Notes under the pieces: model-generated
Database searches by the model: none
The model's input: only the letters and a program-made list of their open reading frames with translations
What the model was told of the DNA's origin: nothing
Shown: one piece after another, positions 1-64,000 of the stretch
Layout of the letters: each line of letters begins with the position of its first letter
Numbering within the stretch: the first letter of the stretch is position 1
Made by a program: the position numbers and the translations under genes
Assembly (NCBI RefSeq): GCF_000002425.4
Contig: NC_037255.1
Span: forward strand, 8,579,458 to 8,643,457
Source of the DNA: Physcomitrium patens
Lineage: Eukaryota > Streptophyta > Bryopsida > Funariales > Funariaceae
DNA length: 64,000 nucleotides
Reading direction: 5' to 3'

Positions 1-990
1 TTCAGAGTTCCAATTAGATGCTATCATGAATGCCCTCGCTACGTTATCGCAAAGAACTCTAGAGATTGAAGGAGTCATGGCAAGGCTTCATAATCATGGA
101 GCATCTGGGATGGCACAATCTAGGTTGCACCAGCCTCAAACTTCTGTACTTGGAGAAGCAACTTTGCCTCAAGTTCGATAAGCACCGTTGATTCTACAAC
201 ATAAGGAGCCTCGAGTTAGCCTTCCGGACAAGTTCAATGGTACACGTTCCAAGTTTCAAGGATTCGTCAACCAAATCAGGTTGATAATAGTTTTACAGCC
301 CGAACGCTATCCAACTTAGGAGTCACGTGTTGGGCTTGTTGGAACCTTACTTACAGGACAAGCTCTATCATGGTTTGCTCTTTTGTTTGAGAAACGATCA
401 TCCATACTAAACAACTTTGAAACCTTTTTGGAGGCATTTGTGGAAGCATTTGGTGAATACGAGAAGGTTTGATGGGCTACAACAAAGATCTGGTCACTAA
501 GACAAGAGATGCGCTTTACATCAGTCTATGCATCGGACTTCAAGCAATTAGCATGCCACATCAATTGGGATGAAGAAGCGTTGATGAGTCAATTCTATTG
601 GGGTTTAAGGGACAATGTGAAGGATTTGCTGTTAACTCTTCCTGATCCACAAATGCTCAACGAAGCTATTAGCCAAGTTGTGAAGTGCGATAACCGCCTA
701 TTTCAATGCCGCCAAGACCAATGTTCAAGACAACATATGATTCGTCACACCCCAATTATGTCAGCAAGCTGCAAGAATTCACATTCAGAGGTAGAAGTCA
801 TGCAAATTGATGCGATATATGTCGAATCCCTTACTTTAGAAGAAAATAAGCGGCATATGGAGGAAGATCTATGCTTGTATTACGGTGAAGAAGGCCATAA
901 AGTTGGAAACTGTCCCAAGAAGCAAAATCGATGTATTGTCAAGATTAAAGGGATGTTTATTCAAGAAAACGAGGATGCCCAGCCACAATA
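1..990 (+). pseudogene. CHR1 gag remnant
   Basis: Gag is the structural protein that forms the cytoplasmic virus-like particle and packages the element RNA. The region shows the gag core block 'KFNGTRSKFQGFVNQ' near 225-275, the helical capsid-like part after it, and a degenerate CCHC knuckle ('LCLYYGEEGHKVGNC') near 870-915. The same blocks recur in CHR2 at 36520-37220. The N-terminus is outside the window. The family assignment is secure from co-linearity with CHR2; the copy is not open throughout. Confidence 0.8.
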
Positions 991-996
991 GGAACC

Positions 997-1356
997 ATGT
1001 GGCTGGACAGTGAAATATCGCAACAACAACCAGGTTCCTTTCTTTCCGCTCAACCTGCCCTTTATTTTACAATCCCTTTGCTTAGTGGCCCTCAAAAACT
1101 GAGAACCTTAGCATTATTAGATTCAAAAGCATCTGCTTGTTTCTTAGACGAAGAATTTATGAAGCATCATAAGATCCTTTTAGTACAAAAATCCAAACCT
1201 GTTCACGTTGAGGTTATAGATGGGCGACCTTTATTGTCTGGTAGTATCACCCATGAATCAGAATCTATAGAAGTGACGTTTAAGGGCCATAGTAGTCATA
1301 TTATTTTTAATATTATTAGAACCCCATCAAATCCTATTATTCTTGGTCTTTCTTGA
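997..1356 (+). pseudogene. CHR1 retroviral-type aspartic protease remnant
   Basis: The protease matures the Gag-Pol polyprotein inside the particle. The active-site block reads 'LALLDSKASACFLDEEF' near 1115-1160, a variant of the usual L-D-S-G-A-S signature, followed by 'PVHVEVIDGRPL' and the closing 'NPIILGLS' block that marks the end of gypsy proteases. The same three blocks are in CHR2 (37420-37675), CHR3 (53655-53900) and CHR4 (57120-57330). Confidence 0.8.
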
Positions 1357-1740
1357 TTGGAAAAGCATAACCCATCCACAGATTGGAAGTTGCAGAAGAT
1401 GACCTTTCCCACAAAACCATCCAAGAGCAAGCCTAGTAGAAAACCCCGAATAGAGAAATCCTTATTTATTGGAGCAAGAGTGTTTATAAGATTGTCTAAG
1501 GAAGGCACACCGTTTGTCATTTATGTGGCTCCAACTATCGTGGAGAAGATCTTGACAACAAGTATACCGGAGCAATATAAGGATTTTAAAGACGTGTTTC
1601 AAAAGAAAAATGTCGACATGCTACTGGAACACAGACCATATGATTGCGCCATAGACTTACAGGAAGGAGCACAACTGTCTTTTGGCCCAATCTACAATCT
1701 ATCGCAGATGGAGTTGGCGGAGTTGCGGAAGTAGATCGAT
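1357..1740 (+). pseudogene. CHR1 reverse transcriptase, N-terminal part
   Basis: This is the linker and the first part of RT. 'KDVFQKKNVDMLLEHRPYD' near 1590-1645 and 'FGPIYNLSQMELAELRK' near 1680-1732 are the conserved approach to the RT palm in Tcn1-like chromoviruses. The catalytic YxDD region, RNase H and integrase do not follow in this copy. Confidence 0.75.
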
Positions 1741-1769
1741 GAGAATCTAGGTAAGAACTTCATCCATCA

Positions 1770-1865
1770 TTCAAAATTAATGAGCGAACGTGGGAGCTAG
1801 CTAAAAATCTCGCCAATGCACCACAAAAGGTATAAGAATTTCATCAACAACATCCTCATAAACCT
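1770..1865 (+). pseudogene. CHR1 chromodomain tail
   Basis: The translation contains 'ERTWELAKNLANAPQKV' followed by 'EFHQQHPHKP'. This matches the end of the CHR2 chromodomain (about 40610-40775), where 'ERTREPIKNLTNAAKVVEAFHR' stands. Chromodomains at the integrase C-terminus direct chromoviruses to marked chromatin. Only the last part of the domain is seen. Confidence 0.6.
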
Positions 1866-1905
1866 AAGTCGATTCGACGATAGCTTCCTTCTGAAGCTTG
1901 CTCAC

Positions 1906-2603
1906 TGTGACTGTCGTTTTACTTACTCTAATTAATCTAATCAGAGTAAACTTGTATAGGAGAATTTGAACACAGGAAAAGAATACCGCATGAGCTTACA
2001 CGTTAGGATCAGACAATTAACTGTATTCCGCACTACTTAAAACACCCAGGAAATACTACAATGCTTTCCACTTCCTAATAATACTCCACCATCACTGATA
2101 ACAACAACAAGTAATCCCGTACTATCCTAAATGACAGGACATAATCATACTATAATCCAAACTCTGGAGTTCTTCACCATTAACTGCCTTCACATTTCAG
2201 TGTTTCACACAAACACAGACTCATTCTCTCTGCTGAACTACAATCAAATTTCAGCATTCGATCTTTCTTCTTCCCATTTAATAACAATCATACTTCCATT
2301 TCATAATTCACTTTCACAATATTCAAAAACTCTTAATCTTCTTATTCAAAGAAAATAACAAACAAAAGAAAAGAGGTAGCACCAAGCTTACCCCAGCTCA
2401 CACTATCACAGTCTGGCCCTTACTTCCTCTCTTCCATCTTCCTTATGCTACCATGAGATATCAACTGCTACATCTCTAATGAAAACTACTTTTCCTAACT
2501 ATTTATCCATTTTACCTATTGAACTACCTTTTCAACAGTCATCTATCCCTGTTTACACAAAAACTAAGTATCTACAATTCAGCAAATAACTACTTATTCT
2601 ACA
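1906..2603 (-). repeat. OTA1 3' LTR
   Basis: 698 bp, starting TGTAGAATAAG and ending AATCACA-like on the minus strand (here AGTCACA). It has the same length as the 5' copy at 30292-30989. The small reading frames inside are not genes. A related 776-bp LTR heads OTA2 at 9444. Confidence 0.92.
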
Positions 2604-2620
2604 TAGCCCCACTTCCATCT
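2604..2620 (-). other. OTA1 polypurine tract
   Basis: The minus strand reads GATGGAAGTGGGGCTA directly before the TGTAGAATAAG start of the 3' LTR. This is the place and composition expected for the plus-strand primer. Confidence 0.7.
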
Positions 2621-2689
2621 GTGCAGCATCCTCGCAAACATAGAACCGATACATAACTAAAAAAAAACTTCTCCAAAATTTCTATTTAT

Positions 2690-4376
2690 CTGATACACCC
2701 AATTGATCAATTACTATATTATCCATTATTGGTTCCACCGATTCTAGCTCTAGTGGTACGTCTTCATCCTCTTCTAATATTTTAAGCGACTCCTTTCTCA
2801 ACTGGGCTAAAAGTTCTTCATTGTATTCTCCCAATTTATGGACCTGAGCTTCCAATTTCAGGATCTGGGCATCATGAAGTTACAATTGATGTTGCTGCGG
2901 ACTCATCCCTTCTGGAACATCTTCAATCGACACTTGAGATTGGCTCCTCACAGTTAACTCTTCTGTCAGTTTTGACACCTCATTTTGTAAAACTTCAATT
3001 TCAGACCTCATTTTCCCCGTTTCACATCTCAACTGGTCACACAATAACGCTTTCTCTATCGCCAATAACTCTCTCTTGTCCACTTCCGCTTGCAACTGGT
3101 ATTTGAACTTCTCCCGTTCCAAATCCCATGACTTCCTATTCTGAATCAATTTGTCCCGTTGTCCTTCTACAATCCGTGAAATCTGTTCGTTTTCCTTTGT
3201 CTAAGCCTCATATTGGAGAACCAATTTTCGCTCCAGGACCAACTTGGCTTCTTCAATTTCTTGAATCCTCAGTTCTTGCTCCCTAATTTTTCGATTTTGA
3301 TCCGATATCCTTTTTTTACTGTCCTCCCAATCCCGTTTACTTCTGTCTTCTACATCCAATGCTCGTACCATATAATGTATTTGTGAAATGTGCTTCAATA
3401 CGGCATTTTTAAGAGATACTCCTTCAGGTAATCGACCTTCTGGAAACACCAACTGGTTGATATCAATCAATAATGGGACTTGATTCTCCTCTTCTACCAC
3501 AACACCACTTGGAACCTGTCTCTCTTCGGTAACCGGAGCTATCCCTTGAACCAGTGCACGACTTGATTCTCCAATTTCGTGTATTACATCTGCTGCATTG
3601 TGATTCTGTGCCAACAAATTTTGTTCTCTCTGCAAAGGTGCTGACCCTGGTATAGGATTTTTCTCTTCTGACGGTGGTTGACGCAATGTGTGCGCGATGA
3701 CAACATACACATAATTTGAACAAAGCAAGGATGTGAACTTCCCTAATTTGAACTTGGCTCCTATCTTCGCATGAATACGAGTAGCTACGTAAGCCGCCCA
3801 ATTGAATACCATCCCTTCAAACACCCCTACTGTTGCATACAATAATCGTTTTGACACGTATGTAGGGTGTCGGTACAATCCTGACCACCTCACCACGAAC
3901 CGCAACCATTTCACATATTCTGGTGTAATCGCCTCTTGAGTCTGCCATCTTTGGCTCCTTTCAAAGGATGACATTCTTCCCTTGAAATATCTACCTGGGC
4001 TGAAATCGCTTGACTCATCAGTCCCTACTGCCATCTCTCCAATGAGAAGAAACAACACCTTTTCCAGGATTGTTTCATCAATCCCAATAATTCATCCTTA
4101 AACGACACTCGATCCATCCTCAAGGTCGTAATTCTTAATGTATTCCTCCACTAATAACACATTGATTGATGGTAAACGCTTTGAATGGTGCAAAAACTGG
4201 AACAGCTTCGCAGTCTGAAAATCCCTTATTTTTCTTTGCGTCCAACAGATTTGTAACTTCATCGGCTCCATATTGGTAACGATTATCACAGACGGTGGTT
4301 TTGCTTTGTGTTTAGCTTTCACATTTCGGCCACTTTCATCTCTGTCTACAGCTCTCTTGGTACTTTCAATCGCCAT
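2690..4376 (-). pseudogene. OTA1 post-pol ORF: globular domain plus long coiled coil
   Basis: A coding region of roughly 560 residues in the 'envelope position', between pol and the 3' LTR. The N-terminal part is basic ('VDRDESGRNVKAKHKAK'). A middle globular part contains 'YVKWLRFVVRWSGLYRH', 'GVFEGMVFNWAAYVATRI' and 'FTSLLCSNYVYVVIAHT'. The last third is charged heptad-like helix ('KRISDQNRKIREQELRIQE', then 'SEIEVLQNEVSKLTEEL'). I see no signal peptide or convincing membrane anchor, so it is not a retroviral-type envelope. The layout resembles the extra ORF of Athila-type plant elements (putative plant transposon protein domain), a match made from memory. Function unknown. The copy is broken. 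Confidence 0.65.
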
Positions 4377-4612
4377 GACTCAAATTCTTACAGGTCCTAA
4401 CCGTCAATGCGACTCTCCAATATGCCCAAAACACTAAAATGAAACACAAATAAGCAACAACAGAATATAACACCACAGAATAATCCTTAATAGGAGCCCC
4501 ACTCCTATTCTATTACCTAGTAGTGATAACGACAACATGGTACCCATATTGTCCATTTTTCACTTCCTTCGCATCTGACACAATAGTAATTACTAAATAT
4601 CTTTGCAGTCGC
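4377..4612 (-). other. OTA1 spacer between pol and post-pol ORF
   Basis: Noncoding on both strands as far as I can see. On the minus strand it links the end of pol, now displaced to 15080 by FDD1, to the post-pol ORF. It ends at the FDD1 insertion point, where TCGC (4609-4612) is a near match to CCGC (15080-15083). Confidence 0.6.
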
Positions 4613-5945
4613 TATCGTATGGCATGATTTTCTATCTAAAAATACACCGGGTATCTAGTTGTAGAGAGTTTAGGTTCCTTTTTTATATAATGCCTTAGCT
4701 CCCAAAAACAAACTCCTTGCTTTGTATAAAAATTCAAAATATCTTTAAATTCTTCAAAATATATTTCTTCCCGCCAAGGACCTTTTTACATCAGACTTTG
4801 AAAATTCATAAAAGCTAATCCAACCGTTCACTTTGTTTCAAATTTCTACATAAGCTAGATGCTATACTTAACTTTTACCACAACAAAATTGAACCGCACA
4901 TCTATCACCGATCGTTCGGCATCTAAGAAACCCTAGCAGGTGCACAAAACCCTAACTTACAAGCACCCGAAAACTATTTTCCTTATATCTCTTAAACCCA
5001 AGCTCTAAATCACACAAAATTTGTATAGAAAGCTTTATAACAAGATTGCACTCAATCTTGGAAATTTTGAGCTAAAACCTCGTCAAATTGTCTAAGATAT
5101 AGCTCAAATTACAAGCACAAGTAATTCGGGCTACTTACTACCCTTAGATATCAAGCGCTGACTTCAACTGCCAATATCTCCTTCATAAAAGATTGGAATT
5201 CGATAAACAGTATGCACAAACTGTAGCCGAAAAAGTTCTCTCTTCAAATCCGGTCGCCGATCCTCGTTTGCCGTCCGTACGCGTGCGGTATGCTCAAAAG
5301 AGTGACAGTACGTTGAAAACTTACACCTTAACTTTGAGCGCCTATAACTTCTTCATATAAACCCCAAATGACACAAAACTTGCACCAAAACCTTAACCAA
5401 AAACCTAAACCTTCTGACCCTAGCCTTCAAAGTTCGAATGGCCTCGAGAAACTAACCCTAATCCCTAATATGGCCTCGGGCAGACTCCTCAAAGTCCATT
5501 GGTCATGATTTTTGACCAATAGGAATGGAGATTTTTATTTTTCATCTCCATTCATCTATATTGGTGCCCTAATTCTTCCCTTTGCTACCAAAATCCTTCT
5601 TCAATCCTTTTTCTTATAAGATTTACATAATGTATGCTCTAAACACCAAATAAAAGAACCAAAATAAGTTTTTAAATGTCACCAATGTCTAATAAAGGTG
5701 ACTCTAAATATTTAGAAGTTACTATCAACCAAAACCAATCTTATAAGCCACTATCAAAAAGAAATTAAAGTTATACAAATTCTATACTAATCTTTTTAAA
5801 CAACCTCTTTTCAAAGTAATAATCAAATTATATTCTACAACCAACTAAAATCTACTAACATAGCTTTCACCATGTTACTTAATAAATTATATATTAAATA
5901 CATATTTACATTATTTTCATATAGTAGCCGAACCACAACATGACA
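4613..5945 (-). repeat. FDD1 3' LTR
   Basis: 1333 bp, nearly identical to 13747-15079 and to the reverse complement of 28947-30279. On the minus strand it starts TGTCATGTTGTGG. It contains two adjacent hairpins with 10-bp and 8-bp stems. Parts of it are recognisably homologous to the FDD4 LTR around the 'CCTATTGGTCAAA' and 'GGCTGCCCGAGGCC' blocks. Confidence 0.92.
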
Positions 5946-5983
5946 TCCACTCCTTCTAAACCTGTGCATCCTCCGGTATGCAC
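5946..5983 (-). other. FDD1 3' UTR hairpin and polypurine tract
   Basis: On the minus strand, GTGCAT-ACCGGAGG-ATGCAC forms a 6-bp hairpin (5964-5983), followed by the purine tract TTTAGAAGGAGTGGA abutting the LTR. The hairpin ends exactly 18 nt before the LTR, as in FDD2, FDD3 and FDD4. Confidence 0.75.
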
Positions 5984-5989
5984 CAAGAA

Positions 5990-7472
5990 GAACAAAAGTT
6001 GTGGTCGGCATCATGTTACCTCCTCAGCAATGTCTTCTTCAAAATCCAATTCTTCTTCCTCATAACTAGATGGATCAAATTCTTCTTCAACATCTTCAAG
6101 GATTAATTCTTAATTCCGTTGTTTTAAAAATTTTATACGTTTTCCTGCAATCGGAATTTTGAGTCTTGTTCCATCTAATTCCCTTAATGCATATGTAGCA
6201 TTATCCAAAACATGTACAACCACATAAGGCCCAAACCAACGCTTAGAGAACTTTTTAAGAACACTATGTTGATTATCCAAGCTGTTGTCATATACCAAAA
6301 CCCAATCACCTTCTTGAATATCTTTTGGCCTCAACCTGAGTCGCTTATCAAATCTATCTTTATTCTTTAAGCGTGACTCTTTTAGCCTTATAATTGCTTT
6401 TTCCACATCTTCAGGTCTTCTTTCTAGTTGGCGAATTCGAAGTACAAGAAGTTCTTCTTTAGATATATTATCTTGCCAAGGCAAGATACTCCAAGTAGGT
6501 ACTTGCTCTTCAATGGGCATAATGGGCTTCTGTCCTTGCATTAACTCTGCTGGCATATATCCTGTCACTGAACTGTGAGTAGTCCGATCAGCCCAAAGAA
6601 TAAATGACAATAATCTTGGCCATTCTCTTGCTCTTCCTTTGCAAGCTTTAACAATGGCCTTTACAATAGGAGGATGACCTCTCACTCTTAGCATTGCCTT
6701 CTGGATTATAAGATGTAATAAGTACTAGCTTGATCCCACATCTCTCAAAGAATTGTCTAGCTTCATGTGCATCCAATTCTCCACGATTAGCAGTAATTTT
6801 TCCAATACATCCATATCTACAAATCACGTCTTCCAATAAAAATCTACAAACTCCTTCAGTGGATTTTATTCGTAGAGCTCTTCCTTCTACTTGGTTACAT
6901 AAATCTTCTCGTGCCAGAGCTAAGTATCACATTTTCCATATCCCCATAGGCATAGTAACGAGGTCTACAACCCATTTATAATGTATTGCAAGTGGATATG
7001 TAGGATGCAATCCATCTCTATGTCGAATCTCCGAGTATATCTGACACGTTTGGCATGATTCTACAAACTTCACCACATCTCTATACATATTACGCCACCA
7101 ATATTTTTCTTTGAGCTTGTTAAAGGTGGCATAAATACCTCTATGTCCAGCCCACAAACTATCATGAAATTCATGGATTAGTTGTTCTTGCATCTCTTTC
7201 TTGCAAAGTACTCTTTGTGGCATTCCGCTATTCCGCTTGCATCGCTTCCATAGGTAACCACCTTGTAAGAGGTAATTATAAGCCTTCCGTCTAATCTGCT
7301 TGAAATGAATATCACTCCATCCTGATTGTCTTGATAATGTGCTTAAATAGCATCCAATATCAATCCATTCTTCTTCATACAATTCTTCTGTAAATAGTCT
7401 TGGATATTCATCTTCTCTTTGTTGTGCCCTAGAATAAAAGGTAGTACCTATATCTTCAGTATCTTCAATCAA
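5990..7472 (-). pseudogene. FDD1 integrase with acidic C-terminal tail
   Basis: Integrase inserts the cDNA into the chromosome. The zinc-binding block has 'HDSLWAGHRG' followed by 'CQTC' (about 7190-7040). The catalytic core shows the first Asp in 'WVVDLVTMP' (about 6980), the second in the block around 'GELDAHEARQFF', and the Glu in the 'EGNAKSERSSS' block. The C-terminal beta part includes 'GDWVLVYDNSLDNQHS' and 'KRWFGPYVVVHVLDNATY'. A Glu/Asp-rich tail ends near 5990-6100. There is no chromodomain. Copy broken. Confidence 0.82.
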
Positions 7473-7481
7473 ACCTTCTTC

Positions 7482-7892
7482 TTATTCATATCTGGCTCGA
7501 GATAACATATCTGCTACAAGATTATCCTTGCTTGCTATATGCCTAAATTCAGGGTTCAAAGATTTAATATATGTAATCCATCTTAACATAGCAATATCAG
7601 GGGTATTACAATTAGTAATCATTCCCAATAGTGGCAAGCAATCTGTTTCCACTATCACTAGTGCTCCAATTAAATAATCTCTTTTACTTTTCAGAGCTGT
7701 AACTATTTTCCATAGCTCTCGTTTCACTTGTGGATAGTTTCTTTGTCGTTCACTTAATACTTTAGCTCCAAATCTAATAGCAAACATGTTCCCTTCTTCA
7801 TCATTTTGTCCTAAAGCCCAACCAACAGCTATTGGACTAGTATCAACTGTAAGTATCACTGATTTGCCATCCTCATAACTTATCCTTCGCAA
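7482..7892 (-). pseudogene. FDD1 RNase H domain
   Basis: RNase H degrades the RNA strand of the replication hybrid. The acidic positions are visible: 'ILTVDTSPIAVGWALG' (Asp), 'VKRELWKIV' (Glu), 'VETDCLPLLGM' (Asp) and 'DNLVADMLSRARYE' (Asp). It follows RT directly and is co-linear with FDD2, FDD3, FDD4 and FDD5. Confidence 0.85.
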
Positions 7893-7952
7893 TACAGGTG
7901 GAGAAGATAATAATTACTTTAGCTTTTAAATTGTTTCTGTATGTTTTTTCTC

Positions 7953-9443
7953 TCATTTAAATCTCTTCGCTTTTCGTAGCAAACTATAAAGAGGATCAGC
8001 TACATGTGCATAATGAGGAATCCATACACAATAAAATATGCAAGCTCCTAAAATCCTCCGTACCTCTGTTTGTGAGCTACAAATATCCTTCATTCGTTGT
8101 ATGGCATCCACCTTATTAGGATCAGGTTTGCGACCAAACCATCCACATAAATGCCCTACAATAACAACTTCTCGAACTCCAAAAGTAGATTTAGCTCCTG
8201 ACAATGTCAAGTGAACCTCCTCAAGTCGAGATAAAATTTTGTCACAGTCTAAAATATGATTAGATACAAATTTACGGCACCCCTTCTGATCCATTGTTTT
8301 ATCTTTTTCTTCTTCCACACACCTTTTTATTGGAATATCATCTAAGAAGGGCATAGTCTTTTCTGGAATGAAATCACGAAGAACCTTATTCATTCCATTC
8401 ATCATATGAGCTACTGAGTTTGTTGCTCCTTGTGGCAATGTACACATCTTAACCAACCCTAAAGGTGTCCTCATAGTAGTAACATCTTTGCTCCCTTCAG
8501 CTAGTTGAAATTGATCATATCCAGAATAAAAATCTCCAACAGAGTAAATAGCTCTACCAGCAAATGCCTCAGCAAATTCTCCAACAATTGGTCCAACTCC
8601 AGTATTTCTAATAGTTACTTGATTTACTAGTTGCATATCTTGAATAAACCGTAGTGTTCCATTTTTCTTTGGTACTATAAACCAACGGCTGGAATATGGT
8701 GCAAATGATGGCTCGAGGATCTTCATTTGTATCTTTTCTTTTAAAAGCTTCATAAGTTTAGGTAGATGTGCTTTAGGCACTGAAATTGGTCTTAAATCCC
8801 AAGGAACATGTGAAACTGTAAATATAATCATTAGTGCCACAACACTTGGATCAACACATCCAATTTCTGAAGGTTCAAAAGCAAAGGCCTTTCCATGCAT
8901 ACTTAACATTTTTTTAAATTCTATTTCTTCAACAGGCAATAGGAAATTTGTAGATCCTATTTTTAACTCATTAAGTGTGTTCTTAGTAAACTTATGGCCA
9001 ATTTGTTTAGGATCCCGTAAGACCTTCTCCTTCAAAGCTTGTTGAACTTGATGATTGGAATCACTAGGTAATGGTATAGCTACTAGTTTTATTTTTCTCT
9101 CCATAGTCTTGTACTTAGTTTCAACTTCGACTTTATAATCTTGAAATGCTTGTATAGCTGAGTAGAGCTCTCTTGAATGTACTTGCATCACTTGATCTTC
9201 ATTTCCTTGTTCAACCTCTAAAAGTTCTTCCATAAAATTTTCTAAACTAGTCTCTATATATACACCTATTATCTTATCATCTCCATCAAGCACACCCACT
9301 CTTTTTAGGTCTTTTTCAGATTTTTGCACAACTTTTTTCTCCCACTTTGGTAGATCATTAAGTTGTGTATAGATAGCAAATCCATTCTTAGATAATTCTA
9401 TAACACCTGTACAAAAGGTACTTTCTTTTTCATGCGAGAGTAC
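7953..9443 (-). pseudogene. FDD1 reverse transcriptase
   Basis: The RNA-dependent DNA polymerase of the element. The palm contains 'RWFIVPKKNGTLRFIQDM', 'GDFYSGYDQFQLAEGS', 'CTLPQGATNSVAHMMNG' and the catalytic 'PFLDDIPIKR', so the usual YxDD is F-L-D-D. A charged insert of about 20 residues follows the catalytic pair. The thumb/connection shows 'VREVVIVGHLCGWFGRKPDP'. The upstream 120 residues are the pol N-terminal extension shared by all FDD copies. It begins beside the OTA2 LTR. Confidence 0.85.
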
Positions 9444-10219
9444 TGTAGAATAAGTAGTTATTTGCTGATTTGTAGATACTTAGTTTATAGTGTAAACAGA
9501 GATAGATGACTGTTAGAAAGGTAGTTTAGTAGTTAAAATGGATGAATAGTTAGGAAAAGTAGTTTTCATTAGAGATGTAGCAGTTGGTATCTTGTGGTAG
9601 GATAAGGAGGATGAGAGAGAGGAAGAAACCGCCATTACTGTGATAGTGTGAGCCGGGGTAAGCTTGGTGCTACCTCTTTTCTTTTTTTGTTATGTTCTTT
9701 GAAATAAGAGTATTGAGAGTTTCTAAATATTGTGAAGTGAATCATGGAATGAAAGTGTGAATGGAATTATATGTTATTGAATGAGAAGAAGAGAGATTGA
9801 ATGTTGAAATCTGAATGTAGTTCAGCAGAAAGAGTGAATCTGTGGTTGTGTGAAACACTGTAATGTGAATGGTAGTTCTGTGTGAAGAATTCCAGTAATT
9901 GGAATGAGGGTAATTGTGTGCTGAAGCTGTGATGTTGAGGTATTACAGTTGAAGATTATAAGAGTGAAGATATATTGGTAGAAATAACAGTTATTGGTAT
10001 GACTGAATTGTTGCAAAGAAGAGAGTGATAAGGTGAAAGGAGAGATTATCGTTTTCCTATGTGCTTAGACAATGGAAATAGTGACGATACATTGGAGGTA
10101 ATTAATTGTGTGACCCTAACGTGAACGCTCAAGCAACTAGTCACTCCCCGTGTTCGAATTCCCCTATATGGGTTTATTCTAGGAAGTTTCTTTCGGAATA
10201 AGTAAAACAAAAAATCACA
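9444..10219 (+). repeat. OTA2 5' LTR
   Basis: 776 bp, starting TGTAGAATAAGTAG and ending AAAAATCACA, then three bases and a perfect tRNA-Asp-type PBS. It is related to the OTA1 LTRs in reverse orientation. The minus-strand frames inside are shadows. Confidence 0.9.
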
Positions 10220-10222
10220 TTT

Positions 10223-10240
10223 TGGCGCCGCTGCCGGGGA
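10223..10240 (+). other. OTA2 primer-binding site, tRNA-Asp type
   Basis: TGGCGCCGCTGCCGGGGA, three bases after the LTR. One base from the classic Athila/Tat PBS (TGGCGCCGTTGCCGGGGA) that pairs with the 3' end of plant tRNA-Asp. Confidence 0.9.
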
Positions 10241-10331
10241 GTGATAATAGCTTTGAGCATTAGGAATTAATTACAAACGTGTGAGAAAATGGACAATGGA
10301 AGACGATTTCAGTAGTGTTTGAAGAAAGATT

Positions 10332-12560
10332 ATGGTTAATAAGAACGAGAGCATTGCATCGAAGAAAATAAATCAGTTGAGAGAAAGACAGGGAAGAGCA
10401 CAAGGAAGGAACTTGGATAGAGAGGAGCAAGAACGTAATCTTAAAAGGAAGCATCGACAGAATTGGATTAAACCATGGTTGCAAGCTTGTCGGCGCATCC
10501 GAACATATCAAGAACCGGACAGACTGTTAATTGTGCAGTCTTATGTACCGTTAGAAAAACTGCCAAGAGCACTCGCGGGAAATTTTGTCAACATTCCAGT
10601 GGAAATCTTGAGGCCGTTAACTGAAAGAGAAAGAGGCATAGAAGTATTTGGTACTCCATTGGGTAATTTTCGAGTAGGGGGTACCGCTGAAACGAGCAAT
10701 AGGGGCTCTGCAGATTGGCATGAATTGGTCGCCAATAAAGGCCACTATATTGTATTTCAAAATCCGATGTTTTCACCTGCAAGTCAACCAATAAAACTAT
10801 TTGCGGGAAATAACAGTAAAGCAAGGACTGCTGAGAGCTCGGTAATTAGAGTAAGGGAAAGCAGAGATTATTTTAAAACAAATTTCAAAGGAACAAAAAA
10901 TTCAATGGCGGCAGGAGGACCAGTCGTTCCGATTGCAGTTCAAATGGGTACCTTGGGCGATCGTACGACTACCGTCGCACCATTATCTACTTTTCGTGGT
11001 TTGCCAGGTGCGGACCCAGATCAACATTTATCTCAATTCTTGACGACGTGTGTAGCCAATAATGGAAGGACAAAAGACATTTGGTTGAGATGGTTGCGAG
11101 CGACACTAAAAGACACAACGTTCGAGTCGTATAACCGCCAACCTGTAGGTCAATTTATCAATTGGGAGGCATTGAAAACGGCATTTTTAGCCCATTTCCG
11201 ACCAATTGGTTTTGAAGAACGTCTTCGAGAAAGATTAATAAACAGCAGAATGGTACTAGGGGAAGCGGTACAGTCATATTATGGTCGTGTAGCAGATATA
11301 CTTCGGAAATGGCCAAATAACCAAATGCCGGAATCGTTTGTGTTGTCCATATTGGTTAATGGATTACACCCACCAGAATTGAAGATGTTTGTAAAAGAGG
11401 CCCAATCAGCTACCATTGCAGCATCTCTTGAGCGAGCAAAAGTATGGGAGGAATGTCATTACGACCAGCACTTAACCGTTGGCGCCACGATGATTCCATC
11501 GCAAGGCGGTTATCAAATGACAAATTGGAATGACGCATCGAAAAGTTATCCGGGAAGGAGTGATTATGGTACAATTCCACAGGGAATAATGAATGCCGTT
11601 CCATTGCAGGCTGTACTACCATCATCGTCACAACCGTACGTGCCTTATTCTGCATATCAAAAACTAATACCTACGAAGGAATTGACTAATGAATTGGTAT
11701 CAAGGGATCCCAATGAGTCATTGCTGTTAACATTAACGAAGAAAATGGATGAATTGGCTATGAATCTGGCCAAGGATAAAGAGAAAAGGCATAAACCGAC
11801 CAATATGCGACCAAATGTTTGGTGTAGCAATTGTAAGGAACAAGGTCATTTGGTAACCGAATGTTCTTCACCACCCCAAATGATGGTTCAATGTACCTTT
11901 TGTGGGGGAAAGCATACCACTGCCAATTGTTGGAACTTAAGGAAACAACAACAAGTCGGACAACAGACCATGAGTCAACCAACTTCGTGGGATGTAAATC
12001 AAGTATAAACGAATAATAGGTTCGGCTGGAATGGAAATCGAGCGAATAGACAAAACAGGAATTATTCCAATTTCCAAAACTCTGAATTTCACCAAGAAGG
12101 TATATCCAATACCCATGGCTTGGGGGTGAATCAGCAAAGATATCATCAATATTCACCCATGCAGAAGCCAATGCCAGAATCTATAGTACCAATGGGTCAA
12201 CTAGGATCCTTTACTCAACCGACATGGAATAGACCGAGCCGTTATATACCAGTAGAGACACCCTATATCCCTGAAGGAGCTGGCAGAAGACCACTTCGTT
12301 GCTATTGGTGCAGACAAATCGGACATTATGCGAGTGAATGTCCTAATCCAAGAGCAAGTGATGATTATGCCCCAATATGTGGAAATTGTAAGCAGTCTGG
12401 TCATACTTATCAGTAGTGCAATGCGGCTTTTAATTATAATAATCGAGACCAGCAGATGCAAACAAGCCAACCAGCGGAGGACAAAGGTCCTGTTCAACGG
12501 GACTCACCAGTACATGCCAATTTCATTGGTGAACGCAGTGCTTACCAGGGGCCAATAGAA
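10332..12560 (+). CDS. OTA2 gag with four zinc knuckles in two pairs
   Basis: The long gag of the element, the capsid and nucleocapsid protein. The first 190 residues are basic and carry 'YVPLEKLPRALAGNFVN'. The capsid-like core begins near 10970 with 'FRGLPGADPDQHLSQFL'. Four CCHC motifs follow: 'CSNCKEQGHLVTEC' (about 11823) and 'CTFCGGKHTTANC' (about 11892), then after a Gln/Asn/Pro-rich spacer 'CYWCRQIGHYASEC' (about 12300) and 'CGNCKQSGH' (about 12379). OTA1 has the same plan. The start is the Met at 10332, about 90 bases after the PBS. The first 558 residues are open; the second half is interrupted. Confidence 0.82.
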
Positions 12561-12648
12561 AGGCAAGAATCCAATTCAGGACCTGGATGACCCAATCGAA
12601 GTAACAACAGTAGCGCCGTCCAAGAGGCGGACCGAACCAATATCAGTA

Positions 12649-13713
12649 TTGGGACGTATACCAATATTGAGCCCTCAACAAGACGAGGAACCCACTTCAG
12701 TTTCACGTGCCAATTTTTCGGGGACATCAAGATCAATTCCAAATGACCACGTCCCAATACTCGCACAACCCAATATAAGCTCGTACCCATTGAAGGAACC
12801 TTTAGTGGTCAAAGAGTCGACTAAGAGGAAGGAATTGCTGTCGAACAAAGTCAAAACGAAACCAATGAAACGCAAAAGAGCATTGGGAGCTACTCTCAGT
12901 ATGCAACCCTACGACATTTTGAAGGATTTGGATGTTATCCAGCCTTCAATTACAATGAAGCAACTTTTGGCTGTAGCACCGGAATGTCGATCAACATTGA
13001 ATTCAGCGTTAATACGGCGGAGATCCCGCACTAGAGAAATACATGAAGTTAGCTTAAACCTAGATCCGGGAGCACCAACAATCGATGTATCAATCGATGG
13101 AGTTTTAATTCCAGGGGTACAAGTCGATGGTGGCTCCAGTGTGAATTTAATGAACGCTGATACAATGGAAGACTTGGATCTAAAGCAATTGCTCCCTACG
13201 ACATTAGTTTTGCGAATGGCAGATCATAGTCGAGTTAAGCCGATGGGAATCTTACGCGATATTGCCACTGTAATCGCGGGATTGACATACAAAATCGATT
13301 ATGTTGTATTTAGGTTACAGAGTTCTATGTTATCGTATCCCATTTTATTGGGCAGACCTTGGTTGTATCAAGCCAAGGCTAAGAACGACTGGGACCGCGG
13401 CACATTGACAATTGGAAAAGGCAATGACCAGATTGTTCTACAAATTTATCCGTTACAATATCACGGAGAAACCCAATTGCCCGAATCAGAATTTACATCG
13501 GATAACGAGAGTCACTCGATTGAGGAAGATGACGATGCTATAGTTTCACCGCAATTTGGAGTAGGTCAAACCCCTTCTACAACCAAGGGAGGAGTCTACC
13601 AATGTGGTGGCCCCGGTGAATATTTACTCCATCAGGAGGATGCCTCTTACTCGGATCATGTTATTACCGAATGGATGACCCGATATGATGTCAATCATGT
13701 GAGTGCAATATGA
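12649..13713 (+). CDS. OTA2 aspartic protease region
   Basis: The region has a Pro/Ser-rich N-terminal part, a conserved lead block 'YDILKDLDVIQPSITMKQL', the catalytic block 'GVQVDGGSSVNLMNADTM' (about 13110-13165; Asp-Gly-Gly-Ser where many gypsy proteases have Asp-Ser/Thr-Gly), and the closing block 'PILLGRPWLYQAKAKNDWD'. The OTA1 protease has the same blocks. An acidic tail follows the closing block. It probably cleaves the Gag-Pol precursor. Confidence 0.8.
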   Translation: MGRIPILSPQQDEEPTSVSRANFSGTSRSIPNDHVPILAQPNISSYPLKEPLVVKESTKRKELLSNKVKTKPMKRKRALGATLSMQPYDILKDLDVIQPSITMKQLLAVAPECRSTLNSALIRRRSRTREIHEVSLNLDPGAPTIDVSIDGVLIPGVQVDGGSSVNLMNADTMEDLDLKQLLPTTLVLRMADHSRVKPMGILRDIATVIAGLTYKIDYVVFRLQSSMLSYPILLGRPWLYQAKAKNDWDRGTLTIGKGNDQIVLQIYPLQYHGETQLPESEFTSDNESHSIEEDDDAIVSPQFGVGQTPSTTKGGVYQCGGPGEYLLHQEDASYSDHVITEWMTRYDVNHVSAI

Positions 13714-13746
13714 TGTCAATCATATGGAGTGACCCGATATGATGTG
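13676..13746 (+). repeat. Short direct repeats at the end of OTA2
   Basis: Three spaced copies of a TATGATGTSAATCAT core, two with ATGG after it and two preceded by GACCCGA. They lie between the OTA2 protease and the FDD1 5' LTR. Confidence 0.75.
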
Positions 13747-15079
13747 AATCATATGGCGTGATTTTCTATCTAGGAATACACCGGATATCTAGCTATAGAG
13801 AGTTTAGGTTCTTTTTTTATATAATGCCTTAGCTCCCAAAAACAAACTCCTTGCTTTGTATAAAAATTCAAAATATCTTTAAATTCTTCAAAATATATTT
13901 CTTCCCGCCAAGGACCTTTTTACATCAGACTTTGAAAATTCATAAAAGCTAATCCAACCGTTCACTTTGTTTCAAATTTCTACATAAGCTAGATGCTATA
14001 CTTAACTTTTACCACAACAAAATTGAACCGCACATCAATCACCGATCGTTCGGCATCTAAGAAACCCTAGCAGGTGCACAAAACCCTAACTTACAAGCAC
14101 CCGAAAACTATTTTCCTTATATCTCTTAAACCCAAGCTCTAAATCACACAAAATTTGTATAGAAAGCTTTATAACAAGATTGCACTCAATCTTGGAAATT
14201 TTGAGCTAAAACCTCGTCAAATTGTCTAAGATATAGCTCAAATTACAAGCACAAGTAATTCGGGCTACTTACTACCCTTAGATATCAAGCGCTGACTTCA
14301 ACTGCCAATATCTCCTTCATAAAAGCTTGGAATTCGATAAACAGTATGCACAAACTGTAGCCGAAAAAGTTCTCTCTTCAAATCCGGTCGCCGATCCTCG
14401 TTTGCCGTCCGTACGCGTGCGGTATGCTCAAAAGAGTGACAGTACGTCGAAAACTTACACCTTAACTTTGAGCGCCTATAACTTCTTCATATAAACCCCA
14501 AATGACACAAAACTTGCACCAAAACCTTAACCAAAAACCTAAACCTTCTGACCCTAGCCTTCAAAGTTCGAATGGCCTCGAGAAACTAACCCTAATCCCT
14601 AATATGGCCTCGGGCAGCCTCCTCAAAGTCCATTGGTCATGATTTTTGACCAATAGGAATGGAGATTTTTATTTTTCATCTCCATTCATCTATATTGGTG
14701 CCCTAATTCCTCCCTTTGCTACCAAAATCCTTCTTCAATCCTTTTTCTTATAAGATTTACATAATGTATGTTCTAAACACCAAATAAAAGAACCAAAATA
14801 AGTTTTTAAATGTCACCAATGTCTAACAAAGGTGACTCTAAATATTTAGAAGTTATTATCAACCAAAACCAATCTTAAAAGCCACTATCAAAAAGAAATT
14901 AAAGTTATACAAATTCTATAGTAATCTTTTTAAACAACCTCTTTTCAAAGTAATAATCAAATTATATTCTACAACCAACTAAAATCTACTAACATAGCTT
15001 TCATCATGTTACTTAATAAATTATATATTAAATACATATTTACATTATTTTCATATAGTAGCCGAACCACAACACGACA
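13747..15079 (-). repeat. FDD1 5' LTR
   Basis: 1333 bp, starting TGTCGTGTTGTGG on the minus strand, with roughly 18 differences by eye from the 3' copy at 4613-5945. The internal side abuts OTA2, so no primer site is seen for FDD1. Confidence 0.88.
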
Positions 15080-15083
15080 CCGC

Positions 15084-15440
15084 CTCTATGCCTTATACCA
15101 TAATTAGGTCCCTCCTGAGTCCATTCGAAGTCCCCTCCCCTCAAATGAAATAAAATCCGTCCTGGGTTTTAGGTATTATATAACCGTAAACAATTCCCAT
15201 TAATGCGGGTACTGAAACGATGGCCCATGAAATCCTCCAATTGAACAGAACCATTGGAAAATCTTTTAATTACGCGATATGGCCCATGCTAGCGAACTTG
15301 AAATTTTCTCAAAAAATGATTGAATCGGATGTCATTCAGCAATATCAAATCATTGGGCATAAAACACTACGGCCATAGTTTACTATCATAGTAACTCTTC
15401 CTCTGTTTTTGAGTGGCTTCCATGTGGAATACAATGACAG
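15084..15440 (-). pseudogene. OTA1 integrase C-terminus
   Basis: On the minus strand the translation contains 'PNDLILLNDIRFNHFLRKFQ' and 'HGPYRVIKRFSNGSVQLED', the SH3-like C-terminal part of OTA integrases, followed by 'INGNCLRLY'. The zinc domain and DDE core are not present upstream. FDD1 is inserted shortly after the end of the frame. Confidence 0.65.
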
Positions 15441-15448
15441 TCCGTATT

Positions 15449-15700
15449 TCATCCAATTCCTCTAATTTCATCAATCGAGTATATCATACCCAATGCCTCT
15501 CGTTCAGTAGTAGTATAGTTACGTTCGGCAGCCACCAATTGTCGACTGGCATAATATATGGGATGATCTAATTTCTTATCATCCTTCTGGCTTAACACCG
15601 AGTCAATAACAGCATTGGATGCATCAACATACATATGAAATGGCTTTGTCCAACAAGAAGCCACCAATATTGCTACAGAGACCAATTTTGACTTTAAAAC
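15449..15700 (-). pseudogene. OTA1 RNase H domain, partial
   Basis: 'WTKPFHMYVDASNAVIDSVL' (catalytic Asp), 'HPIYYASRQLVAAERNYT' and 'TEREALGMIYSI' (catalytic Glu) are the first half of a Ty3/gypsy RNase H in its Athila/Tat form. The second half is missing. Confidence 0.8.
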
Positions 15701-15811
15701 CTCGAAGGCTATGGTACATTCCTTAGTCTAGAAGGGACTAGTACCATTGGACGGAGGTTTCTTCAGTAAGTTCGTTAAAGATTGACAAATAACCACAAAC
15801 GAACTTATAAA

Positions 15812-16810
15812 TTATCGATAATAACTGACATGACCAACGAACCCTCGAACATCGGAGACTGTCTCCGGTCTAGGCAAGTTCATGATATGCTGCACTTTGT
15901 CAAGATCCGTAGCAATACCACGACTAGAAATAATATGGCCTAATAATTTTCCGGACGGAATACCAAATTGGGACTTCTTCGAATTCAACAATATCCCAAA
16001 TTTAGCACATCGAGCCAAACATTTGCCTAAACAATGAAGATGATCTTGTTTGGTACTGAATGTACAAAAGTCATCTAAAAAGATCTCCATAAACATCCAG
16101 AGATAGTCTTGAAAAGCCTAAGTCATCACGCATTGGAACGTGGCTGGGGCGTTACATAACTCAAAAGGCATCACGCGATAAGTAAATGTGCCCCAATGCG
16201 TAGTAAAGGTTGTCTTGAGCTGGTCTTCTTTTGCAATTTGAACTTGATTATACCCGGAGAAACCATCAAGAAACAAATAGCATTCATGACCAGCGATGGC
16301 ATCCAATATACTATCTGTGAATGGTAACGGAAAGTAATCTTTCTTGGTGGCTGCATTAAGTTTCCAGAAATCTTGACAAATTCAGATTTTTCCGTTCTTT
16401 TTTGGCACCATCACAATTGGAGAAACCCACTCACTATTCAATTCTGGATAAATGAAACCCATCGCAAGAAGCTTGTCTAATTCTTCCTTCATCACAAGGA
16501 AATATTTAGGATTAAGGCGATGTTGCCTCTGGCATATCGGTTTAGCGTTTTCTTCTAATATGATATGATGTTCACAGACATCAGCGGGGATACTTTGTAG
16601 ATCATTATAAGTCCAAGCAAAAGCGGATTTATGTTGTAAGAAAAATTCTGTCCAACAAATCAACTCTTGTTCTTTAATACCTTCGTAGACCTTAATTAGC
16701 CGAGGTTCGGCCGTGGTCGCTAAGTTAATAGTTTGACATACAGGTTCAGCAACAATACTGTGTTTTAATTCCCGCAATGATTTAAAGTTACTCGGTATGT
16801 CCGACATATG
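15812..16810 (-). pseudogene. OTA1 reverse transcriptase
   Basis: Blocks in minus-strand order: 'SPIVMVPKKNGKI' (about 16400), 'ECYLFLDGFSGYNQVQIA' (about 16280), 'LCNAPATFQCVM' (about 16140), the catalytic 'EIFLDDFCTFS' (about 16080) and 'RGFVGHVSYYR' (about 15820). The phrases 'FLDGFSGYNQ' and 'DDFCTFS' are diagnostic of the plant OTA clade. The 110 residues before RT include 'AFAWTYNDLQSIPADVCEHH', also OTA-like. Broken in several places. Confidence 0.85.
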
Positions 16811-16933
16811 CGAAGTAATGAATCCCGTCTCGAGGGCACTAATATGGTGTACATCGTGCCGAGGTTTTCAGTCAATACTTACATAAGCAAAGTTTTCCGA
16901 ATCCTTCGGGTATATCAAGTACTCCCCTTGACC

Positions 16934-17650
16934 TCAACATTGGTACATCACCTCAGGGTACTGTGCTGCCTCTACATTGGCCTCAGTACTCGGTACTTCT
17001 GTGTCATCCTCGGAGCTAAGCTCTTTGTCCGATGTCAATTCAGATACTGGCAATTGAGACTCGTGATAGCGTACTGGGTACATTTGTAACACCATTTTAT
17101 CTACGCCCTTACCAATTGTCAAAGTACCCCGATCCCAATCGTTCTTGGCCTTTGCTTGATACAGCCAAGGTTGTCCCAATAAAATAGGGTACAATAAAGT
17201 CAAACGTTGTAAGCGAAAGATAATGTAGTCAATTTCATATATCATACCTGTAATTATAGTTTGAACACTCCGTAAAATATCCATTGATTTAACTCAGCTA
17301 TGATCTGTCATCTGTAATACCAATGTCATGGGGACTAATTGTTTCAGATCTAAAGCATCCATTGTATCAGCATTCATTAAATTGACGTTGGAACCTCCAT
17401 CTACCTGAACGCCAGAGATCAAAACACCATCAATCGAAACATCAATGGTTGGTGCACCTGGATCAGGGTTCAAACTAACTTCACAAACTTCCATATTACG
17501 ATGTCGATGTCTTATTAGGGATGAATTCAAGGTGGAACGACACTGTGGTGCGACTGCTAGAAGTTGCTTCATAGAAATTGAAGGCCGAATATCATCCAAA
17601 TCCTTTAAAATGTCGTAGGGTTCCATATTTAGGATAATTCCCAATGCCTT
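16934..17650 (-). pseudogene. OTA1 aspartic protease region
   Basis: Minus-strand blocks 'YDILKDLDDIRPSISMKQL', 'GVQVDGGSNVNLMNADTM' and 'PILLGQPWLYQAKAKNDWD', co-linear with OTA2 at 12900-13400. The active site again reads Asp-Gly-Gly-Ser, so the variant is a family trait rather than decay in one copy. Confidence 0.82.
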
Positions 17651-18858
17651 CTTCCGTTTCATGGGTTTGAGTTTAACTCTGTGAGGTAAATTATTCTGCC
17701 ACCCTGGACTTGGAATTGGAACAGCACCTTGAGCTTCCTTGGGACTACCTTTCCCAAGGAGATCTTTCAACGTGTATGATGCTTCTTGGAACTGCAGTCG
17801 AAACAGACCGGCTCGAGACGGAACTGAAGACTCCGTAATTGGGACCTCATTGGGCATCGCAACCAAATCAGGGCTCAAGACTTTTCTAGTATCAAGACCT
17901 GAATGGGATGGATCCGTAATTGGGTGTGATTGGCCCTGCCCTTTTTGCTGACTCCTAGTAAGAACGGTATAGACACATTCCACCTGATTTACTGGAGAGT
18001 CTTGAGGACCTCGATTTATCCCCTCCATTTTTCCTGGACTCTGGATCTGCTGATCCCGATTATTGAAATTGAATGGAGCATTACATTGCTGATACATATG
18101 CCCTGACTACTTGCAATTCCTACAAACTCGCACGTAATCGTCACTAGTTCTTGGATTGGGACATTCATTGGCATAATGACCAATCTGTCTACAACGGAAA
18201 CAACACAATGGCCTTTTTGCACCCCCATCAGGCATATTGGGTGTCTCCACCGATATATACCTACTAAGTTTGTTCCATGTAGGTTGAGAAAATGATCCTG
18301 TTTGTCCCGGTTGTACTTGGTTCAATGGCATCAATGGAGCATATGGCTGATACCCATGCTGCTCCTTACCATAGTTCTGAGGATTTGATACAAACCCTTG
18401 ATTATAAGTGGAATTATGAAAATGATTGACTGCTCAATTTTGTCGGTTAAATCGATTTCCATGCCATCCAAACGTATTTCCTATTTGAACTTGATTGACA
18501 TCCCATGGAGTTGGTGGAATCATGGTCGGATTACTGAATTGTTGTTGAATTTGCAAATTCCAATAATTAGCGGTTAAAAGCTTGCCTTCATAAAATGTAC
18601 ATTTATTCAACACTTGTGAAGGTGACGGGCATTCTGTTACCAAATGACCGTGGCCCTGATAATTACTACACCATACATTGGTCCTAGTATTGGTTGGCTT
18701 TTGCCTCTTCTCCTTATCTTTGGCCATATTAATAGCCATTTCCTCCATTTTTTTTGTCAAGTTTAATAACAAGGCTTTATTGGAATCTTTTGAACCTGGA
18801 ATTATTTGTTTTTCTGCCAAAGTTGACTCTTCTGTTTGATATGGAAAATATGGAGCAT
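17651..18858 (-). pseudogene. OTA1 gag, C-terminal part with zinc knuckles
   Basis: Contains counterparts of all four OTA2 knuckles: 'CSNYQGHGHLVTEC' (about 18660), a decayed second ('KCTFYEGKLLTANY', about 18600), 'CFRCRQIGHYANEC' (about 18200) and a fourth near 18120. A Gln-rich spacer separates the pairs. The rest of gag continues at 27526 beyond FDD2. Confidence 0.8.
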
Positions 18859-18862
18859 ACGC

Positions 18863-20200
18863 TGTCGTGTTGTAACACGAGTATACAGTGAAAATAAAAA
18901 GAAAGGAGAATTTTATTAATATTCAGTTACCTCGAATATTGGGAGCATCAACCAACTCCAGTACAAATATTGAGTGGTCAGGTTCAGTCACTCCGTTACA
19001 GTCAGCCGAGGCATACTGAAATGCTCCATTCGATTCCAATAACAGGAGTCAGCAAGAAGAGAAGGACCAATTCACACGACGGGTTTGAGGAGCCAATTGG
19101 ATCCAATTTCGATAATCCAATCCGGGTCCTCTTATCCAATATGAGACCTGAATTGGCTGGTCAACCCAATGCAGTCTAATTACGGGAAATCCAGGTCTTA
19201 CTACGGGTCTTAGCCAATCTGACGTGAGGACCAATTTGACCCAATTACGGGAACATCCAGGTTACTACGGGTATCTTTCCCAATATAGGACCTGAATTGG
19301 TCGGGCGACTCAATGTGGTTCCGATTACGGGGTTCAATTCTGTTTCAGGCTGTCCTGTTCTCTGTGCCGTTTCAGGGAACGTTGTTTTCGGTAAATAGAT
19401 TTCTTAAAGGTAAAAACGGAGGAAAAAGCTTGACGGCGAGAGCCAATTTCGGATCCAAGCTTGAGGTGGAGCCAATTCCGGATCTAAGACGGAAGATTGA
19501 AGAAATTCAGAGGATAAGGTTAGGAGGGGATATAGTTTTGAGGGGGGGAGGTTTTTTTTTTTTCGGGGGAATCGGGGGGGGAGCTAGTTTTCAAGCTTTT
19601 ACAAGGTTACCAGTTCGGTTTTCATTGGAGGTTTTTGAAGATTAAGGGAATTAGAGAGAGGAGCTTCATGCTTCGTGTTGGGGAAGAAAAGACATAGAAT
19701 TTGGATATTTCTTCTTCGTAGAGTTTTGGGAAGACTGAGGCAATCGCTGCTGAAGTCAGTGTTGTAATGGTGAATCGGGATTTTTAAATGAAGTGGGTTT
19801 GAATACTCTTGACTGTTTTGTAAAATCGAGTTACGTCTGTGATTGAAGGATTAAAAGGGTGTCCATAGGATTGAGTATGCGGAGTGAATGAAATTTATTG
19901 GGTTAATCTAAAAGGACAGTCAGTGGATACAAGATCGTAAGTACAAAGGGGTATTGAAGATTAACAGTTTGGGTTGTTCGGGGTTCTCTGTAATGTCTAG
20001 AGACCTATCGGCAAGGGCAAAAAAAAGACTTCGACAAGTAGTCGAAGAGCATCCATATAGATTTATGGTACATTGTTGCAGTCGTTTATATTCCAGCAGT
20101 CAAAAATTGATAGACTGCTTGACTATCGGTGAATCTCCATACTACCTTCTACAGCTAGACGCCTGGTACGTTCTCGAGCAGAAAAGCACGTAATACGACA
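18863..20200 (+). repeat. FDD2 5' LTR
   Basis: 1338 bp. It opens TGTCGTGTTGTAACACG, in which CGTGTT-GT-AACACG is a perfect inverted repeat. It holds many CCAAT/ATTGG boxes (about 19080-19320), a long G/T-rich tract near 19540-19580, and a 7-bp hairpin CTTCGAC-aagta-GTCGAAG at 20029-20047. Confidence 0.93.
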
Positions 20201-20204
20201 TAAG

Positions 20205-20221
20205 TGGTGAACCCGACGTGA
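20205..20221 (+). other. FDD2 primer-binding site, tRNA-Trp-like
   Basis: TGGTGAACCCGACGTGA, four bases after the LTR. Its complement ends TCACGTCGGGTTCACCA, which I recall as the 3' end of plant tRNA-Trp. The same site heads FDD5, and a slightly decayed one heads FDD3. Confidence 0.75.
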
Positions 20222-20271
20222 AAGCTTGAGGTAGAAGGTATTGGATTTCGGTTGATTTTATCTTTATTTTT

Positions 20272-21260
20272 ATGGAAAACGAAAATAAAAATTTTGAAGG
20301 ATTTTTGGGAGAAGTTTCTGGTGGGGAGTCTTCTAAAGGACAAGGTATGCACATGGATCCATCTATTGCTAGTATGTTTCAAGCCTTCTCATTATCAATG
20401 CAGCAACAACAAAGCAATGATCGAAAGGAAGCTTTGGCAACCAAAGCATTGCAAGCAGTGGTAAATAAAATTGATCAATTTGATGGGAGGAATATTTCAA
20501 GGTATTTAAGATGTTATGTTCGTGAAATGGAATTAAATCGGGTTTCTGAGAAGAAAATGGTTGCACTATTTGGACTTGCCACGATACCGGAGATAAGGGA
20601 CCACATTACATCGATTACGGATCGTTGTGGGAATTCATGGGAGGATTTTTCACATGCATTGAAAGACGAATATTTCTTGGAAGATGCTGATCGCGTTACT
20701 AAGAAGCTGTTTCTGGGATGGATTGAACGGCCCAATAAGAATTTGCAAGCAACAGAGCTACTAAGGGAATTTGAGAGGCAGTACTCTCAATTATCGAAGG
20801 TAGAAAAATTGACATTGGAGCCGAACAAAGTTGATCTATTTCTTCAAGCTGCTGATGGAGAATTGCAAGAGAAATTAGAACCCCTTCTTGAAGACAAAGA
20901 AGAAGATGAAGGATTGACAACGAAGTGGAAGAATGTTGAAGATGCTGTGGGGTTGCATACAAAAAAAGAAAGGAGGAAGGATAGGAGCAATATTCCGAAA
21001 ACAGTACAAGCACCCAAAGCTCCAGTACGTACAACACCACCGACAATGCCTACAGTTCAACCTTCGACATCCTTGTCAAAGAAAGCAGATATGGGTATGG
21101 AAGAAATTATACGAGGAATGCGAGATCTTCAAATCAAATTGGCAAGACTTGAAGAGAATACTTCTATAAATAATTCAAAGAATGTTTCAAAATAAGGATA
21201 TGTACAAAGATGCATTTGATATGATGATGCTTCACACACTAGAAAAGATTGCAATGAATT
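20272..21260 (+). pseudogene. FDD2 gag
   Basis: The capsid/nucleocapsid protein. It starts 'MENENKNFEGFLGE' 50 bases after the PBS; the same start is used in FDD5. The capsid-like helical domain includes 'VNKIDQFDGRNISRYLRCYV' and 'EYFLEDADRVTKKLFLGWI'. A Lys/Glu-rich stretch and a Pro/Thr linker ('TTPPTMPTVQPSTSLSKK') precede a CCHC knuckle around 21215-21260, best seen in FDD3. About 330 residues. Broken. Confidence 0.85.
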
Positions 21261-21267
21261 TAATAAT

Positions 21268-22645
21268 ATGATACGGCAGGGAATTATTTACTGGAAAGAT
21301 GGGAAGATAGCATTGAAAGATAGGGAGGATCTTCTTCAAACCAATTTTGGCGAGGGAGGAATGAGAGCATTCGTTCAAGATTACTTAAAAGAGCATGAAA
21401 CAGTAGTACAAGAAAGTGCAAGTTATGGTGCTAGAGTAGATGATGAAATTGGTGGAAGTACGGAAACTAGTGAGTTTTGGGCTTCTGCCGTTTCTACAAT
21501 GCAAGAAGGGAAATTACCTCGAGAAGCGTTATTGAGAACTGCAGCTACAATACGAGGAAGAACAGATTGGGAGGATCCTGTTGAGTCTCTTTCAGTTCAT
21601 GCATATATTGCTAAGAACCAACATGAAGCTTTGATGGAAGAAAAAAGACAAGGAAATTTTGATGATACTAGAGAAGGAAATTCTTTTAAGAGGCAAACTC
21701 GAGGAGACAAGGCTCGAGAGGCAGCTTCACAAGAATTGCCTGTAAAGAATACCTCAGCATCATTGGGAGAAAAAACAATGGAGACAAAAGAAAAAGGCAA
21801 ATCAATTGCTTATAAGCTACTTTCTGATATTGAAGCGACAACAAATTTGAAAGAGGTGTTGGAAGAACGTATATTAAACGCTAAGGTGGAATTCACATTG
21901 AAAGAAGTCTTGGGAATTGCAAAGAAGGAGTTTCATGATGTTATCATTGACAGCATTAAGCGAAAGAGGCAATTAATGGACGAAACTGGAATGAGTCATG
22001 CTATTGATGCAAGAATATGTAGAGATGAAGAAGAGGTTGATATTGGTTACAAGCAACCAACAAATGAAAAGAATGGGTATAATCAGCGAGTACGTTTCGA
22101 AGATTCTAGTGACAAGGAAATGGGAACTTTGAGCCATTATACTCAAAAGCATTGGGTAAGGGCAACTACTGAGGTATTGGTGAAGGTAGGAGATATAGAA
22201 GAACCAATAGTTGTCTTGGTGGACCATGGTTCTGAAATAAATCTCATGTCTAAAGATCTTTATAAGAAGCAAAAATGGCTAATTGATATGGAACATGGAT
22301 GGGCAATACAAGCAGCTAATAACACACGAGGCGAATTATGTGGAGCTTGTCCAGATGTCAAAATTCGGATTGGGGATGTTGCGACGGAGCAACATTTCTT
22401 CGTTCAAGATACAACGTCTTATCCGTTGATTTTAGGACAACCTTATATCACGGCAACACGGATGGAAACAAAGGTACTTGACGATGGTTCTGCTTATGCA
22501 AGGGTACGGAGCGAAGATGGGAGGAAAGCTGTACAATTTCTAACAGTACCTCCTAACCATGAACGAAATCGAGATAGGTTGAGGGAGAAACCATTGCCAA
22601 AGATTGTTGAAGGATTTAAGGATTTTGGAGAGGTACCACTATAAA
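21268..22645 (+). CDS. FDD2 linker and aspartic protease
   Basis: About 300 residues of charged linker, then the protease. Its catalytic block reads 'VVLVDHGSEINLMSKDLY' (about 22210-22260), with Asp-His-Gly-Ser where the retropepsin signature is Asp-Ser/Thr-Gly-Ala. The closing block is 'YPLILGQPYITATRM'. Same frame as gag, so gag and protease form one unit. It ends at 'FKDFGEVPL', the same place in FDD3 and FDD5. Pol follows in the -1 frame with a short overlap. Confidence 0.82.
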
Positions 22646-24660
22646 GCGAGATTATGGATGTATAAAAGAGGAGGTACTCTCGCGAGATGAAGGTGCCTTT
22701 GATGCGAGTTTTATTGGTATATTGGAGAATGGAAATATTATGTATAAGAAAGTTGATGATTTTAAAAGAAAAGAAAGAAAAAGATTATATGATATTGAAG
22801 GACAGTTATGCAAGATACGTACATTGCAAGATGATGAGAGGATTTTAGGTGTTTATGAAGAAAATGGGCTGGAAGATTCATTGGAATTGATTACATCTAT
22901 TGGGTTAGGGGATAATGATAAGATTGTTGAGATTCATTCGAGAGAGGTTTATACCATGCTTGAATCTTTTCAAGCACCAGAAGTCACAGTAGAGACGAGA
23001 TATAAAACGGCAGATAAGAAGGTAAAGCCTGTTGCCGGACCATTACCAGAGGATTCTAAAGAACAAATGGGAGAAGCATCAAAAGAAGCAAGTTTAAGAG
23101 ATCCAATGAGTATTGGACATCAGTTTACTGAAGAGACTTTTGAAGAATTGAAGATTGGTTCTGATGATTCTTTATTGCCGGAGGAAATTACTTGCTTCAA
23201 AAAGATGTTGGTTAAACAAGGTAGATCGTTTGCCTTCGAATCTCATGAAATTGGGTGTGTGGATCCAAATATTGTAACACGTATGGTTATATTCACTGTA
23301 CCGCATGTACCTTGGAATCTAAGACTGATTCCAGTACCAAGGGCACATTTACCTAAATTGGTGGAACTATTGAAAGAAAAGATAAAGATAAAAATATTAG
23401 AACCTTCATTTGCGCCGTATTCTAGTCGATGGTTTACGGTACCTAAGAAGAATGGGTCACTGCGGTTTATTCAAGATATGCAGCCGGTGAATGCTGTAAC
23501 TGTCAGGAATGCAGGAATTGGACCTATTGTGGATGAATTTGCTGAGGCGTTTGCTGGAAGGGCGATCTATTCAATGGGTGATTTGTATTCAGGTTATGAT
23601 CAATTTCAACTTGTCGAAGGAAGTAGAGATATGACAACGATGAGGACATCGCTTGGATTGGTTAGAATGTGCACTCTTCCTCAAGGCACGACCAACTCAA
23701 TTGCGCATATGATGAATGGGATGAATAAGGTATTCAGAGATTTTATTCCAAAAAAGACTATGCCTTTTCTGGATGATGTTCCAATAAAAGGGTGCAGAGA
23801 AGGAGACAAGGATGAAACTTTAGATACGAGGGGGTGTCGCAGATATGTTGTTGATCATATACAAGATTGTGAAAAGATTTTAAATCGGCTTGGAGAAGTT
23901 CATCTTACATTATTGGGTATGAAGTCCGTATTTGGAGTGCGAGAGGTTGTAATTGTTGGACATTTATGTGGATCTTACGAAAGAAAACCAGATCCGACTA
24001 AAGTTGATGCAATTGAAAGGATGAAAGAGGATTGTGATTCTTTAACAGAGGTTCGCAGGTTTTTGGGTGCATGTGTATTTTATCGAATCTGGATCCCTCA
24101 TTTTGCTCACATAGCGGATCCATTATATGAACTGTTACGCAAGGGCTACCGATTTAAATGGGAAGAAAGGCATATTCAGGCAATAGAAAGATTGAAGAAA
24201 TTATTGATGTCACCTCCAATATTGAGGAAGGTTGATTATAAGTGCAATAGACCAGTGATTCTTACTGTGGACGCTAGTCCAATTGCCATTGGAAAGGCTG
24301 TGGGTCAAGATGATTCAAATGGGAATAGATTTGCAGTTCGATTTGGGACTAAAGTTTTAAGTATTCGTCAGCGTGCATATTCGCAAGTCAAAAGAGAACT
24401 TTGGGGAGTTGTTTCGACTATGAAAGCTGAAAAGGACTATTTGATTGCAGCAGTAGTAGTAATTGAAACAGATTGCTTGCCATTGCTTGGAATGATTATT
24501 AACTGTTCAATGCCAGATATTGCAATGTTGAAATGGATTGCTTATATTAAGTCACTAAATCCAGAATTTAAGCATATCACTGGAAAGGACAATTTAGTAG
24601 CAGACATGCTATCTCGAGCAAGATACGAGAGGGAAGACGAAATGGTTGAAGACATTGATA
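22646..24660 (+). CDS. FDD2 reverse transcriptase and RNase H
   Basis: A pol N-terminal extension (about 220 residues) precedes the RT palm. Palm blocks are 'RWFTVPKKNGSLRFIQDM' (about 23430), 'GDLYSGYDQFQLVEGS' (23580), 'CTLPQGTTNSIAHMMNGM' (23675) and catalytic 'PFLDDVPIKG' (23765). RNase H shows 'ILTVDASPIAIG' (24260), 'VKRELWGVV' (24390), 'IETDCLPLLGM' (24460) and 'DNLVADMLSR' (24590), giving the D-E-D-D set. This is the longest open stretch in the window (it runs on into integrase). Confidence 0.88.
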
Positions 24661-26119
24661 ATGTCAGATTGAAATTCTATTCAATATCAAATCTCAACAG
24701 AGAAGACAAGCTATTTCTTGAAGAATCTTATGAAGGAGAATTATTGGATATTGGTCATTATTTGAATACCTTGTCTAAGCAGGGGAATTGGTCTACAGAA
24801 AAATTCAAACAAATAAGAAAAAAAGCATATGGATTTTTACTTCGAGATGGATTCTTATGGAAGAGACCGAAGAAAGGAATTGGAATGCCACAACGAGTGA
24901 TAGGCAAAAGGGAAGAAAAACTAAAATTATTAAAGGAGTTTCATGATAGTGTATGGGCAGGGCATAGAGGAATCTGGGCTACTTTTGCTAAACTCAAAGA
25001 ACGATATTGGTGGAAAAATATGTATCGAGATGTGCTCTCATTTGTAAAGTCATGTAAAATCTGTCAATCGTATTCTAATATCCGACATCGAGATGGTCTT
25101 CATCCTACGTATCTCGTGGCTATTCATTTTAAATGGGTTGTTGATTTGGTTATTATGCCGGTTGGGTTATGGCAGATGAGATATTTGGTTTTAGCTTGGA
25201 AGATTTATCAAATCTAGTAGAAGGAAGAGCATTGAGGACAAAATCTATAGATGGGATTTGTAGATTTTTGCTTGAAGATGTCATTTGCCGTTACGGGTGC
25301 ATAGGAAAAATCACTGCAGATCGTGGAGAATTAAATGCACAAGAAGCTCGTAAGTTCTTTGAAAAATGTGGAGTTAAACTATCACTGACTACTGCTTATA
25401 ATCTGGAAGGGAATGCGAAAAGCGAACGCGGTCACCCGCCGATTGTGGAAGCATTGGTTAAAGCTTGTAATGGGAAGGTTAGAGAGTGGCCACGGCTTTT
25501 GTCATTTGCATTATGGGCTGATCGAACAAAACATAGTTCGGTGACAGGATATATGCCAATAGAACTTATGACAGGTCAAAAACCAATTATGCCGATTGAA
25601 GAAAAGGTACTTACTTGGAGTATGCTACCATGGGAAGATGGATTGACAAGAGAAGAACTTCTGGCTATTAGGATTCGAGAATTGGAGCAAAGAACGGAAG
25701 ATGTCCAGATAGCATTGGAAAGGTTAAAAAGAGCAAGGTTAGAAAACAAGGCGCGATTCAATAAGCAACATCGATTGAGACCAAAAGCAATCGAGGAAGG
25801 TGACTGGGTACTTGTTTATGACAATAGTCTGGATAATCAACATAGTACTTTGCGGAAATTTTCAAAACGTTGGTTTGGACCATATGTTGTAACAACTGTT
25901 CATGATAATGCGACTTACTCATAATGGGAGTTAGATGGTACAAAATTCAAAATACCAATTGCAGGGAAGCGAGTAAAAATATTTAAACGAAGACACGCAC
26001 AGATGAATATGGAAGACCTTAATGAAGGTACAGAGATTCCCCAACAAGAAGATGAAAGTGATATGGATAATGAAGGTGACGAAGACGAACAGGACAAAGA
26101 CGTAGGGGATATATTCTGA
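24661..26119 (+). pseudogene. FDD2 integrase with acidic tail
   Basis: The zinc domain is 'FHDSVWAGHRG' with 'SCKICQSY' (about 24930-25075). The DDE core has 'WVVDLVIMP' (25135), 'TADRGELNAQEA' (25310) and 'GNAKSERGHPP' (25405). The C-terminal part carries 'GDWVLVYDNSLDNQHS' and 'KRWFGPYVVTTVHDNATY'. An acidic tail of Glu/Asp/Gln ends near 26119. There is no chromodomain, so targeting must differ from the chromoviruses nearby. Confidence 0.85.
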
Positions 26120-26143
26120 ATCAAACAGCAATTGGGTAAATTG

Positions 26144-26181
26144 GTGCATACCGGAAGATGCACAGGTTCAGAGGGGGTGGA
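26144..26181 (+). other. FDD2 3' UTR hairpin and polypurine tract
   Basis: GTGCAT-ACCGGAAG-ATGCAC (26144-26163) is a perfect 6-bp hairpin between the end of pol and the PPT GAGGGGGTGGA, which abuts the 3' LTR at 26182. Confidence 0.82.
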
Positions 26182-27521
26182 TGTCGTGTTGTAACACGAG
26201 TATACAGTGAGAATAGAAAGAAAGGGGAATTTTATTAATATTCAGTTACCTCGAATATTCGGAGCATCAACCAACTCCAGTACAAATATTGAGTGGTCAG
26301 GTTCAGTCACTCCGTTACAGTCAGCCGAGGCATATTGAAATGCTCCATTCGATTCCAATAACAGGAGTCAACAAGAAGAGAAGGACCAATTCACACGATG
26401 GGTTCGAGGAGCCAATTGGATCCAATTTTGATAATCCAATCCGGGTCCTCTTATCCAATATGAGACCTGAATTGGCCGGTCAACCCAATGCAGTCTAATT
26501 ATGGGAAATCCAGGTCTTACTACGGGTCTTAGCCAATCTGACGCGAGGACCAATTTGACCCAATTACGGGAACATCCAGGTTACTACGGGCATCTTTTCT
26601 AATATAGGACCTGAATTGGTCGGGCGACTCAATGTGGTTCCGATTACGGGGTTCGATTCTGTTTCAGGCTGTCTTGTTCTCTGTGCCGTTTCAGGGAACG
26701 TTGTTTTCGGTAAATGGATTTCTTAAAGGTAAAAACGGAGGAGAAAGCTTGACGGCGAGAGCCAATTTCGGATCCAAGCTTGAGGTGGAGCCAATTCCGG
26801 ATCTAAGACGGAAGATTGAAGAAATTCAGAGGATAAGGTTAGGGGGGGATATAGTTTTGAGGGGGGGAGGTTTTTTTTTTTTTCGGGGGAATCGGGGGAG
26901 GAGCTAGTTTTCAAGCTTTTGCAAGGTTACCAGTTCGGTTTTCATTGGAGGTTTTTGAAGATTAAGGGAATTAGAGAGAGGAGCTTCATGCTTCGGGTCG
27001 GGGAAGAAAAGACATAGAATTTGGATTTTTCTTCTTCGTAGAGTTTTGGGAAGATTGAGGCAATCGCTGCTGAAGTCAGTGTTGTAATGGTGAATCGGGA
27101 TTTATAAATGAAGTGAGTTTGAATACTCTTGACTGTTTTGTAAAATCGAGTTACGTCTGTGATTGAAGTATTAAAGGGGTGTCTATAGGATTGAGTATGC
27201 GGAGTGAATGAAATTTATTGGGTTAATCTAACAGGACAGTCAGTGGATACAAGATAGTAAGTACAAAGAGGTATTGAAGATTAACAGTTTGGGTTGTTCG
27301 GGGTTCTCTGTAACGTCTAGAGACCTATCGGCTGAGGCAAAAAAAAGACTTCGACAAGCAGTCGAAGAGCATCCGTATAGATTTACGGTACATTGTTGCA
27401 GTCGTTTATATTCCAGCAGTCAAAAAACTGATAGACTGCTTGACTATCGGCGAATCTCCATACTACCTTCTACAACCAGACGCCCGGCGAGTTCTCGAGC
27501 AGGAAAGCACGTAATACGACA
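26182..27521 (+). repeat. FDD2 3' LTR
   Basis: 1340 bp, TGTCGT...ACGACA, about 97-98% identical by eye to the 5' LTR. The CTTCGAC/GTCGAAG hairpin is at 27349-27367. It is followed by the ACGC duplication. Confidence 0.93.
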
Positions 27522-27525
27522 ACGC

Positions 27526-28842
27526 TGTTGTGACTTGCGATGGTAAAGCTTGCAATGGAGTAACATTAACTAGCCCCTAAGTATTGGCACTTGAATGGGC
27601 TATTGTTTCGATCATCTGCAAATAACTATCCACTGATTCGTTCAAAGCCGGATATTAATAATTGCTTTGAACTGGTATCATCGTAGCACTCGTAGTTAAA
27701 AACTTATCATAATGGCAGTCCTCTCAAATCTTGGCTCTATCAAGGGATGCAAATACCGTAACTAGTTGAACTTCTTTTACAAACATTTTTAGCTCTGGTG
27801 GGTGCAAACCATTTATTAATATAGATAATATAAATGCCTCCGACATTTAGTGGTTCAGCCACTTACTAAGTATATCAGCCACTCGACCATAGTATGATTC
27901 CATCGCCTCTCATAGGATCATTTTGCTATTCATTAACCTTCCTCAAAGATCGTCTTCAAAACCAATTGGTCGAAAATGGGTCAAAAATGCATTCTTCAAT
28001 CTTTTCCAGTTCAAAAATTGACCAACTGGTTGACGGTTATATCATTCAAATGCCGTATCTTTTAAGGTTGCTGGCAACCATCGTAACCAAATATCCTCGG
28101 TTCTCCCATTATTGGTGACACATGCTGTCAAAAACTGTGACATTTGTTGATCTGAATCTGCACCCGGAAAGCTCCTAAAGGTAGGTAATGGAGCCACGCT
28201 AGTTGTGCGATCACTCACAGTACCCATTTGTACTGCTATGGGAACCGCTGGATTTCTTGTCGTCATTGAATTTGACAATGTGATACTTCATCGTTTGTTA
28301 ATATAGTCTGCGTCTCTTCCAAATATATTTTTTGAACTTTCCACCCTACTCAATTTGCTATTATTATCCTTGAACAAGTTTATTGGTTGAATAGGAGGTG
28401 AGAATGATGGATTTTGAAATACACTGAATTGGCCCTTATTGACCAATAATTTATGCCACTCTATAGAACCAGTTTTGATGGAATCGGCAGTTTCCGCTAT
28501 TGGAAACGTACCCAATGGAGTACCCAACTCCTCTGTGATTCCCCCACTCTTAGTTAACGGTCTCAGAAGAAACCCTAGCCTATTGACCAAATTTTTCGCA
28601 AGTGCTGTTGGCAATTTCTCTAACGGTATATACTTCAGAAATATTAGATGTCGATTAGTTTCTGGGTATGCTCGAATATGACGACAGGCATGCAACCATG
28701 GCTTAATCTAGCTTTGTCTATGATTCCTTTTTAACTTTCTTTGTTGCTCGTTTCGCAACAAATTTCTTGCTTGCGATCTCTCTATTCTTTCTCTTGACTG
28801 CCATATTTTCTTTACTGTTAAGTTCTCATTCTTAATAACCAT
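27526..28842 (-). pseudogene. OTA1 gag, N-terminal part
   Basis: The minus-strand start is near 28842, about 85 bases after the primer site. It shows 'YIPLEKLPTALAKNLVN' and 'GTPLGTFPIAETADS', matching OTA2 gag residues 70-130, then 'FRSFPGADSDQQMSQFL' near 28170, the capsid-core start. 27526-28040 is the middle of gag, heavily decayed. FDD2 separates this from the knuckle part. Confidence 0.8.
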
Positions 28843-28933
28843 ACTCTTTCATTATACTCTTCTGCAACTGCTACCTATTTTCCATCTACTTCAACCGGCA
28901 GTTAATACCTAACACTCCATGCTATTATCAATT

Positions 28934-28946
28934 TCCCCGGCAGCGG
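28934..28946 (-). other. OTA1 primer-binding site, split by a solo LTR
   Basis: The minus-strand PBS TGGCGCCGCTGCCGGGGA is divided between 30284-30288 (its first five bases) and 28934-28946. The solo LTR of the FDD1 family sits inside it with a GCGG duplication. The tRNA-Asp type agrees with OTA2. Confidence 0.85.
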
Positions 28947-30279
28947 TGTCGTGTTGTGGTTCGGCTACTATATGAAAATAATGTAAATATGTATTTAATA
29001 TATAATTTATTAAGTAACATGGTGAAAGCTATGTTAGTAGATTTTAGTTGGTTGTAGAATATAATTTGATTATTACTTTGAAAAGAGGTTGTTTAAAAAG
29101 ATTACTATAGAATTTGTATAACTTTAATTTCTTTTTGATAGTGGCTTTTAAGATTGGTTTTGGTTGATAGTAACTTCTAAATATTTAGAGTCACCTTTGT
29201 TAGACATTGGTGACATTTAAAAACTTATTTTGGTTCTTTTATTTGGTGTTTAGAGCATACATTATGTAAATCTTATAAGAAAAAGGATTGAAGAAGGATT
29301 TTGGTAGCAAAGGGAGGAATTAGGGCACCAATATAGATGAATGGAGATGAAAAATAAAAATCTCCATTCCTATTGGTCAAAAATCATGACCAATGGGCTT
29401 TGAGGAGGCTGCCCGAGGCCATATTAGGGATTAGGGTTAGTTTCTCGAGGCCATTCGAACTTTGAAGGCTAGGGTCAGAAGGTTTAGGTTTTTGATTAAG
29501 GTTTTGGTGCAAGTTTTGTGTCATTTGGGGTTTATATGAAGAAGTTATAGGCGCTCAAAGTTAAGGTGTAAGTTTTCGACGTACTGTCACTCTTTTGAGC
29601 ATACCGCACGCGTACGGACGGCAAACGAGGATCGGCGACCGGATTTGAAGAGAGAACTTTTTCGGCTACAGTTTGTGCATACTGTTTATCGAATTCCAAG
29701 CTTTTATGAAGGAGATATTGGCAGTTGAAGTCAGCGCTTGATATCTAAGGGTAGTAAGTAGCCCGAATTACTTGTGCTTGTGATTTGAGCTATATCTTAG
29801 ACAATTTGACGAGGTTTTAGCTCAAAATTTCCAAGATTGAGTGCAATCTTGTTATAAAGCTTTCTATACAAATTTTGTGTGATTTAGAGCTTGGGTTTAA
29901 GAGATATAAGGAAAATAGTTTTCGGGTGCTTGTAAGTTAGGGTTTTGTGCACCTGCTAGGGTTTCTTAGATGCCGAACGATCGGTGATTGATGTACGGTT
30001 CAATTTTGTTGTGGTAAAAGTTAAGTATAGCATCTAGCTTATGTAGAAATTTGAAACAAAGTGAACGGTTGGATTAGCTTTTATGAATTTTCAAAGTCTG
30101 ATGTAAAAAGGTCCTTGGCGGGAAGAAATATATTTTGAAGAATTTAAAGATATTTTGAATTTTTATACAAAGCAAGGAGTTTGTTTTTGGGAGCTAAGGC
30201 ATTATATAAAAAAGGAACCTAAACTCTCTATAGCTAGATATCTGGTGTATTCCTAGATAGAAAATCACGCAATAATACA
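28947..30279 (+). mobile_element. Solo LTR of the FDD1 family
   Basis: 1333 bp, TGTCGTGTTGTGG at the left and ...ATAATACA at the right, flanked by a perfect 4-bp duplication GCGG (28943-28946, 30280-30283). It is nearly identical to the FDD1 LTRs in reverse orientation. A solo LTR with an intact duplication is the product of LTR-LTR recombination that removed an internal region. The hairpin pair is at 29339-29369 and 29372-29394. Confidence 0.93.
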
Positions 30280-30291
30280 GCGGCGCCAAAA

Positions 30292-30989
30292 TGTGATTGT
30301 CGTTTTATTTACTCTAATTTATCTAATCAGAGTAAACCTGTGTAGGAGAATTTGAATACAGGGAAAGAATACTGCATGAGCTTACACGTTAGGGTCACAC
30401 AATTAACTATATTCCGCACTACTTCAAACACCCAGAAAATACTATAATGCTTTTCACTTCCTAATAATACTCCACCATCATTGATAACAACAACGTGTAA
30501 TCCTGCACTATCCTAAATGACAAGACATAATCATACTATAATCCAAACTCTGGAGTTCTTCACCATTAATTGCCTTCACATTACAATGTTTCACACAAAC
30601 ACAGACTCATTCTCTCTGCTGAACTACAATCAAATTTCAGCATTCAATCTTTCTTCTTCCCATTTAATAACAATCATACTTCCATTCCATAATTCACTTT
30701 CATAATATTCAAAAACTCTTAATCTTCTTATTCAAAGAAAATAACAAACAAAAGAAAAGAGGTAGCATCAAGCTTACCCCGACTCACACTATCATAGTTT
30801 GGCCCTTACTTCCTTTCTTCCATCTTCCTTATGCTACCATGAGATACCAACTGCTACATCTCTAATGAAAACTGCTTTTCCTAACTATTTATCCATTTTA
30901 CCTACTGAACTACCTTTTCAATAGTCATCTATCCCTGTTTACACAAAAACTAAGTATCTACAATTCAGCAAATAACTACTTATTCTACA
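30292..30989 (-). repeat. OTA1 5' LTR
   Basis: 698 bp, same length as the 3' LTR at 1906-2603, minus-strand start TGTAGAATAAG and end AATCACA. CTCAC follows at 30990-30994, completing the target duplication. Confidence 0.93.
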
Positions 30990-31103
30990 CTCACTCAAGA
31001 ATATGAGAAAGGGAGAGAGCACCATCAAAATTTGTAGTTGATGTAGTTATTTTCTCCAAGATAAAATAGAATTTTTTCAGTAGCCATAGTTTGGTCTTCT
31101 GAT

Positions 31104-31490
31104 ATGGATAGCCAAGAGATAGATACTATGTCAATCAGATTATCTCAACTGACTAGCTCACGAAGGCGACCCCGAGATGAAGTACTACCTACACCACGAC
31201 GACGATGGAGGATATCGAATAACCGATCACTGGTGATTGTATTTGAGTTTGAGCCTGCTTACGATGGTCAGCCAAAAGGCGTGTTTGTAGGATAATTTCA
31301 TAATGAGGACACGGAAGTTCATGCTTAGTCAGAAGTTGAAGGAGTGGGCCACTACCGTTGGCTTCAAGGGCCGATGAACCACTTGCCTCGTGAACAATAA
31401 TTGGAGTTCATAGCAGACGTTATGCGACAGATCTTCATTTTCTTACATTGTTACTAATCAACAACATTGCTTCTCAGAGACCTCGAAGCT
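31104..31490 (+). pseudogene. CHR1 post-pol coding remnant
   Basis: After the chromodomain region comes a short basic frame beginning 'MDSQEIDTMSIRLSQLT' and, in another frame near 31345-31400, 'GHYRWLQGPMNHLPRE'. The second block recurs in CHR2 near 41194-41250 as 'GHYRWLRGPINHLRRD'. Conservation between two diverged chromoviruses suggests that protein was once made here. Function unknown; no recognised domain. Confidence 0.4.
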
Positions 31491-31504
31491 AAAGGAGGGG
31501 GTGA
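31491..31504 (+). other. CHR1 polypurine tract
   Basis: AAAGGAGGGGGTGA directly before the LTR start TGTTAGGAAC. Confidence 0.75.
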
Positions 31505-31522
31505 TGTTAGGAACATAATCCT

Positions 31523-31745
31523 TAGAACCTTCTAGAGATAAGTTTCTAGAACCTTCTAGAGACAAGTTTCTAAAACCTTCTAGAAACAAGTCTCTGGAAC
31601 CTTCTAGAAGCTTCTTAGTTGGCAGAAGATATTAGGGACATAGTCCTTAGAACTGTCTAGAGATAAGTTTCTAGAACCTTCTAGAAGCAAGTCTCTGAAA
31701 CCTTCTAGAAGCTTCCTAGTTGGTAGAAGTTGCTTGAGAAGCTTC
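31523..31745 (+). promoter_or_regulatory. Heat-shock-element array in the CHR1 LTR
   Basis: Perfectly phased nGAAn/nTTCn modules at 5-bp steps: TTCnnGAAnnTTC at 31544-31556, GAAnnTTCnnGAAnnTTC at 31597-31614, TTCnnGAAnnTTCnnGAA at 31669-31686, TTCnnGAAnnTTC at 31703-31715 and GAAnnTTC at 31738-31745, with further two-module and imperfect sites between. Three or more modules is the classic heat-shock-factor site. The last lies 11 bases upstream of the TATA box. Confidence 0.75.
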
Positions 31746-31756
31746 CTAAATAGAAG

Positions 31757-31763
31757 TATATAT
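31757..31763 (+). promoter_or_regulatory. CHR1 LTR TATA box
   Basis: TATATAT after the heat-shock-element array and about 20 bases before the hairpin that should span the transcription start. The equivalent CHR2 TATA box is at 35865-35872. Confidence 0.65.
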
Positions 31764-31916
31764 TGGAATGAAGGCTGAAGAGTTCTTCAGTCTCGACAAC
31801 ACATCTTTTAGAGCTCTAGCTCACCTCTCTAGTGTTGATCTCATCTAATTAATCTACTTCTTACCAGTTCTTCTTGAACTTCTTGTTAGATCTCGAGTCT
31901 GTATTTCTGTAACCTT

Positions 31917-33017
31917 TGTCGTGTTGTAACACGAGTATACCGTGAAAATATAAAGAAAGGGGACTTTTATTAATGTTCAGTTACCTCGAATATTGGGAGC
32001 AACGATCGATTCTAGTGCCAATATTTAGGAGCCAGTTCAAACACCCTGTCACAATCGTTCAGGGCATACTTACTAATAATGAAATGCTCCGTTCGAGTCC
32101 AATAGTGGGAGTCAACAAAATTGAAAGGACTAAATTGATGACTGAACGAGCATGACTCAAAGGACCAATTTGACCCAATTACGGGAACATCCAAGACTTA
32201 CTCTGGGCCTCTTAGCCAATATGAGACCTAAATTGGTCGGGCGACTCAACGTGGTCCTGATTACGGGGGTTTCAATTCCGTTTCAGGTTGTCTTATTCTC
32301 TGTGTCGTTTCAGGGAATGTTGTTTCCGGAAAAAGAACCTTTTAAAAGGTAAAAAATGGAGGAGAAAGCTCTGACGGCGAAGCCAATTCCAAATCCAAGA
32401 TGGAAGATTGAAGAAATTGAGAGGCTAGGGTTTGAAAGGAAGGGATTTTTTAAGGGTCGGAGAGCTAGCTTCATGCTTCGGGGAGGGAAGGGAGGGGAGG
32501 GAAAAGACAGAGAATTGGGGTTTTTTTTTTCTTCATAGGGTGTTGAGAAGACTGAGGCAATCGTTGCTGAAAGTTAGTGTTGTATTGGTAAATTAGGATT
32601 TTAATGAAGTGGGTGTGATTACTCTTGGCTGTTTTGTGAAATCAAAGTTACGTCTGTAATTAAAGAATTAAAAGGGTGTCTATAGGATTGCGTATGTGGA
32701 GTGAATGAAAATTTTTGAGTTAATCTAACAAGACAGTCAGTGGATACAAGGTCGTGAGTATAAAGCGGTATCGAAGATTAGCACATTGGGTTGTTTGAGG
32801 TTCTCTGTAACGTCTAGACACCTATTGGCTGGGGCAAAAAGGATTTCGGCGAGTAGTCGAAGGACATCCATATAGATTTATGATATATTCTTACAATTAT
32901 TTATATTCCAACAGTAAAAAAAATCGATAGACTACTTGAATATTAGCGAATCTCCATACTACCTTCTACAGCTAGATGTCCAATGCATTCTCGAGCAGGA
33001 AAGCACGTAATACGACA
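31917..33017 (+). repeat. FDD3 5' LTR
   Basis: TGTCGTGTTGTAACACG...TACGACA. The FDD2-type LTR with shorter CCAAT and G-rich parts. The hairpin homologous to FDD2 20029-20047 is decayed here. Confidence 0.9.
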
Positions 33018-33021
33018 TAAG

Positions 33022-33038
33022 TGGTGAACCCAACATGA
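33022..33038 (+). other. FDD3 primer-binding site
   Basis: TGGTGAACCCAACATGA, two transitions from the FDD2/FDD5 site, four bases after the LTR. Confidence 0.7.
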
Positions 33039-33088
33039 AAGCTTGAGGTGGAAGGTATTGGATTTTGTTTGATTATATTTTTATTTTT

Positions 33089-34350
33089 ATGGAGAATGAA
33101 AATAAAAATTTTGAAGGATCTTTGGGAGGAGTTTCTGGTGGGGGTTCTTCTAAAGGATAAGGTATGCACATGGATCCGTCTATTGCTAGTATGTTTCAAG
33201 CCTTCTCATTATCAATGCAGCAACAGCAAAACAATGATCAAAAGAAAGCTTTGGCAACCAAAGCATTGCAAGCAGTTGTCAATAAAATTGATCAATTTGA
33301 TGGAAGGAATATTTCAAGGTATTTAAGATGTAATGTTCGTGAAATGGAATTAAATCAGATTTCTGAGAAGAAAATGGTTGAATTATTTAGACTTGCCATG
33401 ATACCGGAGATAAGAGACCATATTACATTGATTACGGATCGTTATGGGAATTCATGGGAGGTTTTTTTACATGCATTAAAAGATGAATATTTCTTGGAAG
33501 ATGCTGATCACGTTACTAAGAAGCTGTTTCTGGAATGGATTGAATGGCCCAATAAGAATTTACAAGCAATAGAGCTACTAAGGGAATTTAAGAGGCAGTA
33601 CTCTCAATTATCGAAGGTAGAAAAATTGACATTGGAGCCGAACAAAGTTGATCTATTTCTTCAAGCTGCTGATAGAGAATTGCAAGGGAAATTAGAACTC
33701 CTTCTTAAAGACAAAGAAGAAGATGAAGGATTGACAATAAAGTGGAAGAACATTGAAGATGCGGTGGGGTTGCTTACAAAAAGAGAAAGGAGGAAGGATA
33801 GGAGCAATATTCTGAAAAAAGTACAAGCACCCAAAGCTCCAATACGTACAACACCACCAACAATGCCTACAGTTCAACCTTCGACATCCTTATCAAAGAA
33901 AGCAGATATGGGGATGGAAGAAATTATACGAGGAATGCGAGATCTTCAAATCAAATTGGCAAGACTTGAAGAGAATACTTCTACAAATAATTCGAAGAAT
34001 GTTTCAAAACAAGGATATGTACAAAGATGCATTTGGTGTGATGACAATTCACACACTAGGAAAGATTGCAATGAATTTAATAATATGATACGGCAAGGAA
34101 TTATTTGCTGGAAAGATGGAAAGATAGCATTAAAAGATAGGGAGGATCTTCTTCAAACCAATTTTAACAAGGGAGGAATGAGAGCATTGGTTCAAGATTA
34201 CTTAAAAGAGCATGAAACAAGAGCACGAGAAAGTGCAAGTTATGGTGCTAGAGTAGATGATGACCTTGGTGGAAGTATGGAAATTAGTGAGTTTTGGGCT
34301 TCTGCCGTTTCTACAATGCAAGAAGGGAAATTACCTTGAGAAGCGTTATT
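33089..34350 (+). CDS. FDD3 gag
   Basis: Co-linear with FDD2 gag. The capsid-like part has 'VNKIDQFDGRNISRYLRCNV' and 'EYFLEDADHVTKKLFLEWI'. The CCHC knuckle is intact here: 'CIWCDDNSHTRKDC' (about 34030-34070, C-X2-C-X4-H-X4-C), which identifies the nucleocapsid part for the whole family. Downstream is the same charged linker as in FDD2. Mostly open. Confidence 0.85.
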
Positions 34351-34447
34351 GAGGACTGCAGCTACAATACGAGGTGCAACAGATTGAGAGGATCTTGTTG
34401 AGTCTCTTTCAGTTCATGCATATATTGCTAAGAGCCAACATGAAGCT

Positions 34448-35461
34448 TTGATGGAAGAAAAGAGACGAGGAAATTTTGATGATACGAGAGAAGGAAATTC
34501 TTCTAAGAAGCAAACTCGAGGAAACAAGGCTCAAGAGGCAGCTTCACAAGAATTGCCTGTAAAGGATATCTCAGCATCATTGGAAGAAAAAACAAGGGAG
34601 ACAAAAGATAAGGGCAAATCAATTGCTTATAAGCTACTTTCTGACATTGAAGCGTCAATGAATTTGAAAGGGGTGTTGGAAGAACGTATATTAAACGCTA
34701 AAGTGGAATTCACATTGAAAGAAGTTTTGGAAATTGCAAAGAAGGAGTTTCATGATGTTATCATTGACAGCATTAAGCGAAAGAGGCAATTAATGGACGA
34801 AACTGGAATGAGTCATGCTATTAATGCAAGAATATATAAAGATGAAGAAGAGGTTGATATTGGTGATAAGCAACCAACAAATGAAAAGAATGGGTATAAT
34901 CAACGAATACGTTTAGAAGATTATTGTGATAAGGAAATAGAAACTTAGAGCCATTATACTCGAAAGCATTAGGCAAGGGTAACTACTGAGGTATTGATGA
35001 AAGTAGGGAATATAGAAGAACCAATAGTTGATTTAGTCGACCATGGTTCTGAAATAAATCTCATGTCTAAAGATCTTTATAAGAAGCAAAAATGGCCAAT
35101 TGATATGGAATATGGATGGGCAATACGAGCAGCTAATAACACATGGGGCGAATTATATGGAGCTTGTTCAGATGTCAAAATTCGGATTGGAGATGTTGAG
35201 ACGGAGCAACATTTCTTTGTTCAAGATACAACGTCTTATCCGTTGATTTTAGGACAACTTTATATTACGACAATACGGATAGAAAAAAAAGTACTTGACG
35301 ATGGTTCTGCTTATGCAAGGGTACGTAGCAAAGATAGGAGGAAAACTGTACAATTTCTAACAGTACCTCCTAACCATGAACGGAATCGAGATAGGTTGAG
35401 GGAGAAACCATTGCCAAAGATTGTTGAAGGATTTAAGGATTTTAGGGAGGTACCACTGTAA
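34448..35461 (+). pseudogene. FDD3 linker and aspartic protease
   Basis: Linker followed by the protease with catalytic block 'LVDHGSEINLMSKDLY' (about 35030-35075) and closing block 'YPLILGQLYITTIRI'. It ends 'REVPL' as in FDD2 and FDD5. The Asp-His-Gly-Ser active site is again present. Confidence 0.82.
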
Positions 35462-35864
35462 AGCGAGATTATGGAGGTACAAAACAGGAGGTACTCTCGT
35501 GAGATGAAGGTGCCTTTGATTGTCATGGCCATAATCATGTAAGCTAATAATTACATATACAAATAGGTTGAAGTAAGTAAAAGTAAGTAAAAGTAAGTTA
35601 ATTCTATAATATTTAATATGGAAGCTTCTTAGAAACTTCTTAGACGCTGCTTTGACTTCATAGGTGTCTTTAATTGACTTTTTGGATTAGAAACGTGGTC
35701 AACAAGTTGGCCATGTGCCACACATGTTGTTAGCTTGAAGATCAAGCTAACTATGTGGCCCACATGTAGAAAAACTTGCCTTGTAAGTCAAGGCATGTAC
35801 CCTACAAAGTCAATACATATTGAAGGTCCTCTAGAACGTCGCCATGTAGCCTCTAGTTAGAGAG

Positions 35865-35872
35865 TATATATA
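35865..35872 (+). promoter_or_regulatory. CHR2 LTR TATA box
   Basis: TATATATA, 31 bases upstream of ACTCTTGTCAA (35896-35906), the stretch that pairs with the primer site. The spacing suits transcription starting at that stretch. Confidence 0.7.
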
Positions 35873-35874
35873 GA

Positions 35875-35904
35875 GACAAGAGTGAAGGCTTCTTCACTCT
35901 TGTC
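35875..35904 (+). other. CHR2 start-site hairpin
   Basis: GACAAGAGTGAAG-gctt-CTTCACTCTTGTC: a perfect 13-bp stem with a 4-base loop. The right arm contains the self-priming sequence and the left arm resembles the primer site itself. The 3' LTR copy at 41704-41733 has one mismatch. Confidence 0.85.
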
Positions 35905-36083
35905 AACTCCTTTCTTTCTTCTAGTCTAGTTTCGAGGGTCTCTAATTTTCTTGTCTTTTGGCAATAGCCACTCCAGTTCTTCTTTCAATATATATACTTG
36001 TTTATATATATTTTGTTACCTTTCTTTGAGTGAAGGCTCACTTGTCTGAATTGTTTTTTCATCGAGTTCTTGTCCTTGACAAA

Positions 36084-36094
36084 TTGACAAGAGT
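36084..36094 (+). other. CHR2 candidate self-priming site
   Basis: TTGACAAGAGT, two bases after the 5' LTR, is the exact complement of ACTCTTGTCAA at 35896-35906. No tRNA-like primer site is visible. The arrangement matches Tf1-type self-priming, in which the RNA's own 5' end folds back as primer. Confidence 0.7.
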
Positions 36095-36293
36095 ACACCT
36101 ACAATATTAGAGTTTTGTCTAATCTTGATTAAGAGTGGATTACCCCTTTTTCTTAGTAAGATATAAGCATATTAGAAGTTGCGGATTATCCTCTTCTAAA
36201 TTGATATTATCCTTAGTATTTTCTTTGTCCGCAGGTCCTCTCTTCTATTTGACTTGAGCGTTATTAGACATCTTCTCTCTTCTAAGTGTTATC

Positions 36294-37300
36294 ATGGCAG
36301 AACTTCTTGAAATGAAGAGTGCAATGGCACAAATGCAAGAGCAATTGAAGGAGCTAATGCTTGCAATGCATCAACTCAATTTACCATGACAAGGAGCAAC
36401 AAGATTTGTAGGAAGTGAAGATATAGAAATGGTTGGAGCTGCTTCAACATCTGCACCAAATCATGTCTTTTTTCCTATGATAGAATGCCCTTCAAATGTT
36501 AGAGAATCAAGAATTTCCCTATCCAAGAAGTTTGATGGCACTAGATCTAAGTTTCGAGGATTTATCAATCAAGTGCAACTTGTGATTGAACTTCAATCCC
36601 AAAGCTATCCAACTCCAAGATCATAAGTTAGATTCATTGGTACGCTTCTTTTAGGTTCGGCACTATCGTGGTTTTCATCTTTTTTTGAACAACGAGATCC
36701 AATATTGGATAATCTAGTGGCTTTTTTGGCGGAGTTTCGATCCATGTATGGAGAACATGATGTAATTCGTGTTGCGACCAATAAGATCCGTATTTTACGA
36801 CAAGGCAATCGATCAATAACGTTATATGCTTCACAATTTTGACAACTTGCAACTGATATCAAGTGGGATGATGCTGCACTTATTAGCCAATTTTTTTATA
36901 GATTACAATATGAGGTAAAAAAATTAATGCTCAACTTACCTGATCTTCAAACATTGAGTCAAGCAATTGACTTTGCTGTGAAGTGCAATAATCGCCTTTT
37001 TGAATTCCGATCTGAAAACCGTACAAGTGGACCTCAATTTTACTATAATTCAATGGCAACACCAATACCTCTTCAATACATACATTTGGAAGTAGAGAAT
37101 ATGCAAATTGATGCAGTATGTTTCAAACCTCTTATTGAAGAAGAAAAGACTCGTCGTCGTCAAGAAGGATTATGTTTATATTGTAGAGAACCAAAGCACA
37201 CTGCTCAATATTATCCAAAGAAACGACGCAATCACAAAATGAGGAGTATGGCTGTGAAAGAAGATAATATGTCGGAAAACGAGTTTGTCCAGCTACAATA
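36294..37300 (+). pseudogene. CHR2 gag
   Basis: Starts 'MAELLEMKSAMAQMQEQLK', a short coiled-coil-like N-terminus. The core block 'KFDGTRSKFRGFINQVQL' is near 36530 and the capsid-like part follows. A degenerate CCHC ('LCLYCREPKHTAQYY') lies near 37165-37210. Same plan as CHR1. Broken. Confidence 0.8.
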
Positions 37301-37309
37301 GAGACCGTG

Positions 37310-37675
37310 CGGCTGGAACCTTGCACAACATCTAGTAAAGGTCCTATTCTCTCCTCAGTGCGCTCTCATTGTTTTACATTAAATGTTATTTTATGACCTA
37401 AACATTACAAAATCTCTGCCTTGTTAGATTCAAGAGTCTCAGCATGTTTTTTAGATGAAGAATTCACTAAAAGATATAGCATATCTTTAGTAAAGAAAAC
37501 CAAACCTGTTCATGTAGAAGTCATAGATGGTCGTCCATTGTCTTCTGGAGATATAACTCACGAAACCCTTCCTATAGAAGTAATAATCAATGGTCATAAT
37601 AGTTTTGTAGTATTTAATATCATTAGATCTCTCTCTAATCCAGTCATTTTAGATTTATCGTGGTTAAATAAATAA
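37310..37675 (+). pseudogene. CHR2 aspartic protease
   Basis: Active-site block 'ALLDSRVSACFLDEEF' (about 37420), then 'PVHVEVIDGRPLSSG' and the closing 'NPVILDLSWLNK'. Canonical gypsy layout with an altered Gly position. Confidence 0.8.
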
Positions 37676-37779
37676 AACCCTCAAATCGACTAGATTTCCC
37701 AAACTCTTACTTTCTCTAAAAGTATAACTAATAGTGTAGTTAAGCAAGTAGAGAGTCATAAGTCCAGTTGAATTAAACC

Positions 37780-39250
37780 CGTATTTATAGGTGCAAAAGC
37801 TTTCTTGTATGCTGCTAGGAAAGAATCACCATACATTATTTATGCCACACCCGTTTCTACTGGTGAAAAGACTTTAAGTGGCATTCCAAGCCAATATCAA
37901 GAATTTTAAGATGTATTTGAAAAAAAGAATGTGGATACACTCCTGGAACATCATCCCTATGTTTACTCAATTGACCTTCAAGAAAGAGCACAACCGCCAT
38001 TCGGACCAATCTATAGTTTATCACAAAATGAGTTGGCTGAACTCAAGGAGTATATTGAAGAAAATCTAGCCAAGAATTTCATACGCGATTCTAAATCTCC
38101 GGCAGGAGCTCCAATTCTATTTGTGAAGAAAAAAGATGGATCATTGCAGATGTGTGTTGATTATCGAGGACTCAACAAGATTACCATCAAAAATAGGTAT
38201 CCACTACCTTTAATATCCGAACTTTTTGATTAGCTGAATCAAGTTAAGATCTATACAAAAATAGATCTTCGGGGAGCATACAATCTAGTACGCATCACAG
38301 AAGGAGATGAATGGAAGACTACGTTTCGAACTAGGTATGGACATTTTGAATATAACATCATGCCTTTTGGACTTACAAATGTACCAGCAGCTTTTCAACA
38401 TCTAATGAATGATGTTTTTCGAGAATTTTTGGATAATTTTGTGGTATGTTATCTAGACGACATCTTGATCTATTCTAAGAATCCAAAAGAACATGAACTT
38501 CATGTTCATCGTGTGTTACAAAAATTAAGAGATGCAAGACTCTATGCCAAGATAGAAAAGTGTGTATTCCACACTACTCAAGTCGGTTTCTTAGGTTACA
38601 TCATTTTAAATGATGGACTTATGATGGATCCTAAGAAAGTTCAAACTATTATAGACTGGAAGATCCCAAAAATGATAAGAGATGTCCAATGTTTTTTGGA
38701 ATTTGCCAACTACTATCGGATCTTCATCAAAGACTTCTCTCGAGTTACAGCTCCACTTACACGTTTGACTTGTAAAGACAAACTCCAATGGAATCAAGAA
38801 GCGGAAGTTGCTTTTGAATCTTTGAAGACAGCATTTGTTTCTGTACCAATCTTGTATCGTGTTGATTTTTCCAAAGCATTCTTTATGGAATCAGATGTAT
38901 CGGACTTTACTGTGGGTGCGGTTTTATCACAAATAGGAACAGATGACAAACTTCATCCAGTAGCCTTTCATTCAAGAAAATTCTCAACAGCAGTAATCAA
39001 TTATGAGATCTATGACAAAGAACTTCTTGCAATTGTGGATTCTTTTCAAGAATGGCATTATTATCTAGAAGGCGCTTCCAATACACCGTGTATACGGATC
39101 ACAAGAACCTCAAATATTTTATGTCAGCACGCATATTAAATCGTCGCCAAGCTCGTTGGAGCATGTCTTTATCAAGATTCGAGTTCATCATTACTTATCG
39201 GCTAGGAAAACAATAAGGTTTATCCGATGCCTTGTCTAGACGTTCTTATC
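37780..39250 (+). pseudogene. CHR2 reverse transcriptase and RNase H
   Basis: RT blocks: '[20 protein letters not shown]' (about 38110), 'MPFGLTNVPAAFQHLMND' (38360) and catalytic 'CYLDDILIYSKN' (38448). RNase H: 'FFMESDVSDFTVGAVLSQ' (38880), 'HPVAFHSRKFS' (38955) and '[15 protein letters not shown]' (39010). These are Tcn1-like chromoviral signatures, unlike the F-L-D-D enzymes of the FDD group. Broken. Confidence 0.87.
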
Positions 39251-39384
39251 TTACACCAAAAGAAGGAGATGTAGCTTTTGAGCAACAAAAAACAGTTTTC
39301 TTGAAGCCGAAACAATTTCATCTTCGAGCAATAAAATCAACATTGATTGTTGATTTAACTTTCTTTAAGCAAGTCTAGTTAAGT

Positions 39385-40575
39385 ATGTCTTCAGACCCTC
39401 TTGTTCATGATATCAAGAACAATTCTTCTAAATCTCATGATCCATCTAAATTTGATTTCAAGAACAACCTATTCTATTTCGAAGGACGCCTATATGTTCC
39501 AGAAGGAGAAGCACGTTTACGTGTTCTTCAAGTTAGTCACAACTTCCCAACAGCAGGACATTTTGGATATAATAAGACTTTAGAGCTGATATCTAAGGAT
39601 TTATGGTGGCCTCAAATATGGAAGGCAGTTAAAGATTTTGTACAATCATGTGATGTTTGCTCAAGATCAAAAACTCCTCGTCATCGACCTTTTGGACTTC
39701 TTCAGCCATTACCTATTCCAGAACAACCATGGTCTTATGTTTCTATAGACTTCATGACGGATCTTCCAATCTCAGGTTCTTATGACTCTATATTCGTGAT
39801 AGTAGATCATTTTACCAAGATGGCACATTTTGTATCATGTACAAAATCTATCACAGGTGAAGAAACAGCTAAGCTCTTTCTCGACAATATCTATCGCTAT
39901 CATAGATTACCCAAGGATATAATATCAGATAGAGGAACTCAATTTGTATCATGATTTTGGCGGACTCTTTTCAAGATTCTTAAAGTGGATATAAAACTAT
40001 CGTTGGCATTCCATCCTCAAACTGATGGACAAACGGTTCGTGTTAATCAAGTTTTGGAGCAATATTTAAGATGTACCATTAATTACCAACAAGATGATTG
40101 GACAACTCTTTTGCCATTGGCAGAGTTTGCTTACAATAACACGGTACATTCTTCTACAAAACAAATACCTTTCTTTGCTAATTATGGTTATCATCCACGA
40201 CTTGATACTTTTGACTTTTTAAAAGTTGATAATCCTGCTGCAAAAGATTTGGCAATTCATTTATCAGAGCTACATGCAACGATGAAGGCGCAGTTAAAAG
40301 AGGCTCAAGAACAACAAAAGGCCAATGTAGATGTCTATCAAAAAGAACAACCATCATTCGTCTTGGGTGATAAGGTATGGCTACTTCGTCACAATATCAA
40401 GACCACTCGTTCTTGTGACAAGTTGGACTATCAAAGGTTGGGACCATTTTCTATTTCTGCACAAATCAATCCAGTTGCATATCATTTAGATCTACCAGAG
40501 TCAATAAAAATCCATCTAGTATTTCACGTGTCTCTTCTTGAACCATACAAGGCAGTGGACATACCAAGAAGATGA
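39385..40575 (+). pseudogene. CHR2 integrase
   Basis: The zinc domain shows 'AGHFGYNKTLELISKDLWWP' and 'CDVCSRSK' (about 39550-39670). The DDE core has 'SIDFMTDLPISGSYD' (39745), 'ISDRGTQFVS' (39925) and, in the next block, 'HPQTDGQTVRVNQ' (40010), where the usual Glu position is changed. The C-terminal GPY/F block is 'YQRLGPFSISAQINPVAYHL' (40430). Confidence 0.87.
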
Positions 40576-40599
40576 CAAGCTCTACCTCATCCTATAGAA

Positions 40600-40775
40600 G
40601 TAGACAATAATGAAGAGTTTGAAGTAGAAGTAGTCTTAGATTCAAGGCAGCACCGAAATAAATTAGAATATCTTATCCATTGGCACGGATATGGTATTAG
40701 TGAACGCACAAGGGAGCCAATAAAGAATCTTACAAATGCAGCAAAGGTGGTGGAGGCTTTTCATCGATGACATCC
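40600..40775 (+). pseudogene. CHR2 chromodomain
   Basis: 'VEVVLDSRQHRNKLEYLIHW' and 'GYGISERTREPIKNLTNAAK' form the three-strand-plus-helix pattern of a chromodomain at the integrase C-terminus. This fixes the element as a chromovirus. CHR1 keeps the end of the same domain at 1770-1865. Confidence 0.8.
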
Positions 40776-40879
40776 ATCAAAATCAAGATGAAAACCTTCT
40801 TTATAATAGAAACAACATCTAGACAAGATAACATTCTACTTTCAATTCTTGTTCGTAGCTTCATTGTAGTAGTGGCGCT

Positions 40880-41300
40880 CAGGAGATGGAAAACCAACAA
40901 CCAGCGGATTCAACTCAAGAGCCTTCATTTGCTGACCTGCGGGATGAGACATTATGATTATCACAACCTTCAAGATGACACAATCGAGATAAATATCTTC
41001 AAGAACGACATGTTCTTCCTTGAATAGATGGTAAAATACAATGCATTTGGTATCACAATTTGGGAAGGGACTTCCGATGTTTGGTGATTTTGTTAGAGGT
41101 ATGAACAACTGCTGATGGTGTTCCAAATATTCTAATCGAAGGAAGTTACGAAGGCCTCAACAATAATCAATTAACTGGGTGGTCTTCCCGCCCTGGTATG
41201 GGACACTACCGATGGTTGAGAGGCCCTATCAATCATCTTCGAAGAGATTAGAGATCAGAGTATGTGGCAAATACAATTCATCGCGTCATAGATTTCCTCA
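40880..41300 (+). pseudogene. CHR2 post-pol region
   Basis: A start-like 'MENQQPADSTQEPSFADLRD' near 40885 and a block 'GMGHYRWLRGPINHLRRD' near 41194-41250. The latter is shared with CHR1. The region lies between chromodomain and PPT, where most chromoviruses have nothing. Function unknown. Confidence 0.4.
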
Positions 41301-41333
41301 GCATATGATGACCGCTCCTCGTGGAACTCGTCT

Positions 41334-41349
41334 CTAGAAGGGAGGGTAA
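41334..41349 (+). other. CHR2 polypurine tract
   Basis: AGAAGGGAGGGTAA-type purine run directly before the 3' LTR (41350). Confidence 0.7.
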
Positions 41350-41910
41350 TATCATGGCCATAATCATGTAAGCTAATAATTACATATACAAATAGGTAGA
41401 AGTAAGTAAAAGTAGGTAAAAGTAAGTTAATTCTATAATATTTAATATAAAAGCTTCTCAGAAACTTCTTAGACGCTGCTTTGACTTCATATGTGTCTTT
41501 AATTGACTTTTTGGATTAGAAACGTGGTCAACAAGTTGGCCATGTGCCACACATGTTGTTAGCTTGAAGATCAAGCTAACTATGTGGCCCACACATAGAA
41601 AAACTTGCCTTATAAGTCAAGGCATGTGTCCTACAAAGTCAACACATATTGGAGGTCCTATAGAACGTTGCCACATAGCTCCTAGTTAGAGAGTATATAT
41701 AGAGACAAGAGTGAAGGCTTCTTCACTCTTATCAACTCCTTTCTTGCTTCTAGTCTAGTTTCAAGGGTCTCTAATTTTCTTGTCTTTTGGCAATAGCCAT
41801 TCCAGTTCTTCTTTCAATATATATACTTGTTTATATATATTTTGTTACCTCTCCTTGAGTGAAGGCTCACTTGTCTGAATTATTTTTTTATCGAGTTCTT
41901 ATCCTTGACA
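41350..41910 (+). repeat. CHR2 3' LTR
   Basis: 561 bp, the same length as the 5' copy. TATA box and start-site hairpin are conserved with one hairpin mismatch. Confidence 0.93.
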
Positions 41911-43300
41911 TTCATGCAATTTTTATTGATATTTTGGAGAATAGAAATATTATGTATAAGAAACTTAATGATTTTAAAAGAAAAAAAAAAAAAAGATTAT
42001 ATAATATTGAGGGAGAATTATGCAAGTTAGATACATTGCAAGATGATGAGAGGATTTTAGGTGTTTATGAAGAAAATGGACTGGAAGATTCATTGGAATT
42101 GATTACATCTATTGGGTTAGGGGATAATGATAAGATTTTTGAGATTCATTTAAGAGAGGTTTATACCATACTTGAATCTTTTCAAGCACCAGAAGTCACT
42201 ATAGAGATGAGATATAAAGTGATAGATAAGAAGGTAAAGCTTGTTGCCGGACCATTACCAGAAGATTCTAAGGAACAAATGGGAGAAGCATCAAAAGAAG
42301 CGAGTTTAAGATATCGAATGAGAATTAAACATCAGTTTACTAAAGAGACTTTTGAAGAATTGAAGATTGATTTTGATGGTTCTTTATTGCCGGAGGAAAT
42401 TACTTGCTTCAAAAAGATGTTGGCTAAACAAGGTAGATTGTTTGCCTTCGAACCTTATGAAATTGGATGTGTGGATCCGAATATTATAATACCTATGGTT
42501 ATCTTCACTGTACCGCCTGTACCTTGGAATCTAAGACCAATTCCAGTACCGAGGGCACATTTATCTATATTGATGGAACTGTTAAAAGAAAAGATGAAGA
42601 TGAAAATATTGGAACCCTCATTTGTGTCGTATTCTAGTCGATGATTTACGATACCTAAGAAGAATGGATCACTACGGTTTATTCAAGATATGCAAGCGGT
42701 GAATGCAGTAACTGTCAGGAATGCAGGAATTGGGCCTATTGTGGATGAATTTGTTGAGGCGTTTGTAAGAAGGGCGATCTATTCAATGGGTGATTTGTAT
42801 TCAAGTTATGATCAATTTCAACTTGTCGAAGGAAGTAGAGATATGACGACAATGAGGACCCCACTTGGATTGGTTAGAATGTGCACTCTTCCTCAAGGCG
42901 CGACCAACTCAGTTGCGCATATGATGAATGGGATGAATAAGGTATTGAGATATTTTATTCCAAAAAAGACTATGCCTTTTTTGGATGATGTTCCTATAAA
43001 AGGGTGCAGAGAAGGAGACAAGGATGAAACTTTAGATAAAAGGGGGTGTCACAAATATGTTGTTGATCATATACAAGATTGTGAAAAGATTTTAACTCGG
43101 CTTGGAGAAGTTCATCTTACATTATCGGATATGAAGTCCATATTTGGAGTACGAGAGGTTGTGATTGTTGGACATTTATATGGATCTTACGGAAGAAAAC
43201 CAGATCCGACTAAAGTTGATGCAATTGGAAGGATGAAAGAAGATTGTGATTCTTTAACAAAGGTTCGCAGGTTTTTAGGTGAATGTGTATTTTATCGAAT
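41911..43300 (+). pseudogene. FDD3 reverse transcriptase
   Basis: Continues FDD3 pol beyond CHR2: N-terminal extension ('ILGVYEENGLEDSLELI'), then palm blocks 'GDLYSSYDQFQLVEGS' (about 42790), 'CTLPQGATNSVAHMMNG' (42885) and catalytic 'PFLDDVPIKG' (42975). Co-linear with FDD2. Broken in the first half. Confidence 0.85.
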
Positions 43301-43870
43301 TTGGATCCCTCATTATGCTCACATAGCGGATCCATTATATGAACTGTTACGCAAGGGCTACCGATTTAAAAAGGAAGAAAGGCATATTCAACTAATGCAA
43401 AGATTGAAGAAATTATTGATGTCACCTCCAATATTGAGGAAGGTTGATTATAAATGCAATAGACCAGTGATTCTTACTATGGACGCTAGTCCAATTGCCA
43501 TTGGATGGGCTGTGGGTCAAGATGATTCAAGTGGGAATAGATTTGCAATTCGATTTGGAGCTAAAGTTTTAAGAATTCGTCAGCATGCATATTCGCAAGT
43601 CAAAAGAGAACTTTGGGGAGTTGTTTCGACTATGAAAGCTGAAAAGGACTATTTGATTGCAGCAGTAGTAGTAATTGAAACAGATTGCTTGCCATTGCTT
43701 GGAATGATTATTAACTGTTCAACGCCAGATATTGCAATGTTGAAATGGATTGCTTATATTAAGTCACTAAATCCAGAATTTAAGCATATCACTGGAAAGG
43801 ACAATTTAGTAGCAGACATGCTATCTCGAGCAAGATACGAGAGGGAAGACGAAATGGTTGAAGACATTGA
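43301..43870 (+). CDS. FDD3 RNase H domain
   Basis: 'ILTMDASPIAIGWAVG' (about 43470), 'VKRELWGVV' (43600), 'IETDCLPLLGM' (43675) and 'DNLVADMLSRARYE' (43800) supply the D-E-D-D residues. It lies in a long open stretch that continues into integrase. Confidence 0.85.
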
Positions 43871-45330
43871 TGATGTCGGATTGAAATTCTATTCAATATC
43901 AAATCTCAACAGAGAAGACAAGCTATTTCTTGAAGAATCTTATGAAGGAGAATTATTGGATATTGGTCATTATTTGAATACCTTGTCTAAGCAGGGGAAT
44001 TGGTCTACAGAAAAATTCAAACAAATAAGAAAAAAAGCATATGGATTTTTACTTCGAGATGGATTCTTATGGAAGAGACCGAAGAAAGGAATTGGAATGC
44101 CACAACGAGTGATAGGCAAAAGGGAAGAAAAACTAAAATTATTAAAGGAGTTTCATGATAGTTTATGGGCAGGGCATAGAGAAATCTGGGCTACTTTTGC
44201 TAAACTCAAAGAACGATATTGGTGGAAAAATATGTATCGAGATGTGCTCTCATTTGTAAAGTCATGTGAAATCTGTCAATCGTATTCTAATATCCGACAT
44301 CGAGATGGTCTTCATCCTATGTATCCTGTGGCTATTCATTTTAAATGGGTTGTTGATTTGATTATTATGCCAGTTGGGTTATGGCAGATGAGATATTTGG
44401 TTTTAGCTCGTGAAGATTTATCAAATCAAGTAGAAGGAAGAGCATTGAGGACAAAATCTATAGAGGGGATTTGTAGGTTTTTGCTTGAAGATGTCATTTG
44501 CCGCTACGGATGCGTAGGAAAAATCACTGCAGATCATGGAGAATTAAATGCACAAGAAGCTTGTAAGTTCTTTGAAAGATGTGGAGTTAAACTATCATTG
44601 AGTATTACTTATAATCCGGAAGGGAATGCAAAAAGCGAACGTGGTCATCCACCGATTGTGAAAGCATTAGTTAAAGCTTGTAATGGGAAAGTTAGAGAGT
44701 GGCCACGGCTTTTGTCATTTGCATTATGGACTGATTGAACAACTTATAGTTCAGTGACAAGATATATGCCAGTAGTACTTATGACAAGTCAAAAACCAAT
44801 TATGTCGATTGAAGAAAAGATACTTATTTGGAGTATGTTACCATGGGAAGATAAGTTAATAAGAGAAGAACTTCTGGCTATTAGGATTCGACAATTGGAG
44901 CAAAGATCAGGAGATGTACAAATAACATTAGAAAGGTTAAAAAGAGTAAGATTAGAAAACAAGGCGCGATTCAATAAGCAACATCGATTGAGACCTAAAG
45001 CAATTGAAGAAGGTGATTGGGTACTTGTTTATGATAGTAGTCTGGACAACCAATATAGCACTTTACGGAAGTTTTCAAAACGTTGGTTTGGACCATATGT
45101 AGTAACAACTGTTCATGATAATGCAACTTACTCATTACGGGAGTTAGATGGTACAAAATTGAAAATACCAATTGCAGGGAAGCAAGTAAAAATATTTAAA
45201 CGAAGACATGCGGAGATGAATATGGAAGTCCTTAATGAAGGTATAGAGACTCCGTAGGAAGAAGATGAAAGTGATTTGGATAATGAAGGTGACGAAGACA
45301 AATTGGACAAAGACGTAGAGAATATATTAT
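43871..45330 (+). pseudogene. FDD3 integrase with acidic tail
   Basis: Zinc domain 'FHDSLWAGHREIW' and 'SCEICQSY' (about 44150-44285). The core has 'WVVDLIIMP' and 'EGNAKSERGHPP' (44625). The C-terminal part has 'GDWVLVYDSSLDNQYS' and 'KRWFGPYVVTTVHDNATYSL'. An Asp/Glu-rich tail is near 45255-45325. Close to FDD2 in sequence. Broken. Confidence 0.85.
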
Positions 45331-45356
45331 AAATCAAACAGCAATTGGGTAAATTG

Positions 45357-45394
45357 GTGCATACCGGAGGATGCATAGGTTCAGAGGGGGTGGA
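45357..45394 (+). other. FDD3 3' UTR hairpin and polypurine tract
   Basis: GTGCAT-ACCGGAGG-ATGCAT (outer pair G-U) followed 18 nt later by the LTR; PPT AGAGGGGGTGGA. Confidence 0.78.
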
Positions 45395-46492
45395 TGTTGT
45401 GTTGTAACACTAGTATATCGTAAAAATATAAAAAAAATGGGACTTTTATTAATTTTCAGTTACCTCGAATATTGGGAGCAACGACCGATTCCAGTACCAA
45501 TATTCTGAGGCCACTTCAGACACCCCATTACAATCGGTCAAGGCATACTTACTAGTAACGAAATGCTCCGTTCGAGTCCAATAATGGGAGTCAACAGAAT
45601 TGAAAGGACTAAATCGATGACTAAGCGAGCCTAACGCGAAGGACTAATTTGACCCAATTATGGAAACATCCAGATCTTACTACGGGCCTCTTAGCCAATA
45701 TGAGACTTGAATTGGTCGAACAACTCAATGTGGTCTCAATTACGGGGGTTTCGATTCCGTTTCAGGCTGTCCTGTTCTTTGTGTCGTTTCAGAGAATGCT
45801 GTTTCTGGAAAAAGAACCTTTTAAAAGGCAAAAAATGGAAGAGAAAGCTTTGACGATGGAGCCAATTCTAGATCCAAGACGAAAGATTGAAGAAATTCAG
45901 AGGCTAGGATTTGAAAGAAAGGGATTTTTTAAGGATCGGAGAGCTAGCTTCATGCTTCGAGGGGGGAGAAAAAAAAGACAAAGAATTGGATTTTTTTTTT
46001 TTTTTTCTTCATAGGATTTTGGGAAGACTGAGGCAATCGTTGCTGAAAGTCAATGTTGTACTAGTGAATTGGGGTTTTAATGAAGTGGGTGTGATTACTC
46101 TTGACTGTTTTGTGAAATCGAAGTTACATCTGTAATTGAAGAATTAAAAGGGTGTCTATAGGATTGAGTATGCGAAGTAAATGAAAATTTTTGGGTTAAT
46201 CTAAAAAAACAGTCAGTGGATATAAGGTCGTGAATATAAAGCGGTATCGGAGATTAGCAGATTGGGTTGTTCGGGGTTCTCTGTAATGTCTAGAGACCTA
46301 CCGGCTAGGACAAAAAGGATTTTGACGAGCAGTCAAAGGACATCCGTATAGATTTACAGTATATTTTTACAATTGTTTATATTCCAACAGCAAAAAAATC
46401 GATAGATTGCTTGAATGTTAGCGAATCTCCATACTACCTTCTATTGCCAGACGCCCAGCACGTTCTCGAACAAGAAAGCACATAATATGACA
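45395..46492 (+). repeat. FDD3 3' LTR
   Basis: 1098 bp, ends ...AATATGACA. The stem homologous to FDD2 27349-27367 reads TTTTGAC-gagca-GTCAAAG, so both arms changed together at one pair. Confidence 0.9.
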
Positions 46493-46519
46493 CCGTGATA
46501 GAATACTTGTTCTAAATGT

Positions 46520-47050
46520 GATAATGATGGAATGGAAAGTAGTAGCTATTCAGTTCTTTATTGGACTAGAACTACTACGAAGACATATGTGAGGTTGAGA
46601 GACTCTAAAGATCCAATTTTAGCTTGAGTTGATCATGGATCAAAAATCAATATCATATCAAGGCAAATATATAAGAAAAATAAGTGGCCAGTTGATACTA
46701 ATCATGGTTGGGTAATTAGAAGTGCAAACAACCAACAAGGTGATTTATATGGAACTTGTCCAGTTGTAAGGACTAGAATTAGAGATGTGGAAGTAGAGCA
46801 AAATTTCTTCATGTAAAACTCTGCTACATATTTAATAATACTTGGTCAACCCTATATTACAGCTACTAAAATGGAAACTAGAGTCTTGGATGATAATTCA
46901 TATTATACCAGGATTCGTAGTTGGGATGGAAGAAAAGCTGTGCAGTTTATTATTGTAAAACCTATTCATGAAAGGCATAGAGAACAATTAAGAGGGATGC
47001 CTTTGGAGCCAGGAAACAACTTTGTGGATTTCTAGAAAGTACCCTTGTAG
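46520..47050 (+). pseudogene. FDD4 aspartic protease
   Basis: Active-site block 'VDHGSKINIISRQIYKKNK' (about 46630), then 'NHGWVIRSANNQQGDLYG' and closing 'LIILGQPYITATKME'. It shares the Asp-His-Gly-Ser variant with FDD2, FDD3 and FDD5 despite wide divergence. Confidence 0.8.
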
Positions 47051-47220
47051 AATGGGGACTAATGGGTGTAAATAAGTCATCTACAGACCACATTGTAGAT
47101 AATATGAATTTTGGATTTTTAAACTTGACTAGTAATGGATTTGTGAATATTTGAAAGATTAAAGATTTAGATTTTGTATATAGAAGAAGGGTAAAGAAAT
47201 AAGAGAAAAACTTAAAAAGA

Positions 47221-48640
47221 ATGGATTTAGTTTCAAGTGATGAAGCCATAGTTGGAGTAATAGAAGAAATAGGTTTGGAAGATGATTTGGTAAAGGTTCT
47301 CGAGGATTTAACTATAAGCATAGATGGAAATGCTATAGTAAAAATATATTCAAGAGAGACTTATGAAGAATTAGAAAAGATAGTGGTAATTGGTGGGCTT
47401 GCTACAAGCTATGGATTGAAACATGAAACTAGACTACAAACTAAATATAAAGCTGTAGTAAGAAAGGTAAAGCCTATAGCTACTCAATTACCAGTTGATA
47501 CTATGGATCATATCAACAAAGCAATTAAGGAGCCAAGTCTAAGAGAAGGACATGGAATTGAACATCAATTTACTCAAGTATCATTAATTAAATTGAAGAT
47601 TGGAGGAGATGATTTCTTGACATCAACGGAGAAAATTATATTTCAAGAAATGCTTATTAGGCATGGTAAGGCATTTGCCTCAACTCTTGATGAAATTGGA
47701 TGTGTAGATCCTAATGTTGTAGTACCTATGGTAATCTTTACTATGCCACATGTTCCATGGAATTTAAAGCCTATACTTATGCCCAGAGCTTTACTTCCAA
47801 GATTGATAGAGCTATTAAAAGAGAAGGTGAAGATGGATATTTTAGAACCTTTAATTACTCCCTATTCTATTACATAGTTCATAGTACCCAAGAAATCAGG
47901 GGCATTAAGATTTATTGAGGATATGCAATCTGCAAATAGAGTAACTATTCGAAATATGGGATCAGGTCCTGTAGTAGATGAAGTGGCTGAACAATTTGCA
48001 AGTCATGCCATCTATTCTATTAGAGACTTATATTCTAGATATGACCAATTTCAATTGTCTAAAGAGAGTAGGAACTTAACTACCATTAAGACTCCTTTGG
48101 GTTTAATGAGGATGTGTACCTTATCTCAAGGTGCAACCAACTCAGTGGCTCATATGCAAAATGCTATGAACCAAATATTGAAAGAATTTTTTCTTGAAAA
48201 AACCATACTATTTTTGGATGATATATCTATAAAGAAAGATAAAAAAGAAGACAAGGATGAGACTATGGAAGTTGAAGGTTGTAGGAAGTTTGTTAAGAGG
48301 CATATTGAAGATGTGGCTCGAATATTAGAGAGATTGAAATCAGTTAATCTGATGTTATCTTTAGAGAAATCAAGCTTTGGAATTGATCAGATTCTAGTGC
48401 TAAGACACATGTATGGCAAGTATGGTAGGAAACCAAATCCTGATAAAATTGATGCTATATCTAGAATGAAGGTTTGTAAAAATGTTACAAAAGCTAGAAG
48501 GTTTTTAGGAGCATGTGTATTCTATCACATTTGAGTGCCTCACTTTGTCCATATCTCAGAGCCACTATATAAGTTATTAAGGAAGGATAAGAGATTTTTT
48601 TGGGAAGAAGAACATAAAATAGCTATAAAAAACCTAAAAA
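47221..48640 (+). pseudogene. FDD4 reverse transcriptase
   Basis: N-terminal extension 'AIVGVIEEIGLEDDLVKV', then 'RDLYSRYDQFQLSKES' (about 48020), 'CTLSQGATNSVAHMQNAM' (48115) and catalytic 'LFLDDISIKK' (48205). The F-L-D-D pair and the charged insert after it are kept. Confidence 0.83.
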
Positions 48641-49250
48641 AGATGTTGAGTTCACCATCTGTGCTTAGACAAGTGGATTATCAATATAAAAGACTAGTGG
48701 TTGTAATAGTGGATACAAGCCCTATAGCAATTGGATGGGCTATTGGATAAGATGATGTAGAAGGGAGAAGATTTGCTATAAGGTTTGGAGCTAGGATTCT
48801 TACAAAGAGGCAAAGAACTTATCCACAAGTTAAAAGAGAGCTTTTGGTAGCACTCACTGCTTTAAAGGTTGAGAGGAATTATTTGATTGGAGCAAGTATG
48901 GTTTTGGAAACAGACTGTTTGCCATTACTTGGAATGATAATTAACTGTACTACTCCAGACATTACCATGCTAAGATGGATAGCCTACATAAGAACATTGA
49001 ATCCTATTTTAATACATATTACTAGCTAAAAAAATTTAGTGGCGGATATGTTGTCTAGAGCTAGATATACCTTCAAAGAGGAAATGATGGCACACGAAGG
49101 AGGTGAAGATCAAAAAGAGAAGAGTTATAGAAATTCATTTATTACTAGTGGAATGGATTCTATTGATAAGGTTCAAAAATTCTATGAAGTTTTGTATGAA
49201 GGCAGATTGAAGGATATTGAAATTTATTTAAGCACAATGAAGAAATAAGA
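48641..49250 (+). pseudogene. FDD4 RNase H domain
   Basis: Blocks 'VVVIVDTSPIAIGWAIG' (about 48695), the KREL block near 48830, 'LETDCLPLLGMIINC' (48905) and 'MADMLSRARYTF' (49040). Broken. Confidence 0.8.
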
Positions 49251-49259
49251 AGGATAGAT

Positions 49260-50580
49260 GGATAAAACCTTCAAAGATATTAGACATCAATCCTATAGTT
49301 ATTTGCTTAGAGATGGATTCCTATTGAAGAGGCTAAAATGAGGTGATAAAATCTCATTGAGGATAGTAGGAGATCTTGAAACTAAGTTTAAGATTTTAAG
49401 AAAATATCATGATATACTTTGGGTAGGGCATAGAGGAGTTTGGGCTACATATACCAAGATCAAAGAAAGGTATTGGTAGAAGGATTTATACAGGGATATA
49501 AAAGACTTTGTGAGCTCCTGTACAGAATGTCAACTACAATCTAAAGTTAGGTACAAAGATGGATTACATCCTACTTATCCACCTTCAATACATTTTCAAT
49601 GGATGATTGATTTGGTAGCTATGCCATTAGGACTTTGGAATATGAAATATTTGATTTTGGCAAGAGAAGAGCTATCAAATTATGTTGAAGGGAGGGCTTT
49701 GAGAACCAAGACTACAAAAATAATATACAGATTTATATTGGAAGACATCTTTAGTAGATATGGTAGCATTGAGAGGATGAGAGCTGATAGAAGAGAATTG
49801 GATGCTCTTGAAGCAAGAGAATTTTTCAACAAGTATGGAGTTCAATTGAAGTTGACTACTTCTTATAATCCTGAAGCCAATGGAAAGAGTGAGAGAGGTC
49901 ATCTTCCTATCATTTATGCATTGGTTAAGGCATGTAAAGATAAGTCAATTCAATAGCCTAAATTTCTTCTATTTTCTTTATGGGCTGATAGAACTACTCA
50001 CAGTACTGTCATTGGTTATATGTCTATGGAGTTAATATTAGGACAAAAACCTATGATGCCAGCTAAAAAAACCTATCCTACATGGATGTTTTTATCTTAA
50101 AAAGATGATATAAATAGAGAAAGATTATTGGAGCTTCGAATCCAATAATTGGATATGTTACTTGAAGACCTACAAATTAGAGTTGAGAGGTTAAAGAAAG
50201 CAAGATTGAAAAATAAAGAAAGATTTGATAAGATTCATAAGTTGAAGCCTAAGTCTATAGAGATTGGAGATTGGGTTCTAGTTTATGATAGCAGCCTTGA
50301 GCATCAACATAGTACTATAAAGAAATTTACAAAAAAAAGGTTTGGACCATATGTGGTGGTTACAGTCTATGAAAATACCACATATACTTTACATGAGTTA
50401 GATGGAGCTATCATAAGGAATCCAATAGCATGGAAGAGGCTAAAGACTTTGAAGAAAAAAGATGGATTATTTCAAATAAAAGACCTTTAAGAATTCTTAC
50501 TTCAATATTTAGACCAAAAAGATGAAGAAAAAGAGCCTATGAGTAATTCAAAGAAATCTCAAGAAGATGAAGAGGAGTAA
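49260..50580 (+). pseudogene. FDD4 integrase
   Basis: Zinc-domain Cys pair 'SCTECQLQSK' (about 49515). The core has 'WMIDLVAMPLGLWNMKY' (49600) and 'PEANGKSERGHLPII' (49870). The C-terminal part has 'GDWVLVYDSSLEHQHSTIKK' (50265) and 'FGPYVVVTVYENTTYTL'. The tail to about 50580 is acidic. Confidence 0.82.
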
Positions 50581-50586
50581 CATGTG

Positions 50587-50624
50587 GCACATACCGGAAG
50601 ATGTGTAGCTTTAGAGGGGGTGGA
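50587..50624 (+). other. FDD4 3' UTR hairpin and polypurine tract
   Basis: GCACAT-ACCGGAAG-ATGTGT, PPT AGAGGGGGTGGA. The stem differs from FDD2 at both sides of three pairs yet still pairs, while the loop is identical. Confidence 0.8.
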
Positions 50625-50781
50625 TGTTATACTATAAATGCTTACAATATGTAAAAATTAGTTAGAATATATTATATGTTAAAAAATCTAGATGTGTGTA
50701 AGAGTGGCTAGTAGATTAAATTAAAAAGAGTTGGTATAAGAAACTTTATTTTGTTTCTTTACTTGTTTTGATTTTGACATT

Positions 50782-50825
<44 letters not shown>

Positions 50826-51906
50826 ACCTAAATATTTAGTATAAAGCTTAAAAAAAGGTTGGGGCCTAAAGAAGAAAATCTTAACTAATAGGAGGCTTAT
50901 TGGAAGGGATGAAAGCAAGGCATGGTTGGATGAAGGCAAGGATTAGAAAACTTCATTCCTATTGATTGAAGGCCATGCCCAATGGACTTCAAGTAGGCTG
51001 CCCGAGGCCTTACTAGGAACTAGGATTCCTCTTTCAAAGGCATTCGGAGATTACAAGCTAAGATTGTAAATTTTAGGATTTGAGGTACAATTTGTAAGCA
51101 AAAATTAGAGGATTTGGACTTAAGGTAAAGATGTTATAGCCGTTTGAAGTTAAGGTGTTAATTTAAGATATATTGTTACTTTATTGAGGATAAGAGGAGT
51201 TTTACAGTAGCTTTTGAAGATCGAAATATACGACTGGAACGGTCATTTTAAGGCCTATATCTTTTACAAAAGAACTATTACTTTTGAAGTTCATATGAAG
51301 GAGTTATAAGGAATTGAAGGCAGCACTTCTAAATCAAAGGCAGTAAGTAAGCGATTTTGTTTGTAGTAATGGTTGGAGGCATAACTTGAGTATTCAAACG
51401 AATTTTTTGCTCAAACTTTTTGGAGAATGTAAATTTTTGTGTAAAAAAGCTAAAAATACAAATTTCGTGGAATTTGAGCTTATATTCTATGAGATATGAA
51501 GAAAATTGCACGTGGGTATATAAAGACAAGGGTTTGAAGTGATTGTTAGGGTTTTCAAGATATCTCAAGATCTGCAACGAATTTGCAGTTGAAAATTGAC
51601 GTAGATTTTAATAAGAATACATCAGTACTTCATGTAAAATTTGAGTTTGTTTGGACGGTCGGATTAGGAGATATAAGGTCTTGAAGTTTGAAAAAATCTC
51701 CATATAAGAATATAGAAGGTTTTAGAAGATTTTATCATATTTTGGGTGTTGTTGGTTAATTGAGGCTTGTGTATTTGGTGTAATTACTCAAAAAGAAAAA
51801 ATTTATATATAAACTTAGGGATTATCTTATTTTCAAGTTTGATTGAATAGTTAGTAACAGCTAGAAGCCCAACGTTTTTTTGATGCAAATTCTCTCTACC
51901 CCAACA
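50625..51906 (+). repeat. FDD4 3' LTR
   Basis: About 1282 bp, TGTTATACTATAA... to ...CTCTCTACCCCAACA. Homologous to the solo LTR at 54860-56110 and, more distantly, to the FDD1 LTRs (shared 'CATTCCTATTG' and 'GGCTGCCCGAGGCC' blocks). A TA microsatellite lies inside. Confidence 0.85.
50785..50824 (+). repeat. (TA)n microsatellite
   Basis: About 20 TA units inside the FDD4 LTR. Absent from the solo LTR at the matching place, so it arose or expanded in this copy. Confidence 0.95.
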
Positions 51907-53300
51907 CCAAATAAGAGGATCAAGGACATGCTTGATTGAATTTGCTTTACAAATATTGAATCAACAGTCAATGTTGATTTTATAGCTCGAAGATGAAAAT
52001 GCTCAAGCTTCAAGAGAATTGATCTTTGTTGATCAAAAGATGCATCTCTTTCTTTTGATGTAAGTTAAGAACGTCTAGAAAGAACATTGAATAGACCTTG
52101 TTGTTTTCCGGATCAATAAATGAACTTGAAATTGAATCTAGATAAAGTTATGCTCCAAAGAGCTTGACAATAATTCAAGAATCATGCTGACATAAAGTAC
52201 TCGAGGTTCTTATGGTCTGTATATATGGTACCTGAACTTGAAGTGCCTTCTAGATAATGATGCCATTCGTGAAATGAATCCACAATTGCAAGGAGCTCTT
52301 TGTCATTGATCTCATAATTAATCTAGGCAACTGAATATTTCCTCGAATGGAAAGCTATTGGATGGAGTTTGTCATCTGTTCTTATTTGTGATAATATGGC
52401 ACGTATAGCAAAATCCGATGTGTCAGTTTCCATAAAAAATACCTTAGAAAAGTCAACACAATATAAGATTGGTACAGAAATAAACTCCTTCTTTAAAGCA
52501 TCAAATGATGTTTCTACTTCTTTATTCCACTCAAGTTTGTCTTTACAAGTCAAACGTGTAAGTGGAGCTCCAACTTGAGAAAAATTCTTGATGAAGATTC
52601 GATAGTAATTGGCAAAGCTCAAAAACCATTGCACATCTTCTACTGTTCTTGGAATCTTCCAATCTATGATAGTTTGAATGTTGTTGAGATCCATCATAAG
52701 GCCTTCATTGGAAATGATGTATCCTAAGAATTCAACTTGAGTAGTGTGGAATACACACTTTTCTAATTTGGCATATAATCCTGCATCTCTAAGTTTCTGT
52801 AACACGCGACGAACATGAAGCTCATGTTCTTCTCTGTTCTTAGGGTAGATTAGAATGTCGTCTAAATAACAAACAATAAAATCATCTAAAAACTCACAAA
52901 AAACATCATTCATAAGATGTTGAAAAGCGGCCGGTGCATTCGTGAGTCCAAAAGGCATGACATTATATTCAAAATGTCCATACCTAGTTCGAAAAGAAGT
53001 CTTTCATTCATCTCCTTCTTTGATACGAATTAATTTGTATGCTCTTCATAGATCTGTTTTAGTATAGATCTTTACTTAATTGAATTGTTCATGAAGTCTT
53101 GAAATCAAAGGCAAAGGATACCTATTTTTGATGGTGATCTTGTTGAGTCTTTGATAATCCACACACATTCACAGAGATTCGTCTTCATTCTTCACAAATA
53201 ACATAGGAGCCCTGGCTGGAGATTTAGAATGGCGTATGAAGTTCTTTGCCAAATTTTCATCAATTTATTCTTTTAATGTAGCCAACTCATTCTACAATAA
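51907..53300 (-). pseudogene. CHR3 reverse transcriptase, RNase H and start of integrase region
   Basis: Minus-strand RT blocks 'MPFGLTNAPAAFQHLMND' (about 52950) and 'CYLDDILIYPKN' (52860). RNase H 'FFMETDTSDFAIRAILSQ' (52430) and 'HPIAFHSRKYS' (52350). Around 51950-52020 'FHLRAIKSTLTVDSIF' matches the pre-integrase linker of CHR2 near 39320. Same lineage as CHR2. Confidence 0.82.
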
Positions 53301-53639
53301 GCTATAGATAAGTCCGAATGGTGATTGAGTTCTTTCTTGCAGATCAATTGAACAATAATAAGGTCAATACTAAGTGAGAATATATGCATTTTTTTTAAAA
53401 AAAACATTTCAGAATTCTTGATATTGATTGAGAACACCACTTGATATTATTCCACCATTTGAAATGAGTGTAGCATATATAGAAAAAAATGATCATTTTT
53501 TTGTAGCATGCATGAAAGCTTTTGCAACTATCATTAAAAGTTTGGATGTACTTGACTTATATACTTCTATTTTGCTAACACGATCTTAGATTATACTATC
53601 AGGAAAGTTAAGGTTTTGAGAAATCCTATCTATTTGAGG

Positions 53640-54015
53640 GTTATATTTTTCAAGTCATGATAATCCTAAAATAATTGGATTAGAGGGAGATTTTATTACA
53701 TTAAATACTACTATATTGCTATGATCTTTAATTGCTATATCTAAAGGAATAGTTTCATGGGTAACATTTCTAGAAGATAACAAATGACCATCTATAACTT
53801 CTACATGTACAGATTTAACTTTCTTTTCTAAAGGTGTTTTTTGTTTTTTGGCAAAATCTTTGTCTATAAAATATGCTGAGGAACTTGAATCTAACAAAGC
53901 AAAGACTTTGTGACTATTAGGTCCTAAATATACTTCTATTATAAAACAAGGTGAGGGATTTGAGGAGAGGATAGGACCTTTACTAGGTGTTACACATGAT
54001 TCCAGCCGCACGGTC
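53640..54015 (-). pseudogene. CHR3 aspartic protease
   Basis: 'VFALLDSSSSAYFIDKDFA' (about 53900) with 'SVHVEVIDGHLLSS' and closing 'SNPIILGLS'. Co-linear with CHR2 and CHR4. Confidence 0.8.
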
Positions 54016-54859
54016 CCTATTGTAGTTGAAAAAACTCGTTTTTTGACACATTATCTTTTTTGGTAATTGTACTCCTCATTTTGTAATTGCATTGCTTCTT
54101 TGGACAATATTGAGTAGTATGCTTAGCTTCTCCATAATATAAACACAACCCCTCTTAACGATGTCAAGTCTTTTCTTGCTTTGTGAGAGCTTTAAAATGT
54201 ATCATATCAATTTTCATTGGTTTTGGCTTTGACAAATATATTTTAGAAAAATTGAGAGCTGCTGCGATGACTTAACTTGTTCTTCTCCAACCAAATCTTT
54301 ATTCTTGACGCCTTTCAAATAAATGATTATCACATGTAATGGCTTTAATAATAAATTGTTTCAAAGATTCTATTTTTAGCATTATTAATAACAAATCTTT
54401 GACACTATCTTTCAATCCATATCGAAATTGGTTGATAAGTGCTTTGATATTTCAGTCCACGTCGCAAGCCAGGTTTTGAAATTTGAGAGCATATATAGTG
54501 ACTGATCATGATCTTTACCATAAGAATAAAAGCTTGTTTTCTACTACTCGTTTTAGATCACTTTTTCCAAATGTGGCCGTAAACACTTCTAGGAATGAAT
54601 TCAAATCATAAAGGAGTCATGAATCTTTTTCCATTAAAGGTACAAACCAAGAAAGAGCACTTCCTAATAGCAGTGAGCCTATGAATCCGACTTGGATAAA
54701 TCCATTAGGATATTAGAAAGGGTGCAACCTTAGATAGAGCTTGACTTGTTGCAAAAATCCTCAAAAATTTGATCTTGTTCCATCAAACTTCTCATGCATA
54801 GTAATCCTTCTCTATGTCATACTTGTAGAAGCAAAACTCCCTGGATTTGGTTGTGATGA
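54016..54859 (-). pseudogene. CHR3 gag, C-terminal two thirds
   Basis: Strongly decayed minus-strand gag. The CCHC region near 54100-54160 and the capsid-like core near 54400-54800 can be recognised only by comparison with CHR2. The N-terminus continues at 56111 beyond the solo LTR. Confidence 0.6.
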
Positions 54860-56110
54860 TGTCATACTATAATTACTTATAGTATGCAAAAATTAATTAA
54901 GACATATAATATATTTTTAAGTCTTGATGTAGATTAGAGTGGTAAGTAAATAAATTTAAAGAGAATTGGTATAGAAAAATTTATTTGGGGATTTATCTAT
55001 TTTGATTATAGTATTTATATTATGTAGGATTTAGATATTTAGTATAAAACTTAAGAGAAGGTTGGAGTCTAAAGATGAAAGTCTAAACTATTAGCAGGCT
55101 TATTGGGAGGGATGAAAGCAAGGCATGGTTGGATGAAGGCAAGGAATAGAGATCTTCATTCCTATTGGTCAAAGGCCATGCTCAATGGGCTTCAAGGAGG
55201 CTACTCGAGGCCTTATTAGAGATTAGGATTTTTCTTTAGAGGTCATTTGAGCTTTGGAGGCTAATGTCAGCAAATTCAAGATTTTGGGTATAATTTGGAT
55301 GAAGAGTTTATATGTTTTCGATTTTTTGTGAAGGAGATATAGGTGTTCAAAGTTAAGGTGTCAAATTTGTACCTACTATCACTCTTTTAAGTAGAACATA
55401 TGCATACAAAGAGAAATGAAAGATCGGCAATTAGAATTGAAGAGAAAACTTTCTTGGCTACATTTTATATATACTGTTTAATGAATTCTAAGTCTGGATG
55501 AAGGAGTTATAGGGCATTGAAGACAGTACATGTAATTCAAAGGTAGTAAGTGAGTCATTTTATTGATAGTAATAGTTGGAGCCATATCTTGAGTTTCTGG
55601 ACGAATTTTTGGCTCAAAATTTCTATAAGTGTAAGTTATTAAGTTAAAAAGCTATAAATTAAAGTTTCATGGTATTTAAATACTTATTTTGTGAGATATA
55701 AAGAAATTAGCACGTAGGTATTTGTAAACTAGGGTTTTAAGCTACTGTTAGGATTTTGGTGATATCTCAAGTTTCGTAATGAATTTGTGGTTGAATTTTT
55801 TGTGTGGTACTTTTTGAAAGTATATCAATACTTTATGTAAAATTTAGGATTTTTTGGATGGTCCGATCGTGAGATATGAGCTGTTGAAGTTCAAGAAACA
55901 TTTCTCAGAAAGATATATAAGGTTTTAAGATACTTTATTATAGATTTGGGTATTTTTTTGGTACTTGGGCTTATGTTTTGATGTAATTGCCCTAAAAGAG
56001 AATATATTATATACATATAAATTTGGTACTTTATATCTTAGACTTGATTGAGCATTTAGTGGTAGCCAAAAGTCTAGCGCTTTCTTGAGGCAAACTCTCT
56101 CTACCACGAT
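54860..56110 (+). mobile_element. Solo LTR of the FDD4 family
   Basis: About 1251 bp, TGTCATACTATAA... to ...CTCTCTACCACGATA, plus orientation, within CHR3 gag. The flanks ATGA (54856-54859) and ATGT (56111-56114) are at best a 3-of-4 duplication. Its divergence from the FDD4 LTR looks like 20% or more, so both are old. Confidence 0.8.
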
Positions 56111-56343
56111 AATGTTGATCTACTTGCTTCTTTTAAATGCACAACTTCTTGCCATAGACTCTGAACTTCTTCTATAGGTGTAAGTATAGTACTTCCATGA
56201 TTCACATTGGAAATTTGTGAGATTTCCACTCTTAGAGTGTTGACAAGTTCATGAAGATCTACTATAGTTGCAAATCTATTCTCACTTTCGTTGACAGTAG
56301 CATCCATAATCTTTCCTTCGATAGATAACTCAAACGAATTCAA
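56111..56343 (-). pseudogene. CHR3 gag N-terminus
   Basis: Minus-strand start 'MNSFELSIEGKIMDATVN' followed by 'RFATIVDLHELVNTLRVE', a helical, coiled-coil-like N-terminal segment as expected for chromovirus gag. Sequence upstream (56344-56440) matches the CHR2 leader ('GCGGATTAYCCTC'). Confidence 0.6.
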
Positions 56344-56440
56344 ATGTTAAATTAGAGGAGGGTAATCCGCAACCTCCAAAAACAAATCCCACAAAGAGAG
56401 GTAATCCATTCTCTTTAAGAAAAAGATCAATGTTAGATTG

Positions 56441-57060
56441 TCTTCTATTCATCTCCTTTTTTGATACGAACTAAGTTGTATGCTCCTCGTAGATCTATTT
56501 TGGTATAGATCTTTGCTTGATTGAGTTGATCAAGAAGTCTTGAAATCAAAGATAAAGGATACCTATTTTTGATGGTGATCTTGTTGAGTCCTCGATAATC
56601 CACACACATTCATAGAGATCCATCTTTCTTCTTCACAAATAAGATAGGAGCCCCGACTAGAGATTTAGAATGGTTTATGAAGTTCTTTGCTAAATTTTCA
56701 TCAATGTATTCCTTTAATGCAGCCAACTTATTCTGCAATAAGCTATAGATTGGTCCGAATGGTGGTTAAACTTCTTCTTGCAGATCAATTGAACAATCAT
56801 AAGGTCGATGCTCGAGAAGAATATATGCATTCTTCTTTTCAAAAATGTCTTAGAATTCTTGATATTACTTAGGAATACAACTCAACGTTGTTTCACCATT
56901 AGAAATGGGTGTAGCATATATAGCAAAAGATGATTCTTCTTTTGCAGTATGCATGAAAGCTTTTGTATCTACTAGTAAAGGTTTGGACGTACTAGACTTA
57001 CATACTTCTACTTTGCTAATGTGATCTTAGATTATACTATCAGGAAAATTAAGGTTACAA
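56441..57060 (-). pseudogene. CHR4 reverse transcriptase, N-terminal part
   Basis: The minus strand encodes counterparts of the CHR2 approach and first palm blocks: the [14 protein letters not shown]-type block near 56590 and 'RGAYNLVRI' near 56480. The catalytic region is absent. Confidence 0.65.
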
Positions 57061-57079
57061 GAAATCCAATCTATTTGAG

Positions 57080-57604
57080 GATTATATTTTTTTAGCCATT
57101 ATAATCCTAAAATAACTGGATTAGAGGGAGATTTTATTACATTAAATACTACTACACTGTTATGATCTTTAATTGCTATATCTAAAGGAATAGTTTTATG
57201 GATAATATTTCCAGCAGACAATGAATGACCATCTATGACTTCTACATGTACGGATTTAACTTTCTTCACGAAAGATATTTTTGATTTTTAGCAAAATCTT
57301 CGTCTATAAAACATGCTGAGGGTCCTGAATCTAATACGACAAAGACTTTGTGATTATTAGGTCCTAAATATACTTCTATTATAAAATAAGGTGATGGATC
57401 TGAAGAGAGGATAGGACCTTTACTAGGTGTTGTACATGATTTCAACCGCACGGTCCCTATTGTAGTTGGAGAAACTCGTTTTCTGACACACTATCTTCTT
57501 TGGTAATTGAGCTCCTTATTTTGTAATTGTGTTGTTTCTTTAGACAATACTGAGCAGTGTACTTAGCTTCTTCACAAAGTAAATAGAATCCCTCTTGGTG
57601 ACGT
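57080..57604 (-). pseudogene. CHR4 protease and end of gag
   Basis: Protease block 'VVLDSGPSACFIDEDFA' (about 57300-57350) has the best preserved Asp-Ser-Gly of the chromoviruses here. The gag end near 57500-57600 shows a degenerate CCHC ('LCEEAKYTAQYC'). Confidence 0.72.
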
Positions 57605-58902
57605 TGTCGTATTGTAACACGAGTATACCGTGAAAATATAAAGAAAAGGGACTTTTATTAATATTCAATTATCTCGAATATTGGGAGCAACGACCAACTC
57701 CAGTGTAAATACTGAGTGGTCAGGTTCAGTCACCCCGTTACAGTGAGCTGGGGCATACTGAAATGCTCCGTTTGATTCCAATAACGGGAGTCAGCAGGAA
57801 GGGAAAGGACCAATTCACGTGATGGGTGAGCCTGGTTCGAAGAGCCAATTGGATCCAATTTTGAGAATCCAATCCGAGTCCTCTTACCCAATATGAGACC
57901 TGAATTGATTGGGCAACCCAATGCGATCCAATTTCAAGAATCCAATCCGGGTCCTCTTATCCAATATGAGACCTGCATTGGTCGGGCAACCCAATGCAGT
58001 CTGATTACGGGAACATCCAGGTTACTACGGGTCCTCTTACCCAATATGAGACCTGAATTGGTCGGGCGACTCAATGTAGACCCGAGTACGGGGTTTCGAT
58101 TCTGTTTCAGGCTGTCCTATTCTCTGTGCCGTTTCGAAAGCTCTGACGGCGGGAGCCAATTTCGGATCTAAGCTTTGACGATGGGAGCCAATTTCGGATC
58201 CAAGACGGAAGATTGAAGAAATTCAGAGGATAAGGTTAGGGGAAGAATGAGATCAGGAGGAGGGGGTTTTTTTTTGGGATCAGGGAAGAGCTAGCTTCAA
58301 ACTCTTGGGAAGGTTACTAGTTTTTTTTCATTGGAGGTTTTTGAAGATCAAGGGGATTGGAGAGGAGCTTCATGCTTCGGGTCGGGGAAAAAAAAACGGA
58401 GAATTGGATTTTTCTTCTTCATAGAGTTTTGGGAAGACTGAGGCAATTATTGTTGAAGTCAGTGTTGTAATGGTGAATCGGGATTTTTTTAATGAAGTGG
58501 ATTTGATTACTCTTGATTGTATTGTAAAATCGAGTTACGTCTGTGATTGAAGGATTAAAAAGGTGTCTATAGGATTGAGTATGCGGAGTGAATGAAATTT
58601 ATTGGGTTAATCTAACAAGACAGTCAGTGGATACAAGATCGTAAGTACAAAGCAGTATCGGAGATTAGCAGATTGGGTTGTTCGGGGTTCTCTGTAACGT
58701 CTAGAGACCTATCGGCTGGGGCAAAAAGGACTTCGACAAGCAGTCGAAGGGCATCCGTATAGATTTACGGTGTATTCTTGCAATCGTTTATATTGTAGCA
58801 ATAAAAAACTGATAGACTGCTTGACTATCGGCGAATCTCCATACTACCTTCTACAGCTAGATGCCCGACATGTTCTCGAGCAGAAAAGCACATAATACGA
58901 CA
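57605..58902 (+). repeat. FDD5 5' LTR
   Basis: 1298 bp, TGTCGTATTGTAACACG...AATACGACA. It carries three tandem CCAAT-rich units (57843-58080) and the hairpin CTTCGAC-aagca-GTCGAAG at 58731-58749. Confidence 0.92.
57843..58080 (+). repeat. Tandem CCAAT-rich units in the FDD5 LTR
   Basis: Three imperfect units of about 80-90 bp, each with a TCCTCTTAYCCAATATGAG block followed by ...CCTG-CATTGG/AATTGG and a CAACCCAATG or CGACTCAATG block. At least ten CCAAT or ATTGG boxes lie in 240 bp. FDD2 has fewer units. Confidence 0.8.
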
Positions 58903-58906
58903 AAAG

Positions 58907-58923
58907 TGGTGAACCCGACGTGA
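58907..58923 (+). other. FDD5 primer-binding site, tRNA-Trp-like
   Basis: TGGTGAACCCGACGTGA, identical to FDD2, four bases after the LTR. Confidence 0.75.
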
Positions 58924-58972
58924 AAGCTTGAGGTAGAAGGTATTGGATTTTGTTTGATTTTATCTTTATTTT

Positions 58973-59700
58973 ATGGAAAACGAAAATAAAAATTTTGAAG
59001 TATTTTTGGGAGGAGTTTGTGGTGGAGAGTCTTCTAAAGGACAAGATATGCACATGGATCCGTCTATTGCTAGTATGTTTCAAGCCTTCTCATTATCAAT
59101 GCAGCAACAACAAAGCAATGATCGAAAGGAAGCTTTGGCAACCAAAGCATTGCAAGCAGTGGTCAATAAAATTGATCAATTTGATGGGAGGAATATTTCA
59201 AGGTATTTAAGATGTTATGTTCGTGAAATGGAATTAAATCGGGCTTTTGAGAAGAAAATGGTTGCACTATTTGGACTTGCCACGATATCGGAGATAAGAG
59301 ACCACATTACATTGATTACGGATCGTTATGGGAATTCATGGGAGGTTTTTTCACATGCATTGAAAGACGAATATTTCTTGGAAGATGCTGATTACGTTAC
59401 TAAGAAGCTGTTTCTGGAATGGATTGAACGGCCCAATAAGAATTTACAAGCAACAGAGCTACTAAGAGAATTTGAGAGGCAGTACTCTCAATTATCGAAG
59501 GTAGAAAAATTGACATTGGAACCGAACAAAGTTGATCTATTTCTTCAAGCTGCTGATGGAGAATTACAAGAGAAATTAGAACTTCTTCTTGAAGACAAAG
59601 AAGAAGATGAAGGATTGACAACGAAGTGGAAGAACGTTGAAGATGCGGTGGGGTTGCTTACTAAAAAAGAAACGAGGAAGGATAGGTAATTTCTTCCATC
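58973..59700 (+). pseudogene. FDD5 gag
   Basis: Starts 'MENENKNFEVFLGGVCGG', as FDD2. The capsid-like part contains 'VNKIDQFDGRNISRYLRCYV' and 'EYFLEDADYVTKKLFLEWI'. The part after the capsid, including the CCHC knuckle, is not preserved in this copy. Confidence 0.83.
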
Positions 59701-59778
59701 TCCATATCTGCTTTCTTTGATAAGGATGTCGAAGGTTGAACTGTAGGCATTGTTGGTGGTGTTGTACGTATTGGAGCT

Positions 59779-61000
59779 TTGGGTGCTAGAGTAGATGATG
59801 AAATTGGTGGAAGTACGGAAATTAGTGAGTTTTGGGCTTCTACCGTTTGTACAATGCAAGAAGGGAAATTACCTCGAGAAGCGTTATTGAGAACTGCAGC
59901 TACAATACGAGGTAGAACAGGTTGGGAGGATCCTGTTGAGTCTCTTTCAGTTCATGCATATATTGCTAAGAACCAACATGAAGCTTTGATGGAAGAAAAG
60001 AGACGAGGAAATTTTGATGATACGAGAGAAGGAAATTCTTCTAAGAGGCAAACTCGAGGAAACAAGGCTCAAGAGGCAGCTTCACAAGAATTACCTGTAA
60101 AGAATACCTCAACATCATTGGGAGAAAAAACAAAGGAGAGAAAAGATAAAGGCAAATCAATTGCTTATAAGCTACTTTCTGACATTGAAGCGGCAACAAA
60201 TTTGAAAGGGGTGTTGGAAGAACGTATATTAAACGCTAAGGTGGAATTCACATTGAAAGAAGTCTTGGGAATTGCAAAGAAGGAGTTTCATGATGTCATC
60301 ATTGACAGCATTAAGGGAAAGAGGCAATTAATGGGCGAAACTGGAATGAGTCATGCTATTGATGCAAGAATATATAAAGATGAAGAAGAGGTTGATATTG
60401 GTTACAAGCAACCAACAAATGAAAAGAATGGGTATAATCAACGAATACGTTTCGAAGATTTTAGTGACAAGGAAATGGAAACTTTGAGCCATTATACTCA
60501 AAAGCATTGGGCAAGGGCAACTACTGAGGTATTGGTGAAAGTAGGAGATATAGAAGAACCAATTTTTGCTTTAGTCGACCATGGTTCTGAAATAAATCTC
60601 ATGTCTAAAGATCTTTATAAGAAGCAAAAATGGCCAATTGATATAGAACATGATGGGCAATTCGAGCAGCTAATAACACATGTGGCGAATTATATGGAGC
60701 TTGTCCAAATGTCAAAATTCGGATTGGGGATGTTGCGACGGAGTAACATTTCTTTGTTCAGGATACAACGTCTTATCCGTTGATTTTAGGACAAACTTAT
60801 ATAACAGCAACACGGATGGAAACAAAAGTACTTGACGATGGTTCTGCTTATGCAAGGATACGTAGCGAGGATGAGAGGAAAGCTGTACAATTTCTAACAG
60901 TACCTCCTAACCATGAACGAAATCGAGATAGGTTGAGGGAGAAACCATTGCCAAAGATTGTTGAAGGATTTAAGGATTTTGGGGAGGTACCACTGTAAAG
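59779..61000 (+). pseudogene. FDD5 linker and aspartic protease
   Basis: Charged linker ('GARVDDEIGGSTEISEFWAS'), then the protease with 'LVDHGSEINLMSKDLY' (about 60570-60615), ending 'FKDFGEVPL'. The active-site variant is the same as in FDD2-4. Confidence 0.82.
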
Positions 61001-62480
61001 CGAGATTATGGAGGTACAAAAGAGGAGGTACTCTCACGAGATGAAGGTGCCTTTGATGCCAGTTTTATTGGTATATCGGAGAATGGAAATATTATGTATA
61101 AAAAAGTTGATGATTTTAAAAGAAAAGAAAGAAAAAGATTATATGATATTGAAGGACAATTATGCAAGTTAGATACATTGTAAGATGATGAGAGGATTTT
61201 AGGTGTTTATGAAGAAAATGGGCTGGAAGATTCATTGGAATTGATTACATCTATTAGGTTAGGGGATAATGATAAGATTGTTGAGATTCATTCAAGAGAG
61301 GTTTATACCATACTTGAATCTTTTCAAGCACCAGAAGTCACAGTAGAGACGAGATATAAAACGGCAGATAAGAAAGTAAAGCCTGTTGCCGGACCATTAC
61401 CAGAAGATTCTAAAGAACAAATAGGAGAAGCATCAAAAGAAGCAAGTTTAAGAGATCCAATGAGTATTGGACATCAGTTTACTACAGAGACTTTTGAAGA
61501 ATTGAAGATTGGTTCTGATGGTTCTTTATAATCGGAGGAAATTACTTGCTTCAAAAAGATGTTGGCTAAACAAGGTAGATCGTTTGCCTTCGAATCTCAT
61601 GAAATTGGGTGTGTGGATCCAAATATTGTAACACCTATGGTTATCTTCACTGTACCACATGTACCTTGGAATCTAAGACCGATTTTAGTACCGAGGACAC
61701 ATTTACCTAAATTGATTGAACTATTAAAAGAAAAGATAAAGATGAAAATATTAGAACCTTCATTTGCGCTGTATTCTAGTCGATGGTTTACGATACCTAA
61801 GAAAAATGGGTCACTACGGTTTATTCAAGATATGCAACCGGTGAATGCTGTAACTGTCAGGAATGCAGGAATTGGGCCTATTGTGGATGAATTTGCTGAG
61901 GCGTTTGTAAGAAGGGCGATCTATTCAATGGGTGATTTGTATTCAAGTTATGATCAATTTCAACTTGTCGAAGGAAGTAGAGATATGAAGACAATGAGGA
62001 CATCGCTTGGATTGGTTAGAATGTGCACTCTTCCTCAAGGCGCGACCAACTCAGTTGCGCATATGATGAATGGGATGAATAAGGTATTGAGAGATTTTAT
62101 TCCGGAAAAGACTATGCCTTTTCTGGATGATGTTCCTATAAAAGGGTGCAGAGAAGGAGACAAGGATGAAACTTTAGATACGAGGGGATGTCGCAGATAT
62201 GTTGTTGATCATATACAAGATTGTGAAAAGATTTTAACTCGGCTTGGAAAAGTTCATCTTACATTATTGGGTATGAAGTCCGTATTTAGAGTACGAGAGG
62301 TTGTAATTGTTGGAAATTTATTTGGATCTTACGGAAGAAAACCAGATCCGACTAAAGTTGATGCAATTGAAAGGATGAAAGAGGATTGTGATTTTTTAAC
62401 AGAGGTTCGTAGGTTTTTGGGTGCATGTGTATTTTATCAAATCTAGATCCCTCATTTTGCTCACATAGCAGATCCATTAT
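61001..62480 (+). pseudogene. FDD5 reverse transcriptase
   Basis: N-terminal extension, then 'KKNGSLRFIQDMQPVN' (about 61800), 'GDLYSSYDQFQLVEGS' (61930), 'CTLPQGATNSVAHMMNG' (62025) and catalytic 'PFLDDVPIKG' (62115). Confidence 0.85.
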
Positions 62481-63010
62481 ATGAACTGTTATGCAAGGGT
62501 TACCGATTTAAATGGGAAGAAAGGCATATTCAGGCAATGCAACGATTGAAGAAATTATTGATGTCACCTCCAATATTGAGGAAGGTTGATTATAAGTGCA
62601 ATAGACCAGTGATTCTTACTATGGACGCTAGTCCAATTACCATTGGATGGGCTGTGGATCAAGATGATTCTAGTGGGGATAGATTTGTAGTTCGGTTTGG
62701 AGCTAAAGTTTTAAGAATTTGTCAACGTGCATATTCGCAAGTCAAAAGAGAACTTAGGGGAGTTGTTTCGGCTATGAAAGCTAAAAAGGACTATTTGATT
62801 GCAGCAGTAGTAGTAATTGAAACAAATTGCTTGCCATTGCTTGGAATGATTATTAACTGTTCAACGCCAGATATTGCAATGTTGAGATGGATTGCTTATA
62901 TTAAGTCACTAAATTCAGAATTTAAGCATATTACTGGGAAGGACAATTTAGTAGCAGACATGCTATCTCGAGCAAGATACGAGAGGGAGGACAAAATGGT
63001 TGAAGATATT
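62481..63010 (+). pseudogene. FDD5 RNase H domain
   Basis: 'ILTMDASPITIGWAVD' (about 62610), 'VKRELRGVV' (62740), the 'CLPLLGM' block (62830) and 'DNLVADMLSRARYE' (62940). Confidence 0.82.
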
Positions 63011-64000
63011 GATGACGTTGGATTGAAATTCTATTCAATATTAAATCTCAACAAAGAAGACAAGCTATTTCTTGAAGAATCTTATGAAGGAGAATTATTA
63101 GATATTGGTCATTACTTGAATACCTTGACTAAGCAGGGGAATTGGTCTATAGAAAAATTCAAACAAATAAGAAAAAAAGCATATGGATTTTTACTTCGAG
63201 ATGGATTCTTATGGAAGAGACCGAAGAAAGGAATTGGGATGCCACAACGAGTGATAGGCAAAAAAGAAGAAAAACTAAAATTATTAAAGGAGTTTCATGA
63301 TAGTTTATGGACAGGGCATAGAGGAATCTGGGCTACTTTTGCTAAACTCAAAGAACGATATTAGTGGAAAAATATGTATCGAGATGTGCTCTCATTTGTA
63401 GAGTCATGTGAAATCTGTCAATCGTATTCTAATATCCGACATCGAGATGGTCTTCATCCTACGTATCCTGTGGCTATTCATTTTAAATGGGTTGTTGATT
63501 TGGTTACTATGCCGGTTGGGTTATGGCAGATGAAATATTTGGTTTTAGCTCGTGAAGATTTATCAAATCAAGTAGAAGGAAGAGCATTGAAGACAAAATC
63601 TACAGAGGAGATTTGTAGGTTTTTGCTTGAAGATGTCATTTGCCGCTACGGATGCGTAGCAAAAATCACTGCAGATCGTAGAGAATTAAATGCACAAGAA
63701 GCTTGTAAGTTCTTTGAAAGATGTGGAGTTAAACTATCACTGACTACTGCTTATAATCTGGAAGGGAATGCAAAAAGCAAACGTGGTCATCCACCGATTG
63801 TGAAAGCATTAGTTAAAGCTTGTAATGGGAAAGTTAGAGAGTGGCCACGGCTTTTGTCATTTGCATTATGGACTGATCGAACAACACATAGTTCGGTGAC
63901 AGGATATATGCCAAAAAAACTTATGACAAGTCAAAAACCAATTATGCCGATTGAAGAAAAGGTACTTACTTGGAGTATGCTACCATGGGAAGATGAGTTG
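63011..64000 (+). pseudogene. FDD5 integrase, incomplete at window edge
   Basis: Zinc domain 'FHDSLWTGHRGIW' (about 63290) with 'SCEICQSY' (63400), the 'WVVDLVTMPVGLWQMKY' core block (63490) and the following 'GNAKSKRGHPPI' block (63765). The C-terminal part, 3' hairpin, PPT and 3' LTR lie to the right of the window. Confidence 0.82.

Follow-up and report, generated by a model that had tools for sequence, protein, structure and literature searches.

A long terminal repeat (LTR) of a Ty3/gypsy chromovirus in the moss Physcomitrium patens carries, directly upstream of its TATA box, an array of GAA and TTC modules in exact 5-bp phase, and one of the sites in this array is found in thousands of exact copies in the moss genome. 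We consider it probable (about 0.6) that the array is the HSF-responsive regulatory half of the LTR promoter of this chromovirus, and that it has grown by duplications of 24 and 101 bp. Alternating nGAAn/TTC modules in 5-bp phase are the binding form for HSF trimers, and runs of at least three alternating GAA/TTC modules in 5-bp steps, which we call heat-shock elements (HSEs), are present both here and in the related LTRs. The array was found in a window of 64,000 nucleotides (C3:8579458-8643457 of the 470,438,890-base assembly of 101 contigs that was searched); positions given below without a contig name refer to this window, and the element that carries the array is called CHR1.

The array (31523..31745, plus strand) is built from 24-bp units, on which a 101-bp higher-order duplication is superimposed, as seen from a listing of the modules and from its tandem periods of 24 (7.6 copies) and 101 (1.8 copies). 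It includes two perfect four-module HSEs, GAACCTTCTAGAAGCTTC at 31597..31614 and TTCTAGAACCTTCTAGAA at 31669..31686, two three-module runs (31544-31556 and 31703-31715) and a proximal two-module HSE, GAAGCTTC (31738..31745), which ends 11 bp before the TATA box TATATAT (31757..31763; its core can be aligned with that of CHR2, a related element described below), all on the plus strand. The coordinates of these clusters and the 11-bp gap had been given in an initial annotation of this DNA, and all were correct on recount; absent from its list were further two-module sites, two upstream of the TATA box (31525-31532 and 31578-31585) and one downstream of it (31871-31878).

Phased runs are rare elsewhere in the window. 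A script listing of the 64 kb gave runs of at least three strictly 5-bp-phased modules starting at 31544, 31597, 31669 and 31703, and outside the CHR1 LTR at 38971; four out of these five are therefore within 31544-31715, and both strict four-module runs of the window sit in the CHR1 LTR array. The mean for dinucleotide-shuffled windows is 1.45 runs of three modules and 0.04 of four, and 0 out of 5000 shuffles of 31523-31763 attain the observed run values; if one mismatch is tolerated, all eight four-module sites of the window are inside the CHR1 LTR (0.95 expected per shuffled window), but these figures do not count independent events, as much of the excess is due to tandem duplication and the shuffles overstate independence.

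The carrier LTR is the 3' LTR of CHR1 (31505..31916, plus strand, lacking its last four bases). It begins TGTTAGGAACATA and is immediately preceded by the polypurine tract AAAGGAGGGGGTGA (31491..31504, plus strand), which is identical or nearly so in relatives; the LTRs of these relatives have the form TGTTAGGGACATA...CCGTGACA and a length of 415-422 bp. Because related LTRs end with CCGTGACA, we take the bases GATA (46497..46500, plus strand; GACA in relatives), found behind an inserted element (E2), as the inferred tail of the CHR1 LTR. The 3' untranslated region (30995..31504, plus strand) aligns at 92-93% to two whole copies of the family, L031 and L032, and resembles that of CHR2. Farther upstream CHR1 is split by a minus-strand nest: when 1905 is joined to 30995, the empty site so restored matches L031 across the join. 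The internal region to the left of the nest (1..1905, plus strand) contains gag, protease and then a deletion, according to domain matches and alignment to the two whole copies (1-1777 to L032 1102-2878; 9-1777 to L031 1079-2848, 92% identity; 1772-1905 to L031 4943-5076, 87% identity), and on the other side of the nest 30990-31910 corresponds to L031 5072-5997 (92% identity). Gag is kept (Retrotrans_gag and Ty3_capsid matches), the protease gives a weak RVP_2 match, and a remnant of the chromodomain is seen below the cut-off (Chromo, E 0.0037). The deletion of ∼2.1 kb starts shortly before the RT domain and reaches into the chromodomain, so that everything from RT to INT is gone; its flanks (∼1772-1777) overlap by ∼6 bp when aligned to L031, as in repair at short homology. 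The 5' LTR is outside the window. The CHR1 copy in the window is a dead fossil: deleted, split by a 29-kb nest, and with its LTR cut by E2.

The initial annotation had assigned the LTR to a chromovirus, and the whole relatives, to which the window copy aligns at 87-94%, bear this out. L031 has gag, PR+RT and INT+SH3 in order; L032 has the order RT-RNaseH-INT with a clear chromodomain after the integrase (Chromo, E 8.6e-16); and each has an LTR pair flanked by 5-bp target duplications (ATTAA/ATTAA and TAAAG/TAAAG, respectively). Domain order, chromodomain, LTR pair, polypurine tract and 5-bp duplication are thus all found in whole relatives, as in a Ty3/gypsy chromovirus. A Ty1/copia LTR had been considered from the form of the LTR and its polypurine tract; it was rejected once the empty site revealed gag, protease and chromodomain remnants, with which the whole copies and the alignment concur. 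Among the 120 best matches listed for the L031 integrase (a list of matches, not a tree), the few named ones are from Absidia, Anolis and one bacterial MAG. No relatives were found in viral_contigs or genome_contigs, where two LTR patterns gave 0 matches and a piece of the protease gave 0 confirmed ones. Two 17-mer matches were rejected as LTR relatives because they proved to be GC-rich viral contigs; these IMG/VR contigs (L001:6410-6427 and L002:3608-3626, GC 61-63%) have clusters of TTCTAGAA-like repeats unrelated to the LTR.

The minus-strand Ty3 element that splits CHR1 (1906..30989, with further nests) has 698-bp LTRs that are 94.7% identical, the target duplication CTCAC on both sides and a primer-site-like sequence, TGGCGCC, and nested insertions have swollen it to 29 kb. 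E2 is a second Ty3 element, inserted within the CHR1 LTR (31917..46492, plus strand; target duplication CCTT/CCGT, with one mismatch); its LTRs begin TGTCGTGTTGTAA and end ACGACA, and their K80 of 0.144 indicates that the CHR1 LTR was interrupted long ago. The possibility that the array is a part of E2 was rejected, since the LTR of E2 (TGTCGT...ACGACA, from 31917) begins after the array and the target duplication flanks E2. CHR2 is a chromovirus related to CHR1 and nested in E2 (35521..41910, plus strand; 561-bp LTRs, K80 0.054, target duplication TTGAT/TTCAT with one mismatch). The Ty3 lineage at 18863-27521 and 31917-46492 is abundant, with the A type at about 12% of the sampled 180 kb and relatives in Riccia and Physcomitrium, and has a weak DUF4100-like match in the gag region, below the cut-off; no chromodomain was detected by Pfam in the scanned pieces of this lineage. 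The DUF4100 match had raised the idea of a basidiomycete host, which the protein search led us to reject. For Ty3 element A, a neighbor in the window, the named protein relatives among 120 listed are from the liverwort Riccia and Physcomitrium. Differences between paired LTRs of the window are strongly biased towards transitions (transitions to transversions 41:9 for 18863/26182, 122:17 for 31917/45395, 25:4 for 35521/41350 and 32:5 for 1906/30292), as expected of heavily methylated DNA. A 1.3-kb LTR-like repeat is present in three copies (13752-15083, 28943-30290 and 4602-5945), and their 98-99% identity places them among the younger insertions of the window.

The array is conserved in other copies of the family. 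A genome search with the array scored 40 of 1956 candidates, which were the window itself and 39 other places; the 39 matched over full or near-full array length at 95-96% identity, and five weaker partial matches were also listed. 20 of the 39 places were fetched for comparison of their LTRs; being the best matches, they are biased toward the LTR type of the window. In 18 of 18 related LTRs, TATATAT occupies LTR position 253 and a gap of 11 bp separates it from the last HSE, and at least three four-module sites are found in 17 of these (the window has two, and the remaining LTR one); the other two of the 20 fetched LTRs have one and two additional 24-bp units. That other copies might lack the phased modules, a doubt raised with the initial annotation, was not borne out: phase is kept in all copies examined. 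Diversity among the 18 copies is lower in module columns (0.022) than in linker columns (0.036), a difference biased by the choice of module columns as those intact in most copies. Five LTR pairs of the CHR1-type family have K80 values of 0.017-0.063. We also observed two apparent LTR pairs of single elements (L011/L012 on contig C26 and L015/L016 on C3) whose members are unequal by one or two complete 24-bp HSE units; the length of an array can thus change upon insertion or later.

The exact site TTCTAGAACCTTCTAGAA occurs 5,680 times in the genome (2812 + 2868; the reversed control gave 0 + 0). We picked 20 places among the first 100 listed sites, all on contig C1 and spread over 0.1-2.5 Mb; as they were chosen for a perfect site, they are silent on LTRs that have lost it. 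All 20 match the core and R-U5 of the CHR1-type LTR, and 19 were measurable (L059 is without a TATA box at the expected place), three of them over 300 bp because no LTR start was recognisable. The 11-bp gap to the TATA box is found in 16 of the 19 (33, 33 and 41 bp in the others), and runs of five or six modules in eight of the 19, the longest being runs of six in L061 (C1:1031100) and L062 (C1:1240500); 15 distinct sequences of four or more modules were collected from these LTRs. The 16 LTRs with a recognisable start have U3s of 103, 127, 153, 228, 253, 262, 277, 304, 305 and 327 bp, and the steps of 24 and 101 bp among these lengths point to growth by duplication. Local tandem duplication as the source of the array had been proposed in the initial annotation, and LTRs with a U3 of 103, 127, 228 or about 252 bp agree with it. 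In a sample of 18 evenly spaced 10-kb pieces (180 kb in total, hence with a large sampling error), all 12 runs of at least four modules fall in four CHR1-family LTRs from two of the 18 pieces (L033 and L048); by best hit, CHR2-type elements cover 14.9% of this sample, the non-chromodomain A type 12.2% and the CHR1 array family 4.2%.

Repeated copies of a chance site can come from tandem duplication alone, and the array could be a neutral by-product, i.e. a chance GAACCTTCTAGAA unit multiplied by slippage in a repeat-prone U3, with no regulatory role. The tandem periods of the array are in keeping with this, as are the copies that differ by one and two 24-bp units, even between the LTRs of an apparent pair, and the window copy itself, in whose seven units module and linker columns are equally variable (4 of 12 columns each). 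However, a random unit seldom yields the phase: a letter-shuffled 24-bp unit set in tandem gave a run of at least three modules in only 83 out of 200,000 trials. More telling are the LTR types of the family (a, b and c). Types b and c share the core promoter of this family and are near-identical to each other from the TATA box through R and U5, but their U3s have been remade and have little in common. Type b (three LTRs), which begins TGTCATGGACATACATTGG, is phased despite its other linkers and different U3, using GAAGGTTCTAGAATATTC and GAAGGTTCTAGAAGATTC; type c (one LTR in the sample) has five-module sites. The two types have 15 and 26 lag-5 pairs, respectively (shuffle means 0.52 and 0.58; 0 out of 1000 shuffles attain the observed number in each case), and the proximal site, present in all three types, keeps its 11-bp gap in the three b-type LTRs and the c-type LTR. 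In type c, 31 out of 45 modules are separated from the proximal site by a multiple of 5 bp, 17 of them in the same alternation and 14 in the reverse, and the 5-bp spacing holds over ∼300 bp; when the U3 is taken as a whole, types a and b have no such common register (11 of 28 and 5 of 35 modules are in step with the proximal site). Phased arrays on such unlike U3s are the best evidence that what has been retained or re-formed is the array and not a single lucky unit, and we regard a purely neutral origin as distinctly improbable. It is also conceivable that what counts is an RNA or DNA structure formed by the palindromic units, or their recognition by another factor whose site resembles TTCTAGAA: TA (giving TTCTAGAA), CC and GC are the most frequent linkers, which makes a part of the array a simple palindrome. 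But the 37 U3s contain 12 module-linker combinations, of which three are dominant (460 out of 512), and to this explanation we give very little credence.

CHR2 offers a comparison within the window. As the initial annotation had it, CHR2 has isolated pairs only: two two-module sites ∼225 bp from the TATA box in its 5' LTR and one in its 3' LTR. CHR2 is a chromodomain element (Chromo, E 5.3e-11), and its core promoter and its 3' untranslated region both resemble those of CHR1 (0 out of 300 shuffles attain the similarity in either case); the overall similarity of the U3s is marginal (14 out of 300). The two have the 12-mer GAAGCTTCTTAG in common, a match whose length is equaled in 5 out of 2000 shuffles, and the similar offset of this 12-mer in the two elements means little, because U3s differ in length by 24 and 101 bp. 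A proto-HSE common to CHR2 and CHR1 is weakly suggested by these sequences. Among the 120 best matches listed for the CHR2 RT (again not a tree), the few named ones are from fungi.

If the array is the HSF-responsive half of the promoter, as we propose, the four- to six-module sites and the proximal two-module site at its fixed distance from the TATA box would recruit a host HSF, and active HSF, in heat or other proteotoxic stress, would switch on transcription of the element. Units of 24 bp and ∼100 bp would have been duplicated in tandem to lengthen the arrays, on more than one occasion within the family, and the arrays may have been favored for raising transcription. By analogy with the heat-activated element ONSEN, a CHR1-type LTR should act as an HSF-driven promoter, with HSF binding and heat induction as the expected behavior. 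A wider version of this proposal, possible in our view though doubtful, is that one family has seeded the moss genome with thousands of four- to six-module HSEs, lengthened and re-evolved time and again in different LTR types under selection for HSF capture, and that this load may be sufficient to titrate HSF or wire neighboring loci into the heat response.

The Ty3/gypsy families described for P. patens bear on whether heat would be the inducer. In the available text of PMC7466625, RLG1 has a chromodomain, 5092 complete copies and heat-shock-repressed expression; RLG2 has 529 complete copies and is strongly induced by heat and by ABA; and RLG3 has been recently mobile, its expression not being detected. 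The array family is likened to these as a Ty3/gypsy family of the same moss, with the chromodomain of RLG1 and, if it responds to heat, the behavior of RLG2; it differs in that RLG1 is heat-repressed and in that an HSE array is not described in the same text, and the comparison is by description and abundance. With more than 5,600 perfect sites against 529 complete RLG2 copies, the array family more likely belongs to RLG1 or RLG3, and a simple induction by heat would then be harder to uphold; abundance alone is not decisive for assigning it to any of the three. The arrays might accordingly bind HSFs and serve constitutive or developmental transcription, or be kept down in heat by repressor-type HSFs, the family as a whole not being heat-induced. 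RLG1, the dominant family in the TE islands of P. patens, is expressed in protonema in the absence of stress, and heat shock represses it (PMC7466625, available text); abundance and chromodomain fit RLG1 (or RLG3) better than RLG2. But RLG1 may instead be of the CHR2 type: CHR2-type elements are also candidates for RLG1, their cover in the genome sample is larger (14.9% versus 4.2%), and the single CHR2 copy examined is without an array. We consider this reading, HSF-binding arrays in a family not induced by heat, to be unlikely and keep to the HSF-responsive promoter as the probable one; if the family does turn out to be heat-repressed, it would be no less instructive, as a case where strong HSEs do not bring about induction by heat.

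Heat-driven retrotransposition via HSF sites is best known from one copia element of flowering plants, ONSEN. HSFA2 binds an element in the ONSEN LTR, and heat activation is largely through HSFA2 (PMC3907296, available text); its four-module element arose through duplication of a shorter proto-element (PMC5059998, available text). ONSEN (ATCOPIA78) and heat-responsive COPIA elements of Brassicaceae are like the moss family in having LTRs with phased nGAAn/nTTCn sites, the four-module form and an origin by duplication included (same sources). They differ in that ONSEN is a Ty1/copia element of flowering plants for which HSF dependence is shown, whereas the moss family, known from sequence alone, has the Ty3 domain order with a chromodomain instead of the Ty1/copia order, several four- to six-module sites, a variable array length and thousands of site copies.

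Other known systems share one or another of these features. The Tcn1-like chromoviruses of mosses and PpatensLTR are likewise Ty3 elements with a chromodomain, found in mosses and akin to fungal elements; a regulatory array in the LTR is not described for them in the available texts (PMC2864245, PMC3350952). In Cryptococcus, TCN3 and TCN12 are LTR retrotransposons with putative HSEs in their LTRs and raised mobilization at 37 C, but the host is a fungus and the putative HSEs number two in TCN3 and one in TCN12 (PMC12810828, available text). PHRE1 and PHRE2 of moso bamboo are Ty3/gypsy elements whose behavior under heat stress has been studied and whose LTRs have promoter activity; the reported partners of these LTRs are TCP, DOF and GATA factors, and HSEs go unmentioned in the main text as available (PMC8656106). 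Further heat-responsive Ty3/gypsy elements are collected in a review (PMC9780303, available text). The initial annotation had stressed that the heat-promoter architecture is here in a gypsy instead of a copia element; the Ty3 identity stands, and it is not new in itself, heat-responsive Ty3/gypsy elements having been published. Our searches of open-licence papers turned up no description of such arrays in any bryophyte chromovirus. The novelty lies in the scale, in arrays that combine several sites and vary in length, and in the remodelling of these arrays within one moss chromovirus family. As array length differs between copies, the family would be a natural dose series for asking how HSE number governs transposon activity, and this series could also test whether a transposon acts as an HSF sink or as a spreader of heat regulation. 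With HSE-array LTRs at thousands of sites, such a chromovirus would stand beside ONSEN as an independent case on a genomic scale.
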